The position numbers and the translations under genes were made by a program. A stretch of 64,000 nt of DNA, from contig JBDTAC010000086.1 in assembly GCA_039924845.1 (NCBI GenBank), forward strand, positions 1 through 64,000. The letters are read 5' to 3'. This document shows, piece by piece, positions 1 to 64,000 of this stretch. The DNA comes from Bacteroidia bacterium. GTDB lineage: Bacteria; Bacteroidota; Bacteroidia; DATLTG01. How positions within the stretch are numbered: the first letter of the stretch is position 1; every line of letters starts with the position of its first letter. Under the pieces are notes generated by a model. That model saw only the letters and a list, made by a program, of their open reading frames with translations, had not been told where the DNA came from and did no database searches.

Positions 1-198
1 AAAAACTGTTTATGGTTTTCAACCTTAGTCTCTAAAAGTTCGAATCTAAAAGAAATTTACAAGGTATTGGAAGAAATGAATGCACTTCAAGTAAAAACAA
101 TCCCGATGGAAACGGGTAATAAATCTACTCGAATTGTAGCTTGGACATTTCTCTCGAAAGAAGAACAAAAAAAGTGGAAAGAAACGAGATGGAAATAA
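1..198 (+). CDS. rlmF: 23S rRNA m6A1618 methyltransferase RlmF, C-terminal fragment
   Basis: The reading frame is open from base 1 to a TAA at 196-198, giving the last 65 residues; the 5' part lies outside the window. The segments WFSTLVSK, ALQVKTIPMETGNKSTRIVAWTFL and the final KKWKETRW pattern match, from memory, the C-terminal end of RlmF (YbiN), which methylates N6 of A1618 in 23S rRNA using S-adenosylmethionine. The catalytic NPPF-type motif would be upstream and is not visible. It is followed by a repeat-bordered transposase gene, so any original downstream partner may have been separated. The family call rests on the tail only. Confidence 0.75.
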   Translation, partial: KNCLWFSTLVSKSSNLKEIYKVLEEMNALQVKTIPMETGNKSTRIVAWTFLSKEEQKKWKETRWK

Positions 199-250
199 TT
201 CACAATCAGAAAACGATTGACAAATTCTAACATAAATAACAGACTTCGTT

Positions 251-295
251 AAGCGTAGCGTCTCGCTACGCTTTTATTAATCGGCACCTTGCCGA
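251..295. repeat. Upstream REP-like hairpin pair
   Basis: Two perfect hairpins: a 10-bp stem (AAGCGTAGCG, loop TCT, 251-273) and a 6-bp stem (TCGGCA, loop CCT, 281-295). The first is the inverted counterpart of the hairpin at 930-946. Confidence 0.7.
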
Positions 296-321
296 AATAT
301 ATTTCATAAAATCAATACTTG

Positions 322-329
322 TATCTTTG
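322..329 (+). promoter_or_regulatory. Minus-7 box for the transposase gene
   Basis: TATCTTTG fits the Bacteroidota minus-7 consensus TAnnTTTG. It ends only 8 bases before the ATG at 338, so a transcript starting here would have almost no leader. No convincing minus-33 element was identified. Confidence 0.4.
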
Positions 330-337
330 AGATAAAA

Positions 338-904
338 ATGACAATAGGTTATCAAATAAAAGAACAAGATCAGCTGTATTTCATTACACTACAAGTGGTA
401 AAGTGGGTGGATATTTTTACAAGACAATGCTATCGAGATATAATCATCACAAATTTGGCATATTGCCAAAAGAACAAAGAGCTTCAAGTATATGCTTGGG
501 TTATAATGAGTAATCACATTCATTTATTAGTCCGCAGTCAAAAAGAAGAGCTTAGTTCAATTCTAAGAGATTTTAAAAGCTATACAAGTAAAAAAATAAT
601 AGAAGAAATAAATAGCTGTAATGAAAGTAGAAAAGAATGGATGTTAAAACTATTTAAAGATGCTGCATTTAAGCATAAAAGAAATTCGGAATATCAATTT
701 TGGACACATGAAAACCATGCAGAACACATCTACTCCAATAATTTTATGGAACAAAAGTTAGATTACATTCATAATAATCCTGTTAGAGCAGGTCTTGTTG
801 AAAAGCCAGAAGAATACAGCTATTCAAGTGCAAAAGATTATGCAGGAGAAAAAGGATTATTGGAAATAGAAACAGTAATGATAAAATGGAAAACTTACAA
901 ATAA
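338..904 (+). CDS. REP-associated tyrosine transposase (IS200/Y1-like)
   Basis: A 188-residue protein of the Y1 HUH transposase superfamily. The metal-binding HUH motif is in MSNHIHLLV (near residue 60), and the conserved ending pattern of RAYT proteins is seen in the segment KLDYIHNNPVRAGLVEKPEEYSYSSAKDY (written across residues 140-170), including the YIHNNPVRAGLV block. The catalytic tyrosine is probably in the helix before that block. RAYTs are single-copy domesticated relatives of IS200 transposases that act on REP palindromes. The gene is complete and flanked by REP-like hairpins, so it may be functional. The start at 338 follows the promoter box and gives the usual N-terminus. Confidence 0.85.
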   Translation: MTIGYQIKEQDQLYFITLQVVKWVDIFTRQCYRDIIITNLAYCQKNKELQVYAWVIMSNHIHLLVRSQKEELSSILRDFKSYTSKKIIEEINSCNESRKEWMLKLFKDAAFKHKRNSEYQFWTHENHAEHIYSNNFMEQKLDYIHNNPVRAGLVEKPEEYSYSSAKDYAGEKGLLEIETVMIKWKTYK

Positions 905-946
905 GGCTCGAAGCCTTGTTAAAAGAAAGCGTAGCGAGACGCTACG
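903..946. repeat. Downstream REP-like hairpin pair
   Basis: Two perfect hairpins: AAGGCT, loop CGA, AGCCTT (903-917), which overlaps the transposase stop codon, and CGTAGCG, loop AGA, CGCTACG (930-946). The second is in opposite orientation to the hairpin at 251-273 (loop AGA versus TCT) and has lost one base on its outer arm. Confidence 0.7.
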
Positions 947-994
947 TTGAACGAAAGAAATGAAATAATGTATTAATAATCTAAATCACAAAAG

Positions 995-1450
995 ATGAAA
1001 AGAATTATTATATTTCTACTACTGAACTTTGCCGCTTTGGGCTTAGGCGGACTTTTTACAAGCAAGGGCGTTCCTTCTGAATGGTACATTCATTTAAACA
1101 AAGCTCCATGGACACCGCCTGGTTGGGTATTTGGTGCAGCATGGACATTGATTATGATTTGTTTCGCTTTTTATATGTCCAGCTTGTGGAAATACTCTGT
1201 AAGCAAGAGTTTGATTATTGCTCTCTATGTTATCCAATTGATGTTAAACATCTCGTGGAATCCCATCTTTTTCCAATTTCACGATGTTTTATTTGGACTC
1301 ATTGTTATTACATTACTCACTCTTTTAATTGGATTCATACTCGTTTATTATCATTCCATTTTAAAGATAAAGTCTACGCTTATAATGCCGTACTTTTTGT
1401 GGCTATTAATTGCTACGTCATTAAACGCCTACATTCTAATCTATAATTAG
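995..1450 (+). CDS. tspO: TspO/MBR family tryptophan-rich sensory protein
   Basis: A 151-residue inner-membrane protein with about five membrane helices, the usual TspO size. Diagnostic segments are WTPPGWVFGAAWT (residues 39-51), ISWNPIFF (about 86-93) and the C-terminal PYFLWLLIATSLNAYI. TspO proteins bind porphyrins and related tetrapyrroles and modulate stress and light or oxygen responses. The start ATG is preceded by an A-rich leader, normal here. It may be co-transcribed with the HXXEE gene 12 bases downstream. Tetrapyrrole genes occur elsewhere in the window (hemL, ctaA) but are not adjacent. Confidence 0.9.
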   Translation: MKRIIIFLLLNFAALGLGGLFTSKGVPSEWYIHLNKAPWTPPGWVFGAAWTLIMICFAFYMSSLWKYSVSKSLIIALYVIQLMLNISWNPIFFQFHDVLFGLIVITLLTLLIGFILVYYHSILKIKSTLIMPYFLWLLIATSLNAYILIYN

Positions 1451-1462
1451 AACTCGAATAAT

Positions 1463-2101
1463 ATGAATTTCTTAAGAAAGCATTGGTTTGACATTGGAGG
1501 ATTTTTAGCCATTATAACTTTGCTATTTATCTATTTCAATTTTAAGACACTTTCCAACTTTCAACTTTTAATGTGGCTAAGTTTGGTTACGCTTTTTTTC
1601 CATCAATTAGAAGAATATCGAATTGTAGGAACGTTTCCAGGAATGATAAATACGGCAATGTTTAAAAGCGAAATGCCCGACCGCTACCCTTTAAACTCAA
1701 ACACGGCTCTTTATATCAATGTAGTTTTAGGTTGGCTATTGTATTCACTTGCAGCGCTGTTTTCCGAAAAAGCCATTTGGTTATGTATAGCTACCATGCT
1801 GATTTCATTTGGTAATATAATTGCACATACATTTCTTTTTAATATCAAAGGGAAAACTTTTTATAATGCAGGAATGGCAACCTGTTGGCTACTTTTTGCG
1901 CCTTGCATTTATTTTTTTATAACAATCATTTATAATGATCATTTGGTTACCAATAAAGACTATTTAATTGGGATTATACTTGGTATCATTCTAAACATAT
2001 TCGGAGTTTTAAAACCCATTGTTTGGTTTGCTGATAAAAACACAAGCTATATTTTCGAACAACGTAATTTGTTATTGAAGGATAGAAAAAACATCCAATA
2101 G
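1463..2101 (+). CDS. HXXEE-domain integral membrane protein
   Basis: A 212-residue polytopic membrane protein. The segment FFHQLEEYRIVGTFPG (about residues 47-62) carries the H-x-x-E-E signature that names this family, and a second conserved histidine lies in a later helix (IAHTFLFN). About six hydrophobic segments are visible. The function of the family is unknown; the histidines and glutamates could bind a metal or a lipid-like substrate, but that is inference. It follows tspO by 12 bases and a strong hairpin (2116-2150) lies just past its stop codon, so the two genes probably form one transcript. Confidence 0.75.
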   Translation: MNFLRKHWFDIGGFLAIITLLFIYFNFKTLSNFQLLMWLSLVTLFFHQLEEYRIVGTFPGMINTAMFKSEMPDRYPLNSNTALYINVVLGWLLYSLAALFSEKAIWLCIATMLISFGNIIAHTFLFNIKGKTFYNAGMATCWLLFAPCIYFFITIIYNDHLVTNKDYLIGIILGIILNIFGVLKPIVWFADKNTSYIFEQRNLLLKDRKNIQ

Positions 2102-2115
2102 AATTAATTTTACAT

Positions 2116-2150
2116 CTTCTTTCTTTTGTCTTACAAACAAATGAAAGAAG
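2116..2150. terminator. Hairpin after the HXXEE gene
   Basis: An 8-bp stem (CTTCTTTC / GAAAGAAG) extends inward through one mismatch and five more pairs. It starts 15 bases after the stop codon at 2101. There is no clear T-run, so it may be a processed 3' end or a degenerate terminator. Confidence 0.4.
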
Positions 2151-2322
2151 CAAAGAAAAATTCAAGGCTTGGCTTTCTCATTTCATTTTAGCTTCCTGAA
2201 AGCTATTCATCGGGTGATTTCCTCACATCCGTTCGGAACTTCCCGAATTCATCACGCTTTCATTTTGCTAAAATTTTATTCGAAATCCGATGCCATTGTT
2301 ACATTCAACCTCTTTCCCGGAC

Positions 2323-2339
2323 CTTCTCCGAAGGAGAAG
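2323..2339. repeat. Perfect hairpin of the CTTCTCC type
   Basis: A 7-bp perfect stem with loop GAA. The same stem sequence recurs in extended form at 21826-21846, so it is a dispersed element rather than a chance hairpin. Confidence 0.55.
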
Positions 2340-2695
2340 AAATAATGAAGGATTTAAAACCGACATCGGATGGCTTGGATTTCTCATTACATTTTAAAAA
2401 CCTCTCCTTTATTAGGAATCCGATACCGAAAAAGTATTTTCGAAAAATATTTTTTGAACGTGTGTTGGCAATGAAAGCATACGATGCCGTGTTGCTTGTG
2501 TGTGAGGAATTATGCTTTCTTGATTTTTTTTTCTTTTTGGATTAAGCCAAAAAGATAATAAAAGAATAAATTGCTACTTATGTTCTTCTGACTTGAAAAA
2601 GAACGTAGCTCTTTAATTCGAAATCCGATGCCGCTATTTGAGCTTACAAACTTACCAACCTAACAACTTAAAACTCTCGAACTTAATAATCTATA

Positions 2696-2725
2696 TTGTT
2701 GCAAGGAAAATATGCCTTATTTTTG
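2696..2725 (+). promoter_or_regulatory. Promoter of the TPR-phosphatase gene
   Basis: A minus-33-like TTG (2696-2698) is followed after 19 bases by TATTTTTG (2718-2725), which fits the minus-7 consensus TAnnTTTG. Transcription would start near 2732, about 100 bases before the ATG at 2833. Confidence 0.45.
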
Positions 2726-2832
2726 AAACGTAAAGCGAAAATTTTTTTGTTGACTATCTCGCTTTTTATAATGTAATAGATGTAATTGCTCAGGCAATGC
2801 TACCGTGACCTAAACGTAACTTAAAAACAAGA

Positions 2833-4998
2833 ATGAAAAAATATTTATTGCTTCTTTTAGTCGTACTGAACTTGTTTCAGAATCTCAACCTTAATGCACA
2901 AACCAAAGAAGGCGAAACACTTCTTGACAGTTTGCAAACAGCATTAAAAAACTACGATGCCAAACGTACTGCATCAAATAAAACTACTTATGACAAAGGC
3001 GATACCCTGAAGGTAAATATTTTAAATAGTTTAAGCTGGAAGCTAATGAACACAGGCGACTACGCCAAAGCAAAACAAAATGCTGATGATGCCTTGGCTA
3101 TCTCCGAAAAAGTTGATTTCAAAAAAGGAATAGCAAATGCTTACAATATCATCGGAGTTATTTATGATGATCAAGGCAATTACCCTGATGCCTTGAAAAA
3201 TTATTTTGCAGCTTTAAAAATAAGAGAAGACATTGGCGACAAAAAAGGAATCGGAAGCTCATACAATAACATCGGAATGGTTTATAGAAACCAAGGCAAT
3301 TACCCTGAAGCTTTGAAAAATCATTTCGCTTCTCTGAAAATATATAAAGAAATTGGGTACAAACATGGAATTGGTAGCTGTTACATTAATCTTGGAATTA
3401 TTAATTTGGAACAAGGCAATTACGCGGATGCTTTGAAAAATAATTTTGCAGCTTTAAAAATAGAAGAAGAAATTGGCGATAAAAATATAATTGATCTTAC
3501 ATACAATAACATCGGACTTGTTTATGACGATCAAGGCAATTATCCTGCTGCTTTGAAAAATTATTTTGCTGCTTTAAAAATAGCTCAAGAAATTGGCGAC
3601 AAAAAAACAATTGCTGTTGCTGAAAATAACATCGGAGATAATTATGACAATCAAGGCAACTATCCCGATGCCTTAAAGAATTATTTTACGGCTTTAAACA
3701 TAAATAAAGAAATTGGCGACAAACATGGAAGTGCTACCTGTTATATTAATATTGGAAAAGTAAATACTAAACTCAAAAAATTTACTGAAGCAAAAAAATA
3801 CTTGCTTCAGGGGCGTTCACTTGCAATTGAAGTAGGAAGTAAAGAATATATTAAACAAAGTTACATCTGTTTGTCAGAATTAGACAGCGCCACCGGCAAC
3901 TGGAAAGATGCCTACCTGCATCATAAATTATACATCCTCTACCGCGATAGTTTGGTGAATGAAGAGAACACCAAAAAAATAGTACAAGCTCAAATGCAAT
4001 ATCAGTTTGATATAAAGGAAGCCACTACAAAAGCAGAACAGGATAAAAAAGATGCAAAAGTAGGAGAAGAAGAAAAAAAACAAGCATTAATACGCAATGG
4101 TTTTATTGGAGGCTTTGCATTAGTATTAATACTTGCAGGTGTAAGCTATAGAAGTTACCGAAGAAAAAGAAAAGACAATGTGCTTATTACAAAACAAAAA
4201 AAGGAAGTAGAAAAACAAAAACAGTTGGTAGAGGAGAAAAACAGAGAAATAACTGCAAGTATTAATTATGCTTTAAGAATACAAACAGCCATACTACCTT
4301 CTAATCGTATTGTTCAACAATATTTAGAAAACTCATTTATCGTTTACAAACCCAAAGACATAGTAGCAGGAGATTTTTACTGGATGGAAACTACAGAGGA
4401 TTTAGTTTTGTTTGCCGCTTGTGATTGTACAGGACACGGAGTGCCAGGTGCAATGGTTTCGGTTGTTTGTCATAATGCACTTAACAGAGCAGTACGAGAG
4501 TTTGGTTTAACAAAACCATCTGCAATACTTGATAAAACAAATGAATTAGTAAAAGAAAACTTTAGCAAAAGTGAAGATGATATTAAAGATGGAATGGACA
4601 TCTCGCTATGTGCTTATTATCCAAAAACAAAAACATTACAATGGTCGGGTGCTAACAATCCATTGTGGTTATTTAAGAATAACGAACTAATAGAAACTCG
4701 TGCAGACAAACAACCGATAGGCAAAAGTGAAAACAACAAACCATTCACCAACCACGAATTTAAATTAAACATTTGTGATACTATTTATATTTTTAGTGAT
4801 GGTTTTTCCGACCAGTTTGGCGGTGAAGGAGAAAAGAAATTGACTAAAAAGCGTTTCAGAGAATTACTCTTATCCATCCAAAACCAAACAATGCAACAAC
4901 AAGGTAATACATTAGATAAATTTATAACCGAGTACAGAAAGGAAATGGAACAAACAGACGACATCCTTGTAATGGGTGTGAAAATAGGAAATAGATAA
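2833..4998 (+). CDS. TPR-repeat membrane sensor with PP2C-type (SpoIIE) phosphatase domain
   Basis: A 721-residue protein. Residues 1-22 form a signal peptide (hydrophobic core then LNAQ). Residues about 70-370 hold seven or so tetratricopeptide repeats of 40 residues built on the phrase DQGNYPDALKNYFAALKI. One membrane helix follows (about 430-450), then a charged coiled coil, then a SpoIIE/PP2C serine-threonine phosphatase domain with GDFYW, DCTGHGVPGAMVS, SGANNPLW and DGFSDQFGG. The domain order predicts an extracytoplasmic TPR sensor controlling a cytoplasmic phosphatase, a design common in Bacteroidota. The usual target is an anti-sigma-antagonist-like protein; none is adjacent. The TPR units are nearly identical at DNA level, which would allow recombinational change of repeat number. 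Confidence 0.88.
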   Translation: MKKYLLLLLVVLNLFQNLNLNAQTKEGETLLDSLQTALKNYDAKRTASNKTTYDKGDTLKVNILNSLSWKLMNTGDYAKAKQNADDALAISEKVDFKKGIANAYNIIGVIYDDQGNYPDALKNYFAALKIREDIGDKKGIGSSYNNIGMVYRNQGNYPEALKNHFASLKIYKEIGYKHGIGSCYINLGIINLEQGNYADALKNNFAALKIEEEIGDKNIIDLTYNNIGLVYDDQGNYPAALKNYFAALKIAQEIGDKKTIAVAENNIGDNYDNQGNYPDALKNYFTALNINKEIGDKHGSATCYINIGKVNTKLKKFTEAKKYLLQGRSLAIEVGSKEYIKQSYICLSELDSATGNWKDAYLHHKLYILYRDSLVNEENTKKIVQAQMQYQFDIKEATTKAEQDKKDAKVGEEEKKQALIRNGFIGGFALVLILAGVSYRSYRRKRKDNVLITKQKKEVEKQKQLVEEKNREITASINYALRIQTAILPSNRIVQQYLENSFIVYKPKDIVAGDFYWMETTEDLVLFAACDCTGHGVPGAMVSVVCHNALNRAVREFGLTKPSAILDKTNELVKENFSKSEDDIKDGMDISLCAYYPKTKTLQWSGANNPLWLFKNNELIETRADKQPIGKSENNKPFTNHEFKLNICDTIYIFSDGFSDQFGGEGEKKLTKKRFRELLLSIQNQTMQQQGNTLDKFITEYRKEMEQTDDILVMGVKIGNR

Positions 4999-5379
4999 CA
5001 GTCCCCATTTGCTGAATAGACCCAAAGCCACTTCCAATTTATCGCAAGGCAAAGTTATCTGAAGCATAGTCATACCCACCTGAATTACTGGCACGCACAT
5101 CTGAATTACAGGCATACACAGATGATTTATAGACATACCCAGATGAATTATAGGCATACACAGATGATTTACTGGCATACCCACCTGAATTATAGGCATA
5201 CACAGATGATTTATAGGCATATTCATCTGAACTATAGGCACATTTAGCAAAAAGAGAAGCCTTAAAAACTAAACCACACAAAGGATTCACTACTTTTTAG
5301 GAAAATTTAACATCTCCAAAGCAATAATCAATTAGCTACCCGCGTTTTTGGACATATTAACAATTTAAACCAAATAAAA
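4999..5379. other. 381-bp gap containing a minisatellite
   Basis: The gap between the phosphatase gene and the 5380 gene is mostly taken up by the tandem array at 5071-5238. Two overlapping frames are open on the minus strand (4912-5250 and 5039-5290) because the 21-bp unit has no stop in them; neither has other gene-like features. No strong terminator was found. Confidence 0.6.
5071..5238. repeat. 21-bp tandem repeat, eight units
   Basis: Eight 21-bp units begin with CATAC or CACGC and end with TATAGG, ACTGG or ACAGG. Two sub-types tend to alternate: one with CACAGATGATTT and one with CCCACCTGAATT or CCCAGATGAATT, so the array has a partial 42-bp higher-order period (units at 5113-5217). 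As 21 is divisible by 3, read on the minus strand it gives a heptapeptide such as YAYNSGG / YKSSVYA. No array-flanking genes for CRISPR were seen and there are no spacers. Confidence 0.85.
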
Positions 5380-5793
5380 ATGGGTAAAAGAACAGTAAGA
5401 ATAAAGGTACCGCGCCATAGGCCGGGAGATTTATTGCGTCTCGCTCAACGTATTTTAGAAAAGAGCACAATTGATGGAGTTAGCTGTCCAATCACTCCAG
5501 CGGATTTGGCAAACATGCAATCGCTTATCGATTCCGCGTTAGTTGCCCGAAATCACAGCATCGAGCTGCGCGAAGAAAGTGAAGGCGAAATGCAAGTAGC
5601 CCGTGCAGCTATGGGTACTGAGAAGGGGCAAACATCCAGTACTCCGAATACTATTAGTTACCTCGTCTCAAAAATGCGAGATGTGTTAATAGCTACCTAT
5701 CGTGGTAGAGAGGAGCAGCTTAGCCAGTACGGCTTTAATGTAGTAGTTAATGCCTACGTCCCGAAAGGCAAAGGGAATAAGTCTGTTACCTGA
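5380..5793 (+). CDS. Conserved-looking hypothetical protein
   Basis: A 137-residue soluble, basic protein without signal peptide or membrane segment. It begins MGKRTVRIKVPRHRPGD and has a helical middle part with a run of Glu residues (REESEGEMQ) and a lysine-rich end. I do not recognise the family. The N-terminal half resembles small proteins seen in other Bacteroidota only in a general sense. Its base composition is clearly richer in G+C than its neighbours, which suggests either strong expression or recent acquisition. It stands alone between a minisatellite and a lipoprotein gene, and a good terminator (5816-5849) closes it. Confidence 0.6.
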   Translation: MGKRTVRIKVPRHRPGDLLRLAQRILEKSTIDGVSCPITPADLANMQSLIDSALVARNHSIELREESEGEMQVARAAMGTEKGQTSSTPNTISYLVSKMRDVLIATYRGREEQLSQYGFNVVVNAYVPKGKGNKSVT

Positions 5794-5815
5794 CAGATTC
5801 GCTTTGTGTATCTGT

Positions 5816-5849
5816 AAACCACATCCTAAAAGGATGTGGTTTCTTTTTA
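5816..5849 (+). terminator. Intrinsic terminator
   Basis: A perfect 12-bp stem (AAACCACATCCT, loop AAA) is followed by CTTTTT, 22 bases after the stop of the 5380 gene. This is the strongest classical terminator in this part of the window. Confidence 0.85.
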
Positions 5850-5914
5850 ATATGAAAAGAGGAGGTGTATTTTTCAATAAAATAGCTTACTATTGTAATT
5901 GAAATGGCAATCGG

Positions 5915-7204
5915 ATGAAAAAAATATTTCTCATTTTTATTTTAGGCACCGTATTAGTGGCTTGTAACAAAGACCAAAGCGATTCGCAGCCTCCTGTGAT
6001 TACGATTTCCTCCCCTTATCCAAATCAACTCTTTCATGTAAACGATACCATTATCATAACCGCTAAGGTGAGCGATGAAACACAACTAACAAGTATTTCT
6101 ATATCCTTAGAGAACGCACAATTGGCGCGAGTAATGCCCTCTGTAAACATTCCTGTAGTATCCAAAAACATGAACTTCACCGATAGGTATGTATTGTCTG
6201 AACAGCACTTGTTGTCGGGCATTTATTATGTTACCGTAACCGCTTCTGATGGCTATAACCTTATCAGTGGCTTTCAGAAGATTTCCATTATTGCATCGCC
6301 ACGCAAACGTATGGGCATTTACGCCCTTACACAACCTTACAGCAGCCAAATAAATGTAGTGAAGATTGATACCCTGTTTCACGCAGCTCAACAAACATCG
6401 CTGCTCTCCGATTATTCCGGCTCCGTAATGAATTCCTATTATCAGCAATTAACCATTGCAGGCAGTTACACAGGGCATTTGAATGCGATCAACCTTTCTA
6501 CAAACACCACGCAATGGTCGCATCCTTCGGGTTCTGGCTCTACACCTTATTTTGAAGGCATTTACAACGATGACACCTTGAGTTATGTGCCGCTCTATAA
6601 CGGACAAATTTACGCCTATGATGCAAACGGAATGCAGGCTTTTTCAGCAACTGCCGACCCCAACTATTATGGCACACAGCTTTACAAACAAAATGGGATG
6701 TTATTTGTTGCGGAGAAATACATTACAGGTACTTCCTACAAATTAGTAACCTATTATTGCCCCTTTGGGGCTAATTTACAAGAAGCTGCGATGCCAATGA
6801 ACGCCATTGCCATTTGTCCGAAAGACAATAACGATATTTTCGTATTCGGTAACAATGCCGGGCAGGGCGTAATGGAACTATACACCATCAATAACAATGT
6901 GTTTTACAGTCCGCAAACATTACCCGCGGGAAAACTGCTTTCTGCCGTAGCCATTGATGCCGATGATTGGCTGCTGGGTTGCGATAACAACACGGTTTAT
7001 AAATACCAATATTCCATCAACAGTTTAACGGCATATATTACCAATGCACGCGCGTATCACTTGTTGTACGACGACTTAAACAATCAAGTAATTGTAGCGA
7101 CTAAGAATACCGTTTCGGAGTACAATTATACCACCGCAGCAATGGTGAATACGGTTTCTGTAACGGATTCCATTATCAACATTCATTTGCTTTTCAATAA
7201 ATAG
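5915..7204 (+). CDS. Lipoprotein with Ig-like domain and beta-propeller-like region
   Basis: A 429-residue protein with a lipoprotein signal (MKKIFLIFILGTVLVAC; lipobox LVAC, acylated Cys17). Residues about 25-130 look like an Ig-like or PKD-type beta domain (PPVITISSPYPNQLFHVNDTI), often found on exported Bacteroidota proteins. The remainder has repeating beta-rich units (for example AGSYTGHLNAINLSTNTTQW and LLGCDNNTVYKYQYSIN) consistent with a WD40/PQQ-like propeller. It is probably anchored in the outer membrane and involved in binding; no catalytic motif is seen. It stands alone and ends at the palindrome at 7229-7252. Confidence 0.65.
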   Translation: MKKIFLIFILGTVLVACNKDQSDSQPPVITISSPYPNQLFHVNDTIIITAKVSDETQLTSISISLENAQLARVMPSVNIPVVSKNMNFTDRYVLSEQHLLSGIYYVTVTASDGYNLISGFQKISIIASPRKRMGIYALTQPYSSQINVVKIDTLFHAAQQTSLLSDYSGSVMNSYYQQLTIAGSYTGHLNAINLSTNTTQWSHPSGSGSTPYFEGIYNDDTLSYVPLYNGQIYAYDANGMQAFSATADPNYYGTQLYKQNGMLFVAEKYITGTSYKLVTYYCPFGANLQEAAMPMNAIAICPKDNNDIFVFGNNAGQGVMELYTINNNVFYSPQTLPAGKLLSAVAIDADDWLLGCDNNTVYKYQYSINSLTAYITNARAYHLLYDDLNNQVIVATKNTVSEYNYTTAAMVNTVSVTDSIINIHLLFNK

Positions 7205-7228
7205 TTTTTGGGAGATATTGATTTTATC

Positions 7229-7252
7229 GTTTGAAAAAATTATTTTTCAAAC
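7229..7252. terminator. Bidirectional A/T-core palindrome (terminator)
   Basis: The palindrome GTTTGAAAAAATTATTTTTC followed by AAAC lies between two convergent genes. The stop codon of the minus-strand transporter gene (TGA, 7247-7249) is inside it. It belongs to the dispersed A/T-core family described in the findings. Confidence 0.6.
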
Positions 7253-8152
7253 AGGTATTTTCGGTTGTGGGACACTGGGTTTACTCACCATGTAAACGCC
7301 AAAAAAGATAAAGATAGCTGCAATTATTTTGAGGAGATTCAATTCGTCTTTCCCGAAAAACAAAGCGATTAAGGTTGCGAAAACAGGTTGTAAATAAATA
7401 TACGAACTAACAATGGACGGACTTAGTTTTTCCAAGGCATAGGTGTTTAAAAAATAAGTAATAAAGGTTACTACCACTACCACAAACAAAATACAACACC
7501 AAACGGAAAGAGAGATATGCGCCCAATGTACCGCCAGCGCATCGGAATACCCAAACGGAATAACGTAAATCATTCCGAATAAAAACATCCATTTCATAAT
7601 GGCTGTTGCCGGATATTTCCTCAATAAAGGTTTTGCGAGTACAAGGTAAATAGCCCAAGAGACGGAATTCAACAATACCAATAAATCGCCTTTAATTGTT
7701 TCGGAGCCGAAAGAAAAGTTTTTTTTGAAAAGTAGTAGAATAGTTGCGCCGATAATGCCAAACAGTATTCCGGAAAATTTCCGAGAAGAGATGCGCTCTT
7801 TTAAGAAAAAGGCGGAAAATAAGGCTACTATAATCGGATTCGAAATCATAATAATGGACGCATTAACAGGCGTTGTGATATTTAATCCTTTAAAAAAGAG
7901 CAATTGGTTGGCGGCGGCTCCAAACAGTCCGAGCAACATTAATTTCGGAAAATCTTTCTTCTCTATTTTCACTGTTTTGTACATAAGTGAAAACAACCAA
8001 TACAGAAATGTGGCGCCTACTACGCGCACGAGAATAAACCCGAACGGACGAATGTAATCGGGCATTACTTCTTTGGCAATGGTATAATTGGCAGCGTAAA
8101 AAATAGTTACAAAAAACAATGCCAGATGAGCTTTTAAAGCGTTGTTTTTCAT
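7247..8152 (-). CDS. EamA/DMT-family transporter
   Basis: A 301-residue inner-membrane protein with about ten helices in two homologous EamA halves; the second half begins near residue 150 (GDLLVLLNSVSWAIYLVLAKPLL). Members of the drug/metabolite transporter superfamily export amino acids and other small metabolites; the substrate cannot be predicted. The start ATG at 8150-8152 overlaps the stop codon of the upstream arsC/spx-like gene by one base, so the two are translationally coupled. Its own stop codon is part of a dispersed palindrome. A second EamA gene occurs at 43261-44196. Confidence 0.88.
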   Translation of the reverse strand: MKNNALKAHLALFFVTIFYAANYTIAKEVMPDYIRPFGFILVRVVGATFLYWLFSLMYKTVKIEKKDFPKLMLLGLFGAAANQLLFFKGLNITTPVNASIIMISNPIIVALFSAFFLKERISSRKFSGILFGIIGATILLLFKKNFSFGSETIKGDLLVLLNSVSWAIYLVLAKPLLRKYPATAIMKWMFLFGMIYVIPFGYSDALAVHWAHISLSVWCCILFVVVVVTFITYFLNTYALEKLSPSIVSSYIYLQPVFATLIALFFGKDELNLLKIIAAIFIFFGVYMVSKPSVPQPKIPV

Positions 8153-8502
8153 TATAGGATTGCTTTTACAGCAGCAATGGTTTGTTTGGCATTACCAATA
8201 AAAATACGATTATCCACCACAATAACAGGACGTTTTAGAAACGTATATTCTTCTAAAATATAGTTGCGATATTCTTTTTCGCTGAGCGCTTTTTCTTTTA
8301 AATTCAAGGCTTTGTATTTCATCGCCGTGCGACTAAATAAAGCTTCGTAGCTGCCACTCAATTCTTTTAATTGATCCAATTGGGCTGGACTTATTTTTTC
8401 GTTTTTTATATCTTGAAAAATAAAATTATCAGCTGCTAAATCAAGCTCTTTGATAATTCGCTGACAAGTAGAACAAGAGGATAAAAAGAATATCTTTCGC
8501 AT
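8152..8502 (-). CDS. ArsC/Spx-family thioredoxin-fold protein
   Basis: A 116-residue protein from the preferred start MRKIFFLSSC (an ATG seven codons upstream at 8523 is possible but adds an unconserved extension). It has the N-terminal C-x-x-C of the family (SSCSTCQRI, Cys10 and Cys13), the RPVIVVDNRIFIGNA segment near the C-terminus and the size of ArsC/Spx/YffB proteins. These act as glutaredoxin-like reductases or, as Spx, as transcription modulators; genuine arsenate reductases have one catalytic Cys and an R-x-x-R set that I cannot confirm. It is coupled to the EamA transporter gene, but no arsenic genes are nearby, so an arsenic role is not supported. Confidence 0.75.
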   Translation of the reverse strand: MRKIFFLSSCSTCQRIIKELDLAADNFIFQDIKNEKISPAQLDQLKELSGSYEALFSRTAMKYKALNLKEKALSEKEYRNYILEEYTFLKRPVIVVDNRIFIGNAKQTIAAVKAIL

Positions 8503-8546
8503 GTAATTAGAAGTAAGCTGCAAATGTAGAAAACTAAATGTGCGTA

Positions 8547-8588
8547 AAAAAAGCGTCTCGAAAAATTAATTTTTCGAGACGCTTTTTT
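8547..8588. terminator. Perfect 42-bp palindrome, bidirectional terminator
   Basis: Twenty-one-base arms pair without mismatch: an A-run, then AGCGTCTCG, then the A/T core GAAAAATTAATTTTTC at the centre. It has A-runs and T-runs at both ends and ends 17 bases before the stop of the T9SS gene at 8606, which is transcribed toward it. Confidence 0.85.
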
Positions 8589-8605
8589 AAGGACAAAACG
8601 GGTTG

Positions 8606-10483
8606 TTATTTCACTACCACCAAACGTTTTGTTAAAGAAGCATTGCCTGCATAAAGAGTGTAAGAATAAACACCATTTGGCAAACCAGCTACATTCAAAT
8701 GGATGGAATGTTTTCCAGCTAATTGATCGCCTTGATTTACAGTCATCATTAATTTACCTGTAACATCGTAAATTCTCATAAAAACAGCAGAATGATTAAC
8801 CAATTCATAATTCACTGCCGTTGTTTGATTGGCAGGATTTGGAATGTTTTGATACAATTTCAAATTTCCATTAGACGAAAGTTCAGGAACTCCCAATGGG
8901 GCTAAAATATTCAAGCGAATAAAAGGAACGTTGTTTATATATCCCCAGCTTGGAGTTGAGCCACCAGCAATGTAAACAAATGATGTTTGTATTGGTTGTT
9001 GTGTAACCGCATCATTCGCAACAGCTACTTTACCAGAAGAATTACCTCCCACTAAAATACCCGCAAAATACTTTGTTCCTGCTGTAAGTACAGTAGGAGG
9101 TATTTGCAAAGTAACCCACTGTTTAGTAGTAGAAGGCCCGCCAACATTGTATTGATTTCCGGTAACTATATTATTAAACGCACTGTCTAATAATACAGGA
9201 GAAAAGAATGATCCGTTTGCAGAAGAATCCGTTACAAAAACAGAAATAGACGTTGCTGTAGCTCCGCTTGGGAAATAAAATAAATTAGCCAATTGAGAAC
9301 CATCAACATTACCATTTGTAAACTGAGCTGGACTGATAAATCCAACACCTGTAGTGTCTCCGTTATCACGTGCATAAACAGAATCTGAAATAGAAAAACG
9401 ATCTCCTACAATGATGTTGTTAGAGCTATCCAAATCCGTTTGAGTTTGACTTACGCTGAAAGTAGTAGTATAGCTTTTGCCATTAACAGCCGACGGTGTA
9501 AAAGTAGTTGGAACTGCTACTGTATCTGCCATTGAAGATGGGAAACTGGCTATAGCCGGAGAAGATTGATTAAAAACAGAAGTAGAACCATCGGAAACAT
9601 TTGCGTTCAATATCACATTCGTTTCTGTATTCACACCTGAGTTAAACAAAGCACCACGGAATGTAATCGGAGCTACTTGACTCATTGGTGTTTGTGTGTA
9701 AAAACCTCCATTTTGATACGAAAAATCAGAATAGGCAGTATTCAATGCCATATCGTCTGCTGGTTTGTCAATGATAGATACATCATCTACTTCCCAAGAA
9801 TAACCACATCCTGGACCGTTAGCTAAAGAACTCGGGCTGTAAAACTCAAAACGAATCCATACGGTAGATTGTCCTCCCGCAGTGGGTGTAATATCTACTT
9901 TTAACGTTGTCGGATTCACTCCGTTTCCACCTCCGCAATACGCATTTCCGACCATACTTGCATTTACTGGATATTTTACCCAAGTGGTACCATCGTTACT
10001 TACAAAGACGAAAGTACTGTCTGAAAATCGTTTATACCACTCTTGAAAAACCAAACGCACATTTGCGTGTGCCGATAAGTTAATTGAATTTGCAGTAGTT
10101 AAATCTGCTATTTCGTTGCCGCTGCAATCTTGGTTAGAATCAAACCAAGCAAAACCGTTGGCTGCTGTAGTAGAATTTATTTTTCCGATACCATAACCCC
10201 CAGAGTTGGTTGGTCCAGCAGTTCCAATTTGCCAATTACCGTAAACAGAATCTGCAGTAAGTGCGTTTCCTGATCTTACCCATTTGGATGGAACGGAAAA
10301 ATCATCCGACCATATTGCCCCAGCCAAGGTAGCAGGAGGCGTATTTTTTTTCAAAAAATGAGCAGACGGAGTTGTTGTTTTGTGGTGCTTCGCCGTGCTT
10401 GATAGTTTTGCTTCTGGCTTGTGTTGCGCAAAGGCAAACGTACTAAAAGCAATGCTCGCAGTTAATAATGTAATTTTTTTCAT
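8606..10483 (-). CDS. Secreted protein with T9SS type A sorting domain
   Basis: A 625-residue protein with signal peptide (MKKITLLTASIAFSTFAFAQ). Residues about 55-235 resemble a jelly-roll/MAM-like domain of extracellular proteins (WSDDFSVPSKW ... GPGCGYSWEVDDVSI). The C-terminal 80 residues are a type IX secretion sorting domain: YQNIPNPANQTTAVNYEL, MRIYDVTGKLM, GKHSIHLNVAGLPNGVY and the final KRLVVVK. It would be exported through the T9SS to the surface or medium. It has no catalytic motif that I can name. A strong palindromic terminator follows; it shares its sorting-domain type with the next gene at 10636, to which it may be paralogous in the tail. Confidence 0.85.
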   Translation of the reverse strand: MKKITLLTASIAFSTFAFAQHKPEAKLSSTAKHHKTTTPSAHFLKKNTPPATLAGAIWSDDFSVPSKWVRSGNALTADSVYGNWQIGTAGPTNSGGYGIGKINSTTAANGFAWFDSNQDCSGNEIADLTTANSINLSAHANVRLVFQEWYKRFSDSTFVFVSNDGTTWVKYPVNASMVGNAYCGGGNGVNPTTLKVDITPTAGGQSTVWIRFEFYSPSSLANGPGCGYSWEVDDVSIIDKPADDMALNTAYSDFSYQNGGFYTQTPMSQVAPITFRGALFNSGVNTETNVILNANVSDGSTSVFNQSSPAIASFPSSMADTVAVPTTFTPSAVNGKSYTTTFSVSQTQTDLDSSNNIIVGDRFSISDSVYARDNGDTTGVGFISPAQFTNGNVDGSQLANLFYFPSGATATSISVFVTDSSANGSFFSPVLLDSAFNNIVTGNQYNVGGPSTTKQWVTLQIPPTVLTAGTKYFAGILVGGNSSGKVAVANDAVTQQPIQTSFVYIAGGSTPSWGYINNVPFIRLNILAPLGVPELSSNGNLKLYQNIPNPANQTTAVNYELVNHSAVFMRIYDVTGKLMMTVNQGDQLAGKHSIHLNVAGLPNGVYSYTLYAGNASLTKRLVVVK

Positions 10484-10581
10484 AGGGGGTTTTATTTAGT
10501 TTAAAAATAGAATTTCTGCAAAGGTAAACTATTTTTCCAAAACGGTTATTGATATTTAATGAACCAAAAATAAAGGCACAA

Positions 10582-10621
10582 AAAAAGGGCTTCGAAAAAT
10601 TAATTTTTCGAAGCCCTTTTT
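10582..10621. terminator. Perfect 40-bp palindrome, bidirectional terminator
   Basis: Twenty-base arms pair perfectly: an A-run, GGGCTTC, then the A/T core GAAAAATTAATTTTTC in the middle. It is 14 bases past the stop of the 10636 gene, which reads toward it. Confidence 0.85.
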
Positions 10622-10635
10622 AATCTATTAAAAAA

Positions 10636-11826
10636 TTATTTCACAACAACCATTTTGTTGGTTAATCTGTGATCGTCTGCTTTCAAAGAATAATAATAAG
10701 TACCAGCAGCTAAATTAGCTACGTTTACTTGGATGCTGTGTTTTCCAACAACTTCTGCACCTTGATTCATATCCATAACAAGTCTTCCTGTTACATCGAA
10801 TACTTTCAAATCAACATTTTTTGCTGCATCAGCTAATTGATAACCAATAGTTGCAGTGGATGTTGAAGGGTTTGGATAACATTGTCCTAATGTTAAGCCT
10901 TCGATAGTACGACCATCATTGATACCAGTAGTGTTGTTAAAAGTAACCATTGCTACCATGCGGATATCCTGAATATATGTTGGTTCTTGTGTTGTACCAC
11001 ATGTATATCCAATATTTTGTCCTGCAGCGTTAGGAAGTTGACCGTAAGTAGCAAATTGTGCAAATTGAACAAAACTATTAACCGTGATTGCTGGTGTTTT
11101 AATAGGGTTGTAAAGTGTTGTTACTGCGTATGGACTACTGCTACAAGTAATAGATCCGAATCCAGCTACAAAACCGAGTGTATCCATTTTGCTTCCAAAA
11201 TATTGTACTTGTACTGCAAATTTAGCTGCTCCTGTTATTGCTTGGTTAAATCCAAAAGCAACCATTCTTTGCTGAAGCCAATTTCCAGTAAGTGGAGAGC
11301 TTGGAGGGATTATCATTGGATTTACTGCAATTGGCGCTCCTGTAGGATAACCGCCTGCATTTACAGGAATTAAACTAACAACTAAAGTATCAGCCATTCC
11401 AGAAGCATTGCTTTGTCCTAAACTGATATAAATTGAATCTACCACTAAACCACTAACTACTTTTTGTGCATAACCTACTTGATTGTTAGAATCATAAATA
11501 GAGTCAAATGCAGTTAGGAAATAATTCAACGGAGTATTTGTTGCAGAACTATCTGCAGGCCATTTGTAATGCGCATTTATGTTCCATGCAAATGCCATGT
11601 AAGTACCAGCTGTGTACAAAATCGAATCTGCTGATTCATAATTGATGTAAACAGTTGTTGCTCCTTGAGTGGAAGGAGGCTGGTGATTTCTTCTTTGTGC
11701 TTTCACAGGTGTTATGCTGTGTGCTTTGTAAAGTTTAGGAGTAGCGAGATGCAAAGGAGCTACTTCCTGTGCGAACGTGGCAAGACCCAAGGATACAGCC
11801 ACAACAGTAGTAATTAATTTTTTCAT
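10636..11826 (-). CDS. Secreted protein with T9SS type A sorting domain
   Basis: A 396-residue protein with signal peptide (MKKLITTVVAVSLGLATFAQ) and a C-terminal T9SS sorting domain (GQCYPNPSTSTATIGYQL, LKVFDVTGRLVMDM, GKHSIQVNVANLAAGTYYYSL, TNKMVVVK). The middle is beta-rich and low in charge and carries no recognised catalytic motif. Its sorting tail is close to that of the 8606 gene, with the same GKHSI phrase, and both genes point the same way, so they may have arisen from one another at least in their tails. It is probably a surface or released protein. Confidence 0.82.
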   Translation of the reverse strand: MKKLITTVVAVSLGLATFAQEVAPLHLATPKLYKAHSITPVKAQRRNHQPPSTQGATTVYINYESADSILYTAGTYMAFAWNINAHYKWPADSSATNTPLNYFLTAFDSIYDSNNQVGYAQKVVSGLVVDSIYISLGQSNASGMADTLVVSLIPVNAGGYPTGAPIAVNPMIIPPSSPLTGNWLQQRMVAFGFNQAITGAAKFAVQVQYFGSKMDTLGFVAGFGSITCSSSPYAVTTLYNPIKTPAITVNSFVQFAQFATYGQLPNAAGQNIGYTCGTTQEPTYIQDIRMVAMVTFNNTTGINDGRTIEGLTLGQCYPNPSTSTATIGYQLADAAKNVDLKVFDVTGRLVMDMNQGAEVVGKHSIQVNVANLAAGTYYYSLKADDHRLTNKMVVVK

Positions 11827-11931
11827 GTTTTATTTTTTTTAGTTTTGTTTGATTTTAATTATTTTTTAATTCTCTATTGACGTGCAAATATAGTCAGAGT
11901 TTAATTACGTCCAAATTTTTTAACAAAAAAA

Positions 11932-14805
11932 TTATGCTAATTCTTTTTCTGTCTGATAATTCTCTATTGGCGGACAGGCACAAATTAAATTCCGATCGCC
12001 ATGCGCATTGTCCACACGCGCTACACTTGGCCAAAATTTACTTTCTTTTACCCATGTTAGTGGATACACCGCTTTTTCGCGCGAATATGAATGCGCCCAA
12101 GTGTCAGTTATCACGGATTTTGCTGTGTGAGGCGCATTTTTTAAAACATTATCTTCCTTGTCTGCTTTGCCCGAAATAATTTCATCAATTTCTTTTTTGA
12201 TGGAAATCATCGCTTCGCAAAAACGATCTAATTCTTCTTTCGATTCACTTTCGGTTGGCTCTACCATTAAAGTATCATGTACCGGAAACGAAACCGTTGG
12301 CGCGTGAAATCCATAATCCATTAATCGTTTTGCGATATCGCCTACTTCTATTCCTGCTTCGCGTTTAAACGCGACACAATCCAAAATCATTTCGTGTGCA
12401 CAACGTCCATTTTTTCCACTGTAAAGTGTTTTATAATTATTTTTTAATGATTCTTTGATGTAGTTGGCATTCAATATCGCTAATTTAGTTGCTTCAGTTA
12501 CGCCTTCTCTACCAAGCATTTTAATATAACCATACGAAATTAAAAGTATCAATGCACTTCCGTAAGGTGCTGCCGAAACTGCCGAAATCGCTTTCTCACC
12601 ACCTGTTTTAATAAGCACATGTCCCGGAAGAAACGGCACTAATTGTTTTGCCACACCAATTGGTCCCATTCCCGGACCGCCGCCACCGTGCGGGATTGCA
12701 AATGTTTTGTGTAAGTTCAAATGACAAACATCTGCACCAATATTTCCTGGACTTGTTAAACCAACTTGCGCATTCATATTGGCGCCATCCATATAAACTT
12801 GTCCACCATTTTCATGGATAATATTCGTAATTTCAATAATACTTTCTTCGTAAACGCCGTGTGTGCTCGGATAAGTAACCATTAAACATGATAAATTATT
12901 TTTATTAGCAATGGCTTTTTCACGCAAATCGTTTGCGTCAATATTCCCTTTTACATCACACTTTACAATAATTATTTTCATTCCTGCCATAGCTGCACTT
13001 GCCGGATTGGTACCATGTGCACTTGCTGGAATCAACGCTACATTTCTATGCGCATCGCCACGTGATTGATGGTACGCTTGAATTACCAATAATCCTGCAT
13101 ATTCGCCTTGTGCGCCACTATTCGGCTGAAAACTCATTTTTGCAAAGCCAGTTATTTCAGATAAATTTCTATCCAATTCAGCAATTATTTCCTGATAACC
13201 TTGCGCTTGATCCACAGGAACGAAGGGATGAATGTTCGCAAATTCATTCCAAGTAATTGGATACAATTCCGACGCAGCATTTAATTTCATCGTACAAGAA
13301 CCTAAGGAAATCATCGAATGCGTGAGCGACAAATCTTTATTTTCCAAACGTTTTATATAACGCATCATATCTGTTTCGGAATGATATTTATTAAAAACAG
13401 GATGTGTTAAAATAGAAGACTTTCTGTACTTAATTTTTGCTGTTTGATCAAAAATGTTTTTTTCAGAGATTTCAGAAATATTTTTTCCAGAAGCCTTTGC
13501 AAATAGTTGCACAATCGCATTTACATCTTCAGTATTGGTGGTTTGATCTACCGAAATAGTAAGTGCGTTTTCGAGGTATCGAAAATTTATTTTTTCAGTC
13601 TCTGCTAAAATTTTTATTTTAGAAGGTTTGATATTATTTATTTTAATCGTGTCAAAATAATTTTCCGAAGAAACATCAAATCCTAATTTTTTTAATTCGC
13701 TTGCTAAAGTAGCAGCCGTTAGATGCACTTGTTCCGCAATTCCCTTCAAACCTTCTGGTCCGTGATAAACTGCGTACATACTTGCCATAATCGCCAACAA
13801 AGCTTGAGCGGTACAAATATTGGAAGTTGCTTTGTCTCTACGAATGTGTTGCTCGCGTGTTTGCAATGCCATTCGCAAAGCCGCATTTCCTTGCGCATCT
13901 TGCGACACGCCAATAATACGTCCTGGAATAATCCGTTTGTATTCTTCGCGACAAGCAAAAAATGCCGCATGCGGTCCACCATAACCCATCGGCACACCAA
14001 AGCGTTGCGTATTGCCAACAACCACATCTGCGCCCCATTCGCCAGGAGGCGTTAATAAAACCAAACTTAAAATATCAGCAGCAACGGCAACAGCACACCC
14101 GTTTGCTTTTGCGATTTTTACAAATTCTGCGTAGTCATTTACAATTCCATCAGCTGTTGGATATTGCAACAAAATGCCATACATTTTTTTATTGAAATTT
14201 ATTTTTTTGACATCGCCAATAATTAATTCAATTCCTAATGGAAGTGCGCGTGTTTTAAGTGTATCAATGGTTTGCGGATAACATTCGTCCGAAACAAAAA
14301 ATTGATTTGCTTCATTTTTCATTGCTTCGCGCGAACGATTATTATACAACATGGTCATTGCTTCTGCCGCGGCGGTTGCTTCATCCAACAAAGAAGCATT
14401 GGCGATTTCCATTCCGGTTAAATCCATAATCATGGTTTGGAAATTAAGCAAAGCCTCCAGACGACCTTGTGCAATTTCTGCCTGATAAGGTGTGTAAGCG
14501 GTGTACCAACCCGGATTTTCCAACACATTTCGTTGATTCACCGCTGGAATAATCGTATTGTAATAACCTAATCCGATATACGATTTGAAAACTTTATTTT
14601 TGGAAGCCAAAACGCGCAAATGTTTTTGATAATCGTATTCGCTCATTCCTGCAGCTAAATCAAGCGGTTTTTTTAAGCGAATGTTCGCGGGAATCGTTTG
14701 ATCAATCAATTCATCCAGCGATTGTACGCCAATTTTTTTCAGCATTTGTGTTATTTCATTTTTGCGCGGACCATTATGGCGCGCAGCAAATACATCTTTC
14801 ATCAT
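11932..14805 (-). CDS. gcvP: Glycine dehydrogenase (decarboxylating), P-protein
   Basis: A 957-residue single-chain P-protein of the glycine cleavage system: it decarboxylates glycine with pyridoxal phosphate and passes the aminomethyl group to GcvH. The PLP lysine is in [20 protein letters not shown] (about residue 700), and the N-terminal [12 protein letters not shown] pattern and [11 protein letters not shown]-type segments are as in the family. The length is normal. The start is placed at the ATG ATG at 14800-14805, because the minus-7 box at 14829-14836 would leave the upstream frame untranscribed. The gene stands alone; gcvT and gcvH are not in the window. Confidence 0.97.
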
Positions 14806-14828
14806 GTTTTCCTTTTTTTTAAGAAGCA

Positions 14829-14836
14829 CAAAGATA
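14829..14836 (-). promoter_or_regulatory. Minus-7 box for gcvP
   Basis: On the minus strand this reads TATCTTTG, an exact TAnnTTTG match. Transcription would begin near 14822, about 17 bases before the ATG at 14805, and this decides against the longer reading frame that starts at 14829. Confidence 0.55.
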
Positions 14837-14940
14837 ATGAGAATTGCAATTTGTATTTCATTGTTAAAAACAAAAATTAGTACTTTTCGCAGCTATTTAT
14901 CAAATTGATTAGCTTTACCAAGAAATTTTTTTTCGAAGAG

Positions 14941-15576
14941 ATGAAATACACAAACTTTTTTTTATTCGTTTTCTGCTTTTTTTTCGGGTTTTCTGTTGCT
15001 ATTTCTGCACAACAAAAATCCTACAGCGCTTCCACTGACAGCATTCTATTGTTAAACGGGAAACAATTTGTTACTCATATTGTGGACACGCTGAATGGTT
15101 TAGTAACACTCAAAAATCCAAACGGCAATAAAAAAAATATTTTACTCGAGAAAGACCGTATTTACCAAATTAATTTCGGCAACGGCACAAAAAAAACATA
15201 TTATAAGCAAGATTCATTGGAGGAAAATTATTTTACAGTAGCGGAAATGGGCTATTTTATCAAAGGAGAACAAGATGCGCGCAAAGGCTTTAAGCCTTGG
15301 TGGACAACGGTAGGCGGCGGTGTTAGTGGTTTTGGAGGAGGTTTGGTCGCAAGCATTTTAGCTCCTGTACCCGTTTTTGTTTTTTTTATTGCGTCTGGAA
15401 TTCCAAAAGTTCGAATTCGGCATGAAACGGTTTCCAACATCGAATATTTAAAACACGATACCTACATTATGGGATACGAGCGCGTTGCCCGCAGTAAAAG
15501 AGCTTTCAATGTTTTAAAAGGCGGACTAATTGGCTTGGCTGTCGGAATATTTGTAGGGATAAAATATGTGAAATAA
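14941..15576 (+). CDS. Exported protein with hydrophobic C-terminal segments, unknown
   Basis: A 211-residue protein from the ATG at 14941, chosen because it gives a clean signal peptide (MKYTNFFLFVFCFFFG ... AISAQQ). A beta-rich region follows (LLNGKQFVTHIVDTLNGLVTLKNPNG), then a glycine-rich hydrophobic stretch (VGGGVSGFGGGLVASILAP, about residues 133-151) and a second one near the C-terminus. The beta part resembles a small domain found in other Bacteroidota exported proteins that deal with cell-surface stimuli, but I cannot name it. It is followed after 21 bases by the UbiA-like gene. Function unknown. Confidence 0.55.
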   Translation: MKYTNFFLFVFCFFFGFSVAISAQQKSYSASTDSILLLNGKQFVTHIVDTLNGLVTLKNPNGNKKNILLEKDRIYQINFGNGTKKTYYKQDSLEENYFTVAEMGYFIKGEQDARKGFKPWWTTVGGGVSGFGGGLVASILAPVPVFVFFIASGIPKVRIRHETVSNIEYLKHDTYIMGYERVARSKRAFNVLKGGLIGLAVGIFVGIKYVK

Positions 15577-15597
15577 TTCTTGGAGAGATGTTGTGCG

Positions 15598-16479
15598 ATG
15601 AAAAAAATAACCGATTTTGTTCTGTTTACAAATATTTTCGTAGCATTATCGGTAGTCAGCTTGGTTTTTGAAACGCAACTTATTACAAAACACACCATTT
15701 CTGATTTTAAATTTCCTATTTTTCTTTTTTTTTCAACCCTTTTTTTATACGATTTTCATCGAATATTTCGGATGAAAACTTCGGTTTCTGATTTTGCATT
15801 GCCTCCTCGTCACCAATGGCTTCTTGAAAATAAAATTGCTTTTCGTTTTGTCTTTTTTTTCGCTTTGGCGGGAGAAATTTTTTCCTTAATTTATTATATC
15901 AATTGGATGACTTTTCTATGCCTGATTCCGATTGGCGGAATTTCGTTTGGATACACCGTTCCGTTTATAAAAACAAAGCGCGGTTGGATTCGCTTGCGCG
16001 ATATACGCGGACTAAAAATATTTTTGATAACACTCGTTCTCGGCTTAGTTACCGTTGTACTTCCCGTAGTTGCATACGCTAATCTTTCAGCGCTTCTTCG
16101 TCCAGAAATCATTTTTATTTTCATTCGCCGAATGCTTTTTATTTTCGCCATTACCATTCCCTTCGACATTCGCGATGTGGATTACGATCGACAAAATAAT
16201 ATTGAAACCTTACCTGTTTTATTTGGTATTCCGCGCGCTAAAAAAATGGCAATTTATAGCCTTGCCGCTTTCGCGGGATGCGTCATTTTACAACTTTTTA
16301 TATTGCCGAAAATGTCTTCGTTATACGCTGTAGCACTGATTATTTCTATTGTTCCAACTTCCATTTCAATTTTAAAAACAAAAAAAAGCAGCAGCGATTA
16401 TTTTTTTTCTTTCGCTGTTGAAGGCATGATGATTGTGCAATGCTTTTTAATTATTGCCGCGTATATAATTGAGCGATAA
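15598..16479 (+). CDS. UbiA-family-like membrane protein lacking the first aspartate motif
   Basis: A 294-residue polytopic membrane protein starting at the ATG at 15598 (an in-frame TTG at 15580 would add six residues). The segment DIRDVDYDRQNNIETLPVLFG (split here: DIRDVDYDRQ, NNIETLPVLFG; about residues 195-215) is the second Asp-rich motif of UbiA prenyltransferases. The expected first motif N-D-x-x-D-x-x-x-D is replaced by LYDFHRIFRMK (about residues 50-60), so magnesium-diphosphate binding may be lost or changed. It could be a divergent prenyltransferase or a relative with another role. Its 3' end overlaps the convergent methyltransferase gene by 29 bases. Confidence 0.7.
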   Translation: MKKITDFVLFTNIFVALSVVSLVFETQLITKHTISDFKFPIFLFFSTLFLYDFHRIFRMKTSVSDFALPPRHQWLLENKIAFRFVFFFALAGEIFSLIYYINWMTFLCLIPIGGISFGYTVPFIKTKRGWIRLRDIRGLKIFLITLVLGLVTVVLPVVAYANLSALLRPEIIFIFIRRMLFIFAITIPFDIRDVDYDRQNNIETLPVLFGIPRAKKMAIYSLAAFAGCVILQLFILPKMSSLYAVALIISIVPTSISILKTKKSSSDYFFSFAVEGMMIVQCFLIIAAYIIER

Positions 16480-17116
16480 TCAAGCCTTTCAAAAAATATT
16501 TTTTTGAGATAGAACAATAACCCAAGTCGAAAAAATATTTTTCGAAGCAAGGCAATTCCGTTACGCCAAGCGCACAAAAGATATTGAAAAAAAAGTACAA
16601 CAATCGTACAATTAATTTCGAAAAATAATACATCCAACGCGGAGATTTTGAAATATGAAAATCACAAAATAACCATTTCCCTTGCGGAGATAATTTTTCA
16701 TCCAATCGCTGCATCATTTGCTGTAATTCGTTTCCAGAAAAAAAATCCAGTACAAAAGGCGTAATAATCAAATCGAAAAAATAATTTTTCGGAAGGTCTT
16801 TTTCGGAGCCGCAATGAAAAATAATAGAATAGTTTTTTTTAGGAAACTTTTTTTCGACACGTCTTTTTGTTTCCGAAATCATCTTGTCAGAAACATCCAA
16901 ATAATAATAATTTGTAGTTGTATTTTGTTTTAACAATTCGATTAATAATTTTCCATTCCCCCCACCAATTATCAATACAGACGAGGCTTTATTGATTTCT
17001 GACAAAAAATAAATTTGCGATTCGAAAATTTTTTTTCCAAAAAATAAATGGGCTAAACTTTGGTAAATCGGAGCCAGAAAATTAATTCCTTTTCGTATCC
17101 GATCTTGTTTTTGCAT
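16451..17116 (-). CDS. Class I SAM-dependent methyltransferase
   Basis: A 221-residue protein with the Rossmann methyltransferase motif I (VLIIGGGNGKLLIELL, about residues 46-61), an acidic end of strand 2 (YYLDVSD) and motif IV-like DLIITPFVLDFF. The substrate is unknown; the overall type is that of ubiquinone/menaquinone-like or small-molecule methyltransferases. It follows hemL by 8 bases and so is probably co-transcribed. Three copies of the A/T-core palindrome lie inside its coding sequence and encode KNYFFD, FEKYFF and KKYFLKG (16773-16792, 16526-16548, 16484-16508). A fourth covers the junction with hemL. Confidence 0.82.
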   Translation of the reverse strand: MQKQDRIRKGINFLAPIYQSLAHLFFGKKIFESQIYFLSEINKASSVLIIGGGNGKLLIELLKQNTTTNYYYLDVSDKMISETKRRVEKKFPKKNYSIIFHCGSEKDLPKNYFFDLIITPFVLDFFSGNELQQMMQRLDEKLSPQGKWLFCDFHISKSPRWMYYFSKLIVRLLYFFFNIFCALGVTELPCFEKYFFDLGYCSISKKYFLKGLIIAQLYTRQ

Positions 17117-17137
17117 TTGAAAAATTATTTTTTCAAA
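17116..17137. repeat. A/T-core palindrome joining hemL and methyltransferase gene
   Basis: TTTGAAAAATTATTTTTTCA and two more bases. It contains the hemL stop codon (17125-17127), and the methyltransferase start codon (17114-17116) touches its left edge, so one element forms the whole junction between two genes. Confidence 0.7.
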
Positions 17138-18417
17138 GACGCTAAAATGCTTGCAATTATTTTTGCCGATTTCAGCAAATCATCTTCTGTGTGGGCTTCT
17201 GAGACAAATCCGACTTCGTAACCAGAAGGTCCGAAATAAATTCCTTGTTCTAAAAGCAATGCGTGCATTTGTTTAAAATGAAACATACTCTCTGCATCAA
17301 TATCTTCGGCAGCTTGAATTTTTTCCTTGTCGGTAAAGGCAATCCAGAAAATACTTCCAATAGAAAATATTTTTATTTTGATTATTTCTAATTTTAAATT
17401 GGAATTAATTTCTGCGATTAAAAATTGTGTTTTTCGTTCTAAATCTTGATAAAAATTGGGCTTCAAACATTCAGTTAATTGCACAATTCCTGCTGCCATT
17501 GCCACTGGATTTCCGGATAATGTTCCTGCTTGATACACATCTCCATCAGGCGAAATTTTTTTCATTATTTCCGCACTCGCGCCATACATTCCAACTGGCA
17601 TTCCACCACCAATAATTTTTCCGTACGTAATAATATCTGGAGCAATTTTATAATGACCGGCAGCACCTTCAAACCCAATGCGGAAACCGCTTATCACTTC
17701 ATCAAAAATTAATAATGTCTCGTTTTCGGTACAAATGTTTCGCAAAAATTCTAAGAAACTTTTATCCTGCAAAAGCAATCCGTTATTGGCAGGAATCGGT
17801 TCAATAATTACACACGCAATTTTATTTTTAAATTGAGCGAATGCTTCTTCCACCGCTTTTTTATTGTTGAGCGGTACCACAATTGTTTCTTTCACAAATG
17901 CTTCGGGAACGCCAGCTGACGAAGTATTTCCGAACGTTACCAAACCTGAACCAGCTTTTACCAATAGGGAATCACTATGTCCGTGATAACAACCTTCAAA
18001 TTTTAAAATTTTATTTCGTTTTGTATAACCTCGCGCCAAGCGGATAGCAGACATAACCGCTTCTGTTCCGGAACTGACAAAACGAATTTTTTCAACATAT
18101 TTATTATTCGATAAAATGATTTCTGCCAACTGATTTTCGAGTGCCGTAGGCGCACCAAATGAACTTCCTTTTTCAACGGTTTTTTTAATTGCTTCCACTA
18201 CTTTTGGATGCGCGTGTCCTAAAATTAAGGGACCCCAAGAACAACAATAATCTATAAATTCATTTCCATCAGCATCCCAAATTTTACTGCCTTTTCCTTT
18301 TTCAATAAACAAAGGAGTTCCGCCAACAGAGCGGAAAGCACGTACTGGAGAATTCACTCCGCCCGGAAAATATTTTTTTGCTTTTTCGAAAAGTTCCGCT
18401 GATTTTTCCCGTTTCAT
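17125..18417 (-). CDS. hemL: Glutamate-1-semialdehyde 2,1-aminomutase
   Basis: A 430-residue PLP enzyme that converts glutamate-1-semialdehyde into 5-aminolevulinate in the C5 route of heme synthesis. Landmarks: the N-terminal KYFPGGVNSPVRAF, the SSGTEAVMSAIRLARGYT cofactor segment, DEVISGFRIG, and the PLP-lysine segment TYGKIIGGGMPVG. The start at 18417 (MKREKSAELF) is preferred to an upstream in-frame ATG at 18441, which would lie inside the minus-7 box. It is divergent from kynU with abutting promoter boxes and is followed by a methyltransferase gene. Its stop codon lies in a dispersed palindrome. Confidence 0.96.
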   Translation of the reverse strand: MKREKSAELFEKAKKYFPGGVNSPVRAFRSVGGTPLFIEKGKGSKIWDADGNEFIDYCCSWGPLILGHAHPKVVEAIKKTVEKGSSFGAPTALENQLAEIILSNNKYVEKIRFVSSGTEAVMSAIRLARGYTKRNKILKFEGCYHGHSDSLLVKAGSGLVTFGNTSSAGVPEAFVKETIVVPLNNKKAVEEAFAQFKNKIACVIIEPIPANNGLLLQDKSFLEFLRNICTENETLLIFDEVISGFRIGFEGAAGHYKIAPDIITYGKIIGGGMPVGMYGASAEIMKKISPDGDVYQAGTLSGNPVAMAAGIVQLTECLKPNFYQDLERKTQFLIAEINSNLKLEIIKIKIFSIGSIFWIAFTDKEKIQAAEDIDAESMFHFKQMHALLLEQGIYFGPSGYEVGFVSEAHTEDDLLKSAKIIASILASLKK

Positions 18418-18438
18418 AAGTGCTATCAATTTAGGCTG

Positions 18439-18454
18439 CAAATATATATCTTTG
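18439..18454. promoter_or_regulatory. Back-to-back minus-7 boxes of hemL and kynU
   Basis: The 16 bases CAAATATATATCTTTG hold two exact TAnnTTTG boxes with no base between them: TATATTTG on the minus strand (18439-18446) for hemL and TATCTTTG on the plus strand (18447-18454) for kynU. RNA polymerase probably cannot occupy both at once. Confidence 0.6.
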
Positions 18455-18508
18455 AGGCGTATAAATTTTCATAAACACGATTTTAAATTTCCAAAAAATA
18501 TTTTTTTG

Positions 18509-19777
18509 ATGACCTATAAAAATACGCTTGAATTTGCTTTGCAGCAAGACAAAGAAGATGCTTTAAATTCTTATCGTGAAAAATTTTATTTCCCGCAAAT
18601 GCACGGGCGCGAAGTAGTTTATTTTACAGGAAATTCACTCGGACTACAACCAAAATCTACGCAAGATGCTATTTTGAATGAGTTGGAAGATTGGGCTACT
18701 TTTGGTGTAGAAGGACATTTTCACGCACGAAATCCTTGGCTTTCGTATCATGAACAATTTGCGAAACCGCTCGCAAAAATTGTGGGCGCAAATCCTACAG
18801 AAATTATTGTGATGAACCAATTGACGGTGAATTTACATTTGTTGATGGTGAGTTTTTATCGTCCTACAAAAACGCGCTATAAAATTTTGTGCGAAGCAAA
18901 AGCATTTCCATCCGATCAATATGCCTTGACTTCGCAAATAAAATTTCATGGATTAAATCCAGATGATGCGATTATTGAAGTTTCTCCGCGCGAAGGCGAG
19001 CATTGCATTCGGCACGAAGATGTGTTGAAAGCCATCGAAGAAAATAAAAATTCTTTGGCGTTGATTTTAATTGGCGGTGTTAATTATTACAACGGACAAG
19101 TGTTCGATATGAAAGCAATTACCGAAGCTGGACACAAAGCTGGTGCTGTTGTTGGTTTCGATTTGGCGCACGCAGCCGGAAATTTAAAATTGCAGTTGCA
19201 CGATTGGAATGTTGATTTTGCATGTTGGTGCAGTTACAAATATTTAAACTCTGGTCCAGGTGGCGTTTCGGGCGTTTTTATTCACGAAAATAATTTGAAT
19301 AATCCGGAGACAATTCGTTTTGCAGGTTGGTGGGGGCACGATAAAAATTCGCGTTTTAAAATGGAAAAAGAATTTGTTCCGATGCCAACTGCCGAAGCTT
19401 GGCAAATGAGCAATGCGCCTGTTTTATCAATGGCTGCACACAAAGCTGCTGTTGCTATTTTTGATGAAGTAGGAATGGATGCGCTCACAAAAAAATCAGA
19501 AAAATTAACGGGATATTTAGAATTTGTGTTGGATGAAATCAATCAATCGCTGCTACAAAAATTAGAAATTATTACGCCACGCGATAAAAAACAAAGAGGG
19601 TGCCAACTTTCTATCATCGCACATGGACGCGGAAAAGAACTGTTCAACAAAATAACACAAGCCGGAGTAATTGCGGATTGGCGCGAACCAAATGTGATTC
19701 GTGTTGCTCCCGTTCCGCTGTATAATTCGTTTGAAGATGTTTTTAGATTCGGAGAAATTTTGAAAAATAATTTGTAA
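18509..19777 (+). CDS. kynU: Kynureninase
   Basis: A 422-residue PLP enzyme that cleaves kynurenine or 3-hydroxykynurenine to (3-hydroxy)anthranilate and alanine. Landmarks: YFTGNSLGLQPKST near the N-terminus, the FDLAHAAGN segment, the PLP lysine in WCSYKYLNSGPGG (Lys244), and HDKNSRFKME. The start is the ATG at 18509, which begins inside the end of an A/T-core palindrome; the upstream frame has no homology-like content. kmo follows after 10 bases, so the two steps are co-transcribed and act in the reverse order (KMO first). HaaO and ACMSD for the next steps are at 39.2-40.8 kb. Confidence 0.96.
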   Translation: MTYKNTLEFALQQDKEDALNSYREKFYFPQMHGREVVYFTGNSLGLQPKSTQDAILNELEDWATFGVEGHFHARNPWLSYHEQFAKPLAKIVGANPTEIIVMNQLTVNLHLLMVSFYRPTKTRYKILCEAKAFPSDQYALTSQIKFHGLNPDDAIIEVSPREGEHCIRHEDVLKAIEENKNSLALILIGGVNYYNGQVFDMKAITEAGHKAGAVVGFDLAHAAGNLKLQLHDWNVDFACWCSYKYLNSGPGGVSGVFIHENNLNNPETIRFAGWWGHDKNSRFKMEKEFVPMPTAEAWQMSNAPVLSMAAHKAAVAIFDEVGMDALTKKSEKLTGYLEFVLDEINQSLLQKLEIITPRDKKQRGCQLSIIAHGRGKELFNKITQAGVIADWREPNVIRVAPVPLYNSFEDVFRFGEILKNNL

Positions 19778-19787
19778 AAAATAAAAA

Positions 19788-21140
19788 ATGAGTAAGAAAA
19801 TAACCATTGTTGGAGCAGGATTAGTAGGTTCTTTATTATCCATTTATTTGGCAAAGCGCGGACATAAAATATCGCTTTTCGAACGGAGATCGGATATGCG
19901 AAAATCACAATTGTCTGCCGGAAAATCTATTAATCTCGCGTTGAGCGACAGAGGTTGGAAAGGTTTGGAAGGTATTGGAATTGCGGATGAAATAAAAAAG
20001 ATTGCCATTCCGATGTACGGGCGTTTTATTCATCACAAAGATGGTTCAACGGCTTATCAACCTTATGGAAAAGAGAATCAAGCAATTTATTCTGTTTCGC
20101 GTGCCGAAATAAATATGCGCTTAATAGATTTGGCGGAGCAACAGGAAAACGTAAAAATTTATTTTGACGAACGTTGCACGCACATTGATAAAAACGCGTT
20201 GGAAACAGAATTTGAAAATGCCGAAACAAAAAAAATAACGAAACAAAAAAGTGATTTGCTTTTTGGATCAGATGGCGCCTTTTCCGCTTCACGCTTGGCA
20301 ATGCAATTACACAGCGACCGATTTGAATACAACCAACATTATATTTCCGCAGGTTATAAAGAGTTAATTATTCCGCCGGGTGAAAATGAAAAATTTCTTA
20401 TCGAAAAAAATGCTTTACACATTTGGCCTCGTGGAAGCTTTATGATGATTGCACTTCCGAACTTAGACGGGAATTTCACTTGTACTTTATTTCTTCCTTT
20501 TGAAGGAGAAAAATCGTTTGAAAAATTAAAAACAGATGAACAAATTCTCAATTTTTTTAACGAAGAATTCCCAGATGCCGTTCCGCTAATGCCGACATTG
20601 TTACAAGATTTCAAGCAAAATCCAGTTGCTTCCTTGGTTACTGTAAAATGTTTTCCTTGGACGTTTGACGAAAAAATTGCTTTGATTGGCGATGCGGCTC
20701 ACGCCATTGTGCCGTTTTACGGACAAGGCATGAACTGCGGTTTTGAAGATTGTGTAGTGTTAAATAATTTGATGGAAAAATACGCTGAAAATTGGGAAAC
20801 TATTTTTCACGAATATGAAAATTTACGTAAACCGGATGCCGATGCCATTGCCGATTTAGCGATTATGAATTTTGTGGAAATGCGCGATAAAACGGCTGAT
20901 CCAAAATTTTTAGTACAGAAAAAAATTGAAGCGCGTTTCAGTCAAAAGCACCCTGACAAATGGATTCCACTTTATTCGATGGTTACGTACAATCCGCAAA
21001 TACGCTATTCTACTGCTTTACGCGAAGGTGAAAAACAAGAACGCATTATGCAAAAAGTGATGAAGCTCGAAAATATTGAGCAAAAATGGGACAGCGATGA
21101 AGTAGAAAATTTGATGTTGGAAAATTTGAAAAAAGCTTAA
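19788..21140 (+). CDS. kmo: Kynurenine 3-monooxygenase
   Basis: A 450-residue FAD monooxygenase that hydroxylates L-kynurenine with NADPH and O2. Landmarks: the N-terminal dinucleotide fold (VGAGLVGS, Gly9-Gly14), the GKSINLALSDRGWKGL substrate-side segment, the FAD motif IGDAAHAIVPFYGQGMNCG (about residues 298-316), and a C-terminal helix that in this family contacts the membrane or substrate. Length is normal. It lies 10 bases after kynU in one operon. A short gap with no terminator follows, then a convergent beta-lactamase-fold gene. Confidence 0.96.
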   Translation: MSKKITIVGAGLVGSLLSIYLAKRGHKISLFERRSDMRKSQLSAGKSINLALSDRGWKGLEGIGIADEIKKIAIPMYGRFIHHKDGSTAYQPYGKENQAIYSVSRAEINMRLIDLAEQQENVKIYFDERCTHIDKNALETEFENAETKKITKQKSDLLFGSDGAFSASRLAMQLHSDRFEYNQHYISAGYKELIIPPGENEKFLIEKNALHIWPRGSFMMIALPNLDGNFTCTLFLPFEGEKSFEKLKTDEQILNFFNEEFPDAVPLMPTLLQDFKQNPVASLVTVKCFPWTFDEKIALIGDAAHAIVPFYGQGMNCGFEDCVVLNNLMEKYAENWETIFHEYENLRKPDADAIADLAIMNFVEMRDKTADPKFLVQKKIEARFSQKHPDKWIPLYSMVTYNPQIRYSTALREGEKQERIMQKVMKLENIEQKWDSDEVENLMLENLKKA

Positions 21141-21146
21141 TGCTTC

Positions 21147-21782
21147 TTAAACCAAAAACGGATTATTCATTCGCTCAAAACCAATGGTGGTTGGTTTTCC
21201 GTGTCCTGAATAAACGGTTATGTCATCTTCCAAAATCAATAATTTTGTTTTGATACTTTCAATAAGTGTTTCGTAATTTCCTCCCGGAAGGTCTGTCCTA
21301 CCAATGCTTCCATAAAATAAAACATCTCCCGAAATAAGTATTTTTTTCGCTTTATTGTAAAAAGAAATACTTCCTGGCGAATGTCCAGGCGTAAATAAAA
21401 TATCAAGCGAAGTGTTCCCGAAAATTATTTTTTCGCTTTCAGTTAAAAGCTGAATCGGTTCCGGAGAAGGCTCTGTTTCTACTCCGTACATTTGTCCAAC
21501 TCGTTCCAGCGAATGTAAAATTTCCAATTCGTTTGAATGAATTTCTAAACCAATTTTATATTTTTCAGAAACAAATTTATTTCCCAAAACGTGATCAATA
21601 TGACAATGCGTGTTGATGAGTTTTACAGGATTTAATTTTTCTTTTTCGATGTAATCGCTGAGAATTTTTTTTTCAGATGCGTTGCTGCAACCTGGATCTA
21701 CAATAATACATTCCTTGGTTTCATCAAAAATGATATATGTATTTTCCTGAAAAGGATTTAATGTAAAGGCTTTTATTTGCAT
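21147..21782 (-). CDS. MBL-fold metallo-hydrolase (glyoxalase II-like)
   Basis: A 211-residue metallo-beta-lactamase-fold protein. The metal site is visible as THCHIDHVLG (H-x-H-x-D-H), FTPGHSPGSIS (third His), SGDVLFYGSIGRTDLPGG (bridging Asp) and YSGHGKPT (last His). This short form, without the C-terminal glyoxalase II substrate domain, is common in Bacteroidota; it hydrolyses thioesters or acts on persulfides, but the substrate cannot be told. It is convergent with kmo (6 bases apart). The hairpin repeat at 21826-21846 is upstream. Confidence 0.85.
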   Translation of the reverse strand: MQIKAFTLNPFQENTYIIFDETKECIIVDPGCSNASEKKILSDYIEKEKLNPVKLINTHCHIDHVLGNKFVSEKYKIGLEIHSNELEILHSLERVGQMYGVETEPSPEPIQLLTESEKIIFGNTSLDILFTPGHSPGSISFYNKAKKILISGDVLFYGSIGRTDLPGGNYETLIESIKTKLLILEDDITVYSGHGKPTTIGFERMNNPFLV

Positions 21783-21825
21783 TTGAAAAATTTATTTTTT
21801 TATAGTTAAAGAGCCTCATCCTCAG

Positions 21826-21846
21826 CCCTTCTCCAAAGGAGAAGGG
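21826..21846. repeat. Dispersed CCCTTCTCC hairpin
   Basis: A perfect 9-bp stem (CCCTTCTCC, loop AAA, GGAGAAGGG) preceded by GCCTCATCCTCAG. The core is shared with the shorter hairpin at 2323-2339. From memory, phrases of this kind recur between genes in many Bacteroidota; this was not checked. Confidence 0.7.
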
Positions 21847-21874
21847 AGACGTTATGCAATCGGCTTTTTTTTGT

Positions 21875-22158
21875 TTATTTCCTTTTTATTCCATAGTATG
21901 CGTATGTCAGCCCTGTTATTATTACCCATATGATTAAAAAAACCACAAACACTGCTAAATACTCCCATCCATTACCAGCACAGTATAACCAACACCAAAA
22001 ATAATAATAGCGGGCAAAGTATAAATCATTTCAAATATCTGTCTAAATAAATTTTCATTAGTTGCATCCATAAAACCATAAAAAGACCAAATACAGGATG
22101 TTGAAAAATACAATGAAGTAATTATAAAAGATGTCAATATAATTTTCTTATGCTTCAT
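21875..22158 (-). pseudogene. Small membrane protein gene with a probable frameshift
   Basis: From the ATG at 22158 the frame encodes 67 residues with two hydrophobic segments, ending MDGSI. Just before that stop the next frame is open and reads GWEYLAVFVVFLIIWVIITG, then LTYAYYGIKRK and a TAA at 21875-21877: a third membrane helix with a positively charged tail, which looks genuine. A single shift near 21970-21990 would join them into a protein of about 94 residues. This could be a real mutation, an assembly error, or rarely a programmed shift; no slippery heptamer stands out. Function unknown. Confidence 0.55.
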
Positions 22159-22328
22159 TTTTTGTTAAATGTGGTAACTAAACGTCCCGTTTATCTCATA
22201 AATTCCAGTACGAATATACTAATTTTACTTGTATTTTATTGCTTACAAAATTAGGTAATTTTTCATCTAATTCTTTCCTAATTTGAAATCCAAAAATCCT
22301 TAGTAACTTAGTCGCTTAATTTTTTTTG

Positions 22329-25300
22329 GTGAAAAAATATTTTTTTGATACGCCTTTTTCTGCATCGCAATTTGCGCTCCAATTTTCAAGCATTTTTTTG
22401 TTGTGTATTTTATTTTTTTCATCTCCTGCAAAAGCGCAATTTTACACAGGTTCTCAGCAAGATTTCGGACAAAACCGCGTGCAATACGAACCTTTTTTAT
22501 GGACGTATTATTCGTACGATAAATACGATGTTTATTTTTATCAAGGCGGAAAGGAAATCGCTTCTTATGTCTCTCAATCTGCGAAAAAAAACTTAATACA
22601 ATTGCAAGCTTTGTTTGATTATCAATTGGACAACAAGGTTGAATTTTTAGTGTACAACAAACAATCAGAATACCAGCAAAGTAATTTAGGATTATCTTCG
22701 GAAGAGGCATACAATACGGGCGGTGTAACGCATTTTGTGGGTTCTAAAATCCCACTTTATTTTGATGGTGATTATTTACATTTAGATCAACAAATACGTG
22801 CAGGCATGGCGCAAGTGCTTCTCAATCAGATGATGTTCGGCGGCAATTTGAAAAACATGTTGAAAAATTCGACGCTGCTTGCTTTGCCCGATTGGTTTAC
22901 GGAAGGCTTGATTTCATACGCTTCTACGGGTTGGAACGTAGATATAGACAATCGTGTAAAAGATGGAATTTTATCCGGCAGGTACAATAAATTTAATCGT
23001 CTTACTGGCTTAGATGCGCTTTACGCAGGGCATTCCATTTGGAAATACATTGCAGATACTTATGGAGAAGCTGTGATTTCAAATATTTTATACATGACGA
23101 AAGTAAGTCGTAGCGTGGAAAATTCTTTTTTATTTGTATTGGGAATTTCTACGAAAGATTTAGCGCACGAATGGCTCTACTCTTATCACAATCAATATTT
23201 GAAATTGGATAGCATTCAAAAAAATCCAACCAATTTGCCTTTATTAAAAAAACCAAAAGTAGCTCGCATTTATTATAATTTAAAAATTAGTCCGGATGGG
23301 CAATACGCAGTTTATACAACGAATGAACTCGGTCAGCAAAAAATTTGGTTGTACAATATGCAAACCAAAAAAGCGAAGAGAATTTGGAAAGCTGGCTATA
23401 AATTAAATCGTGTTATTGACGTTTCTTATCCTTTATTGGCGTGGCATCCAACCGGAAAACTTTTTTCTATCATTACGGAAAAAGAAGGAAAATTAATTTT
23501 GTCCACCTACACGATTGAAACCAGAAAAATGGCTTCGCGAAGAATTGTAAACTTTGATAAGATTTTAGATTTCTCTTATTCGGATGACGGAACTAAATTT
23601 GCGATGTCGGCAGTGCAACACGGGCAATCTGATATTTTTGTTTTCACCGTTGCTTCCAATGGATACGAACAAATTACGAACGATGTGTACGACGATTTAC
23701 ATCCGAGATTTATTCATCATTCCAAAGGAATTATTTTCACTTCCGATCGTAGCAACGACACCCTAAAAACGTTGAAGCCGAATGATTATCACGGAATGCA
23801 GAAAAACGACGACGTGTTTATTTACAATTACGCTTCGCATTCCAACGTATTAAAACGCATTACCAATACGCCTGATATTGACGAAACATATCCTGCGGAT
23901 TATGACAGTTCGCACATTTGTTTTTTGAGTACTGCGAATGGAATTCGGAATCGTTATGTTGCCGGAATAGACAGTGTGATTAGTTATATTGATACTTCCG
24001 CTCATTATCGTTACGTAGTAAAATCATTTCCAATTACGAATTATTCAAGAAATATTGAAGAACAAGAAGTGAATTTAACTGCTAATAAATATACGGAAAT
24101 TATTTTTGACAAAGGAAAATATTTATTGGAAGTGGGCGATTTAAAACCATTTACATCACTCACGCCAATGGATTTGAGAAATACCGATTATCGCAAACAA
24201 CAACTTTTTGACGACAAAAGACCAATTGGCAATAAGGTTCATCCTGAAAAAACAACTACCCCCTCCCCTACAAAAATACAAGTTACCACCATTGATTTGT
24301 CGCACCCACAGCAGGATACCGCTACTCATCCTAAAATTAATATTGATGATTATTCTTTTGATGACACTCCTCAACAACAAGCGGAGAAGTCTAAATTGCA
24401 ACAACTTCAACAGAAAAAGGATACTTCTCAAACCGTTCAAAATAAAATTAAAGTTCAGAAAAAGGATTCTGTGAATCCTTTTAAACTTTCGTTGACCAAT
24501 AATTATCGCATCACCTATTCGCCCGATTACATCGTAACACAAATTGGAAATAATTTTTTAAACAGCACCTACCAAACCTTTACAGGCGGCGGAAGTCCGA
24601 TTTATTTGAATCCGGGATTTTCTGGCTTTTTTAGTGTTTCGCTGAGTGATTTATTTGAAGATTATCGCATCACTGCAGCCATGCGCCTTTCCGGCGATTT
24701 TAATAGCAATGAATATTTGCTGAGTTATGAAACTCGCGTGAATCGTTGGGATAAACAACTTGTTTTTCACCGACAAGCTTTTCTGGGAATCAATGGTAAT
24801 AACGGATTGGAGAAAATTTACACCAATGATGCGCATTATGTGTTGAAATATCCATTTAGCGAAGTAGCTTGTATTAAAGGAACGGCGGGCTTCCGAGAAG
24901 ATCAATTGGTAACATTGGCAGTAGACGATCCAAGTTTGCAGCAACCAAATGCCTACCAAACATGGGGTAATCTGAAATTGGAATATATTTTTGATAATAC
25001 CATTAACAAAGGATTAAATTTATACAATGGCTTTCGCGGAAAAGTTTTCGGAGAATTTTACCGTCAAATCAATCAAGCCAATACCAATATGTTTGTGGTA
25101 GGTTTTGACGCGCGTTATTATCAAAAAATTCACCGTGATTTTATTTGGGCAAATCGTTTTTCGGGCAGCACTTCTTTCGGACAAGAAAAATTAATTTATT
25201 ATATGGGCGGTGTGGACAATTGGTTTTCGCCCAGTTTTAATACAAATATTAATATTGCAACCGACCAAAATTATGCCTACCAAACCTTGGCAACTCCTTT

Positions 25301-25691
25301 GCGTGGCTTCAACCAGAATATTCGAAACGGAAATTCTTTCCTGCTTTATAACAGTGAATTGCGTTTCCCGATTTTTAAATACTTTGCCAATCGCCCTTTG
25401 CGTTCGGATTTCATCAATAATTTCCAAATCATCGGCTTTACGGATATTGGAACTGCTTGGACAGGCCCTTCGCCGTATTCCGCCACCAATTCACTTAACA
25501 CAACCATTATTCCTGGCAACCCTATTACCATTACATTGCAAACACAACAAAATCCAATTGTTGGTGGTTACGGATTTGGTTTACGTAGCCGTATATGGGG
25601 TTATTTTGTGCGCGTAGATTGGGCTTGGGGTGATGTGGATGGCGTGATTCAGCCAGAAATTACATATTTATCTTTTAGTCTAGATTTTTAA
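22329..25691 (+). CDS. Outer-membrane protein: inactive Peptidase-MA domain, TolB-like propeller, BamA-like barrel
   Basis: About 1120 residues, starting at GTG 22329 (or TTG 22326). A signal peptide ends at PAKAQ (about residue 37). Residues 50-290 resemble the Peptidase MA family: LPDWFTEGLISYAS keeps the third zinc ligand region, but the place of H-E-x-x-H reads AGMAQ, so it is probably not a protease. Residues about 310-560 are PD40/TolB-like propeller repeats (SPDGQYAVYTTNELG), then a low-complexity P/Q/K linker, then a C-terminal beta-barrel ending YLSFSLDF, the typical outer-membrane ending. A dispersed palindrome encodes the first residues (KKYFFD). It overlaps the next gene by one base. 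Confidence 0.75.
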   Translation: MKKYFFDTPFSASQFALQFSSIFLLCILFFSSPAKAQFYTGSQQDFGQNRVQYEPFLWTYYSYDKYDVYFYQGGKEIASYVSQSAKKNLIQLQALFDYQLDNKVEFLVYNKQSEYQQSNLGLSSEEAYNTGGVTHFVGSKIPLYFDGDYLHLDQQIRAGMAQVLLNQMMFGGNLKNMLKNSTLLALPDWFTEGLISYASTGWNVDIDNRVKDGILSGRYNKFNRLTGLDALYAGHSIWKYIADTYGEAVISNILYMTKVSRSVENSFLFVLGISTKDLAHEWLYSYHNQYLKLDSIQKNPTNLPLLKKPKVARIYYNLKISPDGQYAVYTTNELGQQKIWLYNMQTKKAKRIWKAGYKLNRVIDVSYPLLAWHPTGKLFSIITEKEGKLILSTYTIETRKMASRRIVNFDKILDFSYSDDGTKFAMSAVQHGQSDIFVFTVASNGYEQITNDVYDDLHPRFIHHSKGIIFTSDRSNDTLKTLKPNDYHGMQKNDDVFIYNYASHSNVLKRITNTPDIDETYPADYDSSHICFLSTANGIRNRYVAGIDSVISYIDTSAHYRYVVKSFPITNYSRNIEEQEVNLTANKYTEIIFDKGKYLLEVGDLKPFTSLTPMDLRNTDYRKQQLFDDKRPIGNKVHPEKTTTPSPTKIQVTTIDLSHPQQDTATHPKINIDDYSFDDTPQQQAEKSKLQQLQQKKDTSQTVQNKIKVQKKDSVNPFKLSLTNNYRITYSPDYIVTQIGNNFLNSTYQTFTGGGSPIYLNPGFSGFFSVSLSDLFEDYRITAAMRLSGDFNSNEYLLSYETRVNRWDKQLVFHRQAFLGINGNNGLEKIYTNDAHYVLKYPFSEVACIKGTAGFREDQLVTLAVDDPSLQQPNAYQTWGNLKLEYIFDNTINKGLNLYNGFRGKVFGEFYRQINQANTNMFVVGFDARYYQKIHRDFIWANRFSGSTSFGQEKLIYYMGGVDNWFSPSFNTNINIATDQNYAYQTLATPLRGFNQNIRNGNSFLLYNSELRFPIFKYFANRPLRSDFINNFQIIGFTDIGTAWTGPSPYSATNSLNTTIIPGNPITITLQTQQNPIVGGYGFGLRSRIWGYFVRVDWAWGDVDGVIQPEITYLSFSLDF

Positions 25692-26080
25692 TGACACACG
25701 CAAAAACAAAACATACAAGTACAAAAACGTGGATGATCCTCATCGCTATCGGGCTTACAGCTGGGGCTTTAAGTGGATTGATTGGCATTGGCGGTGGAAT
25801 TATTATTGTGCCATCGCTTGTTTTTTTTCTCGGATTTTCTCAACACGAAGCACAAGGTACCAGTATCGCCCTCATGCTTCCACCCATCGGAATACTTGCT
25901 GTCTATAATTATTATAGTTCCGGAAATTTGAATGTGAAATACGCCATTATCATTGCTTGTGCTTTTGTAATCGGTGCTTTTTTCGGATCAAAAATGGCGA
26001 TTGCAATGGACGAAAAAAAAATTAAAAAAATATTTGGTGTCCTGATGTTGGTAATTGCCGTGAAAATGTTTTTTTCCTAA
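25691..26080 (+). CDS. TSUP/TauE-SafE transporter, half-size
   Basis: A 129-residue inner-membrane protein with four hydrophobic helices. GLIGIGGGIIIVPSLVFFLGFSQHEAQGTS is written across residues 29-58 and contains the glycine-rich signature of the TSUP (sulfite exporter) family. Full-length members have about 250 residues in two repeats; single-repeat forms presumably dimerise. Substrates in the family are sulfite, sulfoacetate or other organic anions; none can be assigned. The ATG overlaps the stop of the preceding outer-membrane protein gene (TAATG), so the two are coupled, though no functional link is clear. Confidence 0.8.
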   Translation: MTHAKTKHTSTKTWMILIAIGLTAGALSGLIGIGGGIIIVPSLVFFLGFSQHEAQGTSIALMLPPIGILAVYNYYSSGNLNVKYAIIIACAFVIGAFFGSKMAIAMDEKKIKKIFGVLMLVIAVKMFFS

Positions 26081-26120
26081 AAAAGGTGTTTGAAAAAATA
26101 ATTTTTCAAACACCTTTTTT
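26079..26120. terminator. 42-bp palindrome, bidirectional terminator
   Basis: Nineteen-base arms (A-run, GGTGTTTG, A-run) pair around the centre ATAA and carry T-runs at both ends. It begins at the stop codon of the TSUP gene. The core GAAAAAATAATTTTTC is a variant of the dispersed family. Confidence 0.8.
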
Positions 26121-26137
26121 GGTCTTATTTTTTCTCT

Positions 26138-26158
26138 TCAAAAAATTATTTTTTCGAC
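26138..26158. repeat. A/T-core palindrome holding the stop of the cytochrome gene
   Basis: CTTCAAAAAATTATTTTTTC plus one base. The stop codon of the minus-strand gene is inside (26146-26148, TAA), and the last codons of that gene read out the other half of the palindrome as SKK. Confidence 0.65.
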
Positions 26159-26502
26159 TGCATTATCATCACATAACGCTGTGTTTCTTTATATTCCTGA
26201 TCGCTTAATTTGGCTTTCTTTGCCATTTTCGGGAAAATATCATTCCATTGATCTACGGTAAATTTATTGGGGATTTTCAACTTATGGCATTCTCCACATT
26301 TTGCGGTATAGGTATGGTATCCCTGTTGCAAATCATCCGAAGTTAAATCGCTATACTGTATTTGACCGCGCTGTAAATCATCGGCTGTAGGTGCATCCGC
26401 CGAATTTGTATTTTCTTTAACTATTTTTTTGGTGGTGGTACAAGCATGTAATACGAGCATTGAAATACTGATGAAAAAAATTGCTTTTGTTGCTTTCTTC
26501 AT
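26146..26502 (-). CDS. Lipoprotein c-type cytochrome
   Basis: A 118-residue protein with a lipoprotein signal (FISISMLVLHAC, acylated Cys near residue 21) and one heme c attachment site C-G-E-C-H (about residue 71). The methionine ligand may be Met87 or Met98. It contains a duplicated phrase, TADDLQRGQIQYSDLT and TSDDLQQGYHTYT. It is probably anchored on the periplasmic face and acts as a small electron carrier. The last three codons and the stop lie in the palindrome at 26138-26158. It is downstream of the binding-protein gene with about 45 bases between. Confidence 0.82.
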   Translation of the reverse strand: MKKATKAIFFISISMLVLHACTTTKKIVKENTNSADAPTADDLQRGQIQYSDLTSDDLQQGYHTYTAKCGECHKLKIPNKFTVDQWNDIFPKMAKKAKLSDQEYKETQRYVMIMQSKK

Positions 26503-26517
26503 AACGAATTTAAAATG

Positions 26518-26537
26518 TTTGAAAAATTATTTTTTAA
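26518..26537. repeat. A/T-core palindrome copy
   Basis: TTTGAAAAATTATTTTTTAA lies between the binding-protein gene stop (26548) and the cytochrome gene start (26502). It could act as a transcript end between the two. Confidence 0.55.
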
Positions 26538-26547
26538 AGTCTATTTT

Positions 26548-28323
26548 TTATTTGCTTTTTGTGCTATCCACTACTGATGCAGAAGTTGCTGTTGGTTTTA
26601 TATACACTTCTGAGAAATCTCTGTACAACATCGGATTGGCGTACAAGTTACGAACCCGCCATTGTTCTAAACGGTAATTTTCATCGTACCACAACACCAT
26701 AACAGGTGCATCGTCTATCATAATTTGTTCTGCTTTTTGAAAATCGTCATAACTTTCTTGAGTTGTTTTTGCTTCTTTACCAGCTTCAAACCATTTGTCG
26801 AAATCTGCATTTTTATACCGAGCTGTATTTGGATACGAAGGTTTATCTATGCCATCTGGCACAGTTCCTCCATATAGTGTAGATAAAAATGTTTCAGGAT
26901 CCGGAAAATCGGCAACCCAAGCAGAACGAATAATATCGCCTTTTGCATATTTTGCATCTTGTATAGATTGTTCAAATGAAACAACTTCAAAATCCACATT
27001 TACATTTAATACTTCCTGTAATTCTTTTTGAATTTCAATGGCCACATTGGTATTTTTTGCCCCTCCGCTGTTGAGTTCAATCTTTACAGCTGGAAAATTT
27101 TTCCCATCTGGATAACCAGCTTCTGCCAACAATTTTTTTGCTTTATCAGCATCGTGTGTATAGCCTTTTATTTTTGTAATGTCATATCCTTTGAATGTAG
27201 GAGGGCATATTCCATTTACGCCAGGTCCGTAAGCTTCTCCTTTTAAAACTTCATCAATAATTTTATCGCGATTAATCGCATACGAAAATGCTTGACGTAC
27301 TCTTTTGTCATTGAAAGGTGCGCGTGTTATGTTAAACTCATAGTATTGCGTAACCATTTCCGGAATTCGATCCAATACATATTTTGGAGGTTGTTTTTGA
27401 AAATCTGAAATTTGACTTTCCACAATTTCTTTGATAGATTCGGAAGGCAAGCCTAAAATAAGGTCTGTTTTCCCAGCTTCGAAGGCTTGTAATTCTGCTC
27501 GTTTTGTGGGGAAGGTAAGTATTTCAACAGAATCTAAGAAAGGCAAGATATTTCCGAGCGTATCCGTTCCATGAAAATTAGGATTACGTTTTAAAATAAG
27601 TTGATTGTCTTTTGAAGGCTCTGTGTAAACAAAAGCTCCTGTTCCATTTTTTATTTTAGTACCGTATTTTTCAAGTGCTTCTTTGGCGATGATAAATGCA
27701 CCCGGATTTGTAAGTGTATATAAAAAGGACGAATTTGGTTTGAGTAATTTTATTTGAACGGTGTAATCATCTATTATTTTTACGCCTTCTAAATCATAGG
27801 AAGGTTTTCCTGTTTTGCTATCTTCAAAATATTTGTCGGCACCAGCTACATTATTTTTAAAAGTAGAACCAAAATTGTAATTATCCGGTCCTGCAGTACA
27901 CAATTTTTCAAAAGAATACAATACATCGGAAGCCTTTAGTTCCCGACCTTTTCCGCCTGCAAAGCACGAATCATCTTGAAAATGAATTCCTTTTTTTAAA
28001 TGAAAAGTATAAACCGTTCCTGTTGGATCAAGCTCCCATTTTTCTGCGATGGCAGGAACAATAGTAAGATCCTTCGTATTAAATTTTATCAATCCTTCGT
28101 AAATCTGGTCTGCAATAAAGGCAGAAACTTCATCTGTAATATTATATGGATAAAGCGTTTGAAGCCCTTCGGTTTCTCCTAACTTCAGCGTTCCTCCATA
28201 AATACGGTCGCCTTTAGCCGTTAGTTTAGAGTTGGTATTTTTTGTCCCCGCGCCATTGTTACAAGCGGTTAATAATGTCGCTATAGATAGCGCAAAGAAG
28301 CCGATTTTTTTCATACGTTTCAT
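26548..28323 (-). CDS. ABC transporter substrate-binding lipoprotein, family 5 (peptide/nickel type)
   Basis: About 591 residues from MKRMKKIGFF; the frame is open further up to 28383 but only this start gives a signal sequence (ALSIATLLTAC, lipobox LTAC). Family 5 features: LYPYNITDEVSAFIADQIYEGL, YTFHLKKGIHFQDD, RQAFSYAINRDKIIDEVLKG, and AWVADFPDPETFLSTLYGG. Such proteins bind oligopeptides or similar ligands for an ABC importer. No permease or ATPase gene is near, so it may be an orphan or serve a distant system. A cytochrome lipoprotein gene follows. Confidence 0.9.
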   Translation of the reverse strand: MKRMKKIGFFALSIATLLTACNNGAGTKNTNSKLTAKGDRIYGGTLKLGETEGLQTLYPYNITDEVSAFIADQIYEGLIKFNTKDLTIVPAIAEKWELDPTGTVYTFHLKKGIHFQDDSCFAGGKGRELKASDVLYSFEKLCTAGPDNYNFGSTFKNNVAGADKYFEDSKTGKPSYDLEGVKIIDDYTVQIKLLKPNSSFLYTLTNPGAFIIAKEALEKYGTKIKNGTGAFVYTEPSKDNQLILKRNPNFHGTDTLGNILPFLDSVEILTFPTKRAELQAFEAGKTDLILGLPSESIKEIVESQISDFQKQPPKYVLDRIPEMVTQYYEFNITRAPFNDKRVRQAFSYAINRDKIIDEVLKGEAYGPGVNGICPPTFKGYDITKIKGYTHDADKAKKLLAEAGYPDGKNFPAVKIELNSGGAKNTNVAIEIQKELQEVLNVNVDFEVVSFEQSIQDAKYAKGDIIRSAWVADFPDPETFLSTLYGGTVPDGIDKPSYPNTARYKNADFDKWFEAGKEAKTTQESYDDFQKAEQIMIDDAPVMVLWYDENYRLEQWRVRNLYANPMLYRDFSEVYIKPTATSASVVDSTKSK

Positions 28324-28596
28324 TTTCAGTTTTTCAATCAGTCTGTTAGGCAATGGTTGATGCGCTAAAAAAGCGATTTTCATCTCGCAAGATTACGATT
28401 TCTTTGACAAATGAACAAATGAGTATAAAAAAATCAAAACCAAAAACAGACTAAAGGGCTATAAAACAGGACTAAACAAATTATTTTTCAGTTAAAAAAT
28501 AAAAATATTCATTTTTTGCTTTGATTTTCTAAAATAAGGTTATAATATTGCATCCGAAAAATACAAAACACAAAATTGAACATTAACACGATAAAT

Positions 28597-29388
28597 ATGA
28601 GAAAAGGTTTTTTATCACTGCTGCTTTTAATGCTTGTGGTACCTTTTTGCTCGTACGCCGGAGTGATTGTTTTAGAAGGCAATTATCAAGGAAAAAATTT
28701 GTATGTACAAAATCCCTTTGCCAGCAGCGGAGTGGGTTTTTGTGTAACGCAAGTAACGGTGAATGATCAAGTAACTACGGATGAGATTGCTTCCAGCGCA
28801 TTTGAAATTGATTTTAAAAATCTTCAATTAAAATTAGGCGATAAAGTGGTGGTGAAAATTACACACAAAGATGATTGCATGCCGAAGGTATTAAACTCCG
28901 AAGTATTAAAACCAAAAAGTACGTTTGAAGTAACTTCTATTGCTATTGATAAAAATGGATTGTTAAAATGGAATACAAAAGGAGAAACGGGTAAATTATC
29001 TTATACTGTGGAACAATTTCGTTGGAATAAATGGGTACCCGTTGGCGAAGTCGATGGAATTGGAACAAGTGGAGACAATCAATATTCATTTAAAATTACA
29101 CCACATTCTGGGAAAAACAAATTCCGAGTGAAACAAGTAGATTATACTGGACAACCACGCGTATCACAACCAATCGAATATCAATCAACCGTTCCAGAAG
29201 TAACATTTGCTCCGGCGAAAGTTTCTAAAACAATTGATTTTAGTGATGCCACGATGTATGAAATTTATGATCAATATGGAAACATTGTGAAAAAAGGTTT
29301 CGGGAAACAAATAGATGCATCAAATATGGTGAAGGGCGTTTATTACCTCAATTACGATGATAAAATGGGTAATTTTATTAAAAAATAA
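28597..29388 (+). CDS. Exported protein with a degenerate T9SS-like C-terminal domain
   Basis: A 263-residue protein from MRKGFLSLLLLMLVVPFCSYAG (signal peptide; an ATG seven codons upstream is not needed). Residues 25-100 and 110-205 look like two beta-sandwich domains (for example GLLKWNTKGETGKLSYTVEQ, fibronectin-III-like). The C-terminus MYEIYDQYGNIVKKGFGKQI and VKGVYYLNYDDKMGNFIKK follows the pattern of a T9SS sorting domain without its PNP start, so it may be retained rather than fully exported. Two cysteines near 35 and 85 could pair. No enzymatic motif. Confidence 0.6.
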   Translation: MRKGFLSLLLLMLVVPFCSYAGVIVLEGNYQGKNLYVQNPFASSGVGFCVTQVTVNDQVTTDEIASSAFEIDFKNLQLKLGDKVVVKITHKDDCMPKVLNSEVLKPKSTFEVTSIAIDKNGLLKWNTKGETGKLSYTVEQFRWNKWVPVGEVDGIGTSGDNQYSFKITPHSGKNKFRVKQVDYTGQPRVSQPIEYQSTVPEVTFAPAKVSKTIDFSDATMYEIYDQYGNIVKKGFGKQIDASNMVKGVYYLNYDDKMGNFIKK

Positions 29389-29418
29389 GAATAACCTTTT
29401 GAAAAAATAATTTTTGAT

Positions 29419-29444
29419 AGCCCGAATTTTCGGGTTATTTTTTT
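29419..29444 (+). terminator. Intrinsic terminator
   Basis: A stem CCCGAA / TTCGGG with AG and TT extensions (29419-29436) is followed by a T-run. An A/T-core palindrome copy (about 29398-29416) precedes it, just after the stop of the 28597 gene. Confidence 0.7.
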
Positions 29445-29456
29445 TATACCAAGTAA

Positions 29457-29861
29457 ATGAAAAAAATAGAACACATTGGAATTGCTGTAAAGGACATCGA
29501 AAAATCATCCGATTTATTTGCTAAATTATTCGGTAAAAAAGCTTATAAAAGAGAAAACGTAGCGAGCGAAAATGTGCTCACCGCTTTTTTTCAAACAGGA
29601 AACAGTAAAATAGAATTACTTCAAGCTTTAACAGAAGAAAGTGCCATTGCTCAATTTATCGCCAAAAAGGGCGAAGGCATTCATCACATCGCCTTTGAAG
29701 TGGAAGATATTTATATGGAAATGAAACGCCTCGAAAGCGAAGGCTTTACGCTGCTTTCCGCCGAACCTAAAAAAGGTGCTGACAATAAACTCATTTGCTT
29801 CCTGCATCCAAAATCTACCAACGGCGTATTAATCGAACTGTGTCAGGAAATAAAAAAATAA
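29457..29861 (+). CDS. mce: Methylmalonyl-CoA epimerase
   Basis: A 134-residue vicinal-oxygen-chelate protein that interconverts R- and S-methylmalonyl-CoA. Metal ligands are visible at His6 (KKIEHIGIAV), the GEGIHHIAFEV segment and Glu near the C-terminus (VLIELCQE); the length is typical. It supports propionate and odd-chain or branched-chain degradation. The mutase and carboxylase genes are not in the window. It starts 13 bases after a terminator, so it has its own promoter or relies on read-through. Confidence 0.92.
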   Translation: MKKIEHIGIAVKDIEKSSDLFAKLFGKKAYKRENVASENVLTAFFQTGNSKIELLQALTEESAIAQFIAKKGEGIHHIAFEVEDIYMEMKRLESEGFTLLSAEPKKGADNKLICFLHPKSTNGVLIELCQEIKK

Positions 29862-29879
29862 ACGTTCAAAACCAATTCT

Positions 29880-30018
29880 GAAAAATTATTTTTTGTTGGG
29901 CGTTTCCGCAAGCGGTCGGGCTTTTCGTTACAAGTCCTCATTGCGCTTCACTTCATTGCGGGCTTTTCACTGCAATCCCTAACGCAAAATCTCCTTCTGA
30001 AAAATTATTTTTTTGAAG
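29880..30018. repeat. 139-bp dispersed repeat, copy A
   Basis: A 139-bp block that begins and ends with an A/T-core palindrome (GAAAAATTATTTTTTG). Between these lies a G+C-richer stretch that reads TTTCCGCAAGCGGTCGGGCT and so on. By eye it differs from copy B (32562-32700) at three positions. It lies between mce and the CHRD gene. A further shared block (TTTTTTGCTCCGAAAAATTA) follows at 30036. Confidence 0.85.
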
Positions 30019-30153
30019 GAGTTTTTTTAAGCTATTTTTTGCTCCGAAAAATTATTTTTTTAACTAAATAATCGCTTCTAAAAATCCAATCCGTTTTTTT
30101 TCTCGTATGTGGTGATATAAGTTTTTAATTTTTAACCTAAAATCTACAAAAAA

Positions 30154-32016
30154 ATGAGAAAAATTACAAAAATAATGATCGTAGTTGCAAGTGCGCTATT
30201 GTCATTGAATGTAGGAGCGCAAGGCTTAAGCAGCAGATTGCTGGTTACCGCGAATCTTACAGGAGCACAAGAAACCCCATCTGTTGCAACGTCGGCATCA
30301 GGAGTTGCCAGTTTTATGCTGAATCCAACACAAGATACCATGTGTGTGAGTATGGCGTTTAACGGACTAAGTGGTGCTATTACAGGAGTTCACGTTCATG
30401 TAGGAACTCCAGGTGTTGCAGGTGGTGTTATCACTAACCTGACTCCTTCTGTAACGGGAAATCAGCTTCATGCTTTTTTAACAGGAGCAAATTTAACATC
30501 GGCAATGGTGGCAAATTATTTGGCGGGTAATTATTATGTAAACGTACACACAGCTGCTAATCCAAATGGGGAAATCAGAGGACAATTAAATTTAGAATCG
30601 GATTACAATTACACCATTAACGCAAATGGCGCACAAGAAACACCTTCAGTAACTACATCAGCGTATGCTTTTGGATCCATTCATTTAAGTCAAGATCAAA
30701 CTGTATTAACGCTTAACTTGATTGCAAACGGATTAAGCGGAAGCATCACAGGAGCGCATCTTCATTACGGAAAAGTGGGTGTTGCAGGTGGTGTTGCTAT
30801 TAATTTTTCATCCGATGTATTCGGAAACATTGTAAGTGGAAACGTTAAAACAACTCCTGCTTTCTTAGATAGTTTGGCGATTGGACATGTTTATTTTAAT
30901 ATTCACACAGCTGCTAACCCTGGTGGAGAAATCAGAGGACAAGTTTTGACGAATACAACTCTTTCTTTTGATGCCATTATGCAAGGTTCAAACGAAGTTC
31001 CTTCAGTTACAACAAGTGCCGTAGCCATTGCCAATTTGCAATTAAATACTGCGATGGATACTTTATGGATAAATGGTGTTGCAACAGGATTAAGCGGAAA
31101 AATAACAGGATTGCATTTACATTCAGGAGCAGTGGGTGTTGCAGGCGGCGTATTGGAAAACTTTTCAACGGATACTTCCGGACAACGTTTCTCAGGATAT
31201 GTAGCAGGCTCAGCAAACATTACCAATGCTATTGTACAAGCTATGTTAGAAGGATTAACTTATGTAAACATTCATACCGTAGCTAATCCAAATGGAGAAA
31301 TTAGAGGGCAGGTATACGAATACGCCCGACAAGGATTTACCATTACTGGAGATGGCGCACAAGAAACTCCTTCTGTTACAACCAATGCTTACGGAATAGG
31401 AAGTGTTTCTATTGACGTAGCGGGGACAAGTGCTCACTACATGGTTGCGGTGAATAATTTGAGCGGAGCTTTATCAGCCGCACATTTTCATCAAGGTACG
31501 GCAGGAAATGCAGGAGGCGTACTTTATACAATTCCTACTTTTATGCCTGCTGCGAATGCTAACAGTACTGCCGTTGGTTTTTGGACAGACAGCACAGCTA
31601 CTACCCCTTTCACGACAACCATCGCCAATTATTTTTTCAGCGGGGATGTTTATTTGAACGCCCATACAGCTGCTGATCCGAATGGAGAAATGAGAGGACA
31701 ACTTATTTTTGGTTCACAATGCTCCAGTGGTGGTTTGGGAATTGCTGAAAATTTAATTATGCCCGAATCATTTAACGTATATCCAAATCCAAGTAACGGC
31801 TTGTTTAACATCGCATTAAATGCAAACCAAGCGTATAGCAATGGTTTCGTAAAAGTGTATAATTTACTCGGACAACAAGTTTTTTCTGAAACAGTAATTG
31901 TTTTAAAAGGGCAAAATAATTATTCTTTAGATATATCTAAATTGAATAGCGGAATTTATATGATCAGCATTCAAGAAGGTTCAAAAGAAGTAACGCAACG
32001 CATTATCAAAAATTAA
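30154..32016 (+). CDS. Four-CHRD-domain secreted protein with T9SS sorting domain
   Basis: A 620-residue protein with signal peptide (ending VGAQG). Four CHRD (chordin-type) domains follow, each opening with GAQETPSV or GSNEVPSV and closing with VHTAANPNGEIRGQL; approximate spans are 30-148, 150-266, 270-385 and 393-515. A T9SS type A tail comes last (FNVYPNPSNGLFNIAL ... VKVYNLLGQQVFSETV ... YMISIQEG, end QRIIKN). CHRD domains occur on secreted proteins of many bacteria; their function is unknown. A strong terminator follows. Confidence 0.88.
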   Translation: MRKITKIMIVVASALLSLNVGAQGLSSRLLVTANLTGAQETPSVATSASGVASFMLNPTQDTMCVSMAFNGLSGAITGVHVHVGTPGVAGGVITNLTPSVTGNQLHAFLTGANLTSAMVANYLAGNYYVNVHTAANPNGEIRGQLNLESDYNYTINANGAQETPSVTTSAYAFGSIHLSQDQTVLTLNLIANGLSGSITGAHLHYGKVGVAGGVAINFSSDVFGNIVSGNVKTTPAFLDSLAIGHVYFNIHTAANPGGEIRGQVLTNTTLSFDAIMQGSNEVPSVTTSAVAIANLQLNTAMDTLWINGVATGLSGKITGLHLHSGAVGVAGGVLENFSTDTSGQRFSGYVAGSANITNAIVQAMLEGLTYVNIHTVANPNGEIRGQVYEYARQGFTITGDGAQETPSVTTNAYGIGSVSIDVAGTSAHYMVAVNNLSGALSAAHFHQGTAGNAGGVLYTIPTFMPAANANSTAVGFWTDSTATTPFTTTIANYFFSGDVYLNAHTAADPNGEMRGQLIFGSQCSSGGLGIAENLIMPESFNVYPNPSNGLFNIALNANQAYSNGFVKVYNLLGQQVFSETVIVLKGQNNYSLDISKLNSGIYMISIQEGSKEVTQRIIKN

Positions 32017-32059
32017 TTTTAAAGGTTAGTTTTAATTAATTTCAGACGTTTTCTGAACG

Positions 32060-32088
32060 AAAAGAGGCGGGGAAACCTGCCTCTTTTT
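32060..32088 (+). terminator. Intrinsic terminator of the CHRD gene
   Basis: A 12-bp stem (AAAAGAGGCGGG, loop GAAA, CCTGCCTCTTTT) with one wobble pair, then a T-run; 44 bases after the stop codon. Confidence 0.85.
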
Positions 32089-32164
32089 ATAAAACCAAGC
32101 AACTTAATTTTTCGTATATTATCTCTGAAAAAGAAAAGAATTTCAATTTCAAAAAAATAATTTC

Positions 32165-32557
32165 ATGAAACGATTTTTTACAACTGTTCTGATTGCGATT
32201 GCCGTATTTTTGATGCACGCTTGTACCAATCACAAAGCAGACCTGCCGCAGCCAATAAACCAAACCAATACATTGGTGAGTTATAAAAACGATATTCATC
32301 CACTTATAGTAACGTATTGCTACGGACAAGGAACGCAAACTTGCCACGTAACTCCCTCTAATCAAGGCTCGAATGGCGATTTTACAACCTATGCTGGTTT
32401 GTATGCAAAAGTACAAAACGGGAGTTTGAAAGTTCGCGTTTTTCAAACAAATGGAGGGATGCCACCTTCCTATTCATCTGGACCGACTTCGCTTACGCCA
32501 CAAGATTTAGCAAAATTTAAAACCTGGGTACTTACCGAAGGCGCTCCTAATAATTGA
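32165..32557 (+). CDS. Small lipoprotein with a cytochrome-like domain
   Basis: A 130-residue protein with lipoprotein signal (LIAIAVFLMHAC, acylated Cys near residue 20). It resembles the small domain YKNDIHPLIVTYC ... CHV ... GDFTTYAGL that in related proteins carries C-x-x-C-H for heme c. Here the two cysteines are separated by seven residues (CYGQGTQTCH), so ordinary covalent heme attachment is doubtful. GGMPPSYSSGP supplies a possible methionine ligand. It may be an inactive or altered cytochrome-like domain. The stop is followed after four bases by repeat copy B. Confidence 0.6.
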   Translation: MKRFFTTVLIAIAVFLMHACTNHKADLPQPINQTNTLVSYKNDIHPLIVTYCYGQGTQTCHVTPSNQGSNGDFTTYAGLYAKVQNGSLKVRVFQTNGGMPPSYSSGPTSLTPQDLAKFKTWVLTEGAPNN

Positions 32558-32561
32558 ATCG

Positions 32562-32700
32562 GAAAAATTATTTTTTGTTGGACGTTTCCGCAAGCGGTCG
32601 GGCTTTTCGTTACAAGTCCTCATTGCTCTTCACTTCATTGCGGGCTTTTCACTGCAATCCCTAACGCAAAGTCTCCTTCTGAAAAATTATTTTTTTGAAG
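32562..32700. repeat. 139-bp dispersed repeat, copy B
   Basis: Same length as copy A, with three differences found by eye. Its right end overlaps the last codons and the stop codon (32687-32689) of ctaA. A further palindrome at about 32714-32732 lies inside ctaA. Confidence 0.85.
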
Positions 32701-33745
32701 CCGTTTTTTGCTCCGAAAAATTATTTTTTGAAACGCGCAATTGATGGATAAAAAATAAAGTGGCTGCAAATAAAAAGAAAGCGCCCGTTTGATGCAAAAC
32801 CGCAATCACCACAGGAACAGAATAAATCAGCGTTAATACGCCCAATAAAAATTGACAACAAACAATAATAAGCAACGTATTTGCTGCTTTTTTTTGCAAA
32901 GTCGTCAACACTAATTTTCTGGATTTCAGCCAAACAGAAATCACCAAAATAACCACCAAATAAGCGTTGTAGCGATGTATAAATTGTACACCCGGAATAC
33001 CTTCCGTAAAATTTTTATACCACGGACTCAATGCCGTTACGCCATTATCAATCCATTGATTGCCCATTTTCGGAAACGTAGGATCAAAATAACCGGCTCG
33101 CAAACCCGCTACAAATGCGCCGTACATAATTTGTATCACCAATACTCCGAATAAAACGAATGCTAAATTTCGTAAGCTGATTAATTTTTTATCTCGATTA
33201 AAATGATTCGGAAAAATTTCGTCGAGTGCCACCCAAAACGTAAATCCAAAAACCGTAAACGCACTTAATAAATGCGCTGCCAGCCGATAATGACTTACGT
33301 GTGGATTTTTTATTAAGCCGCTGCTCACCATGTACCAGCCCAATAATCCTTGCAAAGCGCCCATCACTACAATAATTAATAATTTGTAAAGTAAGGGCTT
33401 CGAAAATTTTTTTTTCAAAAGGAAATAAAAAAATGGTATGATAAAAACAATTCCGATAATACGCCCCAAACTACGATGCGCATATTCCCACCAAAAAATA
33501 CTTTTAAAATCATTCAACGTAAATTGATTGTTAATTAATTTGAATTCGGGAGTTTGTTTGTAGATATTGAAATGATCTTGCCATTGAGCTTCCGTCACAG
33601 GCGGCGTTGTTCCCATAAACGACCAATCTGCGATAGATAATCCGGAGTGTGTTAAACGCGTAATGCCGCCGATAACGACCATTAAATAAATTAGCAAACA
33701 GCCACTAAACAACCATATAATAATTGGTCTTTTCGTTTTATCCAT
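32687..33745 (-). CDS. ctaA: Heme A synthase (CtaA/COX15 type)
   Basis: A 352-residue inner-membrane protein that oxidises heme O to heme A for cytochrome oxidase. The four heme histidines are in EYAHRSLGRIIG, SHYRLAAHLLSAF, QFIHRYNAYLV and AVLHQTGAFFLF, with eight membrane helices. The start is MDKTKRPIIIW at 33745; the frame upstream is partly palindrome sequence. The last codons read VSKNNFSEQKTASKK, entirely from two palindromic repeats, so the C-terminus appears to have been rewritten by repeat copy B and its neighbour. ctaB and oxidase genes are not seen. Confidence 0.92.
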   Translation of the reverse strand: MDKTKRPIIIWLFSGCLLIYLMVVIGGITRLTHSGLSIADWSFMGTTPPVTEAQWQDHFNIYKQTPEFKLINNQFTLNDFKSIFWWEYAHRSLGRIIGIVFIIPFFYFLLKKKFSKPLLYKLLIIVVMGALQGLLGWYMVSSGLIKNPHVSHYRLAAHLLSAFTVFGFTFWVALDEIFPNHFNRDKKLISLRNLAFVLFGVLVIQIMYGAFVAGLRAGYFDPTFPKMGNQWIDNGVTALSPWYKNFTEGIPGVQFIHRYNAYLVVILVISVWLKSRKLVLTTLQKKAANTLLIIVCCQFLLGVLTLIYSVPVVIAVLHQTGAFFLFAATLFFIHQLRVSKNNFSEQKTASKK

Positions 33746-33770
33746 CTTCGAAAAATTATTTTTTTGAAAG
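33746..33770. repeat. A/T-core palindrome upstream of ctaA
   Basis: CTTCGAAAAATTATTTTTTT then GAAAG; it abuts the ctaA start codon (33743-33745) and forms the whole immediate leader. Confidence 0.65.
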
Positions 33771-33832
33771 GCAAAAATACGAATTGTTATTATAGCTGAT
33801 TTTATTTTTTGAAGAGAAAAGTCTGGCGCATA

Positions 33833-33867
33833 AAAAAGCCGCAATTAAAATTTAATTACGGCTTTTT
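33833..33867. terminator. Hairpin terminator between ctaA and the 33886 gene
   Basis: A 17-bp stem with one mismatch (AAAAAGCCGCAATTAAA against its complement with CGTAATT) and runs of A and T at the two ends. It serves the small minus-strand gene at 33886-34128, which reads toward it. Confidence 0.75.
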
Positions 33868-33885
33868 CTATGACAGTTATAATTA

Positions 33886-34128
33886 TTATTTATCGTCTCC
33901 TCTTCCTGTTGCAGCAATTTTGGGTATAACATTGTGCTTAGGAGGATTGTTGGTAGCCTCCTTGTCGGCAGTTTTCAATTCTTGCTTAGGAGCTAGAGTT
34001 TGCTTATCAGTTGCTACTGTTGTGCTTTTAGAGTTAGGAGCAATACTTGGCTTTTCTTGATTCTGTTGCGCAAAAGCACTAACTGAAAAAGCGAGAACGA
34101 AAAATGTTATACAAATAGCTTTCATCAT
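33886..34128 (-). CDS. Small secreted low-complexity protein
   Basis: An 80-residue protein with a signal peptide (ITFFVLAFSVSAFAQ) and a mature part of about 58 residues rich in Lys, Thr, Ala and Pro (APNSKSTTVATDKQTLAPKQ). It has no cysteines and no recognisable fold. It follows the collagen-like gene by 8 bases on the same strand and a terminator lies beyond it, so the two are probably co-transcribed. Function unknown; it might act with the collagen-like protein. Confidence 0.55.
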   Translation of the reverse strand: MMKAICITFFVLAFSVSAFAQQNQEKPSIAPNSKSTTVATDKQTLAPKQELKTADKEATNNPPKHNVIPKIAATGRGDDK

Positions 34129-34136
34129 TTTTATTT

Positions 34137-35174
34137 TTATTGGTTAAACACCGTAATTGTGCAATGCTCTTGGTCTGGAAAAGACACGTTATAAATAGCT
34201 ACTCCAGGTGTTCCTGTTATGGCAACTGTTTCATACTGTAAGGTCATCGTGTTGTTCACTCCTGTGTTTACAGCAACTGTTTTACTGAAGGAGACACACC
34301 ACTCTGTGATAGAAGCTCCTCCAAATGAATCATACACTCCTGCATTATCAGAAGTACCTCCCACGGACACACCATTAATTAAAATCCGAAAAGAAACCTG
34401 ACTCATACTACCAGTATATGCCAAGCCAGAAGCAGTGATGGTTACATAAGTTGTTCCTTTTGTGGGAGTAAAATTAATCGTAGCTAAATTTGGAACGGTT
34501 GTCCAGGCGGTGGTCGTCATTAAATTATCCCCAGTTTGTGTAGCCGACAAAATAGTTGCAATTGCTCCCGTCGGACCTGTTGGTCCAGTAGCACCATTTG
34601 TTCCATTTGTTCCATTAGCACCATTTGTTCCATTTGTTCCATTAGTCCCGTTTGTTCCATTGGTACCAGCTGTTCCTGTCGCACCCGTCGCACCATTAGT
34701 TCCGTTTGTACCATTCGTACCAGCTGTTCCAGTCGCACCTGTTGGTCCAGCAGGTCCAGTAGCACCCGTCGCACCAGTAGGTCCTGTTGCGCCAGCAGTT
34801 CCAATACCTGTTGCACCAGTTGCGCCAGTTGCGCCTGGTGCACCCGCAGGACCTGTCGGTCCGACAGAACCTGAAGTGGCATTGCAAAGAGAAACCCATT
34901 TAGGAATAACTGCATTCCAATAAAAGAAACAAGCAGAATCAGTATCATATACCAACAAGGCATTTGCTGGTGTTACAATAGCCAAACGTTGAACTGCTGT
35001 CATTCTGGGAACAAGCATCCCTTGTGAAGAAGATTTTAATTCTAAAATAGAAGTAGGTGCCGGTGCACTTGTACCGATACCCACATTGTTTTGAGCGTTT
35101 ATGTTTGTAGTGGAAAAACATCCTACAATAATTGCGAAAAACAAAACGATGTGATTAGTAATTATTTTTTTCAT
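34137..35174 (-). CDS. Collagen-like secreted protein with a C1q-like C-terminal domain
   Basis: A 345-residue protein. It has a signal peptide (ending NINAQ), then an NVGIGTSAP...SILELKS segment typical of Bacteroidota fibre and tail proteins, then about 32 Gly-X-Y triplets (residues about 104-205) with one break at GIG, and a C-terminal beta-rich domain of about 140 residues ([20 protein letters not shown]) that may be C1q/TNF-like and drive trimerisation. Many triplets are GTN and GAT, so the helix is Thr-rich and proline-poor; without hydroxyproline, Thr glycosylation may stabilise it. It is probably a surface fibre. The gene at 33886 lies downstream. Confidence 0.82.
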
Positions 35175-35273
35175 AAAGAGAGAAATTAAAGATTAATAAA
35201 TCTTATTCTAAGAACACATAAAAATATACTGGTAACAAAGATATAACCTTTTTTGAATAAAAAAAATTTTTGT

Positions 35274-36164
35274 TTAAAAAAATAAATCTATTTTTTTCAA
35301 AACATTTAGCCGCACTTTTGTACCTAAAGGAAGAGTAAAATTTTTGGTAATATGTCCGGCAGGAAATCCAAAACAAATGGGATAATCGTATTCTTTTACT
35401 GTGTCAAAAATAATTTCTTCGGCAGTTTTTCCGAAAGGAATCAAATTGTCTTTCATGCCCGACATACCACCGACAATAAGTGCTGCAAGGTTTTTTAGTT
35501 TTCCGGAACGTTTTAAATTCAACATCATTCTGTCAATATGATAGAGATATTCATCCAAATCTTCAATAAATAAAATTTTATTTTCCGTATTGATATCTGA
35601 CACACTTCCTGTTAAAGCATATAATAAAGAAAGGTTTCCGCCTGTTAAAATTCCTTCTGCATTTCCCATTCTGTTCAAAGGATGTGATTCAAAAGTATAA
35701 GAATTTTTTTCTCCAAATAATGATTTACGAAGCGTTTCGAGCGATTCTGCATCTTGCGAAAAATTAATCGGCATCGTAGCATGTAAAGTTTGACAATTAA
35801 AATTTGTATGAATGTGCGAATGCAAAACAGTTACATCGCTGTATCCAATTATCCATTTCGGATTTTTTTGAAACGATTTAAAATCAAGAGAATCAATAAT
35901 GCGTAATGTTCCGTAACCGCCTCGCGCACAAATAATCGCTTTTACTGAAACATCGTTTAGCATTTCTTGAAAATCATTCGCACGCTCTTCATCTGTTCCA
36001 GAAAACTGGTTACAGATTCTAAAAATATTTTTTCCGAGTTTCACTTTTAAGCCCCACAATTCAAAAGTAGTTATGGCTAATTTTAATTCGCTTTCACTTA
36101 TTTTTCGAGCAGGAGCAACAATGCCAATTGTATCGCCTTTTTGCAGATAGGAAGGATTTGTCAT
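35274..36164 (-). CDS. ldcA: LD-carboxypeptidase, S66 family (LdcA)
   Basis: A 296-residue serine peptidase that removes D-alanine from tetrapeptide muropeptides during cell-wall recycling. The nucleophile serine is in IIGYSDVTVLHSHIH, the N-terminal GDTIGIVAPARKISE and GGYGTLRIID are as in the family, and the LFIEDLDEYLYHIDRMMLNL segment carries the catalytic Glu; the His is nearer the C-terminus (FGFPAGHITKNFTLPLG). No signal peptide, so cytosolic. It is divergent from metG. Confidence 0.88.
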   Translation of the reverse strand: MTNPSYLQKGDTIGIVAPARKISESELKLAITTFELWGLKVKLGKNIFRICNQFSGTDEERANDFQEMLNDVSVKAIICARGGYGTLRIIDSLDFKSFQKNPKWIIGYSDVTVLHSHIHTNFNCQTLHATMPINFSQDAESLETLRKSLFGEKNSYTFESHPLNRMGNAEGILTGGNLSLLYALTGSVSDINTENKILFIEDLDEYLYHIDRMMLNLKRSGKLKNLAALIVGGMSGMKDNLIPFGKTAEEIIFDTVKEYDYPICFGFPAGHITKNFTLPLGTKVRLNVLKKIDLFF

Positions 36165-36189
36165 GCGTTTTGTATCAGTAACAAATTAG

Positions 36190-36197
36190 TATCTTTG
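36190..36197 (+). promoter_or_regulatory. Minus-7 box for metG
   Basis: TATCTTTG is an exact TAnnTTTG match in the divergent region between ldcA and metG. Transcription would start near 36204, leaving a leader of about 70 bases. Confidence 0.5.
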
Positions 36198-36273
36198 GGC
36201 GCAATTTAGTAAAAAATTGGCGAGAAAATTTATCAAAATCAATTGATTTAATTCATATAACTGAATATTAATT

Positions 36274-38316
36274 TTGACTTTTAAAAGACATTTGGTTACT
36301 GCCGCTTTGCCTTACGCAAACGGACCTGTTCACATCGGGCATTTGGCGGGTTGTTATTTGCCAGCAGATATTTACGCACGTTATTTACGCTCAAATGGTG
36401 AAGACGTAAAATTTATTTGTGGCTCGGATGAACATGGCGTCCCTATTACTATTAAAGCAAAAAAGGAAGGAATTACTCCGCAACAAGTGGTAGATAAATA
36501 CCATAAAATAATGGGCGATGCGTTTAAGGAATTTGGAATTTCCTTTGATATTTATTCGCGCACTTCTTCTAAAATTCATCACGAAACAGCAAGTGATTTT
36601 TTTAAAAATCTGTACGAAAAAAATATTTTTACAGAGGAAATTACCGAACAATATTTTGATGTTGCTGCAAATCAATTTTTGGCGGATAGATACATTGTAG
36701 GAACGTGTCCGAAATGCACCAATGAAAATGCTTATGGCGATCAATGCGAAAAATGTGGAACAGCTTTAAGTCCGATGGAATTGATAAATCCGCGTTCTAC
36801 TTTATCCGGTGAAAAACCTGTTTTGAGAAAAACAAAAAATTGGTTTTTGCCATTGGATAAAATGCAACCTGAAATTGAAAAATACATTGAATCGCACAAA
36901 GACTGGAAAGCCAATGTTTACGGTCAATGTAAAAGTTGGCTTACGCAAGGTTTGCAACCGCGCGCAATGACGCGCGATTTAGATTGGGGTGTAAAAGTTC
37001 CGATTGAAGGTGCTGAAGGAAAAGTGCTGTACGTTTGGTTTGACGCACCAATCGGATATATTTCGGCTACGAAAGAATTACTCGGAGATAAAAAATGGGA
37101 GAAATATTGGAAAGACAAAGAAACCAAATTGGTTCATTTTATCGGAAAAGATAATATTGTTTTTCATTGCATTATTTTTCCTGCAATGTTGATGGCGCAT
37201 GGAGAATATATACTTGCAGAAAATGTTCCGGCAAACGAATTTTTAAATTTGGAAGGCGATAAAATTTCCACTTCGCGCAATTGGGCAGTTTGGTTGCACG
37301 AATATTTAATTGATTTTAAAGACAAGCAAGATGTGCTTCGTTACACGCTTTGCGCGAATGCTCCTGAAACAAAAGACAACGATTTTACGTGGAAAGATTT
37401 TTTGGCGAAAAACAATAATGAGTTGGTTGCCATTCTCGGAAATTTTGTGAATCGGACATTGGTTTTAACGCATAAATATTACGAAGGCAAAGTTCCCGTG
37501 GTGGATGAATACACGAAGAATGATATTTTATTAAAACAAGAAATTACCAAATTTCCTGAAAAAATTTCGGTAAGTATTGAGCATTATCATTTTCGTGAAG
37601 CATTGGCAGAAGTGATGAATTTAGCACGTTTAGGAAATAAATATTTAGCCGATAACGAACCCTGGAATCTGATGAAAACAGATGAAAAAAGAGTACGTAC
37701 GGTGATGAATTTATCTTTGCAAATAGCCGCAAATTTATCTGTTTTGATGGAACCTTTTTTACCTTTTTCTTCCAAAAAATTGGCGAACATGTTGAATCTA
37801 AATCAAGATTTAAAATGGAACGATGCTTCGCGAACCGATTTACTTTTGGCTGGACATAAAATCAACGAAGCTTCTTTGTTGTATGAGAAAATGGACGAGA
37901 GCGTGATTGAAGTGCAAATTCAAAAATTAGCCGATACAAAAAAGATGAACCAATCACTTAAAGTTGCTGAAATAACACCAGCAAAATCGAATATTAATTA
38001 CGATGATTTTAGTAAAATGGATATTCGTACCGGAACTATTTTGGAAGCCGAACGCGTTCCGAAAACAGATAAGTTATTAAAACTTTTAATTGATACAGGC
38101 ATTGACAAAAGAACTGTTGTGTCAGGAATAGCCGCGTTTTATGAACCTGAAAAAATTATCGGTCAACAAGTAAGTATTTTAGTGAATCTAGATCCGAGAA
38201 AAATAAAAGGAATTGAAAGTCAGGGCATGATTTTAATGGCAGAGAACAGCAAAGGAGAATTGAGTTTTATCGCACCTACAAAACCGACGATCGAAAACGG
38301 AAGCATCGTAAAATAA
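36274..38316 (+). CDS. metG: Methionyl-tRNA synthetase
   Basis: A 680-residue class I synthetase starting with TTG at 36274; a TGA at 36262 in frame excludes a longer form. Landmarks: HIGH (residues 20-23), the zinc knuckle CPKC and CEKCG near residues 147-168, KISTS (330-334, the KMSKS loop), and a C-terminal tRNA-binding OB-fold domain ([20 protein letters not shown]). The length is that of MetG with the fused C-terminal domain. A tRNA-Arg gene follows after 24 bases. Confidence 0.97.
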
Positions 38317-38340
38317 TTTTTTCGAATCAAAAATATTATT

Positions 38341-38412
38341 GGCATCGTAGTTCAATGGATAGAATAGAAGTTTCCTAAACTTTTGATGTGGGTTCGATTC
38401 CCGCCGGAGCCA
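38341..38412 (+). tRNA. tRNA-Arg (anticodon CCT)
   Basis: The 72-base sequence folds as a cloverleaf: acceptor arm GGCATCG / CGGAGCC, D stem GTTC / GAAT, anticodon stem GAAGT / ACTTT with loop TTCCTAA (anticodon CCT), and T stem GTGGG / CCCGC with loop TTCGATT. CCA is not encoded. One acceptor pair (position 4 with 69) is an A-A mismatch and the next is T-G, which is unusual. It sits 24 bases after metG. Confidence 0.88.
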
Positions 38413-38497
38413 CTACTTTATAATATAATTAGTTTGTTAATCAAATATTTATAGATGTTTTTTATTTATTGTGGGACAGTTTAACGCTATTTGCCCC

Positions 38498-39034
38498 TTA
38501 ATTGTGTTCAAATAATTTTACGTTACTCATTTTTGCTAATAATCTTCTGATATACCCCCATATTATCAAGTATTTTTTAGTTTGAAAAAAATGGTTTATT
38601 AATTCAAGTGTAATAAATCCAACCAATATCGCTATTCCGCTTTGTAGCCATTCTGGAATTTCATTGACAGTAATTTTTTTTCGTCCCATTAATCCAAAAA
38701 GATTTCCAAGCCCTCTTTTTTCTAAAACACGGTGAGAAAACATAGCTGTTACCCACATTCCAACAATAAAACCAATAAGGTTACCAAGTGTCTGCGTGAG
38801 TATAAAGGCTTTAATTTTCTGTTTAGTGAACCGCCCAAAAAATGTTAGTGACGTATTCTGCTTAATGGATTGTTCTATACTATTTTCATCATCCCACAAT
38901 TGTTTTACTTTATAAAAAAACACGTAGTTCTTTTCATCCTTATTTAACCATTCGGAGAATATTTCTTTCTCCTCATCAGAGCCTCCTCCGCTCAAATGTT
39001 TTAAAAGCATTCTCCATATTTTCTGTTCTTGCAT
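38498..39034 (-). CDS. FecR-N-terminal-like membrane protein
   Basis: A 178-residue protein. Residues 1-50 (KIWRMLLKHLSGGGSDEEKE and WLNKDEKNYVFFYKVKQLW) match the cytosolic N-terminal helix bundle of FecR anti-sigma factors. There follow two membrane segments (about 82-102 and 127-147) and a short basic tail instead of the periplasmic FecR domain. It could be a shortened anti-sigma-like regulator, but no ECF sigma gene is adjacent. It lies between a tRNA gene and haaO. Confidence in function is low; the domain-like N-terminus is clear by pattern. Confidence 0.55.
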   Translation of the reverse strand: MQEQKIWRMLLKHLSGGGSDEEKEIFSEWLNKDEKNYVFFYKVKQLWDDENSIEQSIKQNTSLTFFGRFTKQKIKAFILTQTLGNLIGFIVGMWVTAMFSHRVLEKRGLGNLFGLMGRKKITVNEIPEWLQSGIAILVGFITLELINHFFQTKKYLIIWGYIRRLLAKMSNVKLFEHN

Positions 39035-39100
39035 AAATAATTATTTTAATATCCTTTAATGATTTTTTTTTAAGCTACAAACGTAATTCTATTTGTTCAC

Positions 39101-39172
39101 CTTCGAAAAATTATTTTTTTGAAGCCTCTTTTATGACATAAATTACTGCCTCAAAAAATTATTTTTTTGAAG
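39101..39172. repeat. Two A/T-core palindromes in tandem
   Basis: Two copies, 39101-39124 (CTTCGAAAAATTATTTTTTT then GAAG) and 39151-39172 (TCAAAAAATTATTTTTTTGA plus AG), separated by 26 bases in the gap upstream of haaO. Confidence 0.65.
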
Positions 39173-39231
39173 ACGATTATTTTTCACGTAATTTTATCTC
39201 GAGAAGTAAAAAAAATCTTAAAAATAAAACC

Positions 39232-39756
39232 ATGAGCATTCGCAGACCTTTCAATTTTAAAAAATGGATTGATGAAAATCGTCACCTTTTAAAACCTCCT
39301 GTAGGTAATAAAGTGGTGTATGAAGATACCGAGTTTATCGTGATGGTTGTGGGCGGACCGAATTCTCGAAAAGATTATCATTGGAATGAAAGTGAAGAAT
39401 TTTTTTATCAATTGGAAGGCGATATTTTAGTGAAAATTCAGGAAGATGGAAAAGCCATTGATGTTCCAATTCATGAAGGAGATATTTTTTTATTACCTCC
39501 TAAAACACCTCACAACCCTTGTCGCGGTGCCAATACCATTGGCTTAGTAATGGAACGCAAACGCAAAGATTTTGAAAAAGATGGACTGCTTTGGTTCTGC
39601 GAAAAATGCAATCATAAATTATATGAAAAATATTTTTCGCTCACAAATATCATGACGCAATTTCAAGAAACTTTCCAAGAATTTTACGCCAGCAAAGACC
39701 ATCGCACGTGTAAAAACTGCTGCCACGTAATGGAACCGCCTCCTGTCATAAAATAA
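39232..39756 (+). CDS. haaO: 3-Hydroxyanthranilate 3,4-dioxygenase
   Basis: A 174-residue cupin dioxygenase that opens the ring of 3-hydroxyanthranilate to aminocarboxymuconate semialdehyde. Catalytic iron ligands are His50, Glu56 and His94, and substrate arginines Arg46 and Arg98, each one residue before the Cupriavidus numbering I recall. A second, rubredoxin-like iron site is formed by Cys123, Cys126, Cys160 and Cys163. Length is that of bacterial HaaO. The ACMSD gene follows 41 bases downstream, across a palindrome. Confidence 0.95.
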   Translation: MSIRRPFNFKKWIDENRHLLKPPVGNKVVYEDTEFIVMVVGGPNSRKDYHWNESEEFFYQLEGDILVKIQEDGKAIDVPIHEGDIFLLPPKTPHNPCRGANTIGLVMERKRKDFEKDGLLWFCEKCNHKLYEKYFSLTNIMTQFQETFQEFYASKDHRTCKNCCHVMEPPPVIK

Positions 39757-39771
39757 AAATAGAATTTTAGG

Positions 39772-39795
39772 GCTTCAAAAAATAATTTTTCGAAC
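39772..39795. repeat. A/T-core palindrome between haaO and the ACMSD gene
   Basis: GCTTCAAAAAATAATTTTTC then GAAC, ending three bases before the ACMSD start codon at 39798. Confidence 0.6.
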
Positions 39796-39797
39796 GT

Positions 39798-40811
39798 ATG
39801 TTAAGTATTGATATTCACACGCACATTTTGCCGGAACACATTCCGAATTGGAAAAAAAAATTCGGCTACGGCGGTTTTATCCATTTAGATCATCACAAAC
39901 CTTGCTGCGCAAGGATGATGAGAGACGATCATTTTTTTAGAGAAGTAGAAGACAATTGTTGGAGCGCCGAAAAACGAATGCAAGAATGCGATCATCATCA
40001 CGTAAATGTGCAGGTTTTATCAACCGTTCCGGTGATGTTTAGTTATTGGGCAAAAGCATCGGATTGTTTGGAATTAGCTCAATTTTTAAACGATCACATT
40101 GCCAGAATTGTACAACGTTATCCAAAACGCTTTATCGGTTTAGGAACCTTGCCCTTGCAAGCGCCCGACTTAGCAATAATAGAATTGGAACGTTGTAAAA
40201 AAATAGGATTGGCAGGCATTCAAATAGGCTCGCACGTAAGCGAATGGAACTTAAATGCACCCGAATTATTTCCTGTTTTTCAAGCTTGCGAAGAATTGGG
40301 AATGTCCATATTTGTGCATCCTTGGGAAATGATGGGACAAGAAAAAATGCAACGTTATTGGCTACCTTGGCTGGTTGGAATGCCCGCTGAAACTTCGCTC
40401 GCCATTTGCTCTATGATATTTGGCGGCGTGTTTGAACGTTTACCGAAATTGCGCGTTGCTTTTGCACACGGTGGCGGCTCGTTTCCTTCCACTATTGGTC
40501 GCATTGAACACGGTTTTAATTGTCGTCCCGATTTGGTAGCCATTGATAACAACGTAAATCCGAAAAAATATTTAAAACATTTTTGGTTGGATAGTTTGGT
40601 GCACGATGCCAAAGCACTCGATTTTATTGTAGATTTAATGGGCTCCAATCGAATTGCGCTTGGCAGCGATTATCCCTTTCCTTTGGGCGAAAATAATCCA
40701 GGAAATTTAATTCATTCCATGCCTTACGACGATTCCAAAAAAGCCCAACTTTTGCACGGTTCAGCCCTTGAATGGCTGGATTTGTCGAAAGAGCGTTTTA
40801 TTGGTTCTTAG
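39798..40811 (+). CDS. 2-Amino-3-carboxymuconate-6-semialdehyde decarboxylase (ACMSD)
   Basis: A 337-residue amidohydrolase-superfamily protein. Zinc ligands: His7 and His9 (DIHTHILPEH), the FVHPWEMMG histidine, VAFAHGGGSFP, and the aspartate in ALGSDYPFPLGE. In context it removes CO2 from aminocarboxymuconate semialdehyde, sending the pathway to 2-aminomuconate and central metabolism instead of quinolinate and NAD. It lies directly after haaO. Other amidohydrolase decarboxylases share the motifs, but the neighbour strongly favours ACMSD. Confidence 0.92.
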   Translation: MLSIDIHTHILPEHIPNWKKKFGYGGFIHLDHHKPCCARMMRDDHFFREVEDNCWSAEKRMQECDHHHVNVQVLSTVPVMFSYWAKASDCLELAQFLNDHIARIVQRYPKRFIGLGTLPLQAPDLAIIELERCKKIGLAGIQIGSHVSEWNLNAPELFPVFQACEELGMSIFVHPWEMMGQEKMQRYWLPWLVGMPAETSLAICSMIFGGVFERLPKLRVAFAHGGGSFPSTIGRIEHGFNCRPDLVAIDNNVNPKKYLKHFWLDSLVHDAKALDFIVDLMGSNRIALGSDYPFPLGENNPGNLIHSMPYDDSKKAQLLHGSALEWLDLSKERFIGS

Positions 40812-40828
40812 AATGAAAATAATAATCG

Positions 40829-40836
40829 TAAATTTG
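40829..40836 (+). promoter_or_regulatory. Minus-7 box for purF
   Basis: TAAATTTG, an exact TAnnTTTG match. It overlaps an earlier in-frame start at 40836 and so supports translation from the ATG at 40863. Confidence 0.5.
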
Positions 40837-40862
40837 TGAGGCAATCTTTTTTGCACAAGCAA

Positions 40863-42764
40863 ATGAGCGATTCTATAAAACACGAGTGCGGTATAGCACT
40901 TATCAGGCTTCGAAAGCCACTTTCCCACTATCAGGAAAAATACGGAACTCCTTTATATGGCATCAATAAATTGTATTTGTTGATGGAGAAACAGCACAAT
41001 CGTGGACAAGATGGCGCGGGCGTTGCTAATATTAAATTGAATGTAAAACCCGGAACCCGCTATATTAGCCGTTATCGCTCTACTTCTTCCAAAGCTATTC
41101 AAGAAATATTTGAAAAAATAAATTCCAAATTTGCGGAAATTCAGAAAAATAAACCAGAAAAATTAAACGATTCCGATTGGTTAAAACGCAATGTAGCTTT
41201 CTCTGGAGAATTATTTTTGGGACATCTCCGTTACGGAACGTATGGCGGAAATAGCATTGAAAATTGTCATCCGTTTTTACGTCAAAACAATTGGATGACA
41301 CGCAATTTGGTGGTAGCTGGAAATTTTAATTTGACCAATGTTGATGACCTTTTTGAGGAGTTGATAGCTCTTGGACAACATCCAAAATTAAAAAGAGACA
41401 CCGTTACGGTGATGGAGAAAATTGGTCATTTTTTAGATGTGGAAAATGAAAAATTATTTCACGAATTCAAAAAAGAAGGATACGATAATGTTGATATTTC
41501 TAAGTTAATCGCGGAACAATTAAATATCCAAAAAATATTAAAAGATGCCAGTAAAAGATGGGATGGTGGTTATACTATCGCCGGGTTGTTAGGACACGGG
41601 GATGCTTTTGTAATGCGCGATCCACTTGGTATTCGTCCGGCTTTTTATTATGTAGATGATGAAATTGCAGTGGTGGCTTCTGAACGTCCCGCTTTGCAAA
41701 CTGCTTTTAATATTGGTATTGATAAAATTCACGAAATAAAACCCGGACATGCCTTAATTATAAAGAAGAATGGAGAGGTTTCAGAAAAAGAAATCAATCC
41801 TTCACCTGAGAAAAAAAGTTGTTCGTTTGAACGCATTTATTTTTCTCGTGGCAACGATACTGATATTTACAAAGAGCGCAAAGAATTAGGCAAATTACTT
41901 TGTCCGCCTGTTTTAAAAGCGATTGATTACGATTTAGAAAATACCGTTTTTTCATTTATTCCAAATACCGCAGAAATAGCGTTTATGGGATTAGTAGAGG
42001 GAATGACACATTATTTGGATGGCGTAAAAAAACACGAAATTCTGAAAATGGGAAGTGCAGTTGCCGATCCGAAATTATCTGAAATTTTAGCGATGCGACC
42101 GAGAGTTGAAAAAATTACGTTGAAAGATGCGAAGCTGAGAACCTTTATTACCAATGATAACAATCGCGACGATATGGTGGCGCACGTTTACGATACTACT
42201 TATGGCGTTATCCGGAGAGGCATTGATAACTTAGTAGTGCTGGACGATTCCATTGTGCGCGGAACAACATTAAAGCAAAGTATTTTGCGAATTTTAGATC
42301 GTTTAGGACCAAAAAAGATTATTGTGGTTTCGTCTGCTCCGCAAATTCGTTATCCAGATTGTTATGGAATAGATATGGCTAAACTATCTGATTTCATTGC
42401 TTTTCAGGCGGCTGTTGAATTATTGAAAGATAATTTCAAGGAAAATTTATTAGACGAAGTATATGAAAAAGCGAAAGCACAAGACGAGCTTCCGAAAGAA
42501 AAAATTGTGAATGTGGTGAAAGAAATTTATGAGCCATTTACGGCAGCACAGATTTCTAAAAAAATAGGCAGTTTATTAAAAATAGAGAATATAAATGCCG
42601 AAGTAGAAATTATTTATCAATCGGTGGAAGGCTTGCACAATGCTTGTCCGGAACATACTGGCGACTGGTATTTTACCGGAAACTATCCAACTCCCGGAGG
42701 AAACAAAGTGGTAAATCGTTCCTTTATTAATTTTATGGAAGGTAAAAATGTCCGCGCTTATTGA
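40863..42764 (+). CDS. purF: Amidophosphoribosyltransferase, long form
   Basis: About 633 residues; the first step of purine synthesis, transferring the amide of glutamine onto PRPP. The start MSDSIKHECGIALI leaves a short propeptide before the nucleophile Cys (residue 9). The glutaminase half has RGQDGAGVA, GHLRYGTYGG and DPLGIRPAFYY; the phosphoribosyltransferase half has VVLDDSIVRGTTLK. It is about 130 residues longer than the common PurF, with an extra segment around residues 60-110 and a C-terminal extension, a form I recall in Bacteroidota. It follows the ACMSD gene but has its own promoter box. Confidence 0.92.
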   Translation: MSDSIKHECGIALIRLRKPLSHYQEKYGTPLYGINKLYLLMEKQHNRGQDGAGVANIKLNVKPGTRYISRYRSTSSKAIQEIFEKINSKFAEIQKNKPEKLNDSDWLKRNVAFSGELFLGHLRYGTYGGNSIENCHPFLRQNNWMTRNLVVAGNFNLTNVDDLFEELIALGQHPKLKRDTVTVMEKIGHFLDVENEKLFHEFKKEGYDNVDISKLIAEQLNIQKILKDASKRWDGGYTIAGLLGHGDAFVMRDPLGIRPAFYYVDDEIAVVASERPALQTAFNIGIDKIHEIKPGHALIIKKNGEVSEKEINPSPEKKSCSFERIYFSRGNDTDIYKERKELGKLLCPPVLKAIDYDLENTVFSFIPNTAEIAFMGLVEGMTHYLDGVKKHEILKMGSAVADPKLSEILAMRPRVEKITLKDAKLRTFITNDNNRDDMVAHVYDTTYGVIRRGIDNLVVLDDSIVRGTTLKQSILRILDRLGPKKIIVVSSAPQIRYPDCYGIDMAKLSDFIAFQAAVELLKDNFKENLLDEVYEKAKAQDELPKEKIVNVVKEIYEPFTAAQISKKIGSLLKIENINAEVEIIYQSVEGLHNACPEHTGDWYFTGNYPTPGGNKVVNRSFINFMEGKNVRAY

Positions 42765-42776
42765 TGAATATGGGAG

Positions 42777-42801
42777 CTTTGAAAAAATATTTTTCGAAGC
42801 A
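42777..42801. repeat. A/T-core palindrome after purF
   Basis: GCTTTGAAAAAATATTTTTC then GAAGC, 13 bases after the stop codon; one mismatch in the arms. It may end the purF transcript. Confidence 0.55.
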
Positions 42802-42925
42802 CTTCCAATGAATTGTAAAGCGCCATGGCTCATTTCTATTTGTAACTACTCGGAAATATTTTTGAAAAATCTATTTGAGTCAAAAAAAGTAGTATCTTCG
42901 CGCGGATAATATAAAAAGAGAAATA

Positions 42926-43180
42926 ATGGCAAATCACAAATCCAGTATCAAGAGAATTCGTTCCAACGACGCAAAACGCACTAAAAATAGGTATCAAGTA
43001 AAAACGGCGCGTACCGTTATCAAAACATTAAAAACGGGAACCGACAAAAAAGCGGCAACTGAAACTTTACCTAAAGTAGTAGGTATGATTGATAAATTGG
43101 CAAAGAAAAACATCATCCATAAAAACAAAGCTGCTAATTTAAAATCAAAACTCACAAAACACGTGAATGCAATGAAATAA
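42926..43180 (+). CDS. rpsT: Ribosomal protein S20
   Basis: An 84-residue small-subunit protein with the usual lysine-rich three-helix pattern (NHKSSIKRIRSNDAKRTKNR at the N-terminus, IHKNKAANLKSKLTKHVNAM at the end). It binds 16S rRNA. A minus-7-like TATCTTCG (42893-42900) with TTTG 15 bases before it is a likely promoter. It stands alone with its own terminator, as rpsT usually does. Confidence 0.96.
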   Translation: MANHKSSIKRIRSNDAKRTKNRYQVKTARTVIKTLKTGTDKKAATETLPKVVGMIDKLAKKNIIHKNKAANLKSKLTKHVNAMK

Positions 43181-43203
43181 GCAATTTACGGTTAAAATTT
43201 ATA

Positions 43204-43231
43204 AAAAGCCTCGATTTTAGCGAGGTTTTTT
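43204..43231 (+). terminator. Intrinsic terminator of rpsT
   Basis: The stem GCCTCG / CGAGGT (loop ATTTTAG) has an A-run before it and a T-run after; 20 bases past the stop. Confidence 0.85.
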
Positions 43232-43258
43232 TATGAAAATAATTATCGGTTTTTTAAG

Positions 43259-43280
43259 CTTCAAAAAATTAATTTTTCAG
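43259..43280. repeat. A/T-core palindrome holding the stop of the EamA gene
   Basis: CTTCAAAAAATTAATTTTTC plus two bases. The minus-strand stop codon TGA (43261-43263) is inside the palindrome and the last codons read EKLIF. Confidence 0.65.
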
Positions 43281-44196
43281 ACTGCCTTTTCTTTCTTTTT
43301 AAAATCGCATTTACCACGATAATTGATAAAATAAAAAGTGCGCCGAGGTAAAATCCAATCGTCATGTGCTCGCTTTCTCCAAAAATAAAATACGCTAAAA
43401 TAATGCTGTAAACAGGTTCGAGATTCACGCTCAAAACTACGGTAAACGGGCTAATTTCTTTCATTACTTGTACGCTAATAATAAATGTAAAAGCCGTACA
43501 AATACTGCCTAAGACCAATAAATAAATACTGTCTCTCATTGAAATTTGAAAAAACGAAGCAGTAAAATGCTGCGTCGCTAAAAAGTAAATACTTAATCCT
43601 AAAAATCCGCCCAACATTTCGTAGAAAGAAATCAATACAGGATCGTGTTTTTGTTGCATTAATTTTCCGTTTAAAACGGGGAAGAATGATGCGAAAAAAG
43701 CAGATGTAATTCCGTAATACATACAAGTTGAGTATCCTTTTTGAAGATTAAAAATGAGAAAAATCCCAACGATTACAAGCAACCCAAAAATCATCTCGTA
43801 AAAAATAATTTTTCGTTTGTAAATAATCGGCTCAATCAGCGAAGTGAAAAAAGTAGAACACGATAAGCAAACCACTGCTACGGAAACGTTTCCAGCTTTT
43901 ATGGAAGCATAAAAAAACAACCAATGCAAGGCGATAATTAATCCAATTCCGAAATAGGTAAATAATTTTTTTGTGGAAATTTTAGTTGAAAGGCGTACTG
44001 TTTTTAAATAGAAAAAAATAAACACGACACCAATCAACATCCTGTACCATACTAAAGCAGAGGAAGGCAGCGTAATTAATTTTCCGAGAATTCCAGTAAA
44101 TCCCCAAATAAAAATGGTGATGTGAAGTAAAAAATAATTTTTGTAAGCGCCTTTAAACAAGAGGAAATAATTAGGAAATAGAAAATAAATGTGCAA
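43261..44196 (-). CDS. EamA/DMT-family transporter
   Basis: A 311-residue inner-membrane protein with two EamA repeats and ten helices (first repeat IFIWGFTGILGKLITLPSSALVWYRMLIG as split across residues 28-56; second begins near 170, TCMYYGITSAFFASFFPVLNGKLM). It is a drug/metabolite transporter with unknown substrate. Its start, if at 44196, overlaps the VIT1-like gene end by 26 bases; a shorter start is possible. It differs clearly from the 7247 transporter. The stop lies in a palindrome. Confidence 0.87.
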   Translation of the reverse strand: MHIYFLFPNYFLLFKGAYKNYFLLHITIFIWGFTGILGKLITLPSSALVWYRMLIGVVFIFFYLKTVRLSTKISTKKLFTYFGIGLIIALHWLFFYASIKAGNVSVAVVCLSCSTFFTSLIEPIIYKRKIIFYEMIFGLLVIVGIFLIFNLQKGYSTCMYYGITSAFFASFFPVLNGKLMQQKHDPVLISFYEMLGGFLGLSIYFLATQHFTASFFQISMRDSIYLLVLGSICTAFTFIISVQVMKEISPFTVVLSVNLEPVYSIILAYFIFGESEHMTIGFYLGALFILSIIVVNAILKRKKRQSEKLIF

Positions 44197-44860
44197 TCAA
44201 AAAAGCGGCAGAAGCGGCAACAATGCCAATTACAGTGGTTTTCAAGGCGCCTTTTAAAGGTGATTGTTCAGTGAGTTTACTTTTCATATAACCAAAAGTG
44301 AGTAAACAAATCAATGTAATCCCTGATGAAACCAACAATCCGACGGAAGGCGTTTTGGTAAAAACATATCCCAGCAAGGGAATTGAGCCGCCAATAATAT
44401 AGGCAACGCCAATGTTTAAGGCGCTTTTTTTCGCACGTTCTCTGTCGGGTCTTTCCAAACCTAGTTCGTAACGCATCATAAAATCAACCCATTTGTGTTC
44501 GTTTTTTGCCAACTCATCCACAATAATATGCTGCGATTGTTCCGACAAACCGTACTCCGCAAAAATTTCACGCACTTCCTTTTTTTCGGTTTCGTAAAAT
44601 TCTTTTATCTCGATGTATTCTCGTTTTAATTCGGAATCGTAATGCTCAATTTCTGTTTGTCCTGCCAAATAACCACCCAATCCCATAGCAATGGAACCTG
44701 CACAAATTTCAGCAATTCCAGCTGTAATGATTATTGAATTTTGATGAACGGCACCGCTCAAACCTGCAGCCAAAGCGAAAGGAACAGTTAGTCCATCCGA
44801 CATTCCGATGACAATATCTCGTACTAAATTCGATTGTTTGAAATGTTTTTCGTGGTGCAT
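44171..44860 (-). CDS. VIT1/CCC1-family iron/manganese transporter
   Basis: A 229-residue membrane protein from MHHEKHFKQSNLVRDIVIG; an upstream ATG at 44902 lies beyond a palindrome and is not needed. The family signature DIVIGMSDGLTVPFALAAGLSGAV is seen at residues 14-37, followed by a cytoplasmic helical arm with acidic and Glu-rich stretches (YDSELKREYIEIKEFYETEKKEV) that binds metal in this family, and three more helices. It moves Fe(II) or Mn(II) out of the cytosol. The cysteine desulfurase gene is divergent, 62 bases away. Confidence 0.9.
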   Translation of the reverse strand: MHHEKHFKQSNLVRDIVIGMSDGLTVPFALAAGLSGAVHQNSIIITAGIAEICAGSIAMGLGGYLAGQTEIEHYDSELKREYIEIKEFYETEKKEVREIFAEYGLSEQSQHIIVDELAKNEHKWVDFMMRYELGLERPDRERAKKSALNIGVAYIIGGSIPLLGYVFTKTPSVGLLVSSGITLICLLTFGYMKSKLTEQSPLKGALKTTVIGIVAASAAFLIAHLFSIS

Positions 44861-44864
44861 CTGT

Positions 44865-44885
44865 GCGAAAAATAATTTTTTATTC
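44865..44885. repeat. A/T-core palindrome copy upstream of the VIT1-like gene
   Basis: GCGAAAAATAATTTTTTATT plus one base, about five bases upstream of the start codon at 44858-44860. Confidence 0.5.
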
Positions 44886-44922
44886 CCACCAAAAATAGAC
44901 AATTTTGTAGAAATAAATTACC

Positions 44923-46056
44923 GTGAAAGATTTTATTTACCTCGATTATAATTCCACTACTCCCGTTGATAAACGCGTGTTGGAAACAATGTTACCTTAT
45001 TTTTCCGAAAAATTCGGCAATGCCGCCAGTAACTCACATGCTTTCGGCTGGATTGCCAACGAAGCGGTTGAATCAGCTCGAAAAAAAATTTCTCAACTTA
45101 TTAACTGTTCCGCACAAGAAATTATTTTTACTTCGGGAGCTACGGAAGCGATAAACCTTGCTATCAAGGGCGTTTTCGAAGCGTATCAAAAAAAAGGAAA
45201 TCACATTATTACCGTTACAACGGAACACAAAGCCGTTTTAGACACGTGTAAAAATGTAGAAAAGCGAGGCGCACGAATTACGTATTTATCGGTGGATAAA
45301 AATGGAATGATTGATTTAGATGAATTGAAAAAAAATATTTCTGACAAAACTATTTTAGTTGCAGTAATGCTTGCAAACAATGAAACAGGTGTCATTCATC
45401 CGATAAATAAAATAGCAGAAATAGTTCACGAAAAAGGAAGTTTATTGCTATGCGATGCCACGCAAGCTGTCGGAAAAATTCCGATGGATGTACAAAACGA
45501 TGGAATTGATTTGATGTGTTTATCGGCACATAAATTTTACGGACCAAAAGGAATTGGCGCTTTGTTTGTGCGCAGAAAAAATCCCCGCGTTTCGCTTATT
45601 CCTCAAATGGATGGCGGTGGACATGAACGCGGATTACGCTCAGGAACTTTAAATGTCCCAGCAATTGTAGGACTCGGGAAAGCTTGTGAAATAGCACAAA
45701 ACGAAATGAAAATGGATACTGAAAAAATTATTTTTTTACGCGACTATTTAGAAGAAAATATTTTGGGTATGGGAAATTTTTCTGTAAACTGCAATATCAA
45801 TAACCGTTTGCCAAATGTGAGCAATATTTGTTTTAGCGGATTTAAAGCCGATGAACTAATTTCGAAAATAAAAACCATTGCGTTAGCAACCGGTTCTGCC
45901 TGCAGCTCCGCTATTGCCGAACCTTCGCACGTTTTAAAAGCAATGCACTTGAGCGATGAAGATGCTTACGCTTCCATTCGTTTCAGCTTAGGAAAATACA
46001 CCACAAAAGAAGAAATTGATCTCGTAATAAATGCTTTTGAAAAAATATTTTTTTGA
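44923..46056 (+). CDS. Cysteine desulfurase (NifS/IscS-like)
   Basis: A 377-residue PLP enzyme, GTG start, that takes sulfur from cysteine for Fe-S clusters and thio-cofactors. Landmarks: YLDYNSTTPVDKRVLETMLPYF at the N-terminus, the PLP lysine Lys204 (LSAHKFYGPKG), and the persulfide Cys327 in ATGSACSS. The short loop around the Cys places it with NifS/IscS (group I). Its stop is inside a palindrome at 46036-46059. The RIC-type Fe-S repair protein lies 1.6 kb downstream, so sulfur supply for repair is a possible link. Confidence 0.93.
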   Translation: MKDFIYLDYNSTTPVDKRVLETMLPYFSEKFGNAASNSHAFGWIANEAVESARKKISQLINCSAQEIIFTSGATEAINLAIKGVFEAYQKKGNHIITVTTEHKAVLDTCKNVEKRGARITYLSVDKNGMIDLDELKKNISDKTILVAVMLANNETGVIHPINKIAEIVHEKGSLLLCDATQAVGKIPMDVQNDGIDLMCLSAHKFYGPKGIGALFVRRKNPRVSLIPQMDGGGHERGLRSGTLNVPAIVGLGKACEIAQNEMKMDTEKIIFLRDYLEENILGMGNFSVNCNINNRLPNVSNICFSGFKADELISKIKTIALATGSACSSAIAEPSHVLKAMHLSDEDAYASIRFSLGKYTTKEEIDLVINAFEKIFF

Positions 46057-46059
46057 AAG
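46036..46059. repeat. A/T-core palindrome holding the stop of the desulfurase gene
   Basis: TTTTGAAAAAATATTTTTTT then GAAA. The TGA stop (46054-46056) is in the right arm and the last codons read EKIFF. Confidence 0.65.
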
Positions 46060-46092
46060 AGTTTTTTTGTTTCTCGAGAAATAATTTTTCAT

Positions 46093-46110
46093 TTATGATT
46101 TCAGTCATAA
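46093..46110. promoter_or_regulatory. Candidate Crp/Fnr-family operator
   Basis: The perfect inverted repeat TTATGA-N6-TCATAA has the TGA-N6-TCA geometry of Crp/Fnr-class sites. Its centre (46101.5) lies about 41 bases before the likely transcription start (near 46142), the position of class II activator sites. A Crp/Fnr gene lies in the operon below (49321). Confidence 0.6.
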
Positions 46111-46130
46111 AATAATTTTCATAGCAGCAG

Positions 46131-46138
46131 TAATTTTG
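46131..46138 (+). promoter_or_regulatory. Minus-7 box of the NO/O2 stress operon
   Basis: TAATTTTG matches TAnnTTTG exactly. No minus-33 TTTG is present at the expected place, as in activator-dependent promoters. The first start codon is at 46162. Confidence 0.55.
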
Positions 46139-46161
46139 ATTAACCAATAAAAATTACTACC

Positions 46162-46434
46162 ATGAAAATCCTTGATTTTACGGAGCAAGATCTCCAAACC
46201 AATCACTTCGGAATTATTTCATTTACGCTCATTGTTCAAAGTTGCATTGGCTCTATCGCTTGCGCGATGTTGTTGGCTGCACATTTATCTACTTTCTGGC
46301 TAACTACTTGCATATTCGCAACAATGGGTGCGGACGTTTCGGTTATTTCGCAAGCTCCCACCAAATGGGTTATTCGTGCTTTTGTGGCATGCGTTTTAAT
46401 TAATCTATTGATTATGCTGCTCTGCGTTATTTAA
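46162..46434 (+). CDS. Small two-helix membrane protein, unknown
   Basis: A 90-residue protein with two long hydrophobic segments (IISFTLIVQSCIGSIACAML, about residues 18-37, continuing to about 55; and AFVACVLINLLIMLLCVI at the end). The start is well placed 24 bases after the minus-7 box. It is the first gene of the stress operon, 10 bases ahead of the tryptophan dioxygenase gene. I do not recognise a family; small membrane proteins of this kind are found next to NO-detoxification genes in other Bacteroidota, as far as I recall, but the function is not known. Confidence 0.65.
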   Translation: MKILDFTEQDLQTNHFGIISFTLIVQSCIGSIACAMLLAAHLSTFWLTTCIFATMGADVSVISQAPTKWVIRAFVACVLINLLIMLLCVI

Positions 46435-46444
46435 AATAAAAATT

Positions 46445-47371
46445 ATGGAACCAAATAATATTATTGAAGCAATCGAAGAAAAATACAAAAATTTGGGTGA
46501 AAATCCAGATACGTATTTGAAAGGGTTATTACACGCAAAGCCTATTAATTATTGGGATTATATAGGTGTCGAAACTTTATTATCCTTACAGAAACCTAGA
46601 ACCAATTTTAAGGACGAAGAAATTTTTATAATGTATCATCAAGTTACGGAATTGCTTCTTAAATTAGTGTTGCACGAGGTGAAACAAATTTCGGGTGATA
46701 ACAATCCTTCTGAAGAAATAATGATTTCCAAACTCGATCGCATCAATCGTTATACATCCATGTTAATGACATCGTTCGACATTATGAAACACGGAATGGA
46801 TTACGATGATTACAATACTTTTCGCTTAACATTAGCTCCCGCAAGCGGCTTTCAGAGCGCACAATTCAGACACATCGAATTATACAGCACACGCTTAGAA
46901 AATTTGGTGAACGAAGCAGGTAAAAAACGTTTGTCTACACAATCGAGTATCGAAGAATATTTTGAAAATATTTATTGGAAAGATGCTGGATTGAACCGAA
47001 CAACCGGAAAAAAGACACTCACACTTCGACAATTTGAAGAAAAATATTTAAAAACTTTTATCGCCTTAGCGCAAGATTTAAAAGGAAAAACAATTGAAGA
47101 CAAAGTGTTGCAGTTTGAAAATCCATCCGAAAAATTAATAGAGAAATTACGAAGTTTTGATCACATTTATAATGTTGAATGGCCTATTGTTCATTTAGAA
47201 ACTGCTCGCTTTTTCTTAGATAAAAAAGGGGAGAATAAAGCCGCAACAGGCGGATCAGAATGGAAAAAATATTTACATCCACAGTTCCAACAACGTAAAT
47301 TTTTCCCACGCATTTGGACAGATACAGAAATAAAAAAATGGGGAGAAGAAACGATTTTAAAAACTATTTAA
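46445..47371 (+). CDS. kynA: Tryptophan 2,3-dioxygenase
   Basis: A 308-residue heme enzyme opening the indole ring of L-tryptophan to N-formylkynurenine. Landmarks: EIFIMYHQVTELLLKLVLHE (substrate/heme pocket His in this segment), DYNTFRLTLAPASGFQSAQF, and the proximal-His region WPIVHLETARFF with the ATGGSEWKKYLHPQ loop, a divergent form of the usual GTGGSSG. Length is normal. It is embedded in the NO/O2 stress operon and not with kynU-kmo or haaO, which is unusual. NO and CO bind its heme, which gives a possible logic for its location. Confidence 0.93.
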   Translation: MEPNNIIEAIEEKYKNLGENPDTYLKGLLHAKPINYWDYIGVETLLSLQKPRTNFKDEEIFIMYHQVTELLLKLVLHEVKQISGDNNPSEEIMISKLDRINRYTSMLMTSFDIMKHGMDYDDYNTFRLTLAPASGFQSAQFRHIELYSTRLENLVNEAGKKRLSTQSSIEEYFENIYWKDAGLNRTTGKKTLTLRQFEEKYLKTFIALAQDLKGKTIEDKVLQFENPSEKLIEKLRSFDHIYNVEWPIVHLETARFFLDKKGENKAATGGSEWKKYLHPQFQQRKFFPRIWTDTEIKKWGEETILKTI

Positions 47372-47373
47372 TC

Positions 47374-47673
47374 ATGGAAACATTAACAAAACCTGAAGTT
47401 GTATTGCTTAAAACAGGAAACAACTTTAAAGTATTAGAAGTAAAAGGAATTGCAGGAATGGAAATGCCGGAACATCACACCACCAATGAAGCAACACTAC
47501 TTATTACGGAAGGTAGTGCCGTTTTAAAAATGGATGGAAAAGATATTTTACTCCAAAAGGATGAAGTATTTTTTGTTCCTGCAAATAAAAAACACAGCCT
47601 GCTAATAAAAACAAAATTTAAAGCAAGAGTAGTGATGGCGAAAGATTGCGCTATTGAATTTAGTAAATTTTAA
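47374..47673 (+). CDS. Single-domain cupin protein
   Basis: A 99-residue small cupin starting METLTKPEVVLLKTG; an upstream in-frame ATG would overlap the dioxygenase gene. The cupin pattern shows PEHHTTNEATLLITEGSAVL (motif 1 with two His and a Glu) and VFFVPANKKHSLLIKT (motif 2 with His), so it can bind one metal ion. Its role is not known; single cupins next to redox genes may be dioxygenase-like or sensory. It follows kynA by two bases. Confidence 0.8.
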   Translation: METLTKPEVVLLKTGNNFKVLEVKGIAGMEMPEHHTTNEATLLITEGSAVLKMDGKDILLQKDEVFFVPANKKHSLLIKTKFKARVVMAKDCAIEFSKF

Positions 47674-47683
47674 AACAGAAATC

Positions 47684-48412
47684 ATGAAAACAATAACCGA
47701 AGAGACAATTGCCGAAATGGTAAGAGAAGATTATCGCACAGCGAAAATTTTCAAAAAATACAACATTGATTTTTGTTGCAAAGGAAATATTTCCTTAGAA
47801 GCGATTTGCTTAGAAAAGAATATAGATACTGAAAAAATTCGAGCTGAATTAACGGCTCTGCAAAAATCGAAACAGAATAGAGACATTGATTATAACTCTT
47901 GGCATTTAGATTTATTGGCAAATTATATCGAGAAAAAACACCATCGGTATGTGGAAGAAACCACTCCTACACTAAAATCTTTTTTAGATAAAATTTGCTC
48001 GGTGCACGGAAATAAACATCCAGAACTTTTCCAGATCAATAAACTATTTCATGAATCTGCCGGAGAGTTTGCGGTACACATGAAAAAAGAAGAATTAATT
48101 ATTTTTCCGTTTATCCGAAAAATGGTAGCCGCAGAAACTGCAAAAAAAGGAATGGAGAAACCAAGTTTCGGCAGCATCGAAGATCCGATTGAAATGATGA
48201 AACACGATCATGTTGTAGAAGGCGAACGCTTCGAGAAAATTGCTGCTTTAAGTAATAATTACACGCCACCTGCGGATGCTTGCAACACCTACAAAGTAAC
48301 CTTCGCCTTGCTCAAAGAATTTGAAGAAGATTTGCATTTGCATGTCCATTTAGAAAATAATATTTTATTTCCAAAAGCAATCGAACTCGAAAAAAAATTC
48401 GATCATGGATAA
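47684..48412 (+). CDS. ric: Iron-sulfur cluster repair di-iron protein (RIC/YtfE/ScdA)
   Basis: A 242-residue protein. The N-terminal ScdA domain has ETIAEMVREDYRTAKIFKKY and the CCKGN cysteine pair (Cys31-Cys32). The C-terminal hemerythrin-like domain carries the di-iron ligands as HHRYVEE, FAVHMKKEELIIFPF, HDHVVEGERF and HVHLENNILFP. RIC proteins repair Fe-S clusters after nitric oxide or oxidative damage. The start MKTITEET at 47684 is chosen because the frame upstream overlaps the cupin gene. The gene overlaps the globin gene by 8 bases. Confidence 0.95.
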   Translation: MKTITEETIAEMVREDYRTAKIFKKYNIDFCCKGNISLEAICLEKNIDTEKIRAELTALQKSKQNRDIDYNSWHLDLLANYIEKKHHRYVEETTPTLKSFLDKICSVHGNKHPELFQINKLFHESAGEFAVHMKKEELIIFPFIRKMVAAETAKKGMEKPSFGSIEDPIEMMKHDHVVEGERFEKIAALSNNYTPPADACNTYKVTFALLKEFEEDLHLHVHLENNILFPKAIELEKKFDHG

Positions 48413-48773
48413 GTCTGATATAAAGGCAATTGACGACGTGCATTTGTTGGTTCATTCTTTTTACAACAAAGTGAGAAAAGATATCCTTTTATCACCTATT
48501 TTTGATGCAGTAATAAAAACAGAAGATTGGGATTTTCATCTTTCGAAAATGTGTGAATTTTGGAATAGCATATTATTAAACACACGCAGTTTTAGAGGCG
48601 ATCCGGCAGGTAAGCATTTGCCACTACCAATAAATGCACAACATTTTTCGAGGTGGCTCTTTTTATTTTCTGAAACTGTTGACGAATTATTTTCGGGTGA
48701 AACAGCCGAAATGGCAAAAAGTAGAGCTTTCGGAATTGGTAATGTAATGCAAGCGATGAAGGGAATTCAATAA
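48405..48773 (+). CDS. Group III truncated hemoglobin
   Basis: A 122-residue 2/2 globin. Seen: VHLLVHSFYNKVRKDILLSPIF (helix A/B region), a Phe/Trp-rich pocket (KMCEFWNSILL), and the proximal His in LPINAQHFSRWLFLF. The short form and the LxxHFxRWL phrase place it in group III. Such globins bind O2 and NO; a role in NO detoxification is suggested by the neighbours. Start ATG lies inside the end of ric, with 8-base overlap, so translation is coupled. Confidence 0.9.
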   Translation: MDKSDIKAIDDVHLLVHSFYNKVRKDILLSPIFDAVIKTEDWDFHLSKMCEFWNSILLNTRSFRGDPAGKHLPLPINAQHFSRWLFLFSETVDELFSGETAEMAKSRAFGIGNVMQAMKGIQ

Positions 48774-48779
48774 CATAAA

Positions 48780-49286
48780 ATGGAAGCAACTAAAAAACCG
48801 ATTCAGAGACACAATTCACTCAAATCAATCAGCAGAGAACATCACGAGGGTTTGCTTTTGTGTTGGAAAATAAGAACAGGATTCAGAAATACGATTGCCA
48901 TTAAACGAATAAAGAATTATTGCGATTGGTTTTTCGAACATCAGTTATCGCCACATTTTAAAATCGAAGAAAAATATCTTTTCCCCATTTTAGGAAGGGA
49001 GAATGAACTGGTGAAAAAGGCACTTTCCGAACATCGAAGATTAAAACGATTATTCGAAAACACTACTGATTTGGAAAAATCTTTGAATCACATTGAAGAG
49101 GAATTAGAAGCGCACATTCGTTTTGAGAAACGTATTTTATTTAATGAAATACAAAATTCCGCTACAAAAGAAGAATTGAAAAATGCAGAACAGCAACATC
49201 TCGAATTGAATCTAAATCAAGAAAAATTAAAGGATTGGGGCGATGTGTTTTGGGAACACTCAAAAACCTCTGCTACTACTTTTTAA
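48780..49286 (+). CDS. Hemerythrin-domain protein
   Basis: A 168-residue single hemerythrin HHE domain. The ligand set is seen as SREHHEGLLLCWKIR, PHFKIEEKYLFPILG, SEHRRLKRLFE and AHIRFEKRILFNEI, giving the His and Glu residues for a di-iron site. Such proteins bind O2 or NO, or store iron. It follows the globin gene by six bases, in the same operon, and is distinct from the RIC protein in lacking the ScdA domain. Confidence 0.9.
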   Translation: MEATKKPIQRHNSLKSISREHHEGLLLCWKIRTGFRNTIAIKRIKNYCDWFFEHQLSPHFKIEEKYLFPILGRENELVKKALSEHRRLKRLFENTTDLEKSLNHIEEELEAHIRFEKRILFNEIQNSATKEELKNAEQQHLELNLNQEKLKDWGDVFWEHSKTSATTF

Positions 49287-49295
49287 AATCAGATG

Positions 49296-49314
49296 TAAAA
49301 AATTATTTTTTTGA
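49296..49314. repeat. A/T-core palindrome copy before the Crp/Fnr gene
   Basis: TAAAAAATTATTTTTTTGA lies between the hemerythrin gene and the start codon at 49321. It could partially end the upstream transcript or act as an A-rich translation leader. Confidence 0.5.
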
Positions 49315-49320
49315 TACACA

Positions 49321-49914
49321 ATGATTCCGGAGAAAATACTCATCGAATTTGGTGCGCAGGAAAAAAAATTTTCGAAAGGAAAATTTATTTTTTCAGAAGA
49401 AAGTGAAGTACTTTTCTTTTATCAAATAAAAACAGGAATCGTTAAGATGTCAAATTTTAGTGAGGATGGGAAGGAATTTGTGCAAGGCGTTTTTAAAGAC
49501 GGAGAAAGTTTTGGTGAACCTCCATTGTTCGATGAATTTCCATATCCGGCAAATGCTATTTCAGAAGCAGAAACTATTTTATTCCGACTTCCGAAAGATT
49601 TTTTTTTCGAATTACTAAAAAATAATTTCGACATTCATCTTAAATTTACCAAAACACTTGCTTCGCGAATTTCTTACAAAGCAATGCAGATGAAGGAATT
49701 TGCCAACTTCAAACCGGAACATCATATTTTAACATTAATTGATTATTTCAAAAAGAAAAATAATTTTTCTGGAGACGGAAAATATCAATTGACACTTACG
49801 CGACAAGAAATTGCATATCTTACTGGCTTGCGTGTGGAAACGGTTATTCGCACCATCAAGCATTTAGAAAGAATCGGCGAATTGGAAATCCGAAAAGGAA
49901 AAGTTTTCCGTTAG
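49321..49914 (+). CDS. Crp/Fnr-family transcriptional regulator
   Basis: A 197-residue regulator: an N-terminal cyclic-nucleotide-type beta-roll (GIVKMSNFSEDGKEFVQGVF, GESFGEPPLFDEFPYPANAI), a dimerisation helix (LLKNNFDIHLKFTKTLASRI), and a C-terminal winged helix with LTRQEIAYLTGLRVETVIRTIKHLE. No N-terminal cysteine cluster, so it is not an Fe-S Fnr; it resembles DNR-like heme/NO sensors in its setting. It is the natural candidate to bind the TGA-N6-TCA palindrome at 46093-46110 and switch the operon in which it lies. Confidence 0.9.
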   Translation: MIPEKILIEFGAQEKKFSKGKFIFSEESEVLFFYQIKTGIVKMSNFSEDGKEFVQGVFKDGESFGEPPLFDEFPYPANAISEAETILFRLPKDFFFELLKNNFDIHLKFTKTLASRISYKAMQMKEFANFKPEHHILTLIDYFKKKNNFSGDGKYQLTLTRQEIAYLTGLRVETVIRTIKHLERIGELEIRKGKVFR

Positions 49915-49931
49915 AAAAATTATTTTTTGAA
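49913..49931. repeat. A/T-core palindrome copy after the Crp/Fnr gene
   Basis: AGAAAAATTATTTTTTGAA; it overlaps the TAG stop (49912-49914). It may separate the regulator from the lipoprotein-NDH-2 pair. Confidence 0.5.
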
Positions 49932-49991
49932 AATCAATTCGTAAAGTAAGTGTGAATGATATAAAAAACTTAACAAATTATGTAACACCAA

Positions 49992-50132
49992 ATGCTGCTG
50001 CGCCACTCATCTTTGCATAAAATATCAAACATAAAAAAAGTAGTTACACTAGCGCTTGCAGGAGTAGTATTATTACCGACTTCCTGTGGAGTAGAAGTAG
50101 AGAACGGACAGACTTACCACCTTATACAATGA
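49992..50132 (+). CDS. 46-residue lipoprotein coupled to NDH-2
   Basis: A short gene reading MLLRHSSLHKISNIKKVVTL at its N-terminus, then ALAGVVLLPTSC with a lipobox (LPTSC, acylated Cys32) and a 14-residue tail. The stop overlaps the NDH-2 start as ATGA (50129-50132), the usual sign of translational coupling. The start could be a TTG eight codons later, which leaves a shorter signal sequence; the lipobox is unaffected. Such a tiny lipoprotein is easily missed in annotation. Function unknown; it may help place NDH-2 at the membrane. Confidence 0.55.
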   Translation: MLLRHSSLHKISNIKKVVTLALAGVVLLPTSCGVEVENGQTYHLIQ

Positions 50133-51406
50133 AAATAAAGAAGAAAATAATAGTTGTAGGTGGCGGATTTGCAGGAATCCAATTGGTCAGAAAGTTAGAC
50201 GAAAATCTTTTTGATGTTCTTTTGATTGATAAAATAAATCACCATCAATTCCAACCTTTATTTTATCAAGTTGCCACTTCTCAACTTGAGCCATCAAGCA
50301 TTTCATTCCCGCTTAGAAATATTTTTAAGAACAAGAAAAATGTTCAGATTCGTTTAGCTGAAGTTCAAAGTGTTGATGAGAAAAACAATAAAATAACTAC
50401 CTCTATTGGCGATTTTACGTATGATTATTTGGTGATGGCAATAGGTTGTACCACCAACTTTTTTGGCAATCAAAATATATCGGATAACGCACTAACACTC
50501 AAATCTACTTACGATGCGATAACTGTTAGAAATCATATTTTGCTGACTTTTGAAAAAATAATTTCTGCGACTGAAGAAGAAAAAGTTGCTCTATTAAATC
50601 TCGTAATAGTTGGTGCCGGACCCACAGGCGTTGAGCTTTCAGGCGCATTTGCAGAAATAAAAAATAATATTTTACCGAAAGATTATCCGAGAATTAATTT
50701 TTCAAAATTCAAGATTTTACTGATTGAAGGAAGTAAAAATACCTTGAATAATATGAGTGATCAATCGAAAATAGATTCTAAAAATTACTTGAAACAATTA
50801 GGAGTTGAAATAATTACAGAGACTTTTGTGAAGGATTACGATGGCACTGTTTTAATATTAAATAATGGCGAAAAGATTAAAACAAAAACAGTCATCTGGA
50901 CAGCAGGAGTTACGGGAAATAAAATAAGCGGATTTCAGGAAAATATATTTGCTAACGGAAACAGATTTAAAGTAAATCGGATAAATAAAATTTCTGGAAG
51001 TGAAACTATTTTTGCCATTGGAGACATCGCATTTATGGAAACGCCTCTTTATCTCAAAGGTCATCCGCAAGTGGCGAACGTTGCTATCAACCAAGCAAAA
51101 ATACTGGCGAAAAATTTAAAATTTATAGAACTAAATAAACCAACTATTGATTTTGAATACAAAGACCTCGGATCAATGGCTACAATTGGCAGAAACAAAG
51201 CAGTTGTTGATTTACATTTGCTTCATTTTAAAGGTTATTTCGCTTGGTTGGTTTGGATGTTTCTTCATTTGATGTTGATTTTAAGCGTGAAAAATAAACT
51301 CATTATATTTATCAATTGGGCTTGGGCTTATGTTACAAAAGACAGTTCTTTACGTTTGATTCTTTATCAAAATAAAAGAACGAATTACAAAAAGGGCGGA
51401 GATTAA
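50129..51406 (+). CDS. ndh: Type II NADH dehydrogenase (NDH-2)
   Basis: A 425-residue FAD flavoprotein that oxidises NADH and reduces quinone without pumping protons. Two dinucleotide folds: VVGGGFAGIQLVRKL (residues 8-22) and VIVGAGPTGVELSGAFAE (about 170). A conserved AIGDIAFM follows near 310. The C-terminal GYFAWLVWMFLHLMLILSVKN contains a membrane-associated helix. Length is normal. Its place in the stress operon suggests a role in keeping respiration going under NO, as NDH-2 has no Fe-S clusters, which NO would damage. Confidence 0.93.
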   Translation: MKIKKKIIVVGGGFAGIQLVRKLDENLFDVLLIDKINHHQFQPLFYQVATSQLEPSSISFPLRNIFKNKKNVQIRLAEVQSVDEKNNKITTSIGDFTYDYLVMAIGCTTNFFGNQNISDNALTLKSTYDAITVRNHILLTFEKIISATEEEKVALLNLVIVGAGPTGVELSGAFAEIKNNILPKDYPRINFSKFKILLIEGSKNTLNNMSDQSKIDSKNYLKQLGVEIITETFVKDYDGTVLILNNGEKIKTKTVIWTAGVTGNKISGFQENIFANGNRFKVNRINKISGSETIFAIGDIAFMETPLYLKGHPQVANVAINQAKILAKNLKFIELNKPTIDFEYKDLGSMATIGRNKAVVDLHLLHFKGYFAWLVWMFLHLMLILSVKNKLIIFINWAWAYVTKDSSLRLILYQNKRTNYKKGGD

Positions 51407-51451
51407 GAATTTCCTCACAAAATAAAAAATAAAAACTATAAAAATAAAATT

Positions 51452-52120
51452 ATGGAAAAGCAAATTGTAAAAATCCACTCGATAGAAAAAATTACCCGCG
51501 ATGTGGTAAAAATTATAACCGATAAACCTGCAGGATATAAATTTAATCCGGGACAAGCAACAGAAATTGCCATTAACAAAAATGGTTGGGAAGAAGAAAA
51601 AAGACCCTTTACTTTTACCTGTTTGCCCGAGGATGATTACCTCGAATTTGTCATCAAAACATATCCTTCGCACAAAGGTGTTACCAATGAATTGTTGCGA
51701 CTAAAAAAGGGCGATGAGTTAATTATAGGTGAAGTATTTGGAGCAATTTCATACAAAGGAGAAGGTGTGTTTATAGCAGGTGGCGCAGGAATTACGCCTT
51801 TCATTTCTATTTTCAAATATCTTAAACAGAAGAAAGAAATCGGAAATAATAAACTCGTATTCGCAAATAAAACCAAAGCTGATATTATACTTGAAAAAGA
51901 GTTTACGAATTTATTAGGTGATGCGTTTATCAATATTTTATCTGATGAAAAAACAACGAATCATCATCACGGAATGATTACTGAAAATTTTCTTAAATCA
52001 ATTATTACCGATTTTCATCAGCAATTTTATATTTGCGGACCTCCTCCAATGATGGATGCAGTGCTAAAACAATTAAAAAATTTGGGCGTTGGCGAAAACG
52101 CAATGACGGTGGAAATATAA
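51452..52120 (+). CDS. FAD/NAD(P)H oxidoreductase of the ferredoxin-reductase fold
   Basis: A 222-residue protein with the flavin motif KRPFTFTCLP (R-x-Y/F-S/T, about residues 51-60), the pyridine-nucleotide segment AGGAGITPFISIFKYL (about 108-123) and the C-terminal CGPPPMMDAVLKQL. It is a two-domain reductase without an iron-sulfur domain. Its size and motifs match the reductase half of flavohemoglobin (Hmp). As a globin gene lies 2.7 kb upstream in the same run, it is a candidate partner for that globin, but this is inference. Confidence 0.85.
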   Translation: MEKQIVKIHSIEKITRDVVKIITDKPAGYKFNPGQATEIAINKNGWEEEKRPFTFTCLPEDDYLEFVIKTYPSHKGVTNELLRLKKGDELIIGEVFGAISYKGEGVFIAGGAGITPFISIFKYLKQKKEIGNNKLVFANKTKADIILEKEFTNLLGDAFINILSDEKTTNHHHGMITENFLKSIITDFHQQFYICGPPPMMDAVLKQLKNLGVGENAMTVEI

Positions 52121-52128
52121 GAAACAAA

Positions 52129-52656
52129 ATGGCGAAGACTGAAAATAAAACAATCTGGACAATCGGTCATTCCACACATAGTTTCGAGGAGTTTGTTGCT
52201 ATGTTGCACGTCTTTGAAATAGATTTGCTTGTAGATATCCGAAGCTTTCCGGGTTCAAGACGTTATCCGCATTTTAATAAAGAAGCATTAGAAATTTCGT
52301 TACCGGAAAATAAAATTCAATACGTCCATTTGAAAGACCTTGGCGGTAGAAGGAAAGTGAATCCCAATTCAATTAACACAGCTTGGCGATTGGCTTCTTT
52401 CAGAGGCTACGCGGATTATATGGAAACCGATAATTTTAAAAAAGCGATATGCGATTTGGAGGAAATGGCTTTAAAACAACGCACTGCTTATATGTGTTCC
52501 GAAGCTGTTTGGTGGAGATGTCATCGCTCACTTGTTTCCGATTTCTTGAAACTTCGCGGCTGGACAGTACTACATATAATGAGCGCCACAAAGGAAATGG
52601 AACATCCTTACACTTCTCCTGCAAAAATTGTGGAGGGCGAGTTGCAGTACAATTGA
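52129..52656 (+). CDS. DUF488 family protein
   Basis: A 175-residue protein starting MAKTENKTIWTIGHST; the longer open frame overlaps the reductase gene. Family signatures: WTIGHSTHSFEEFV, LVDIRSFPGSRRYPHFN and the CSEAVWWRCHRSLVSDFL segment with two cysteines and His. DUF488 proteins are widespread with no settled function; a nucleic-acid or redox-related role has been suggested. It follows the reductase gene by 8 bases and is the last gene of the run. The intergenic region after it (98 bases) has no recognised terminator. Confidence 0.85.
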   Translation: MAKTENKTIWTIGHSTHSFEEFVAMLHVFEIDLLVDIRSFPGSRRYPHFNKEALEISLPENKIQYVHLKDLGGRRKVNPNSINTAWRLASFRGYADYMETDNFKKAICDLEEMALKQRTAYMCSEAVWWRCHRSLVSDFLKLRGWTVLHIMSATKEMEHPYTSPAKIVEGELQYN

Positions 52657-52754
52657 ATCATTAAAATAATTACAGCTCACGCTTTCGCGGATGGGCAGTA
52701 TATTTGACGAGATTTCAACTCTCGATTGCGTGTGCAGAAAGTATTTCCTAAAAT

Positions 52755-53675
52755 TTATTGAACTTGCGCTTGGCTTCCGTTTCGAGTACGTGTGGCGAAT
52801 TTAATACCAATCATTAGTTCGTAGGTTCCACTGCTGTATTTGCGGATATCAGTAGTAGTAAAATCGTACGCGAAGCCGAACATCAAATTCTTTTTAACAG
52901 TATATCCAATCATCGCCGAAATAGCATCCATGGTACGGTAATCAGCACCTATCCACATTTGGTCTTGATAAATAAGTCGCAAACCTGCATCCACTTGTAC
53001 GGGAGCCGGATACACATATTTCACCATCGTGGTGGGTTGTAAATCAAAGTTATCTGATAATTTAATTTTATAGCCTGCTGTGGCATAGTAATGAGTAGCA
53101 AGGTCGCTAAGCGGGGTGTTGGTATTATCGAAAAACTTTAATTTGTCTTGCAACAACTGTGGTGCAGACACACCCAAGTAAAAACGGTCGGAGTATAAGT
53201 ACATACCAAAGGCAAAGTCAGGTACTAATGTGGACTGCAATTGATCGCTTAACACTAAATCACCTGGATCACGCAATGTTATTTTAGAACCATCAATGGC
53301 AAATTGTTGTAGCCCTGCAGATAACCCAAAAGACAATCGTAAATTTTCTGATAATCGGATATGATAGGCATAACTGGCTTCAAAACCTGTTCTTCGGGTA
53401 GGACCTGTATTATCGGTATAGAGGTATCCTCCTAATCCCATGTTTTTCCCTCTCCAAGGTCCGTTCACACTAAGCGTATATGTTCGGGGCGCATCTGTAA
53501 TGCCTTCCCATTGGTATCTATTATTAGAAGCTGCTTCGTAATAAGGCAATGTTCCTGCTACTGCAGGATTTAGTACAAAATCATTCATCATGTACTGACT
53601 AAACATAGGTAGCTGCTGAGCTTGTACTTTCACAAAGCCAATTACTAATACGAGCAATACGATACGTTTTTTCAT
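52755..53675 (-). CDS. PorP/SprF family T9SS outer-membrane protein
   Basis: A 306-residue beta-barrel protein with signal peptide (LLVLVIGFVKVQAQQ). The N-terminal QLPMFSQYMMNDFVLNPAVAGT is the hallmark of the PorP/SprF family. It lies 10 bases after the giant SprB-like gene, the sprB-sprF order. In Flavobacterium, SprF is needed for SprB export and attachment, so this protein most likely serves the adhesin next to it. The last part (LMFGFAYDFTTTDIRKYSSGTYELMIG) is typical of the family. Confidence 0.93.
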   Translation of the reverse strand: MKKRIVLLVLVIGFVKVQAQQLPMFSQYMMNDFVLNPAVAGTLPYYEAASNNRYQWEGITDAPRTYTLSVNGPWRGKNMGLGGYLYTDNTGPTRRTGFEASYAYHIRLSENLRLSFGLSAGLQQFAIDGSKITLRDPGDLVLSDQLQSTLVPDFAFGMYLYSDRFYLGVSAPQLLQDKLKFFDNTNTPLSDLATHYYATAGYKIKLSDNFDLQPTTMVKYVYPAPVQVDAGLRLIYQDQMWIGADYRTMDAISAMIGYTVKKNLMFGFAYDFTTTDIRKYSSGTYELMIGIKFATRTRNGSQAQVQ

Positions 53676-53685
53676 CTTCTTATTT

Positions 53686-56600
53686 TTAACGTAGTATGGT
53701 TATAGGTCCTGTATATACATTAGGGAATCGAGGATCGTTCAGATTAATAATGTAATAATAGGTTCCAACTGGTAATGGCTTGGCATTATAAGTACCATCC
53801 CATTTGGTGATGTATCCAGGAGAACTAAATAGTAATTCGCCCCAACGATTATATATCTCAACCAAACATTTTGGGAAATATTGGATGTTATCAATAATCC
53901 ACGTATCGTTTTTACCATCTCCATTCGGTGTAATCCCATTCGGGAAGCTGATTTCAGGTAATACAGTAATTGTTACAGAGTCTCTTTCAGAACAACCGCT
54001 CGCATTGGTAACAGTTACCGTATAAGTAGTTGTTGTAAGAGGTGTAGCAACTGGATTAGCAGCTGTTGAATCGCTCAATCCTGTTGTAGGATGCCAAGAA
54101 TATGTAGAGCCCGGAGGGCCGGTAGGACTGCCTCCAATAGTTATACTTGTATAGATGACTATTGTTTGATTAGCTCCCATATTGACAACTGGTAAAGGAT
54201 TAGAAGTAACAGATACAGTATCCGCATCTGGACAAGTTCCGTTGGTAGCAACTACTACATAATCCGTAGTACCTGTTGGTGGATTTACTGAAACTGATTG
54301 CGTATTGGCAATAAGTACCATGCCCGGTAATTGAAACCATTGGTAAGTTAATCCACCTACATTTCCAGTTGCTTTTAGTGTAATATTTCCAGATTGACAG
54401 AAAGAAGTGTCGTTTCCAGCTTCTACCAAAGTGGTAACAGCGGCGGTTACTATTGCACTGTCTTTAATACTACATCCGTTTGCGTCCGTTACCGTAAGAA
54501 TGTAATCGCCTGGTAAAATATTCATTAGACTTTGTGTGGTAGCCAATGAGCTTCCAGACCATTGGAAAGAGTATGGAGGAGTACCGCCGCCAACGGTTTC
54601 CGTGATAGAGCCATTATTTGCGGTATTACAAGCGGTGTTTACTACTATATGGGAAACTGTGATTGGAGTTGGGTTAATAAGTATAAATGTTTGTTGCGGA
54701 GTAGCACAACCGTTGGCATCCGTAACTGTAACCGAATAGGAACCAGCACATAAATTACTGGCTGTAGCAGTGGTGCTAATGGCTGGGTTCCAAACGTACG
54801 TAAACGGCAGTGTGCCTCCAGAAGGAATCACTGTAATAATACCGTTACAAGAACCAGCACACTTAGGTTGAGATACAAATGTCTTACTAAATGTAATGGA
54901 TGTTGGTGTTGTGATTGTGAATACGAGTGTACGCACGCAGCCTGCATTGTCCGTTACTTTCAGAGAATAATTTCCAGCACACAATCCATTATCGGTAGCA
55001 CCTATTTGACCGTTACTCCATGAATAAGTATAAGGAGAAACTCCGCCGCTGACCATTGCAGTGGCTGATCCGTTACAAGTACCATTGCACGTAATATTAG
55101 TAGTAGTAATATTTACTGTTGGGCTTGTCGGGTTATTGACTGGAATTGCAAAAGTTTGTTTACAACTCGATGCGTCCGTTACTGTTACGGTGTATGTTCC
55201 GGCACAAAGGCTGTTAATTGTCGCTGTGGTTTGAGCTCCCGGAGCCCACAAGTATGTATAAGGCGCTGTGCCACCCATTGGATTCACCGAAATACTGCCG
55301 TTACAAAGTCCGCAAGGAGTACTGCTTACACTTTGATTGATTGTAAAAGCCTGATTGGATGTTATAATGACTGTTTTAATAGTTGAGCAGCCCGCTGAAT
55401 CAATTACTTGTACATTGTAGATGCCAGCACATAAACTATTTACCGAATTGGTTGTTTGTCCACCTGGTATCCATAGATAAGTGTATGGAGCACTTCCTCC
55501 AGAAGGAATGGCAGTAGCAGTTCCGTTGCAAGTTCCAAAACAAGTGGCATTTGTAGATGTAATCGTTACGGTTGGACCTCCGCTACTGTTTACCGTAATT
55601 GTTGTTGTGGAAGTACACCCTTTGTTGTCCGTAATATTTACATCATATACGCCAGCGCAAAGTCCGTTTGCGGAAGAGCTTGTTTGTCCGCTACTCCACA
55701 TATATGTATAAGGAGCAGTTCCGCCAGAAGGCGCAAGTGTTATTTGTCCGTTACACATTCCACAAGTAGAAGCTGTAACAGTAGGATTTGCAAGTATTGT
55801 TGAGTTTTGTAGTATGGTGGCTAATCCAGCTGCTGTACAACCGTTCGCATCCGTAACAGTTACGGTATAATTACCAGCACACAAGGCGCTTGCTGTTGCA
55901 GTGGTTTGAGATTGAGAATCATTCCATTGGTAAGTATAAGGACTTGATCCACCAGCGGGTGTTATCGTTGCAGAACCATTGCAGATCCCATTACATCCTG
56001 CAGGCACAACACTTACAGGAGCTGTTAAAATAGTTGTTGGTACAATTGCAACCGAATCTTTAAATGTACACGCATTTGCATCTGTAATATTATAAACATA
56101 TTCTCCCGGACACAAATTAGAAAGCGAAGATGTAGTTTGTCCTGTATTCCATGAATAGGTATAAGGCAACGTTCCTCCAGAAACAGTGAGAGTAATAGAT
56201 CCATTGCAAACTCCCGCGCAAGTTGCTTTCACAGTCGTAGGTGTAGTATTGAGCGGTCCTGGTTGTACAATAGTAGTACTGTCAATTCGGATACATCCAT
56301 TCGCATCCGTTATTTGAACGAAATATTTTCCCGCACATAAATTGGATACTGCATTGGATGTTTGCCCACCTGGTGTCCAAGAATAGGTATATGGAGAAAC
56401 TCCCCCAGAAGGAACATCTGTAATTGTTCCGTTGCAGGATCCATTACAAGAAACATTCGTTTGAGTCATCATATCTCCTGAAGGTCCACTCGAATTACTT
56501 AATGGAATTACAAGTTTGCTCGAACAGCCATTTGCATCTGTAACAGTTACCGTATAAATACCCGCACACACATTGTTAATAGTGGAAGTTGTTTGTCCTC

Positions 56601-59600
56601 CAGGAATCCACGAGTAAGTGTAAGCGCCAACTCCTCCGGAAGGAACAGCTGTAATGGCGCCGTTACAGGTACCGCAATTTGCGGCAGCAGTTGTCGGTGT
56701 TATCGTAAGAACAGAAGGGTTTGCAATCGTAACCATTTCTGTGTCGGCACAAGAATGTGCATCGGTAACAATAAGAGTATATATACCAGCACACAATCCG
56801 TTTATGTTTTGCGTAGATTGGTTTCCAGGTAACCATTGATACGTGTATGGAGAAGTACCTCCAATGGGATTAGAAGATGCTGTCCCATTACAACTTCCAA
56901 CACAAGAGGGGTCAGTATGAGTAATGTTTTCAGTAATTGGTAATGGTGCTGTGATTGTTACGTTTTGATTGGCACTACATCCATTCGCATCCGTTACAAC
57001 CAGATTATAGGATCCAGGACAAAGATTATTTGCATTTTGAGTAGTTTGTCCATTACTCCAAGAATACGTATAAGGACTTGTTCCACCAGTTACAGTCGGA
57101 TTAGCCATTGCATCACAACTGGCATTACAACTTACCACAGCATTAGGAATAGTAATTGCTATTTTAGCGGGTTGTGTAATAACAACTGTATTTTGTGACG
57201 TACAACCATTCGCATCTGTAACCGTAAGTGTATAAGATCCGGCACAAAGAGTATTGACATTTTGAGTGGTTTGTCCGCTTGTCCAAGAGTAAGTATAAGG
57301 GCTTGTTCCACCAGTTACAGTTGGATTAGCCGTCCCATCACATGATAAATTACACTTTACATTTGTATAAACAACAGAAGAAGAAAGTAAAGGAGGTTGT
57401 GTAATAACAGCTTGCTGCGTAACAGTACATCCATTGGCATCTGTAACTGTGAGCGTGTAAGTACCAGGGCATAGATTTACATCACTTGGTTGTGTGGCTC
57501 CATTCGACCAACTGTATGTATAAGCCCCTGTTCCACCTGTTACATTCGCTGTTGTTTTCCCATTGCAAGAACCATTACATGTTACGTTGGTAGCAGTGAT
57601 TATTACACTAAGAGCAGTTGGTTGCACAATATTTATCACCACAGCCGTATCACATCCTTTTGAATCCGTAATGGTAACACTGTATGTCCCAAAAGAAAGA
57701 TTATTTGCCACAGAGGTAACGGATACGCTTGGATTCCAAGCATACGTGTACGCAGAAGTACCTCCTGTAGGACTAAAAGAGATTGACCCATTATTACCAC
57801 CATTACAAGATGGAGAGACAACAGTTGCGTTTGGAGATATTTTTAAAGGAGTTGTAACGGTAATAGTATCGAACGACATACATCCAGAAGCATCTGTCAC
57901 TTTTGCGATATACAATCCCGAGCAAAGATTTGAAATCGAGTTGGTTGTTTGTCCTGCTGGCGACCAAGAATAAGTGTATCCCGGATTTCCGCCACTAGCA
58001 GTTACCGTTGCAGTACCATCGCAAGAACCATTACATGAAACAGGGGTGAATCCTCCTATTAAAACGGGTCCAGTGACATTACCTACGGCTATTTGAAATA
58101 CTTTTACACATCCAGCAGCATCTGTAATGCTAACCGTATAAATGCCTGCCACGATATTTGTTATAGAAGAGGTTGTTTGTCCTCCTGGCGACCATAAATA
58201 GGTATATGCAGGTACCCCACCAGTAGGAGCCAAGGTAATACTTCCATCATTCATCGAACAATCTGCTTTTACAACCGTTGGATTATCTGCTATCGGCGGA
58301 GCTTGGATTATCTTAACGCTATCAATAGCACTGCACCCATTCGCATCTTTTACCGTTACTAAATAAGTACCTGCACAAAGGCTATTTATAGACGACGTTG
58401 TTTGTCCACCTGACCAAGAATAGGTATAGGTTCCTGTACCTCCAGAAGCTGTTACAGTACCTGTACCATTACATCCTCCGTTGCATGAAATATTAGTTTG
58501 ACTTGTATTTAAAGTAAGTTGTGGTGGATTAGAGAATACCACAGTTGATGTATTAAAACATCCATTTGCATCCGTCGCAGTGATAGTATAGGTTACCCCA
58601 GAGCACAAGCCAGTAGCTGTTTGCGTTGTCTCTCCACTTGGATTCCAACTATATGTGTAAGGAGATACTCCTCCTGCAGCATTTGCAGTGGCTGTTCCAT
58701 CGCAGGAATTAAAACAACTCACACTATTGGATGAACTGGTAATAATAATATTAACTGTTGGATTAATAAGAATTGCTTTACTTGCTATACATCCATCTGC
58801 ATCCTTTATTGTAACAGTATAACTTCCAACACATAACGCCGTAGCATTCGCCGTTGTTTGCCCATTAGACCAAGAATAAGTATATGGAGAAGTGCCTCCA
58901 ACAGCTGTTACAGAAGCAGATCCATTACATATATTACAACTCGACGTAGTGGATGTAACAGAAACAGAAAGCAGTGTAGGCTGTGTTATACTGAAATTGG
59001 CTGTAATAAAACAACCATTTGCATCCGTTACCTTTAAAGAATATCCATTCCCAGCGCAGAGGTTTAAAATGCTGTCTGTTGTTAAACTTCCAGGCATCCA
59101 TAAATACGTATATGGAGCAGTTCCTCCAGTTACTGTTGGCACTGCTTTTCCATCACAAGTGCCAGAACAACTTGCATTTTTTACGACAATAGCTACATTA
59201 AGCGGTTGAGGTGCTATTAATGTAACCGTCGCAGAATCCTTGCATCCATTTGCATCGGTTACAATCACCTTATAGGTTCCGGCGCACAAATTGTTTATTG
59301 TCGCTGAAGTTTGACCTCCTGGCGACCAAGAATATGTATAGACTCCTGTCCCACCTGAGGCAACAGCGTTTATAATCCCGTCGCACTTTCCGTTACAAGA
59401 AGGAGGAGTATTGGTCGTTAATAATGACAGTAAAGGCGATTGAGTGATAGTAACACTTGTATTCGCAGTACAACCATTTGCATCTGTAACTGTAAGAGAA
59501 TAAGTTCCGGCGCACAGACCTGACAATGTAGGAGTTGTTTGCGCTCCAGGCGACCATGAATAAGTATATCCAGCCGTTCCTCCATTTACATTGGAAGAAA

Positions 59601-62043
59601 TGCTAGCATTACAATTTCCATTACATGCTATGATTGCAGGACTTGGAGTAATCCCAACTGTTAAAACATTAGGTTGAGTAATTTTAACCTTTCCAGTTTG
59701 AGTACACCCGTTAGCATCCGTAACGGTTACGGTATATGTTCCAGCGCATAAATTAGCTACTGAAGAAGTTGTTTGTGCACCAGGCGACCAAGAATAAGTG
59801 TATCCAGGTGTCCCACCAGAAGGATTGGCTGTTACAGAACCGTTGCAAGCCCCATTACAAGATATATTTGTACCTGTTGGACTTACGGTCAAAACAGGAG
59901 GAGGGATAAGTGTTATACTTTGAGAGCTAGTACAGCCATTGACATCCTTAACCGTCAATACATAAGTGCCAGCACAAAGTCCAGATATGGCAGATGTTGT
60001 TTGTCCACTGGACCATGAATAAGTATAAGCTGGAGTCCCTCCACTTGTAAAATCAGTTATGCTACCATTACAAGAACCGTTACAAGTTATTTTTACTAAC
60101 ACCAGTGAATCTTTGAGTGGGGCTGCTGGTTGAACAATTGTAACTGATTGTGTCCCCGTACATCCATTAGCATCTGTAACAGTTACGGTATATATGCCCA
60201 GACATAAATTAGATATAGAAGAACTTGTTTGCGCTCCAGGCGACCAAGAATACGTATATGCTCCTGTTCCTCCAGAAGGCAAGGAAGACGCTGTGCCAGT
60301 ACAACTTCCAAAACATTTTACATTTGTACTTGTTGCATTCGGGTTAATTTTAGCTGGTTGAGTGATATTGAAGGATGCCGTTGCGCTGCAGCCGTTTGCA
60401 TCTGTTACGGTTACACTGTATGTCCCAATACAAAGAGTAGCAGCACCTGTTCCTACTACAGTACTTGGTGTCCATGAATACGTGTAAGGTGCTGTGCCTC
60501 CTGAAACAGGTGCTACTGAAACGGAACCGTTGCACAAACCAAAACAAGTTACATTACTGCTGGAGGGGGTTAAAATAAGTTTAGGAGGTTGCGTAATCAG
60601 AACAGTGGCTGTTCCTGAACAAAGGGAATCATCTTTAACTGTTATGGTATAAGTTCCAGGACATAAATTAGAAATACTTTGTGTTGTTTGTCCGTTTGAC
60701 CAAGAATAGGTATAAGATGGATTATTTCCTCCTGTGGGTGCACAAGTGGCCGTTCCATTGCAAAAGCCATTGCAAGTAACATTCGTAAAAGTAGGATTCG
60801 GGGCAATTGGAAGAGGTTGCGTTATGGTAGCAGAGGAAGTAGATGTGCATCCATTGGCGTCTGTTGCTGTTATCGTATAGCCTCCTGCACACAAATTAGT
60901 GGCACTGTAAGTTGTTTCTCCACTTGGAAACCACGAATAAGCATATGGAGTTACCCCTCCCGAAAAAGAAATACTAATACCTCCATTGCAGTCTCCAAAA
61001 CAAGTAGGCTTCTTCTTGATTGCTGTATTGGGCAACAATTGGCTTGGCACAGTAATCACAAATCTAAAATTATATTTTGTGCTGCCATTTCCAAGATCTG
61101 TTACAACAAATGCGTAATTTCCAGCACAAGCATTGTTAAGCGTATCTCCACTTGCATTCGGAGGACCAATCCATTGATAAGTATATGGACCAACTCCTCC
61201 TATGATATAAACCGCAAATGTAATAAGTTGCCCATTGCATTGTCCATTACAAAGTGGATCTTTATATTTGATATGGATACTATCACTACCAGGTAAATCG
61301 AAAAGTGTCACATTACTATACCCTCCTGATTGAGTAGTATTGGAAAAAACGATTCTGCTTAAGCTAAATGTAGTGTGAGTAATATTATAATTGGAAATAT
61401 TTCCGCTGCCGCTGAAAGCTGCCGTTAAACAAACGGCTGAATTTGCTAAATTTAGACTTTTGTGAAGTGCATTTGGAGGAGCATTTATCAGGGACGCATC
61501 AATTAATTGTCCGTTAGAAATAAAATTTCCAGCAATAAGGTTAATCGAATGATTTCCTCTAAGTACAAGCGGATTATTTAAACTCCAAGAACCATACGCA
61601 TTATCAAAATAAACATCGCTTGTTAGCGATTCAGAAGGGTCAATATTAATGATATTTCCAGTATATCCCGATTTAAAATAAATACTTCCTAAAAAATTAT
61701 TTTTTAAATCGGATGAAATATTTAATGAGCCGTAAATGTTTAGTTTATCTGTTGCTGTGCCTTGTAAAACAGGATAGAGTATATTGTTTGTGAAAACTAA
61801 ATTCCGGCAATTTACTGAGCCGCTTATTTGCACAGTCTCATTACCCCAATTAAAAGAGTTCTTATCGAAAAAAACATTGTCGTTGGCTGTCGGAACAAAA
61901 AAACCATGTATTCCTCCGCTTGTTGCAGACCAATGCGAAGCATCCGTCCACGAACCCGAACCACCTATCCAATAAAGATTTCCTGCATAACTGCTGAAAA
62001 GAAAAGAAAAGAAAAGAAGGGCTGAGAGTATGTGTTTTTTCAC
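53686..62043 (-). CDS. Giant SprB-like adhesin with about 30 SprB repeats and T9SS type B end
   Basis: A 2785-residue surface protein. It starts with a signal peptide (ILSALLFFSFLFSSYAG) and a beta-helix-like N-terminal region (to about residue 260). About thirty SprB repeats of about 75 residues follow (roughly 265-2530), with the pattern C-N-G-x-C-N-G, GGTxPYTYSWSNGQTT, LCAGTYTVTVTDANGC. Then come an Ig-like segment (VEAGNDTSFCQSGNITLKA) and a gliding-associated C-terminal domain (FPNGITPNGDGKNDTW, LVEIYNRWGELLF, GTYYYIINL). This type B tail and the PorP/SprF gene 10 bases downstream point to export by T9SS and a role in gliding or adhesion. Confidence 0.95.
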   Translation of the reverse strand: MKKHILSALLFFSFLFSSYAGNLYWIGGSGSWTDASHWSATSGGIHGFFVPTANDNVFFDKNSFNWGNETVQISGSVNCRNLVFTNNILYPVLQGTATDKLNIYGSLNISSDLKNNFLGSIYFKSGYTGNIINIDPSESLTSDVYFDNAYGSWSLNNPLVLRGNHSINLIAGNFISNGQLIDASLINAPPNALHKSLNLANSAVCLTAAFSGSGNISNYNITHTTFSLSRIVFSNTTQSGGYSNVTLFDLPGSDSIHIKYKDPLCNGQCNGQLITFAVYIIGGVGPYTYQWIGPPNASGDTLNNACAGNYAFVVTDLGNGSTKYNFRFVITVPSQLLPNTAIKKKPTCFGDCNGGISISFSGGVTPYAYSWFPSGETTYSATNLCAGGYTITATDANGCTSTSSATITQPLPIAPNPTFTNVTCNGFCNGTATCAPTGGNNPSYTYSWSNGQTTQSISNLCPGTYTITVKDDSLCSGTATVLITQPPKLILTPSSSNVTCFGLCNGSVSVAPVSGGTAPYTYSWTPSTVVGTGAATLCIGTYSVTVTDANGCSATASFNITQPAKINPNATSTNVKCFGSCTGTASSLPSGGTGAYTYSWSPGAQTSSSISNLCLGIYTVTVTDANGCTGTQSVTIVQPAAPLKDSLVLVKITCNGSCNGSITDFTSGGTPAYTYSWSSGQTTSAISGLCAGTYVLTVKDVNGCTSSQSITLIPPPVLTVSPTGTNISCNGACNGSVTANPSGGTPGYTYSWSPGAQTTSSVANLCAGTYTVTVTDANGCTQTGKVKITQPNVLTVGITPSPAIIACNGNCNASISSNVNGGTAGYTYSWSPGAQTTPTLSGLCAGTYSLTVTDANGCTANTSVTITQSPLLSLLTTNTPPSCNGKCDGIINAVASGGTGVYTYSWSPGGQTSATINNLCAGTYKVIVTDANGCKDSATVTLIAPQPLNVAIVVKNASCSGTCDGKAVPTVTGGTAPYTYLWMPGSLTTDSILNLCAGNGYSLKVTDANGCFITANFSITQPTLLSVSVTSTTSSCNICNGSASVTAVGGTSPYTYSWSNGQTTANATALCVGSYTVTIKDADGCIASKAILINPTVNIIITSSSNSVSCFNSCDGTATANAAGGVSPYTYSWNPSGETTQTATGLCSGVTYTITATDANGCFNTSTVVFSNPPQLTLNTSQTNISCNGGCNGTGTVTASGGTGTYTYSWSGGQTTSSINSLCAGTYLVTVKDANGCSAIDSVKIIQAPPIADNPTVVKADCSMNDGSITLAPTGGVPAYTYLWSPGGQTTSSITNIVAGIYTVSITDAAGCVKVFQIAVGNVTGPVLIGGFTPVSCNGSCDGTATVTASGGNPGYTYSWSPAGQTTNSISNLCSGLYIAKVTDASGCMSFDTITVTTPLKISPNATVVSPSCNGGNNGSISFSPTGGTSAYTYAWNPSVSVTSVANNLSFGTYSVTITDSKGCDTAVVINIVQPTALSVIITATNVTCNGSCNGKTTANVTGGTGAYTYSWSNGATQPSDVNLCPGTYTLTVTDANGCTVTQQAVITQPPLLSSSVVYTNVKCNLSCDGTANPTVTGGTSPYTYSWTSGQTTQNVNTLCAGSYTLTVTDANGCTSQNTVVITQPAKIAITIPNAVVSCNASCDAMANPTVTGGTSPYTYSWSNGQTTQNANNLCPGSYNLVVTDANGCSANQNVTITAPLPITENITHTDPSCVGSCNGTASSNPIGGTSPYTYQWLPGNQSTQNINGLCAGIYTLIVTDAHSCADTEMVTIANPSVLTITPTTAAANCGTCNGAITAVPSGGVGAYTYSWIPGGQTTSTINNVCAGIYTVTVTDANGCSSKLVIPLSNSSGPSGDMMTQTNVSCNGSCNGTITDVPSGGVSPYTYSWTPGGQTSNAVSNLCAGKYFVQITDANGCIRIDSTTIVQPGPLNTTPTTVKATCAGVCNGSITLTVSGGTLPYTYSWNTGQTTSSLSNLCPGEYVYNITDANACTFKDSVAIVPTTILTAPVSVVPAGCNGICNGSATITPAGGSSPYTYQWNDSQSQTTATASALCAGNYTVTVTDANGCTAAGLATILQNSTILANPTVTASTCGMCNGQITLAPSGGTAPYTYMWSSGQTSSSANGLCAGVYDVNITDNKGCTSTTTITVNSSGGPTVTITSTNATCFGTCNGTATAIPSGGSAPYTYLWIPGGQTTNSVNSLCAGIYNVQVIDSAGCSTIKTVIITSNQAFTINQSVSSTPCGLCNGSISVNPMGGTAPYTYLWAPGAQTTATINSLCAGTYTVTVTDASSCKQTFAIPVNNPTSPTVNITTTNITCNGTCNGSATAMVSGGVSPYTYSWSNGQIGATDNGLCAGNYSLKVTDNAGCVRTLVFTITTPTSITFSKTFVSQPKCAGSCNGIITVIPSGGTLPFTYVWNPAISTTATASNLCAGSYSVTVTDANGCATPQQTFILINPTPITVSHIVVNTACNTANNGSITETVGGGTPPYSFQWSGSSLATTQSLMNILPGDYILTVTDANGCSIKDSAIVTAAVTTLVEAGNDTSFCQSGNITLKATGNVGGLTYQWFQLPGMVLIANTQSVSVNPPTGTTDYVVVATNGTCPDADTVSVTSNPLPVVNMGANQTIVIYTSITIGGSPTGPPGSTYSWHPTTGLSDSTAANPVATPLTTTTYTVTVTNASGCSERDSVTITVLPEISFPNGITPNGDGKNDTWIIDNIQYFPKCLVEIYNRWGELLFSSPGYITKWDGTYNAKPLPVGTYYYIINLNDPRFPNVYTGPITILR

Positions 62044-62094
62044 GCAAAAAGAATCATAATTATTAAATTACTCGTTCGTACTCGTCTCCGCTTC

Positions 62095-62122
62095 AACGTA
62101 ACTAAAAGCTTTTAGTTACGTT
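62095..62122. other. Perfect 28-bp palindrome
   Basis: AACGTAACTAAAAG and its complement meet with no loop. A T-run follows on the plus strand (62121-62125), so a terminator against antisense transcription is possible; an operator ahead of the adhesin gene is another. Confidence 0.5.
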
Positions 62123-62163
62123 TTTCCGCTTTTAACTCTTAGCAAATGTAGGAGAATATTTTT

Positions 62164-62201
62164 AAAAAGAAAAAAGCCGGAAGATATATTATCCTCCAGC
62201 T
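62164..62201 (-). terminator. Intrinsic terminator of the TonB-dependent receptor gene
   Basis: On the minus strand a 12-bp stem with two wobble pairs (AGCTGGAGGATA / TATCTTCCGGCT) is followed by a T-rich run. It lies 20 bases after the stop codon. Confidence 0.75.
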
Positions 62202-62220
62202 CTTGTTAAAAACTATTTTT

Positions 62221-63999
62221 TTACTTTAAATCCAACGGAACTGTTATTTTAAAACCAATATTTCTACCCATGTTAAACATTCCCATTCTGCCAGTTGCGT
62301 AGTTGTATCCAAAATATTTTAAACGACTCAAATGATCTTGATAAGCAGCGTCAAAAAGATTATTTCCCATCACCGAAAAATGAAAAAGCGTTTTTCCAGA
62401 TCGAGAAGTAATATCTGCACCAAGACCTATATTAAAAATGGTATAGCCAGGAGTTGGAGTTTCCGTATTATACGCTAAAAAAACTCTGTTTTGAGCAGCA
62501 AATAGCTCCACTTCCGCTTTTGCGAAAAGATGTGAAAAATGGGTATATTTCTTCTTAAAAGTAGCCCTCAAATCACTTGTTAAATGTACAGGAGGAATAA
62601 AAGGTAAATATTTCGCACTGTCGGCTACTGGCTGTCCATTCCCTTTATTTACAGCAAAAACTGCTGAAAATCCATTTTCGAAATGCAGCCAATCTGTTGG
62701 ATGAATGTCTAAACTAAACTCTCCGCCATACAATTCCGCATGCGATGCCGTATATTTAAACGTTTGATTCCCTGTAACGATAACAGAATCTTGACCTTTA
62801 TTGTTGGTTAATTTTTGATTGTAGATATAATTAGAAATATCATTGTTAAATAAATCTAAACTCGCTACTACGGCTTTGGAAGTATAGGAAAATCCGAGAT
62901 CCTCCTGCAAACTAAATTCAGGACTTAAATCTGGATTGCCAATTTGATACACATTCGTGCCAGGATGTACACCATTGGCGGATATTTCAGCAATATTGGG
63001 AGCACGATACCCTCGTGCAATATTTGCTTTTATCAAAAATTTGTCTGTAACATCGTAGCTTCCTCCAAAGCTTCCGGTAACGCCGGAAAAGGTGTGTTTA
63101 TAATTTCCAAACGGACGACTCGCTCCCAGCGTATCACTACCCGTTACTGTTTCATCAAAACCAGTGGAAGCATTTGGCTTAACGTAAAGTGCGCTGTTGT
63201 TGAAAAAGCGCGAATCGTACCGAACTCCTCCAGAAACTTCCAAACGATTAAATGTTTTTTTAACCACTGCAAAAGCGCCAGCATCCAATGAATTATACGA
63301 AGGAATCACTGCCTCCGTACCTTGCGAAGAATTGTTGGATTGATACATTCCATTGATCCCGACAATCGGTTGCCAACCTTTTTTTTCCGGGAAATAATAT
63401 TTGGTATCGTATGAAAAAGTATTTAATACCAAATCTAAACCGGGTACATCTGGTGCTGTAGGATGGCTGTATTCTCTACGAATGCTTTCTTGATATCCCA
63501 AATTAACCGCCAATTTTCCGTTTCCGAGGATAAAGTTATTGGTTGTGTAAAGACGGTAATGTTGAACATGTTGATGTAAAATACTGATGTCGTATGTATT
63601 TAATTCTGCTGGAGAAACCACTGGGCGAAATAAATCTGCTTCTGTAATTTGTTTGGTAAACTGCCCTGTTAGCGAATCTCGGCTGCCATCTGGAATTTCT
63701 TGCAAATCATCAAACACCGAAAAATTCAATCGGGAATAACCCCATGATTTATTTAAACCAACCGTCCCGCTGGCATCTGTTTCTCGAAACGCTGTTCCAT
63801 AATCACGCCCATCGTATTTATTTTGATAGTCCATCGCCATTTTATGCGACACGCGCCCTAACCACTCGAAGCCATTAGCAGCACTGCCAGACAGCATCGC
63901 AGAATTCCCAATCATTCCATTATTGGTTTGATATTCGCTCAACACTTCCCCTTGTATTTTTCCTTCGGGAGCAACTGGTGTTGGAATGATATTTACCAC
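62221..63999 (-). CDS. TonB-dependent receptor, C-terminal part
   Basis: A 592-residue fragment whose N-terminal part lies beyond the window end. It is a beta-barrel of the TonB-dependent receptor type: LRATFKKK, LIKANIARGYRAPNIAEISANGVHPGTN, YQIGNPDLSPEFSLQEDLGF, and the terminal NMGRNIGFKITVPLDLK. The plug domain and TonB box are not in view, so the substrate (siderophore, heme, metal or other) is unknown. It has its own terminator and is upstream of the SprB-like gene, with about 180 bases between. Confidence 0.88.
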   Translation of the reverse strand: MVNIIPTPVAPEGKIQGEVLSEYQTNNGMIGNSAMLSGSAANGFEWLGRVSHKMAMDYQNKYDGRDYGTAFRETDASGTVGLNKSWGYSRLNFSVFDDLQEIPDGSRDSLTGQFTKQITEADLFRPVVSPAELNTYDISILHQHVQHYRLYTTNNFILGNGKLAVNLGYQESIRREYSHPTAPDVPGLDLVLNTFSYDTKYYFPEKKGWQPIVGINGMYQSNNSSQGTEAVIPSYNSLDAGAFAVVKKTFNRLEVSGGVRYDSRFFNNSALYVKPNASTGFDETVTGSDTLGASRPFGNYKHTFSGVTGSFGGSYDVTDKFLIKANIARGYRAPNIAEISANGVHPGTNVYQIGNPDLSPEFSLQEDLGFSYTSKAVVASLDLFNNDISNYIYNQKLTNNKGQDSVIVTGNQTFKYTASHAELYGGEFSLDIHPTDWLHFENGFSAVFAVNKGNGQPVADSAKYLPFIPPVHLTSDLRATFKKKYTHFSHLFAKAEVELFAAQNRVFLAYNTETPTPGYTIFNIGLGADITSRSGKTLFHFSVMGNNLFDAAYQDHLSRLKYFGYNYATGRMGMFNMGRNIGFKITVPLDLK

Positions 64000-64000
64000 G

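Follow-up and report, generated by a model that had tools for sequence, protein, structure and literature searches.

The first step of the kynurenine pathway usually belongs to amino-acid catabolism or to NAD synthesis, and the heme of its enzyme, tryptophan 2,3-dioxygenase (TDO), binds O2 and NO. In Campylobacter, the Crp/Fnr protein NssR reportedly controls a single-domain and a truncated haemoglobin under nitrosative stress; to our knowledge, its regulon contains neither a TDO nor RIC. According to the accessible text of PMC1274295, NO regulons of NsrR and of Crp/Fnr proteins (HcpR, DNR, NnrR) have been reconstructed comparatively, and the accessible part of PMC10220489 describes mammalian TDO and IDO1 as enzymes whose activity is set by NO through heme allocation, with expression unchanged. 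The word "tryptophan" is absent from the accessible portions of that NO-regulon paper (PMC1274295) and of a RIC review (PMC9268430), and full-text searches, with most subscription papers outside their reach, returned no paper that places TDO in an NO operon. Here we computed gene content, linkage, operators, the two TDO lineages, residue conservation and the NadA pattern for an operon in which TDO lies among NO-related genes.

The operon and its TDO

The window, that is, the whole 64,000-nucleotide stretch of DNA that was analysed, comes from a genome of 2.66 Mb that is 99% complete. Pfam and NCBIfam profile searches of the operon proteins gave the following gene identities, listed below the upstream sites.

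46093..46110, + strand: Crp/Fnr-like palindrome TTATGATTTCAGTCATAA, centred 29.5 nt upstream of the -7 element
46131..46138, + strand: Bacteroidota-type -7 promoter element TAATTTTG (promoter pattern match)
46162..46434, + strand: MEM90, a three-helix membrane protein of 90 aa without family match; a paralogue on contig C57 has the same operator
46445..47371, + strand: type A TDO (PF03301, 76.9 bits, cut-off 34.9)
47374..47673, + strand: small cupin (Cupin_2)
47684..48412, + strand: RIC/YtfE iron-sulfur cluster repair di-iron protein (ScdA_N and Hemerythrin; TIGR03652)
48405..48773, + strand: group III truncated globin (Bac_globin; PDB 2ig3)
48780..49286, + strand: hemerythrin-domain protein (Hemerythrin)
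49321..49914, + strand: Crp/Fnr family regulator without cysteine (CRP family), candidate reader of the site at 46093
49992..50132, + strand: 46-aa ORF with a possible lipobox (ORF call, no family match), gene status uncertain
50129..51406, + strand: type II NADH dehydrogenase-like flavoprotein, NDH-2 (NDH2_C and Pyr_redox_2)
51452..52120, + strand: FAD/NAD(P)H reductase (family match), with similarity (68 bits) to the reductase portion of the flavohemoprotein Hmp
52129..52656, + strand: DUF488 protein (DUF488)

All eleven ORFs that a sequence-only reading had joined into one operon were present on the + strand (46162-52656), with the short or overlapping gaps that it described (10, 2, 10, -8, 6, 34, 77, -4, 45 and 8 nt from the ORF coordinates). 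Its names for TDO, cupin, RIC, group III globin, hemerythrin, Crp/Fnr, NDH-2, reductase and DUF488 agreed with the profile or PDB matches. RIC exceeded the TIGR03652 equivalog cut-off (233.9 vs 204.7 bits), and the top PDB match of the globin was the group III truncated haemoglobin 2ig3 (7e-16), which places it in this group. The Crp/Fnr protein falls outside FNR, as it has zero cysteines and scored 32.3 vs 228 bits with the Fnr model. Two points of that reading had to be corrected: TDO does not head the operon but comes after the MEM90 gene, and the tail that it counted with the set (46-aa lipoprotein, NDH-2, reductase and DUF488) is not conserved beside TDO in relatives. The lipoprotein itself was found as an ORF with a putative lipobox and may be no gene. 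Since 77 nt separate crp from the next ORF and nearly all relatives lack the last four ORFs beside TDO, we would limit the safe unit to the first six or seven genes, MEM90-TDO-cupin-RIC-globin-hemerythrin(-crp). A scan for terminator-like sites found none in the + strand gaps of the operon and yielded no more than its shuffles. Structure models gave a three-helix fold for MEM90 (pLDDT 79) and a four-helix fold for a 144-aa membrane protein (pLDDT 83), the latter with zero PDB matches at E<=0.001.

The same genome encodes a second TDO ("type B") on contig C25, which is 45% identical to the window TDO and solitary, behind a gene that by eye resembles leucyl-tRNA synthetase; from the window alone, the sequence-only reading could not see it. 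In a tree of 101 TDOs, type A stood apart from type B with a support of 99. The window TDO passes the Pfam gathering score and fails the NCBIfam equivalog TIGR03036 (95.2 vs 390.7 bits); it belongs to a divergent lineage, and its name rests on Pfam and on its residues, not on the equivalog. It aligned with solved TDOs over residues 31-146, and weakly at its end. H65, Y123, R127, H250 and T268, which we take to be equivalent to the catalytic, substrate and heme-ligand residues H55, Y113, R117, H240 and T254 of XcTDO, were invariant in 95/95 A-type rows, and TDO-A should therefore be a real tryptophan dioxygenase. Six active-site residues (distal His, Tyr, Arg, Phe, heme-ligand His and Thr) were identical in the 54 rows linked to NO genes and the 41 unlinked ones, and no alignment position separated these two groups, so that no residue marks an NO-linked TDO-A. 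We also considered TDO as an NO sensor or sink; this is disfavoured, as every catalytic residue checked is conserved and nothing points to a sensor.

Neighbourhoods of TDO in relatives

We surveyed 80 A-type relatives (TDO 63-73% identical to that of the window; loci L147 and L153 outside the analysed set), calling linkage from same-strand neighbours within 6 kb of TDO. In 44/80, on contigs some of which are short and may hide neighbours, TDO lies beside globin, RIC, hemerythrin, Rrf2, nos or cbb3 genes. The split was 42 with globin, RIC, hemerythrin or Rrf2, two after a cbb3 operon and 36 unlinked; a first classification had been 41/2/37, before L018 was moved to the linked loci on account of a globin at -831. 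The usual order is Rrf2-(MEM90)-(CcoN-like, CcoO-like)-globin-(146-aa membrane protein)-TDO-(cupin or methyltransferase)-RIC-hemerythrin-ferredoxin-like. The most constant partner of TDO is the globin, which adjoins it or is one 146-aa membrane-protein gene away in 34/80. Five loci (L050, L057, L060, L070 and L081) carry nos genes followed by TDO and globin, and NosZ and NosD were verified in L060 and L057. Thus, the linkage proposed from the window recurred across Bacteroidota for the front of the operon, not for its last four genes. The 36 unlinked relatives, including Mesonia, Aequorivita and Marixanthomonas, imply that the enzyme works outside NO control too. TDO generally standing apart in near relatives would have refuted the sequence-only proposal; it does stand apart in these 36, yet the A-type TDOs nearest to that of the window in the tree are linked.

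As a control, we inspected 20 neighbourhoods of second TDOs. One, L135 (60% identical), proved A-like with an adjoining globin, and 19 were B-type. Among the latter we found one globin at 3.8 kb, one MEM90 on the opposite strand, and no RIC, hemerythrin or Rrf2 beside TDO. Globin, RIC, hemerythrin or Rrf2 were near TDO in 42/81 A loci (window counted) vs 1/19 B loci (p=1.7e-4). Of 295 genomes drawn evenly from the class, 234 had a TDO match and 158 a RIC match. Here, 13/17 A-type loci of >=62% identity (13 new, three already in the survey, and the window) were linked and four were not, one of these being cut by a contig end, vs 1/25 in a subset of the lower-identity matches (p=1e-6). The single linked case at lower identity, L183 (51%), has the full operon. 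Together, these comparisons indicate that the linkage of TDO to NO genes is no local accident.

A wider tree that included the class-wide draw showed intermediate lineages, which are unlinked; long branches leave some placements unsure, that of L183 most. Linked rows are spread across the whole A clade; the most natural reading of the tree is an old linkage that was lost several times.

Two putative operators

Upstream of the operon, the Crp/Fnr-like palindrome precedes a match to TAnnTTTG, which we take to be the Bacteroidota -7 consensus. We searched the genome with the composite pattern ATGA-N6-TCAT, 20-25 nt, TAnnTTTG and used the reversed pattern as a control. The composite occurred at 4 places in 2.66 Mb and the control at 0. 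The four sites precede the window operon, nirK (TIGR02376, 342.7 bits, cut-off 296.3), the MEM90 paralogue and a porin-like gene; the last has no known NO role. The palindrome was also tried as a regulon marker by itself and was not enriched (15 one-mismatch sites vs 29 in the reversed control), so that the combination of site and promoter spacing, and only that combination, is selective. When 18-27 nt were allowed between site and promoter, the composite appeared four times in 1.81 Mb of locus DNA: in the window, before the same porin-like gene, before one unrelated L064 gene, and in Cellulophaga (L037) at the head of a cco-TDO-hemerythrin operon. We infer that the cysteine-free Crp/Fnr protein of the window reads the site at 46093..46110.

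Relatives with an Rrf2 gene carry a long palindrome upstream of it, with the core GGAYA-N4-TRTCC. Allowing <=1 mismatch, the core was found in the 150 nt before 24/28 Rrf2 genes vs 9/1037 other genes, with a second copy <=150 nt after Rrf2 in 14/28; among the four misses, L006 and L029 retain the symmetry with altered arms. It was absent upstream of unlinked A TDOs (0/37) and B TDOs (0/19). All 28 Rrf2 proteins contain C-x6-C-x5-C, and Fe-S members of the family such as NsrR and IscR carry such cysteines. One member, L029, passed the Rrf2 superfamily model (75.7 vs 73.3 bits) and stayed below the NsrR equivalog (34.1 vs 182 bits). Exact cores number 12 in the window genome, against 4 in the control, and of ten examined the single promoter-like one precedes a norB/norC-like operon. 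This core lies inside the longest reading of the first ORF and upstream of its likelier start. A second RIC-Rrf2 locus is present in the same genome.

Function of the operon

The sequence-only reading suggested that tryptophan use is tied to NO or oxygen state. The conserved linkage, the shared operators and the nos and cbb3 contexts lend this strong genomic support, and we consider it probable that the operon is the NO/low-oxygen module of a denitrifying member of the Bacteroidota with TDO-A as a conditional isozyme, as nirK, which enables this genome to produce NO, the norB/norC-like genes and the second RIC-Rrf2 locus of the genome suggest. In our working model, NO or low oxygen would be sensed and the module turned on. 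In most relatives, a Fe-S-type Rrf2 repressor would leave GGAYA-N4-TRTCC, and in the window the cysteine-free Crp/Fnr protein would act at the site that nirK also has upstream. NO would be cleared by the globin, possibly assisted by the reductase, and the globin may hold oxygen, while RIC and hemerythrin would repair or guard iron centres. The heme of TDO-A would thereby be protected, with the globin serving TDO, and the enzyme, if active as its residues suggest, would go on converting tryptophan to N-formylkynurenine, which would feed the kynurenine pathway whose genes lie nearby. Speaking against the module are the O2 requirement of TDO, O2 being scarce in denitrification, and the composite site before the porin-like gene. 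Four pathway genes, which the sequence-only reading had missed, lie in the window outside the operon:

18452..19777, + strand: kynureninase (TIGR01814, 460.7 bits, cut-off 246.4)
19788..21140, + strand: kynurenine 3-monooxygenase, KMO (PDB KMO, 1.4e-103)
39232..39756, + strand: 3-hydroxyanthranilate 3,4-dioxygenase, 3-HAO (above cut-off)
39798..40811, + strand: ACMSD-like decarboxylase (ACMSD 2wm1, 2.6e-136)

The kynurenine flux may serve NAD rescue, catabolism or the chemistry of kynurenines. NadA, the 4Fe-4S enzyme, is expected to be sensitive to NO, and its poisoning by NO or oxidants could turn TDO on for the synthesis of quinolinate and NAD from tryptophan. 3-HAO occurs in 49/51 genomes and NadA in 20/51, and the window genome has both NadA and the kynurenine genes. 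In these genomes, many of them MAGs, NadA was present in 7/8 in which a linked A is the sole TDO, where a backup makes sense, in 4/4 with a linked A and a weak partial TDO match, and in 4/19 with a linked A and a second full-length TDO (in G009, the A-like L135). Where A is unlinked, the counts were 0/4 with a second TDO and 5/16 without (5/20 in total), so that a TDO outside the NO operon, be it a second full-length or an unlinked A, goes with NadA in 9/39. The association of NadA with TDO content gave a p between 0.001 and 0.004, or of 3e-5, depending on how the weak matches were handled, with kinship ignored. Probably, type B, or an A that has left the NO operon, serves NAD synthesis and can stand in for NadA; a linked A does not stand in for it, in keeping with conditional expression. 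This pattern supports real catalysis by A and speaks against NAD supply as its sole purpose. A NadA bypass as the general reason for the linkage is weakened further, since 16/31 linked genomes lack NadA and have nothing to back up, and the plain comparison of linked with unlinked genomes gave p=0.14. As ACMSD, adjoining 3-HAO, also diverts the intermediate from quinolinate, we consider NAD rescue unlikely.

Under carbon and nitrogen catabolism, TDO would be one of several amino-acid catabolic genes under denitrifying or microaerobic control. ACMSD opens a catabolic branch, and the norB/norC-like operon contains tyrosine phenol-lyase and proline dehydrogenase behind its Rrf2-type operator; RIC, globin and hemerythrin, however, suggest stress over feeding, which makes this explanation distinctly doubtful. 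That TDO-A is chiefly a heme protein that, together with the globin, its most constant partner, binds NO or oxidises it, and turns over tryptophan secondarily would fit the NO-dependent changes in activity and heme load that the available part of PMC10220489 describes for mammalian TDO and IDO1, but is very improbable given the invariant tryptophan-site residues (R127, T268, H65 and others, 95/95) and the 16/20 unlinked genomes, all with 3-HAO, in which A is the sole TDO.

Returning to the NO/low-oxygen module, we find that tryptophan degradation in these Bacteroidota appears coupled to the NO response. We see about an even chance that the NO-controlled TDO lineage is an ancestral arm of their nitrosative-stress and denitrification response, in which Rrf2 or Crp/Fnr proteins switch on a globin-TDO pair together with iron-centre repair, so that entry into the kynurenine pathway proceeds under NO and low oxygen. 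Kynurenine entry would then belong to an NO/low-oxygen regulon with defined putative operators in many Bacteroidota. The model predicts that denitrifying or NO-stressed Bacteroidota shift tryptophan and kynurenine levels, which would be relevant in soils, wastewater and perhaps for host-associated members. The A and B paralogues of one genome offer a clean pair for studying how a TDO tolerates NO and a low supply of oxygen; the two operators provide a handle for finding other genes of both circuits.

Like the Campylobacter NssR system, the window combines a Crp/Fnr protein with a truncated globin; here, globin and TDO are neighbours. The window TDO keeps the active-site His, Arg and Thr and the heme His of the kynurenine-pathway TDOs 2nox, 2nw7 and 4pw8 and, unlike these, lies far below the TIGR03036 cut-off and is an NO-linked paralogue alongside a second TDO. 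In the accessible text of PMC1274295, Rrf2 or Crp/Fnr proteins likewise govern NO genes (dnrN, kin of RIC, norB and hcp), but most Bacteroides HcpR2 regulons consist of hcp alone, unlike the window operon, and the operator quoted is TTGACnnnnGTCAA, compared with GGAYA-N4-TRTCC and ATGA-N6-TCAT here. With mammalian TDO and IDO1, as presented in the accessible part of PMC10220489, the locus would share the setting of activity by NO state, here apparently through transcription; if true, this would be a bacterial parallel to the NO control of mammalian TDO/IDO.

The CcoN-like subunit and the genes beside TDO

In the CcoN-like subunit of the NO operons, a candidate oxidase or NO reductase, the HH pair and its preceding tyrosine were retained at all ten loci compared (L006, L016, L032, L034, L038, L048, L053, L059, L065 and L073), while the GHN motif, present in the cbb3 copies of L008, L012 and L037, was absent from all ten. 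The TDO of L183, 51% identical and on a long branch, lies within a complete Rrf2-CcoN-CcoO-globin-TDO-RIC-HHE operon, and L164 holds a tandem pair of TDO ORFs inside an Rrf2-MEM90-globin operon.

Downstream of TDO, a DUF488-like gene was found in Aequorivita and Marixanthomonas-type loci that lack NO-type genes beside TDO (L025-L028, L030, L046, L054, L061, L068, L076, L082 and L083), where it is possibly a remnant of the old cluster. The NO operons L016, L029, L036 and L040 contain such a gene as well.

Other loci of the same genome

Three further contigs of this genome carry the following genes:

C6, L198:1338-7568, - strand: norB-like and norC-like genes, tyrosine phenol-lyase, proline dehydrogenase
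C46, L197:5057-10568, - strand: two Rrf2-like genes, DUF2249-RIC fusion, small membrane proteins, 424-aa COX1-like protein
C25, L149:36-1310, - strand: porin-like 424-aa protein

On C6, the operator GGATAATATTATCC precedes the gene set, in which overlaps join the norB-like and norC-like genes to those for tyrosine phenol-lyase (TIGR02618, 729 bits against a cut-off of 720.7) and proline dehydrogenase. The lyase is a further aromatic amino-acid enzyme accompanying NO genes, and the start of the contig carries a second tryptophanase-like fragment. C46 holds a second NO-type locus. The Crp-type site and promoter before the C25 gene are the same as for nirK and the TDO operon.

Kynurenine and surface-protein genes in the window

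18452-21140: kynureninase-KMO pair
39232-40811: 3-HAO-ACMSD pair
52755-62043, - strand: PorP/SprF-like gene adjoining the gene for a 2785-aa repetitive surface protein

With the first two pairs, most kynurenine pathway genes lie inside the window. The third presumably resembles a type IX secretion/gliding adhesin pair.

Follow-up and report, generated by a model that had tools for sequence, protein, structure and literature searches.

The window, a 64,000-nucleotide stretch of a Bacteroidia genome, encodes a long adhesin of SprB repeats whose cysteines, judging by their covariation and predicted geometry, are very probably paired so as to lock the chain into a ladder: an obligatory disulfide staple would join the first cysteine of each repeat to the fourth cysteine of the next (C1(n)-C4(n+1)), and an optional second staple would join the second and third (C2-C3). 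Here C1 and C2 are the cysteines of the motif C-N-G-x-C-N-G, C3 is that of LCAG (ACAG or VCAG in a few window repeats) and C4 is that of NGC. The SprB fold and family are already known. The geometry of the ladder was predicted from the Ig-like fold and the window before other genomes were searched: such a fold should hold C1, C2 and C3 at one pole and C4 at the other, which would leave C1 and C4 of a single repeat too distant to bond but bring C1(n) and C4(n+1) together at the junction.

The open reading frame (ORF) can be divided, in order, into an N-terminal signal and region, 30 SprB repeats, two Ig-like domains and a CHU_C domain (Table 1). Its match to the Pfam SprB profile (PF13573) scores 757.5 bits against a curated cut-off of 28 and comprises 29 stretches, followed by an Ig_7 domain (PF19081) and by a PKD-like match that falls below its own cut-off. 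The CHU_C match (PF13585; 85.1 bits, residues 2699-2770) identifies the product as a type IX secretion substrate. The next gene downstream, on the same strand, encodes a PorP/SprF-family protein; such proteins are the usual partners of type B C-terminal-domain adhesins, and this neighbour is likely to be the anchor of the SprB-repeat adhesin. GldK is also encoded in the host genome. The neighbouring SprF homologue contains zero cysteines and lacks the twin-cysteine C-terminal tail by which SprF bonds GldK in the SprB-SprF-GldK chain. Since this homologue has no cysteine, the protein need not be the gliding adhesin, and we refer to it as a SprB-repeat adhesin and not as SprB; it may have an anchor without being connected to the gliding track. 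The host genome is the sole member of its family and order among the genomes searched, and represents an isolated Bacteroidota lineage.

Table 1. Features of the SprB-repeat adhesin and its neighbouring gene; positions are those of the window, and all features lie on the minus strand
Feature	Position	Strand	Description	Basis
PorP/SprF-family outer-membrane protein	52755-53675	minus	282.6 bits	PF11751
SprB-repeat ORF	53686-62043	minus	2785 aa, GTG start	
CHU_C type IX secretion signal domain (type B CTD)	53734-53949	minus	E 3.7e-24	PF13585
Domain 32 (PKD/Ig-like)	53962-54177	minus		Pfam and AlphaFold2 model
Domain 31 (Ig_7-like)	54178-54444	minus	Lacks C2 and C3	Pfam and AlphaFold2 model
Array of 30 SprB repeats	54445-61278	minus	74-79 aa each; aa 256-2533	
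Repeat 1	61042-61278	minus	Has C1, C2 and C3; lacks C4	Repeat carving
Repeat 11	58756-58977	minus	C1-C2 as CxxC	
Repeat 14	58075-58299	minus	Lacks C2 and C3; has C1 and C4	Repeat carving
Repeat 16	57619-57846	minus	Lacks C2 and C3; has C1 and C4	Repeat carving
Repeats 17-19	56944-57618	minus	Modelled with 85 related triplets; mean pLDDT 97.8	AlphaFold2
Repeat 21	56488-56715	minus	C1-C2 as CxxC	
Repeat 25	55582-55803	minus	C1-C2 as CxxC	
Repeat 27	55129-55353	minus	C1-C2 as CxxC	
Repeat 30	54445-54669	minus	Lacks C2 and C3	Repeat carving
Cys265, C1 of repeat 1	61249-61251	minus	Predicted partner Cys399	Pairing rule
Cys399, C4 of repeat 2	60847-60849	minus	Predicted first inter-repeat staple, with Cys265	Pairing rule
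Cys2472, C1 of repeat 30	54628-54630	minus	Predicted partner Cys2604	Pairing rule
Cys2549, C1-like, domain 31	54397-54399	minus		
Cys2604, C4-like, domain 31	54232-54234	minus	First residue of strand G	AlphaFold2
Cys2684, C4-like, domain 32	53992-53994	minus	Directly before strand G; domain has no C1	AlphaFold2

A first-pass annotation of the window had counted roughly 30 repeats, of which three appeared to lack both C2 and C3. Carving the array gives exactly 30, and the joint absence is confirmed in repeats 14, 16 and 30, while the other 27 keep both cysteines; were the three losses of C2 and the three of C3 scattered over the 30 repeats independently of one another, they would hit the same three by chance once in 4,060. 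Some variation is seen around this pattern. Four repeats (11, 21, 25 and 27) have CxxC instead of CxxxC for C1-C2, with C3 and C4 unchanged, and repeat 3 contains a fifth cysteine, Cys434 (60742-60744), which lies in strand B and has no evident partner. A sister ORF of 2781 aa (L188, in genome G034) has the same architecture, with 30 repeats of which the first lacks C4; its repeats without C2 and C3 are 11, 16 and 30, as against 14, 16 and 30 in the window.

The search profile used for other genomes was built from the 30 window repeats. The first set of sequences comes from 189 sources (the window, other loci of the host genome, genomes of the same class and 80 named loci) and contains 2,381 non-redundant repeats; the second, independent set comes from 84 further loci and contains 1,089 repeats. 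Together they form 338 runs and 3,470 repeats from many Bacteroidota, of which about 97% carry C1 and about 97% carry C4, against ~22% for C2 and C3. Mean-field direct coupling analysis (mfDCA) was applied to 3,118 adjacent repeat pairs, and 4,900 inter-repeat and 2,145 intra-repeat couplings were ranked. The SprB profile scores above its curated cut-off in 204 of 246 sampled genomes of the class. A viral structure search also returned proteins annotated with, or resembling, SprB repeats in uncultured Caudovirales, Virus NIOZ-UU157 and Yasminevirus.

Extending the count to these genomes leaves little doubt about the association of C2 with C3: both are present in 760 of the 3,470 repeats, neither in 2,701, and only 9 are discordant. 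The phi coefficient of their co-occurrence is 0.991 in the first set (2,381 repeats) and 0.997 in the second (1,089), and shuffling C3 within arrays gives a mean of 532 mismatches (minimum 481) against 7 observed. C2-C3 is also the top-ranked of the 2,145 intra-repeat couplings, and the two residues lie at the same pole of the Ig-like fold predicted by AlphaFold2. The intra-repeat C2-C3 disulfide that had been proposed from the window is thus strongly supported by co-occurrence, coupling and a shared pole in the predicted fold, and the covariation predicts such a bond inside 27 of the 30 window repeats. The apparent cases of C2 without C3 are mostly other Ig-like domains in which a single C1-like cysteine had been misaligned; among those of C3 without C2 are repeats that have a different cysteine in the loop following strand C.

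It might be supposed that the cysteines are reduced or bind a metal, and that they co-occur because they form one site. The C1-x-x-x-C2 motif does resemble the spacing of metal-binding sites, and the host genome contains no known Dsb or VKOR oxidant: searches for DsbA, DsbB, VKOR and Thioredoxin_4 gave no match in this genome, which is 99% complete and encodes an adhesin with 120 cysteines. However, C2 and C3 are gained and lost without effect on C1 or C4. Other loci contain rare cysteine pairs (columns 23-46, 56-70, 54-72 and 42-47) that are mostly present as pairs and are apparently alternative intra-repeat disulfides; columns 56-70 and 54-72 share an antiparallel F-G register (56+70 = 54+72), a behaviour typical of interchangeable disulfides. 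A reduced or metal-bound state is therefore very unlikely.

By elimination, the first-pass annotation had placed a C1-C4 bond inside the same repeat as C2-C3, which is the simplest assignment for four cysteines per repeat, both C1 and C4 being present in about 97.5% of repeats. Elimination, however, left the adjacent repeat out of account. Within one repeat, C1 and C4 are lost almost independently of each other (5 joint against 177 single among the 3,470 repeats; odds ratio 2.1, p = 0.1), and all 5 joint losses fall in isolated units of one or two repeats that keep C2-C3 and need no staple. Across junctions the picture is very different. Among the 3,132 junctions of the pooled sets, C1(n) and C4(n+1) are both kept in 3,071 and both lost in 20, while C1(n) is kept without C4(n+1) in 6 and C4(n+1) without C1(n) in 35, giving an odds ratio of 292 for joint loss (p = 3e-32). 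A scan of offsets from -3 to +3 in the first set gives a phi of 0.47 at +1 and at most 0.065 elsewhere. The +1 signal recurs in the second set, where offset -1 is also enriched; this additional enrichment stems from proteins cut into two-repeat segments (L245, L247 and L259), each segment of which begins without C4 and ends without C1. Within-array shuffles matched the observed joint loss in 0 and 5 of 2,000 trials for the first and second sets, respectively. In the coupling analysis, C1(n)-C4(n+1) ranks first among all 4,900 inter-repeat couplings, whereas C1-C4 inside one repeat ranks only 234 of 2,145.

The predicted fold points in the same direction. Coevolving pairs (7-69, 7-71, 9-71, 9-73, 12-73 and 12-75) place strand A (columns 7-15) parallel to strand G (columns 69-75), so that C1 (column 14) would lie beside the end of strand G and C4 (column 65) at its start. 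Couplings 29-61 and 30-63 bring the B-C loop and the F-G turn together at the opposite pole, and the A-B loop (column 17) is coupled with the E-F loop (column 52). In an AlphaFold2 model of repeats 17-19, read for its confidence and secondary structure, C1 is in the A-B loop, C2 and C3 immediately precede strands B and F, respectively, and C4 immediately precedes strand G; the strand order agrees with the coevolution map. The C-terminal pole is thereby predicted to hold C1, C2 and C3, whereas C4, some eleven strand residues away, would lie at the N-terminal pole. The coevolution map, and with it the structure prediction that had been suggested as a check on the original pairing, thus separates C1 from C4 of the same repeat, with strand G running between them. 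In a second model, which covers repeat 30 and the two domains that follow it (pLDDT 91.8), all three C4-type cysteines sit where strand G begins, and the C1-type ones fall in the A-B region.

The junctions at which C1(n) is missing and C4(n+1) is kept provide a further line of evidence. A linker cysteine is found in 31 of these 35 junctions, as compared to 0 of the 20 in which both C1(n) and C4(n+1) are missing (p = 2e-11); the background, in junctions with both C1 and C4, is 22 of 3,071. The replacement cysteine precedes the C1 position by 10-18 residues, which puts it in the linker or in the first part of strand A; from there it can, on the predicted fold, reach C4 at the same pole. Only 10 of the 3,132 junctions are left that break the rule (6 with C1 alone and 4 with C4 alone). 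When clustered at 60% identity, the junctions comprise 17 clusters of joint loss, 20 of compensation and 8 of violation. An assignment with C1-C4 as well as C2-C3 inside one repeat, which would also leave Cys265 and Cys2684 of the window protein unpaired, is highly improbable in the face of these observations.

A ladder in which C1(n) is bonded to C4(n+1) makes predictions about its two ends. In the window array, C4 is missing only from repeat 1, which has no preceding SprB repeat. The first-pass annotation had noted this absence correctly, but had read it as a weakness of the C1-C4 pairing; because the presence of C4 depends on C1 in the repeat before it, an inter-repeat ladder is expected to begin with a domain that lacks C4, and repeat 1 would be the ladder start. 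The same is seen in other genomes: among 89 repeats that have lost C4, 63 stand first in their run, 20 come directly after a repeat without C1 and 6 are unexplained. A cysteine occurs within the preceding ~100 aa for 148 of 149 first repeats that have C4, but for 22 of 36 that lack it. At the downstream end, a cysteine in the C4-like slot of the domain after the array is found for 220 of 238 ends with C1 and for 16 of 26 ends without C1, a weaker trend than at the start, with many of the C1-less ends followed by unrelated domains. In the window, domain 31 is predicted to continue the ladder and domain 32, which has no C1, to end it. The rule predicts 31 staples (C1 of domains 1-31 with C4 of domains 2-32) which, together with 27 C2-C3 pairs, would use 116 of the 120 cysteines of the ORF with no C1, C2, C3 or C4 left over; the cysteines outside the predicted pairs are residues 79, 205, 434 and 2726. 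That block-duplicated repeats merely carry the same cysteine states, with no bond implied, is barely credible as an alternative: duplication does spread states, as the correlated C2 and C3 states of neighbouring repeats (phi ~0.6) indicate, but it does not explain a single near-perfect register for C2-C3 (0.99 within the repeat against 0.6 at other offsets), two rules that within-array shuffles fail to reproduce, 17 independent clusters of joint loss, the distribution of linker cysteines (31/35 against 0/20) or the loss of C4 at first repeats.

The inter-repeat ladder can be pictured as follows. The ORF product would be a long surface protein, exported by type IX secretion and built of tandem Ig-like SprB repeats, with the adjacent PorP/SprF protein as its probable anchor. 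Each repeat n would present C1 at its C-terminal pole, in the A-B loop, for bonding to the C4 that repeat n+1 presents at its own N-terminal pole, in the F-G turn, and such a staple at each junction would lock the domains into a continuous ladder that begins at a domain without C4 and finishes at a domain without C1. The optional C2-C3 staple, gained or lost as a unit, would connect two loops of one pole, A-B and E-F. The ladder may prevent the domains from swivelling or being pulled apart, with load running along a covalently cross-linked fibre. The rules of co-occurrence, those for the ends of the array, the replacement cysteines in the linker and the geometry drawn from coevolution are observed, whereas oxidation of the cysteines in the finished protein and the mechanical role are inferred. 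Beyond the window, we consider it likely that SprB-repeat and related Ig-like surface proteins across Bacteroidota form end-to-end disulfide ladders of this kind, with start and stop signals and with an alternative capping cysteine at interruptions.

SprB repeats are very common in the surface proteins of Bacteroidota, among them the adhesins through which gliding force is transmitted. Should each repeat be covalently stapled to the next, the stiffness of the fibre, how well it withstands pulling and how it folds while being exported by the type IX system would have to be reconsidered, and repeat constructs for experimental work should be cut so as to leave no C1 or C4 unpaired. The ladder rule is sharp enough for disulfides to be annotated from sequence, and provides a prediction for thousands of proteins; if true, it would describe a general route to load-bearing, covalently cross-linked adhesin fibres. 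It also means that dozens of cysteines in every molecule would have to be oxidised, by an enzyme or otherwise, in a genome with no recognisable Dsb or VKOR system.

The closest known relatives are within the SprB family itself (PF13573), which includes the gliding adhesin SprB of Flavobacterium johnsoniae and to which the window array belongs. The Flavobacterium arrays have the same C1/C4 ladder, without C2/C3 among the matches listed. We did not find a published disulfide assignment of SprB repeats in the open-access literature. Among known structures, searching PDB sequences with a pair of adjacent repeats yielded nothing beyond weak matches to unrelated Ig-like proteins, and the best relative by profile and fold search is the grappling-hook protein GhpA of Aureispira (9FLP, 9FLS and 9FLW). 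Like the window protein, GhpA contains tandem Ig-like domains of a Bacteroidota surface protein, and one stretch of it has a C4-like NAQGC followed 27 residues on by a C1-like PIC, a spacing as in SprB repeats; unlike the window protein, it shares only ~24% identity and is not made of SprB repeats proper. Given this C4-C1 spacing, the deposited 9FLS and 9FLW models may already show the bond, and GhpA is the main prior-art risk for the predicted ladder.

Covalent bonds of other kinds are known in related machinery and in other adhesins. In F. johnsoniae, the twin-cysteine tail of SprF bonds GldK, and the SprF-GldK and PorG-PorK disulfides are load-bearing parts of the type IX secretion and gliding machinery (PMC12635249). 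These disulfides join different proteins at the outer membrane, whereas those predicted for the window protein are inside the adhesin chain. Among Gram-positive Ig-like adhesins, the giant adhesin of Mobiluncus mulieris has isopeptide, ester and disulfide links within a domain (PMC10619420) and, as is predicted for the window protein, is a long tandem Ig-like fibre stabilised by covalent cross-links. The links in Mobiluncus are intra-domain, while the predicted main link of the window protein would join successive domains.
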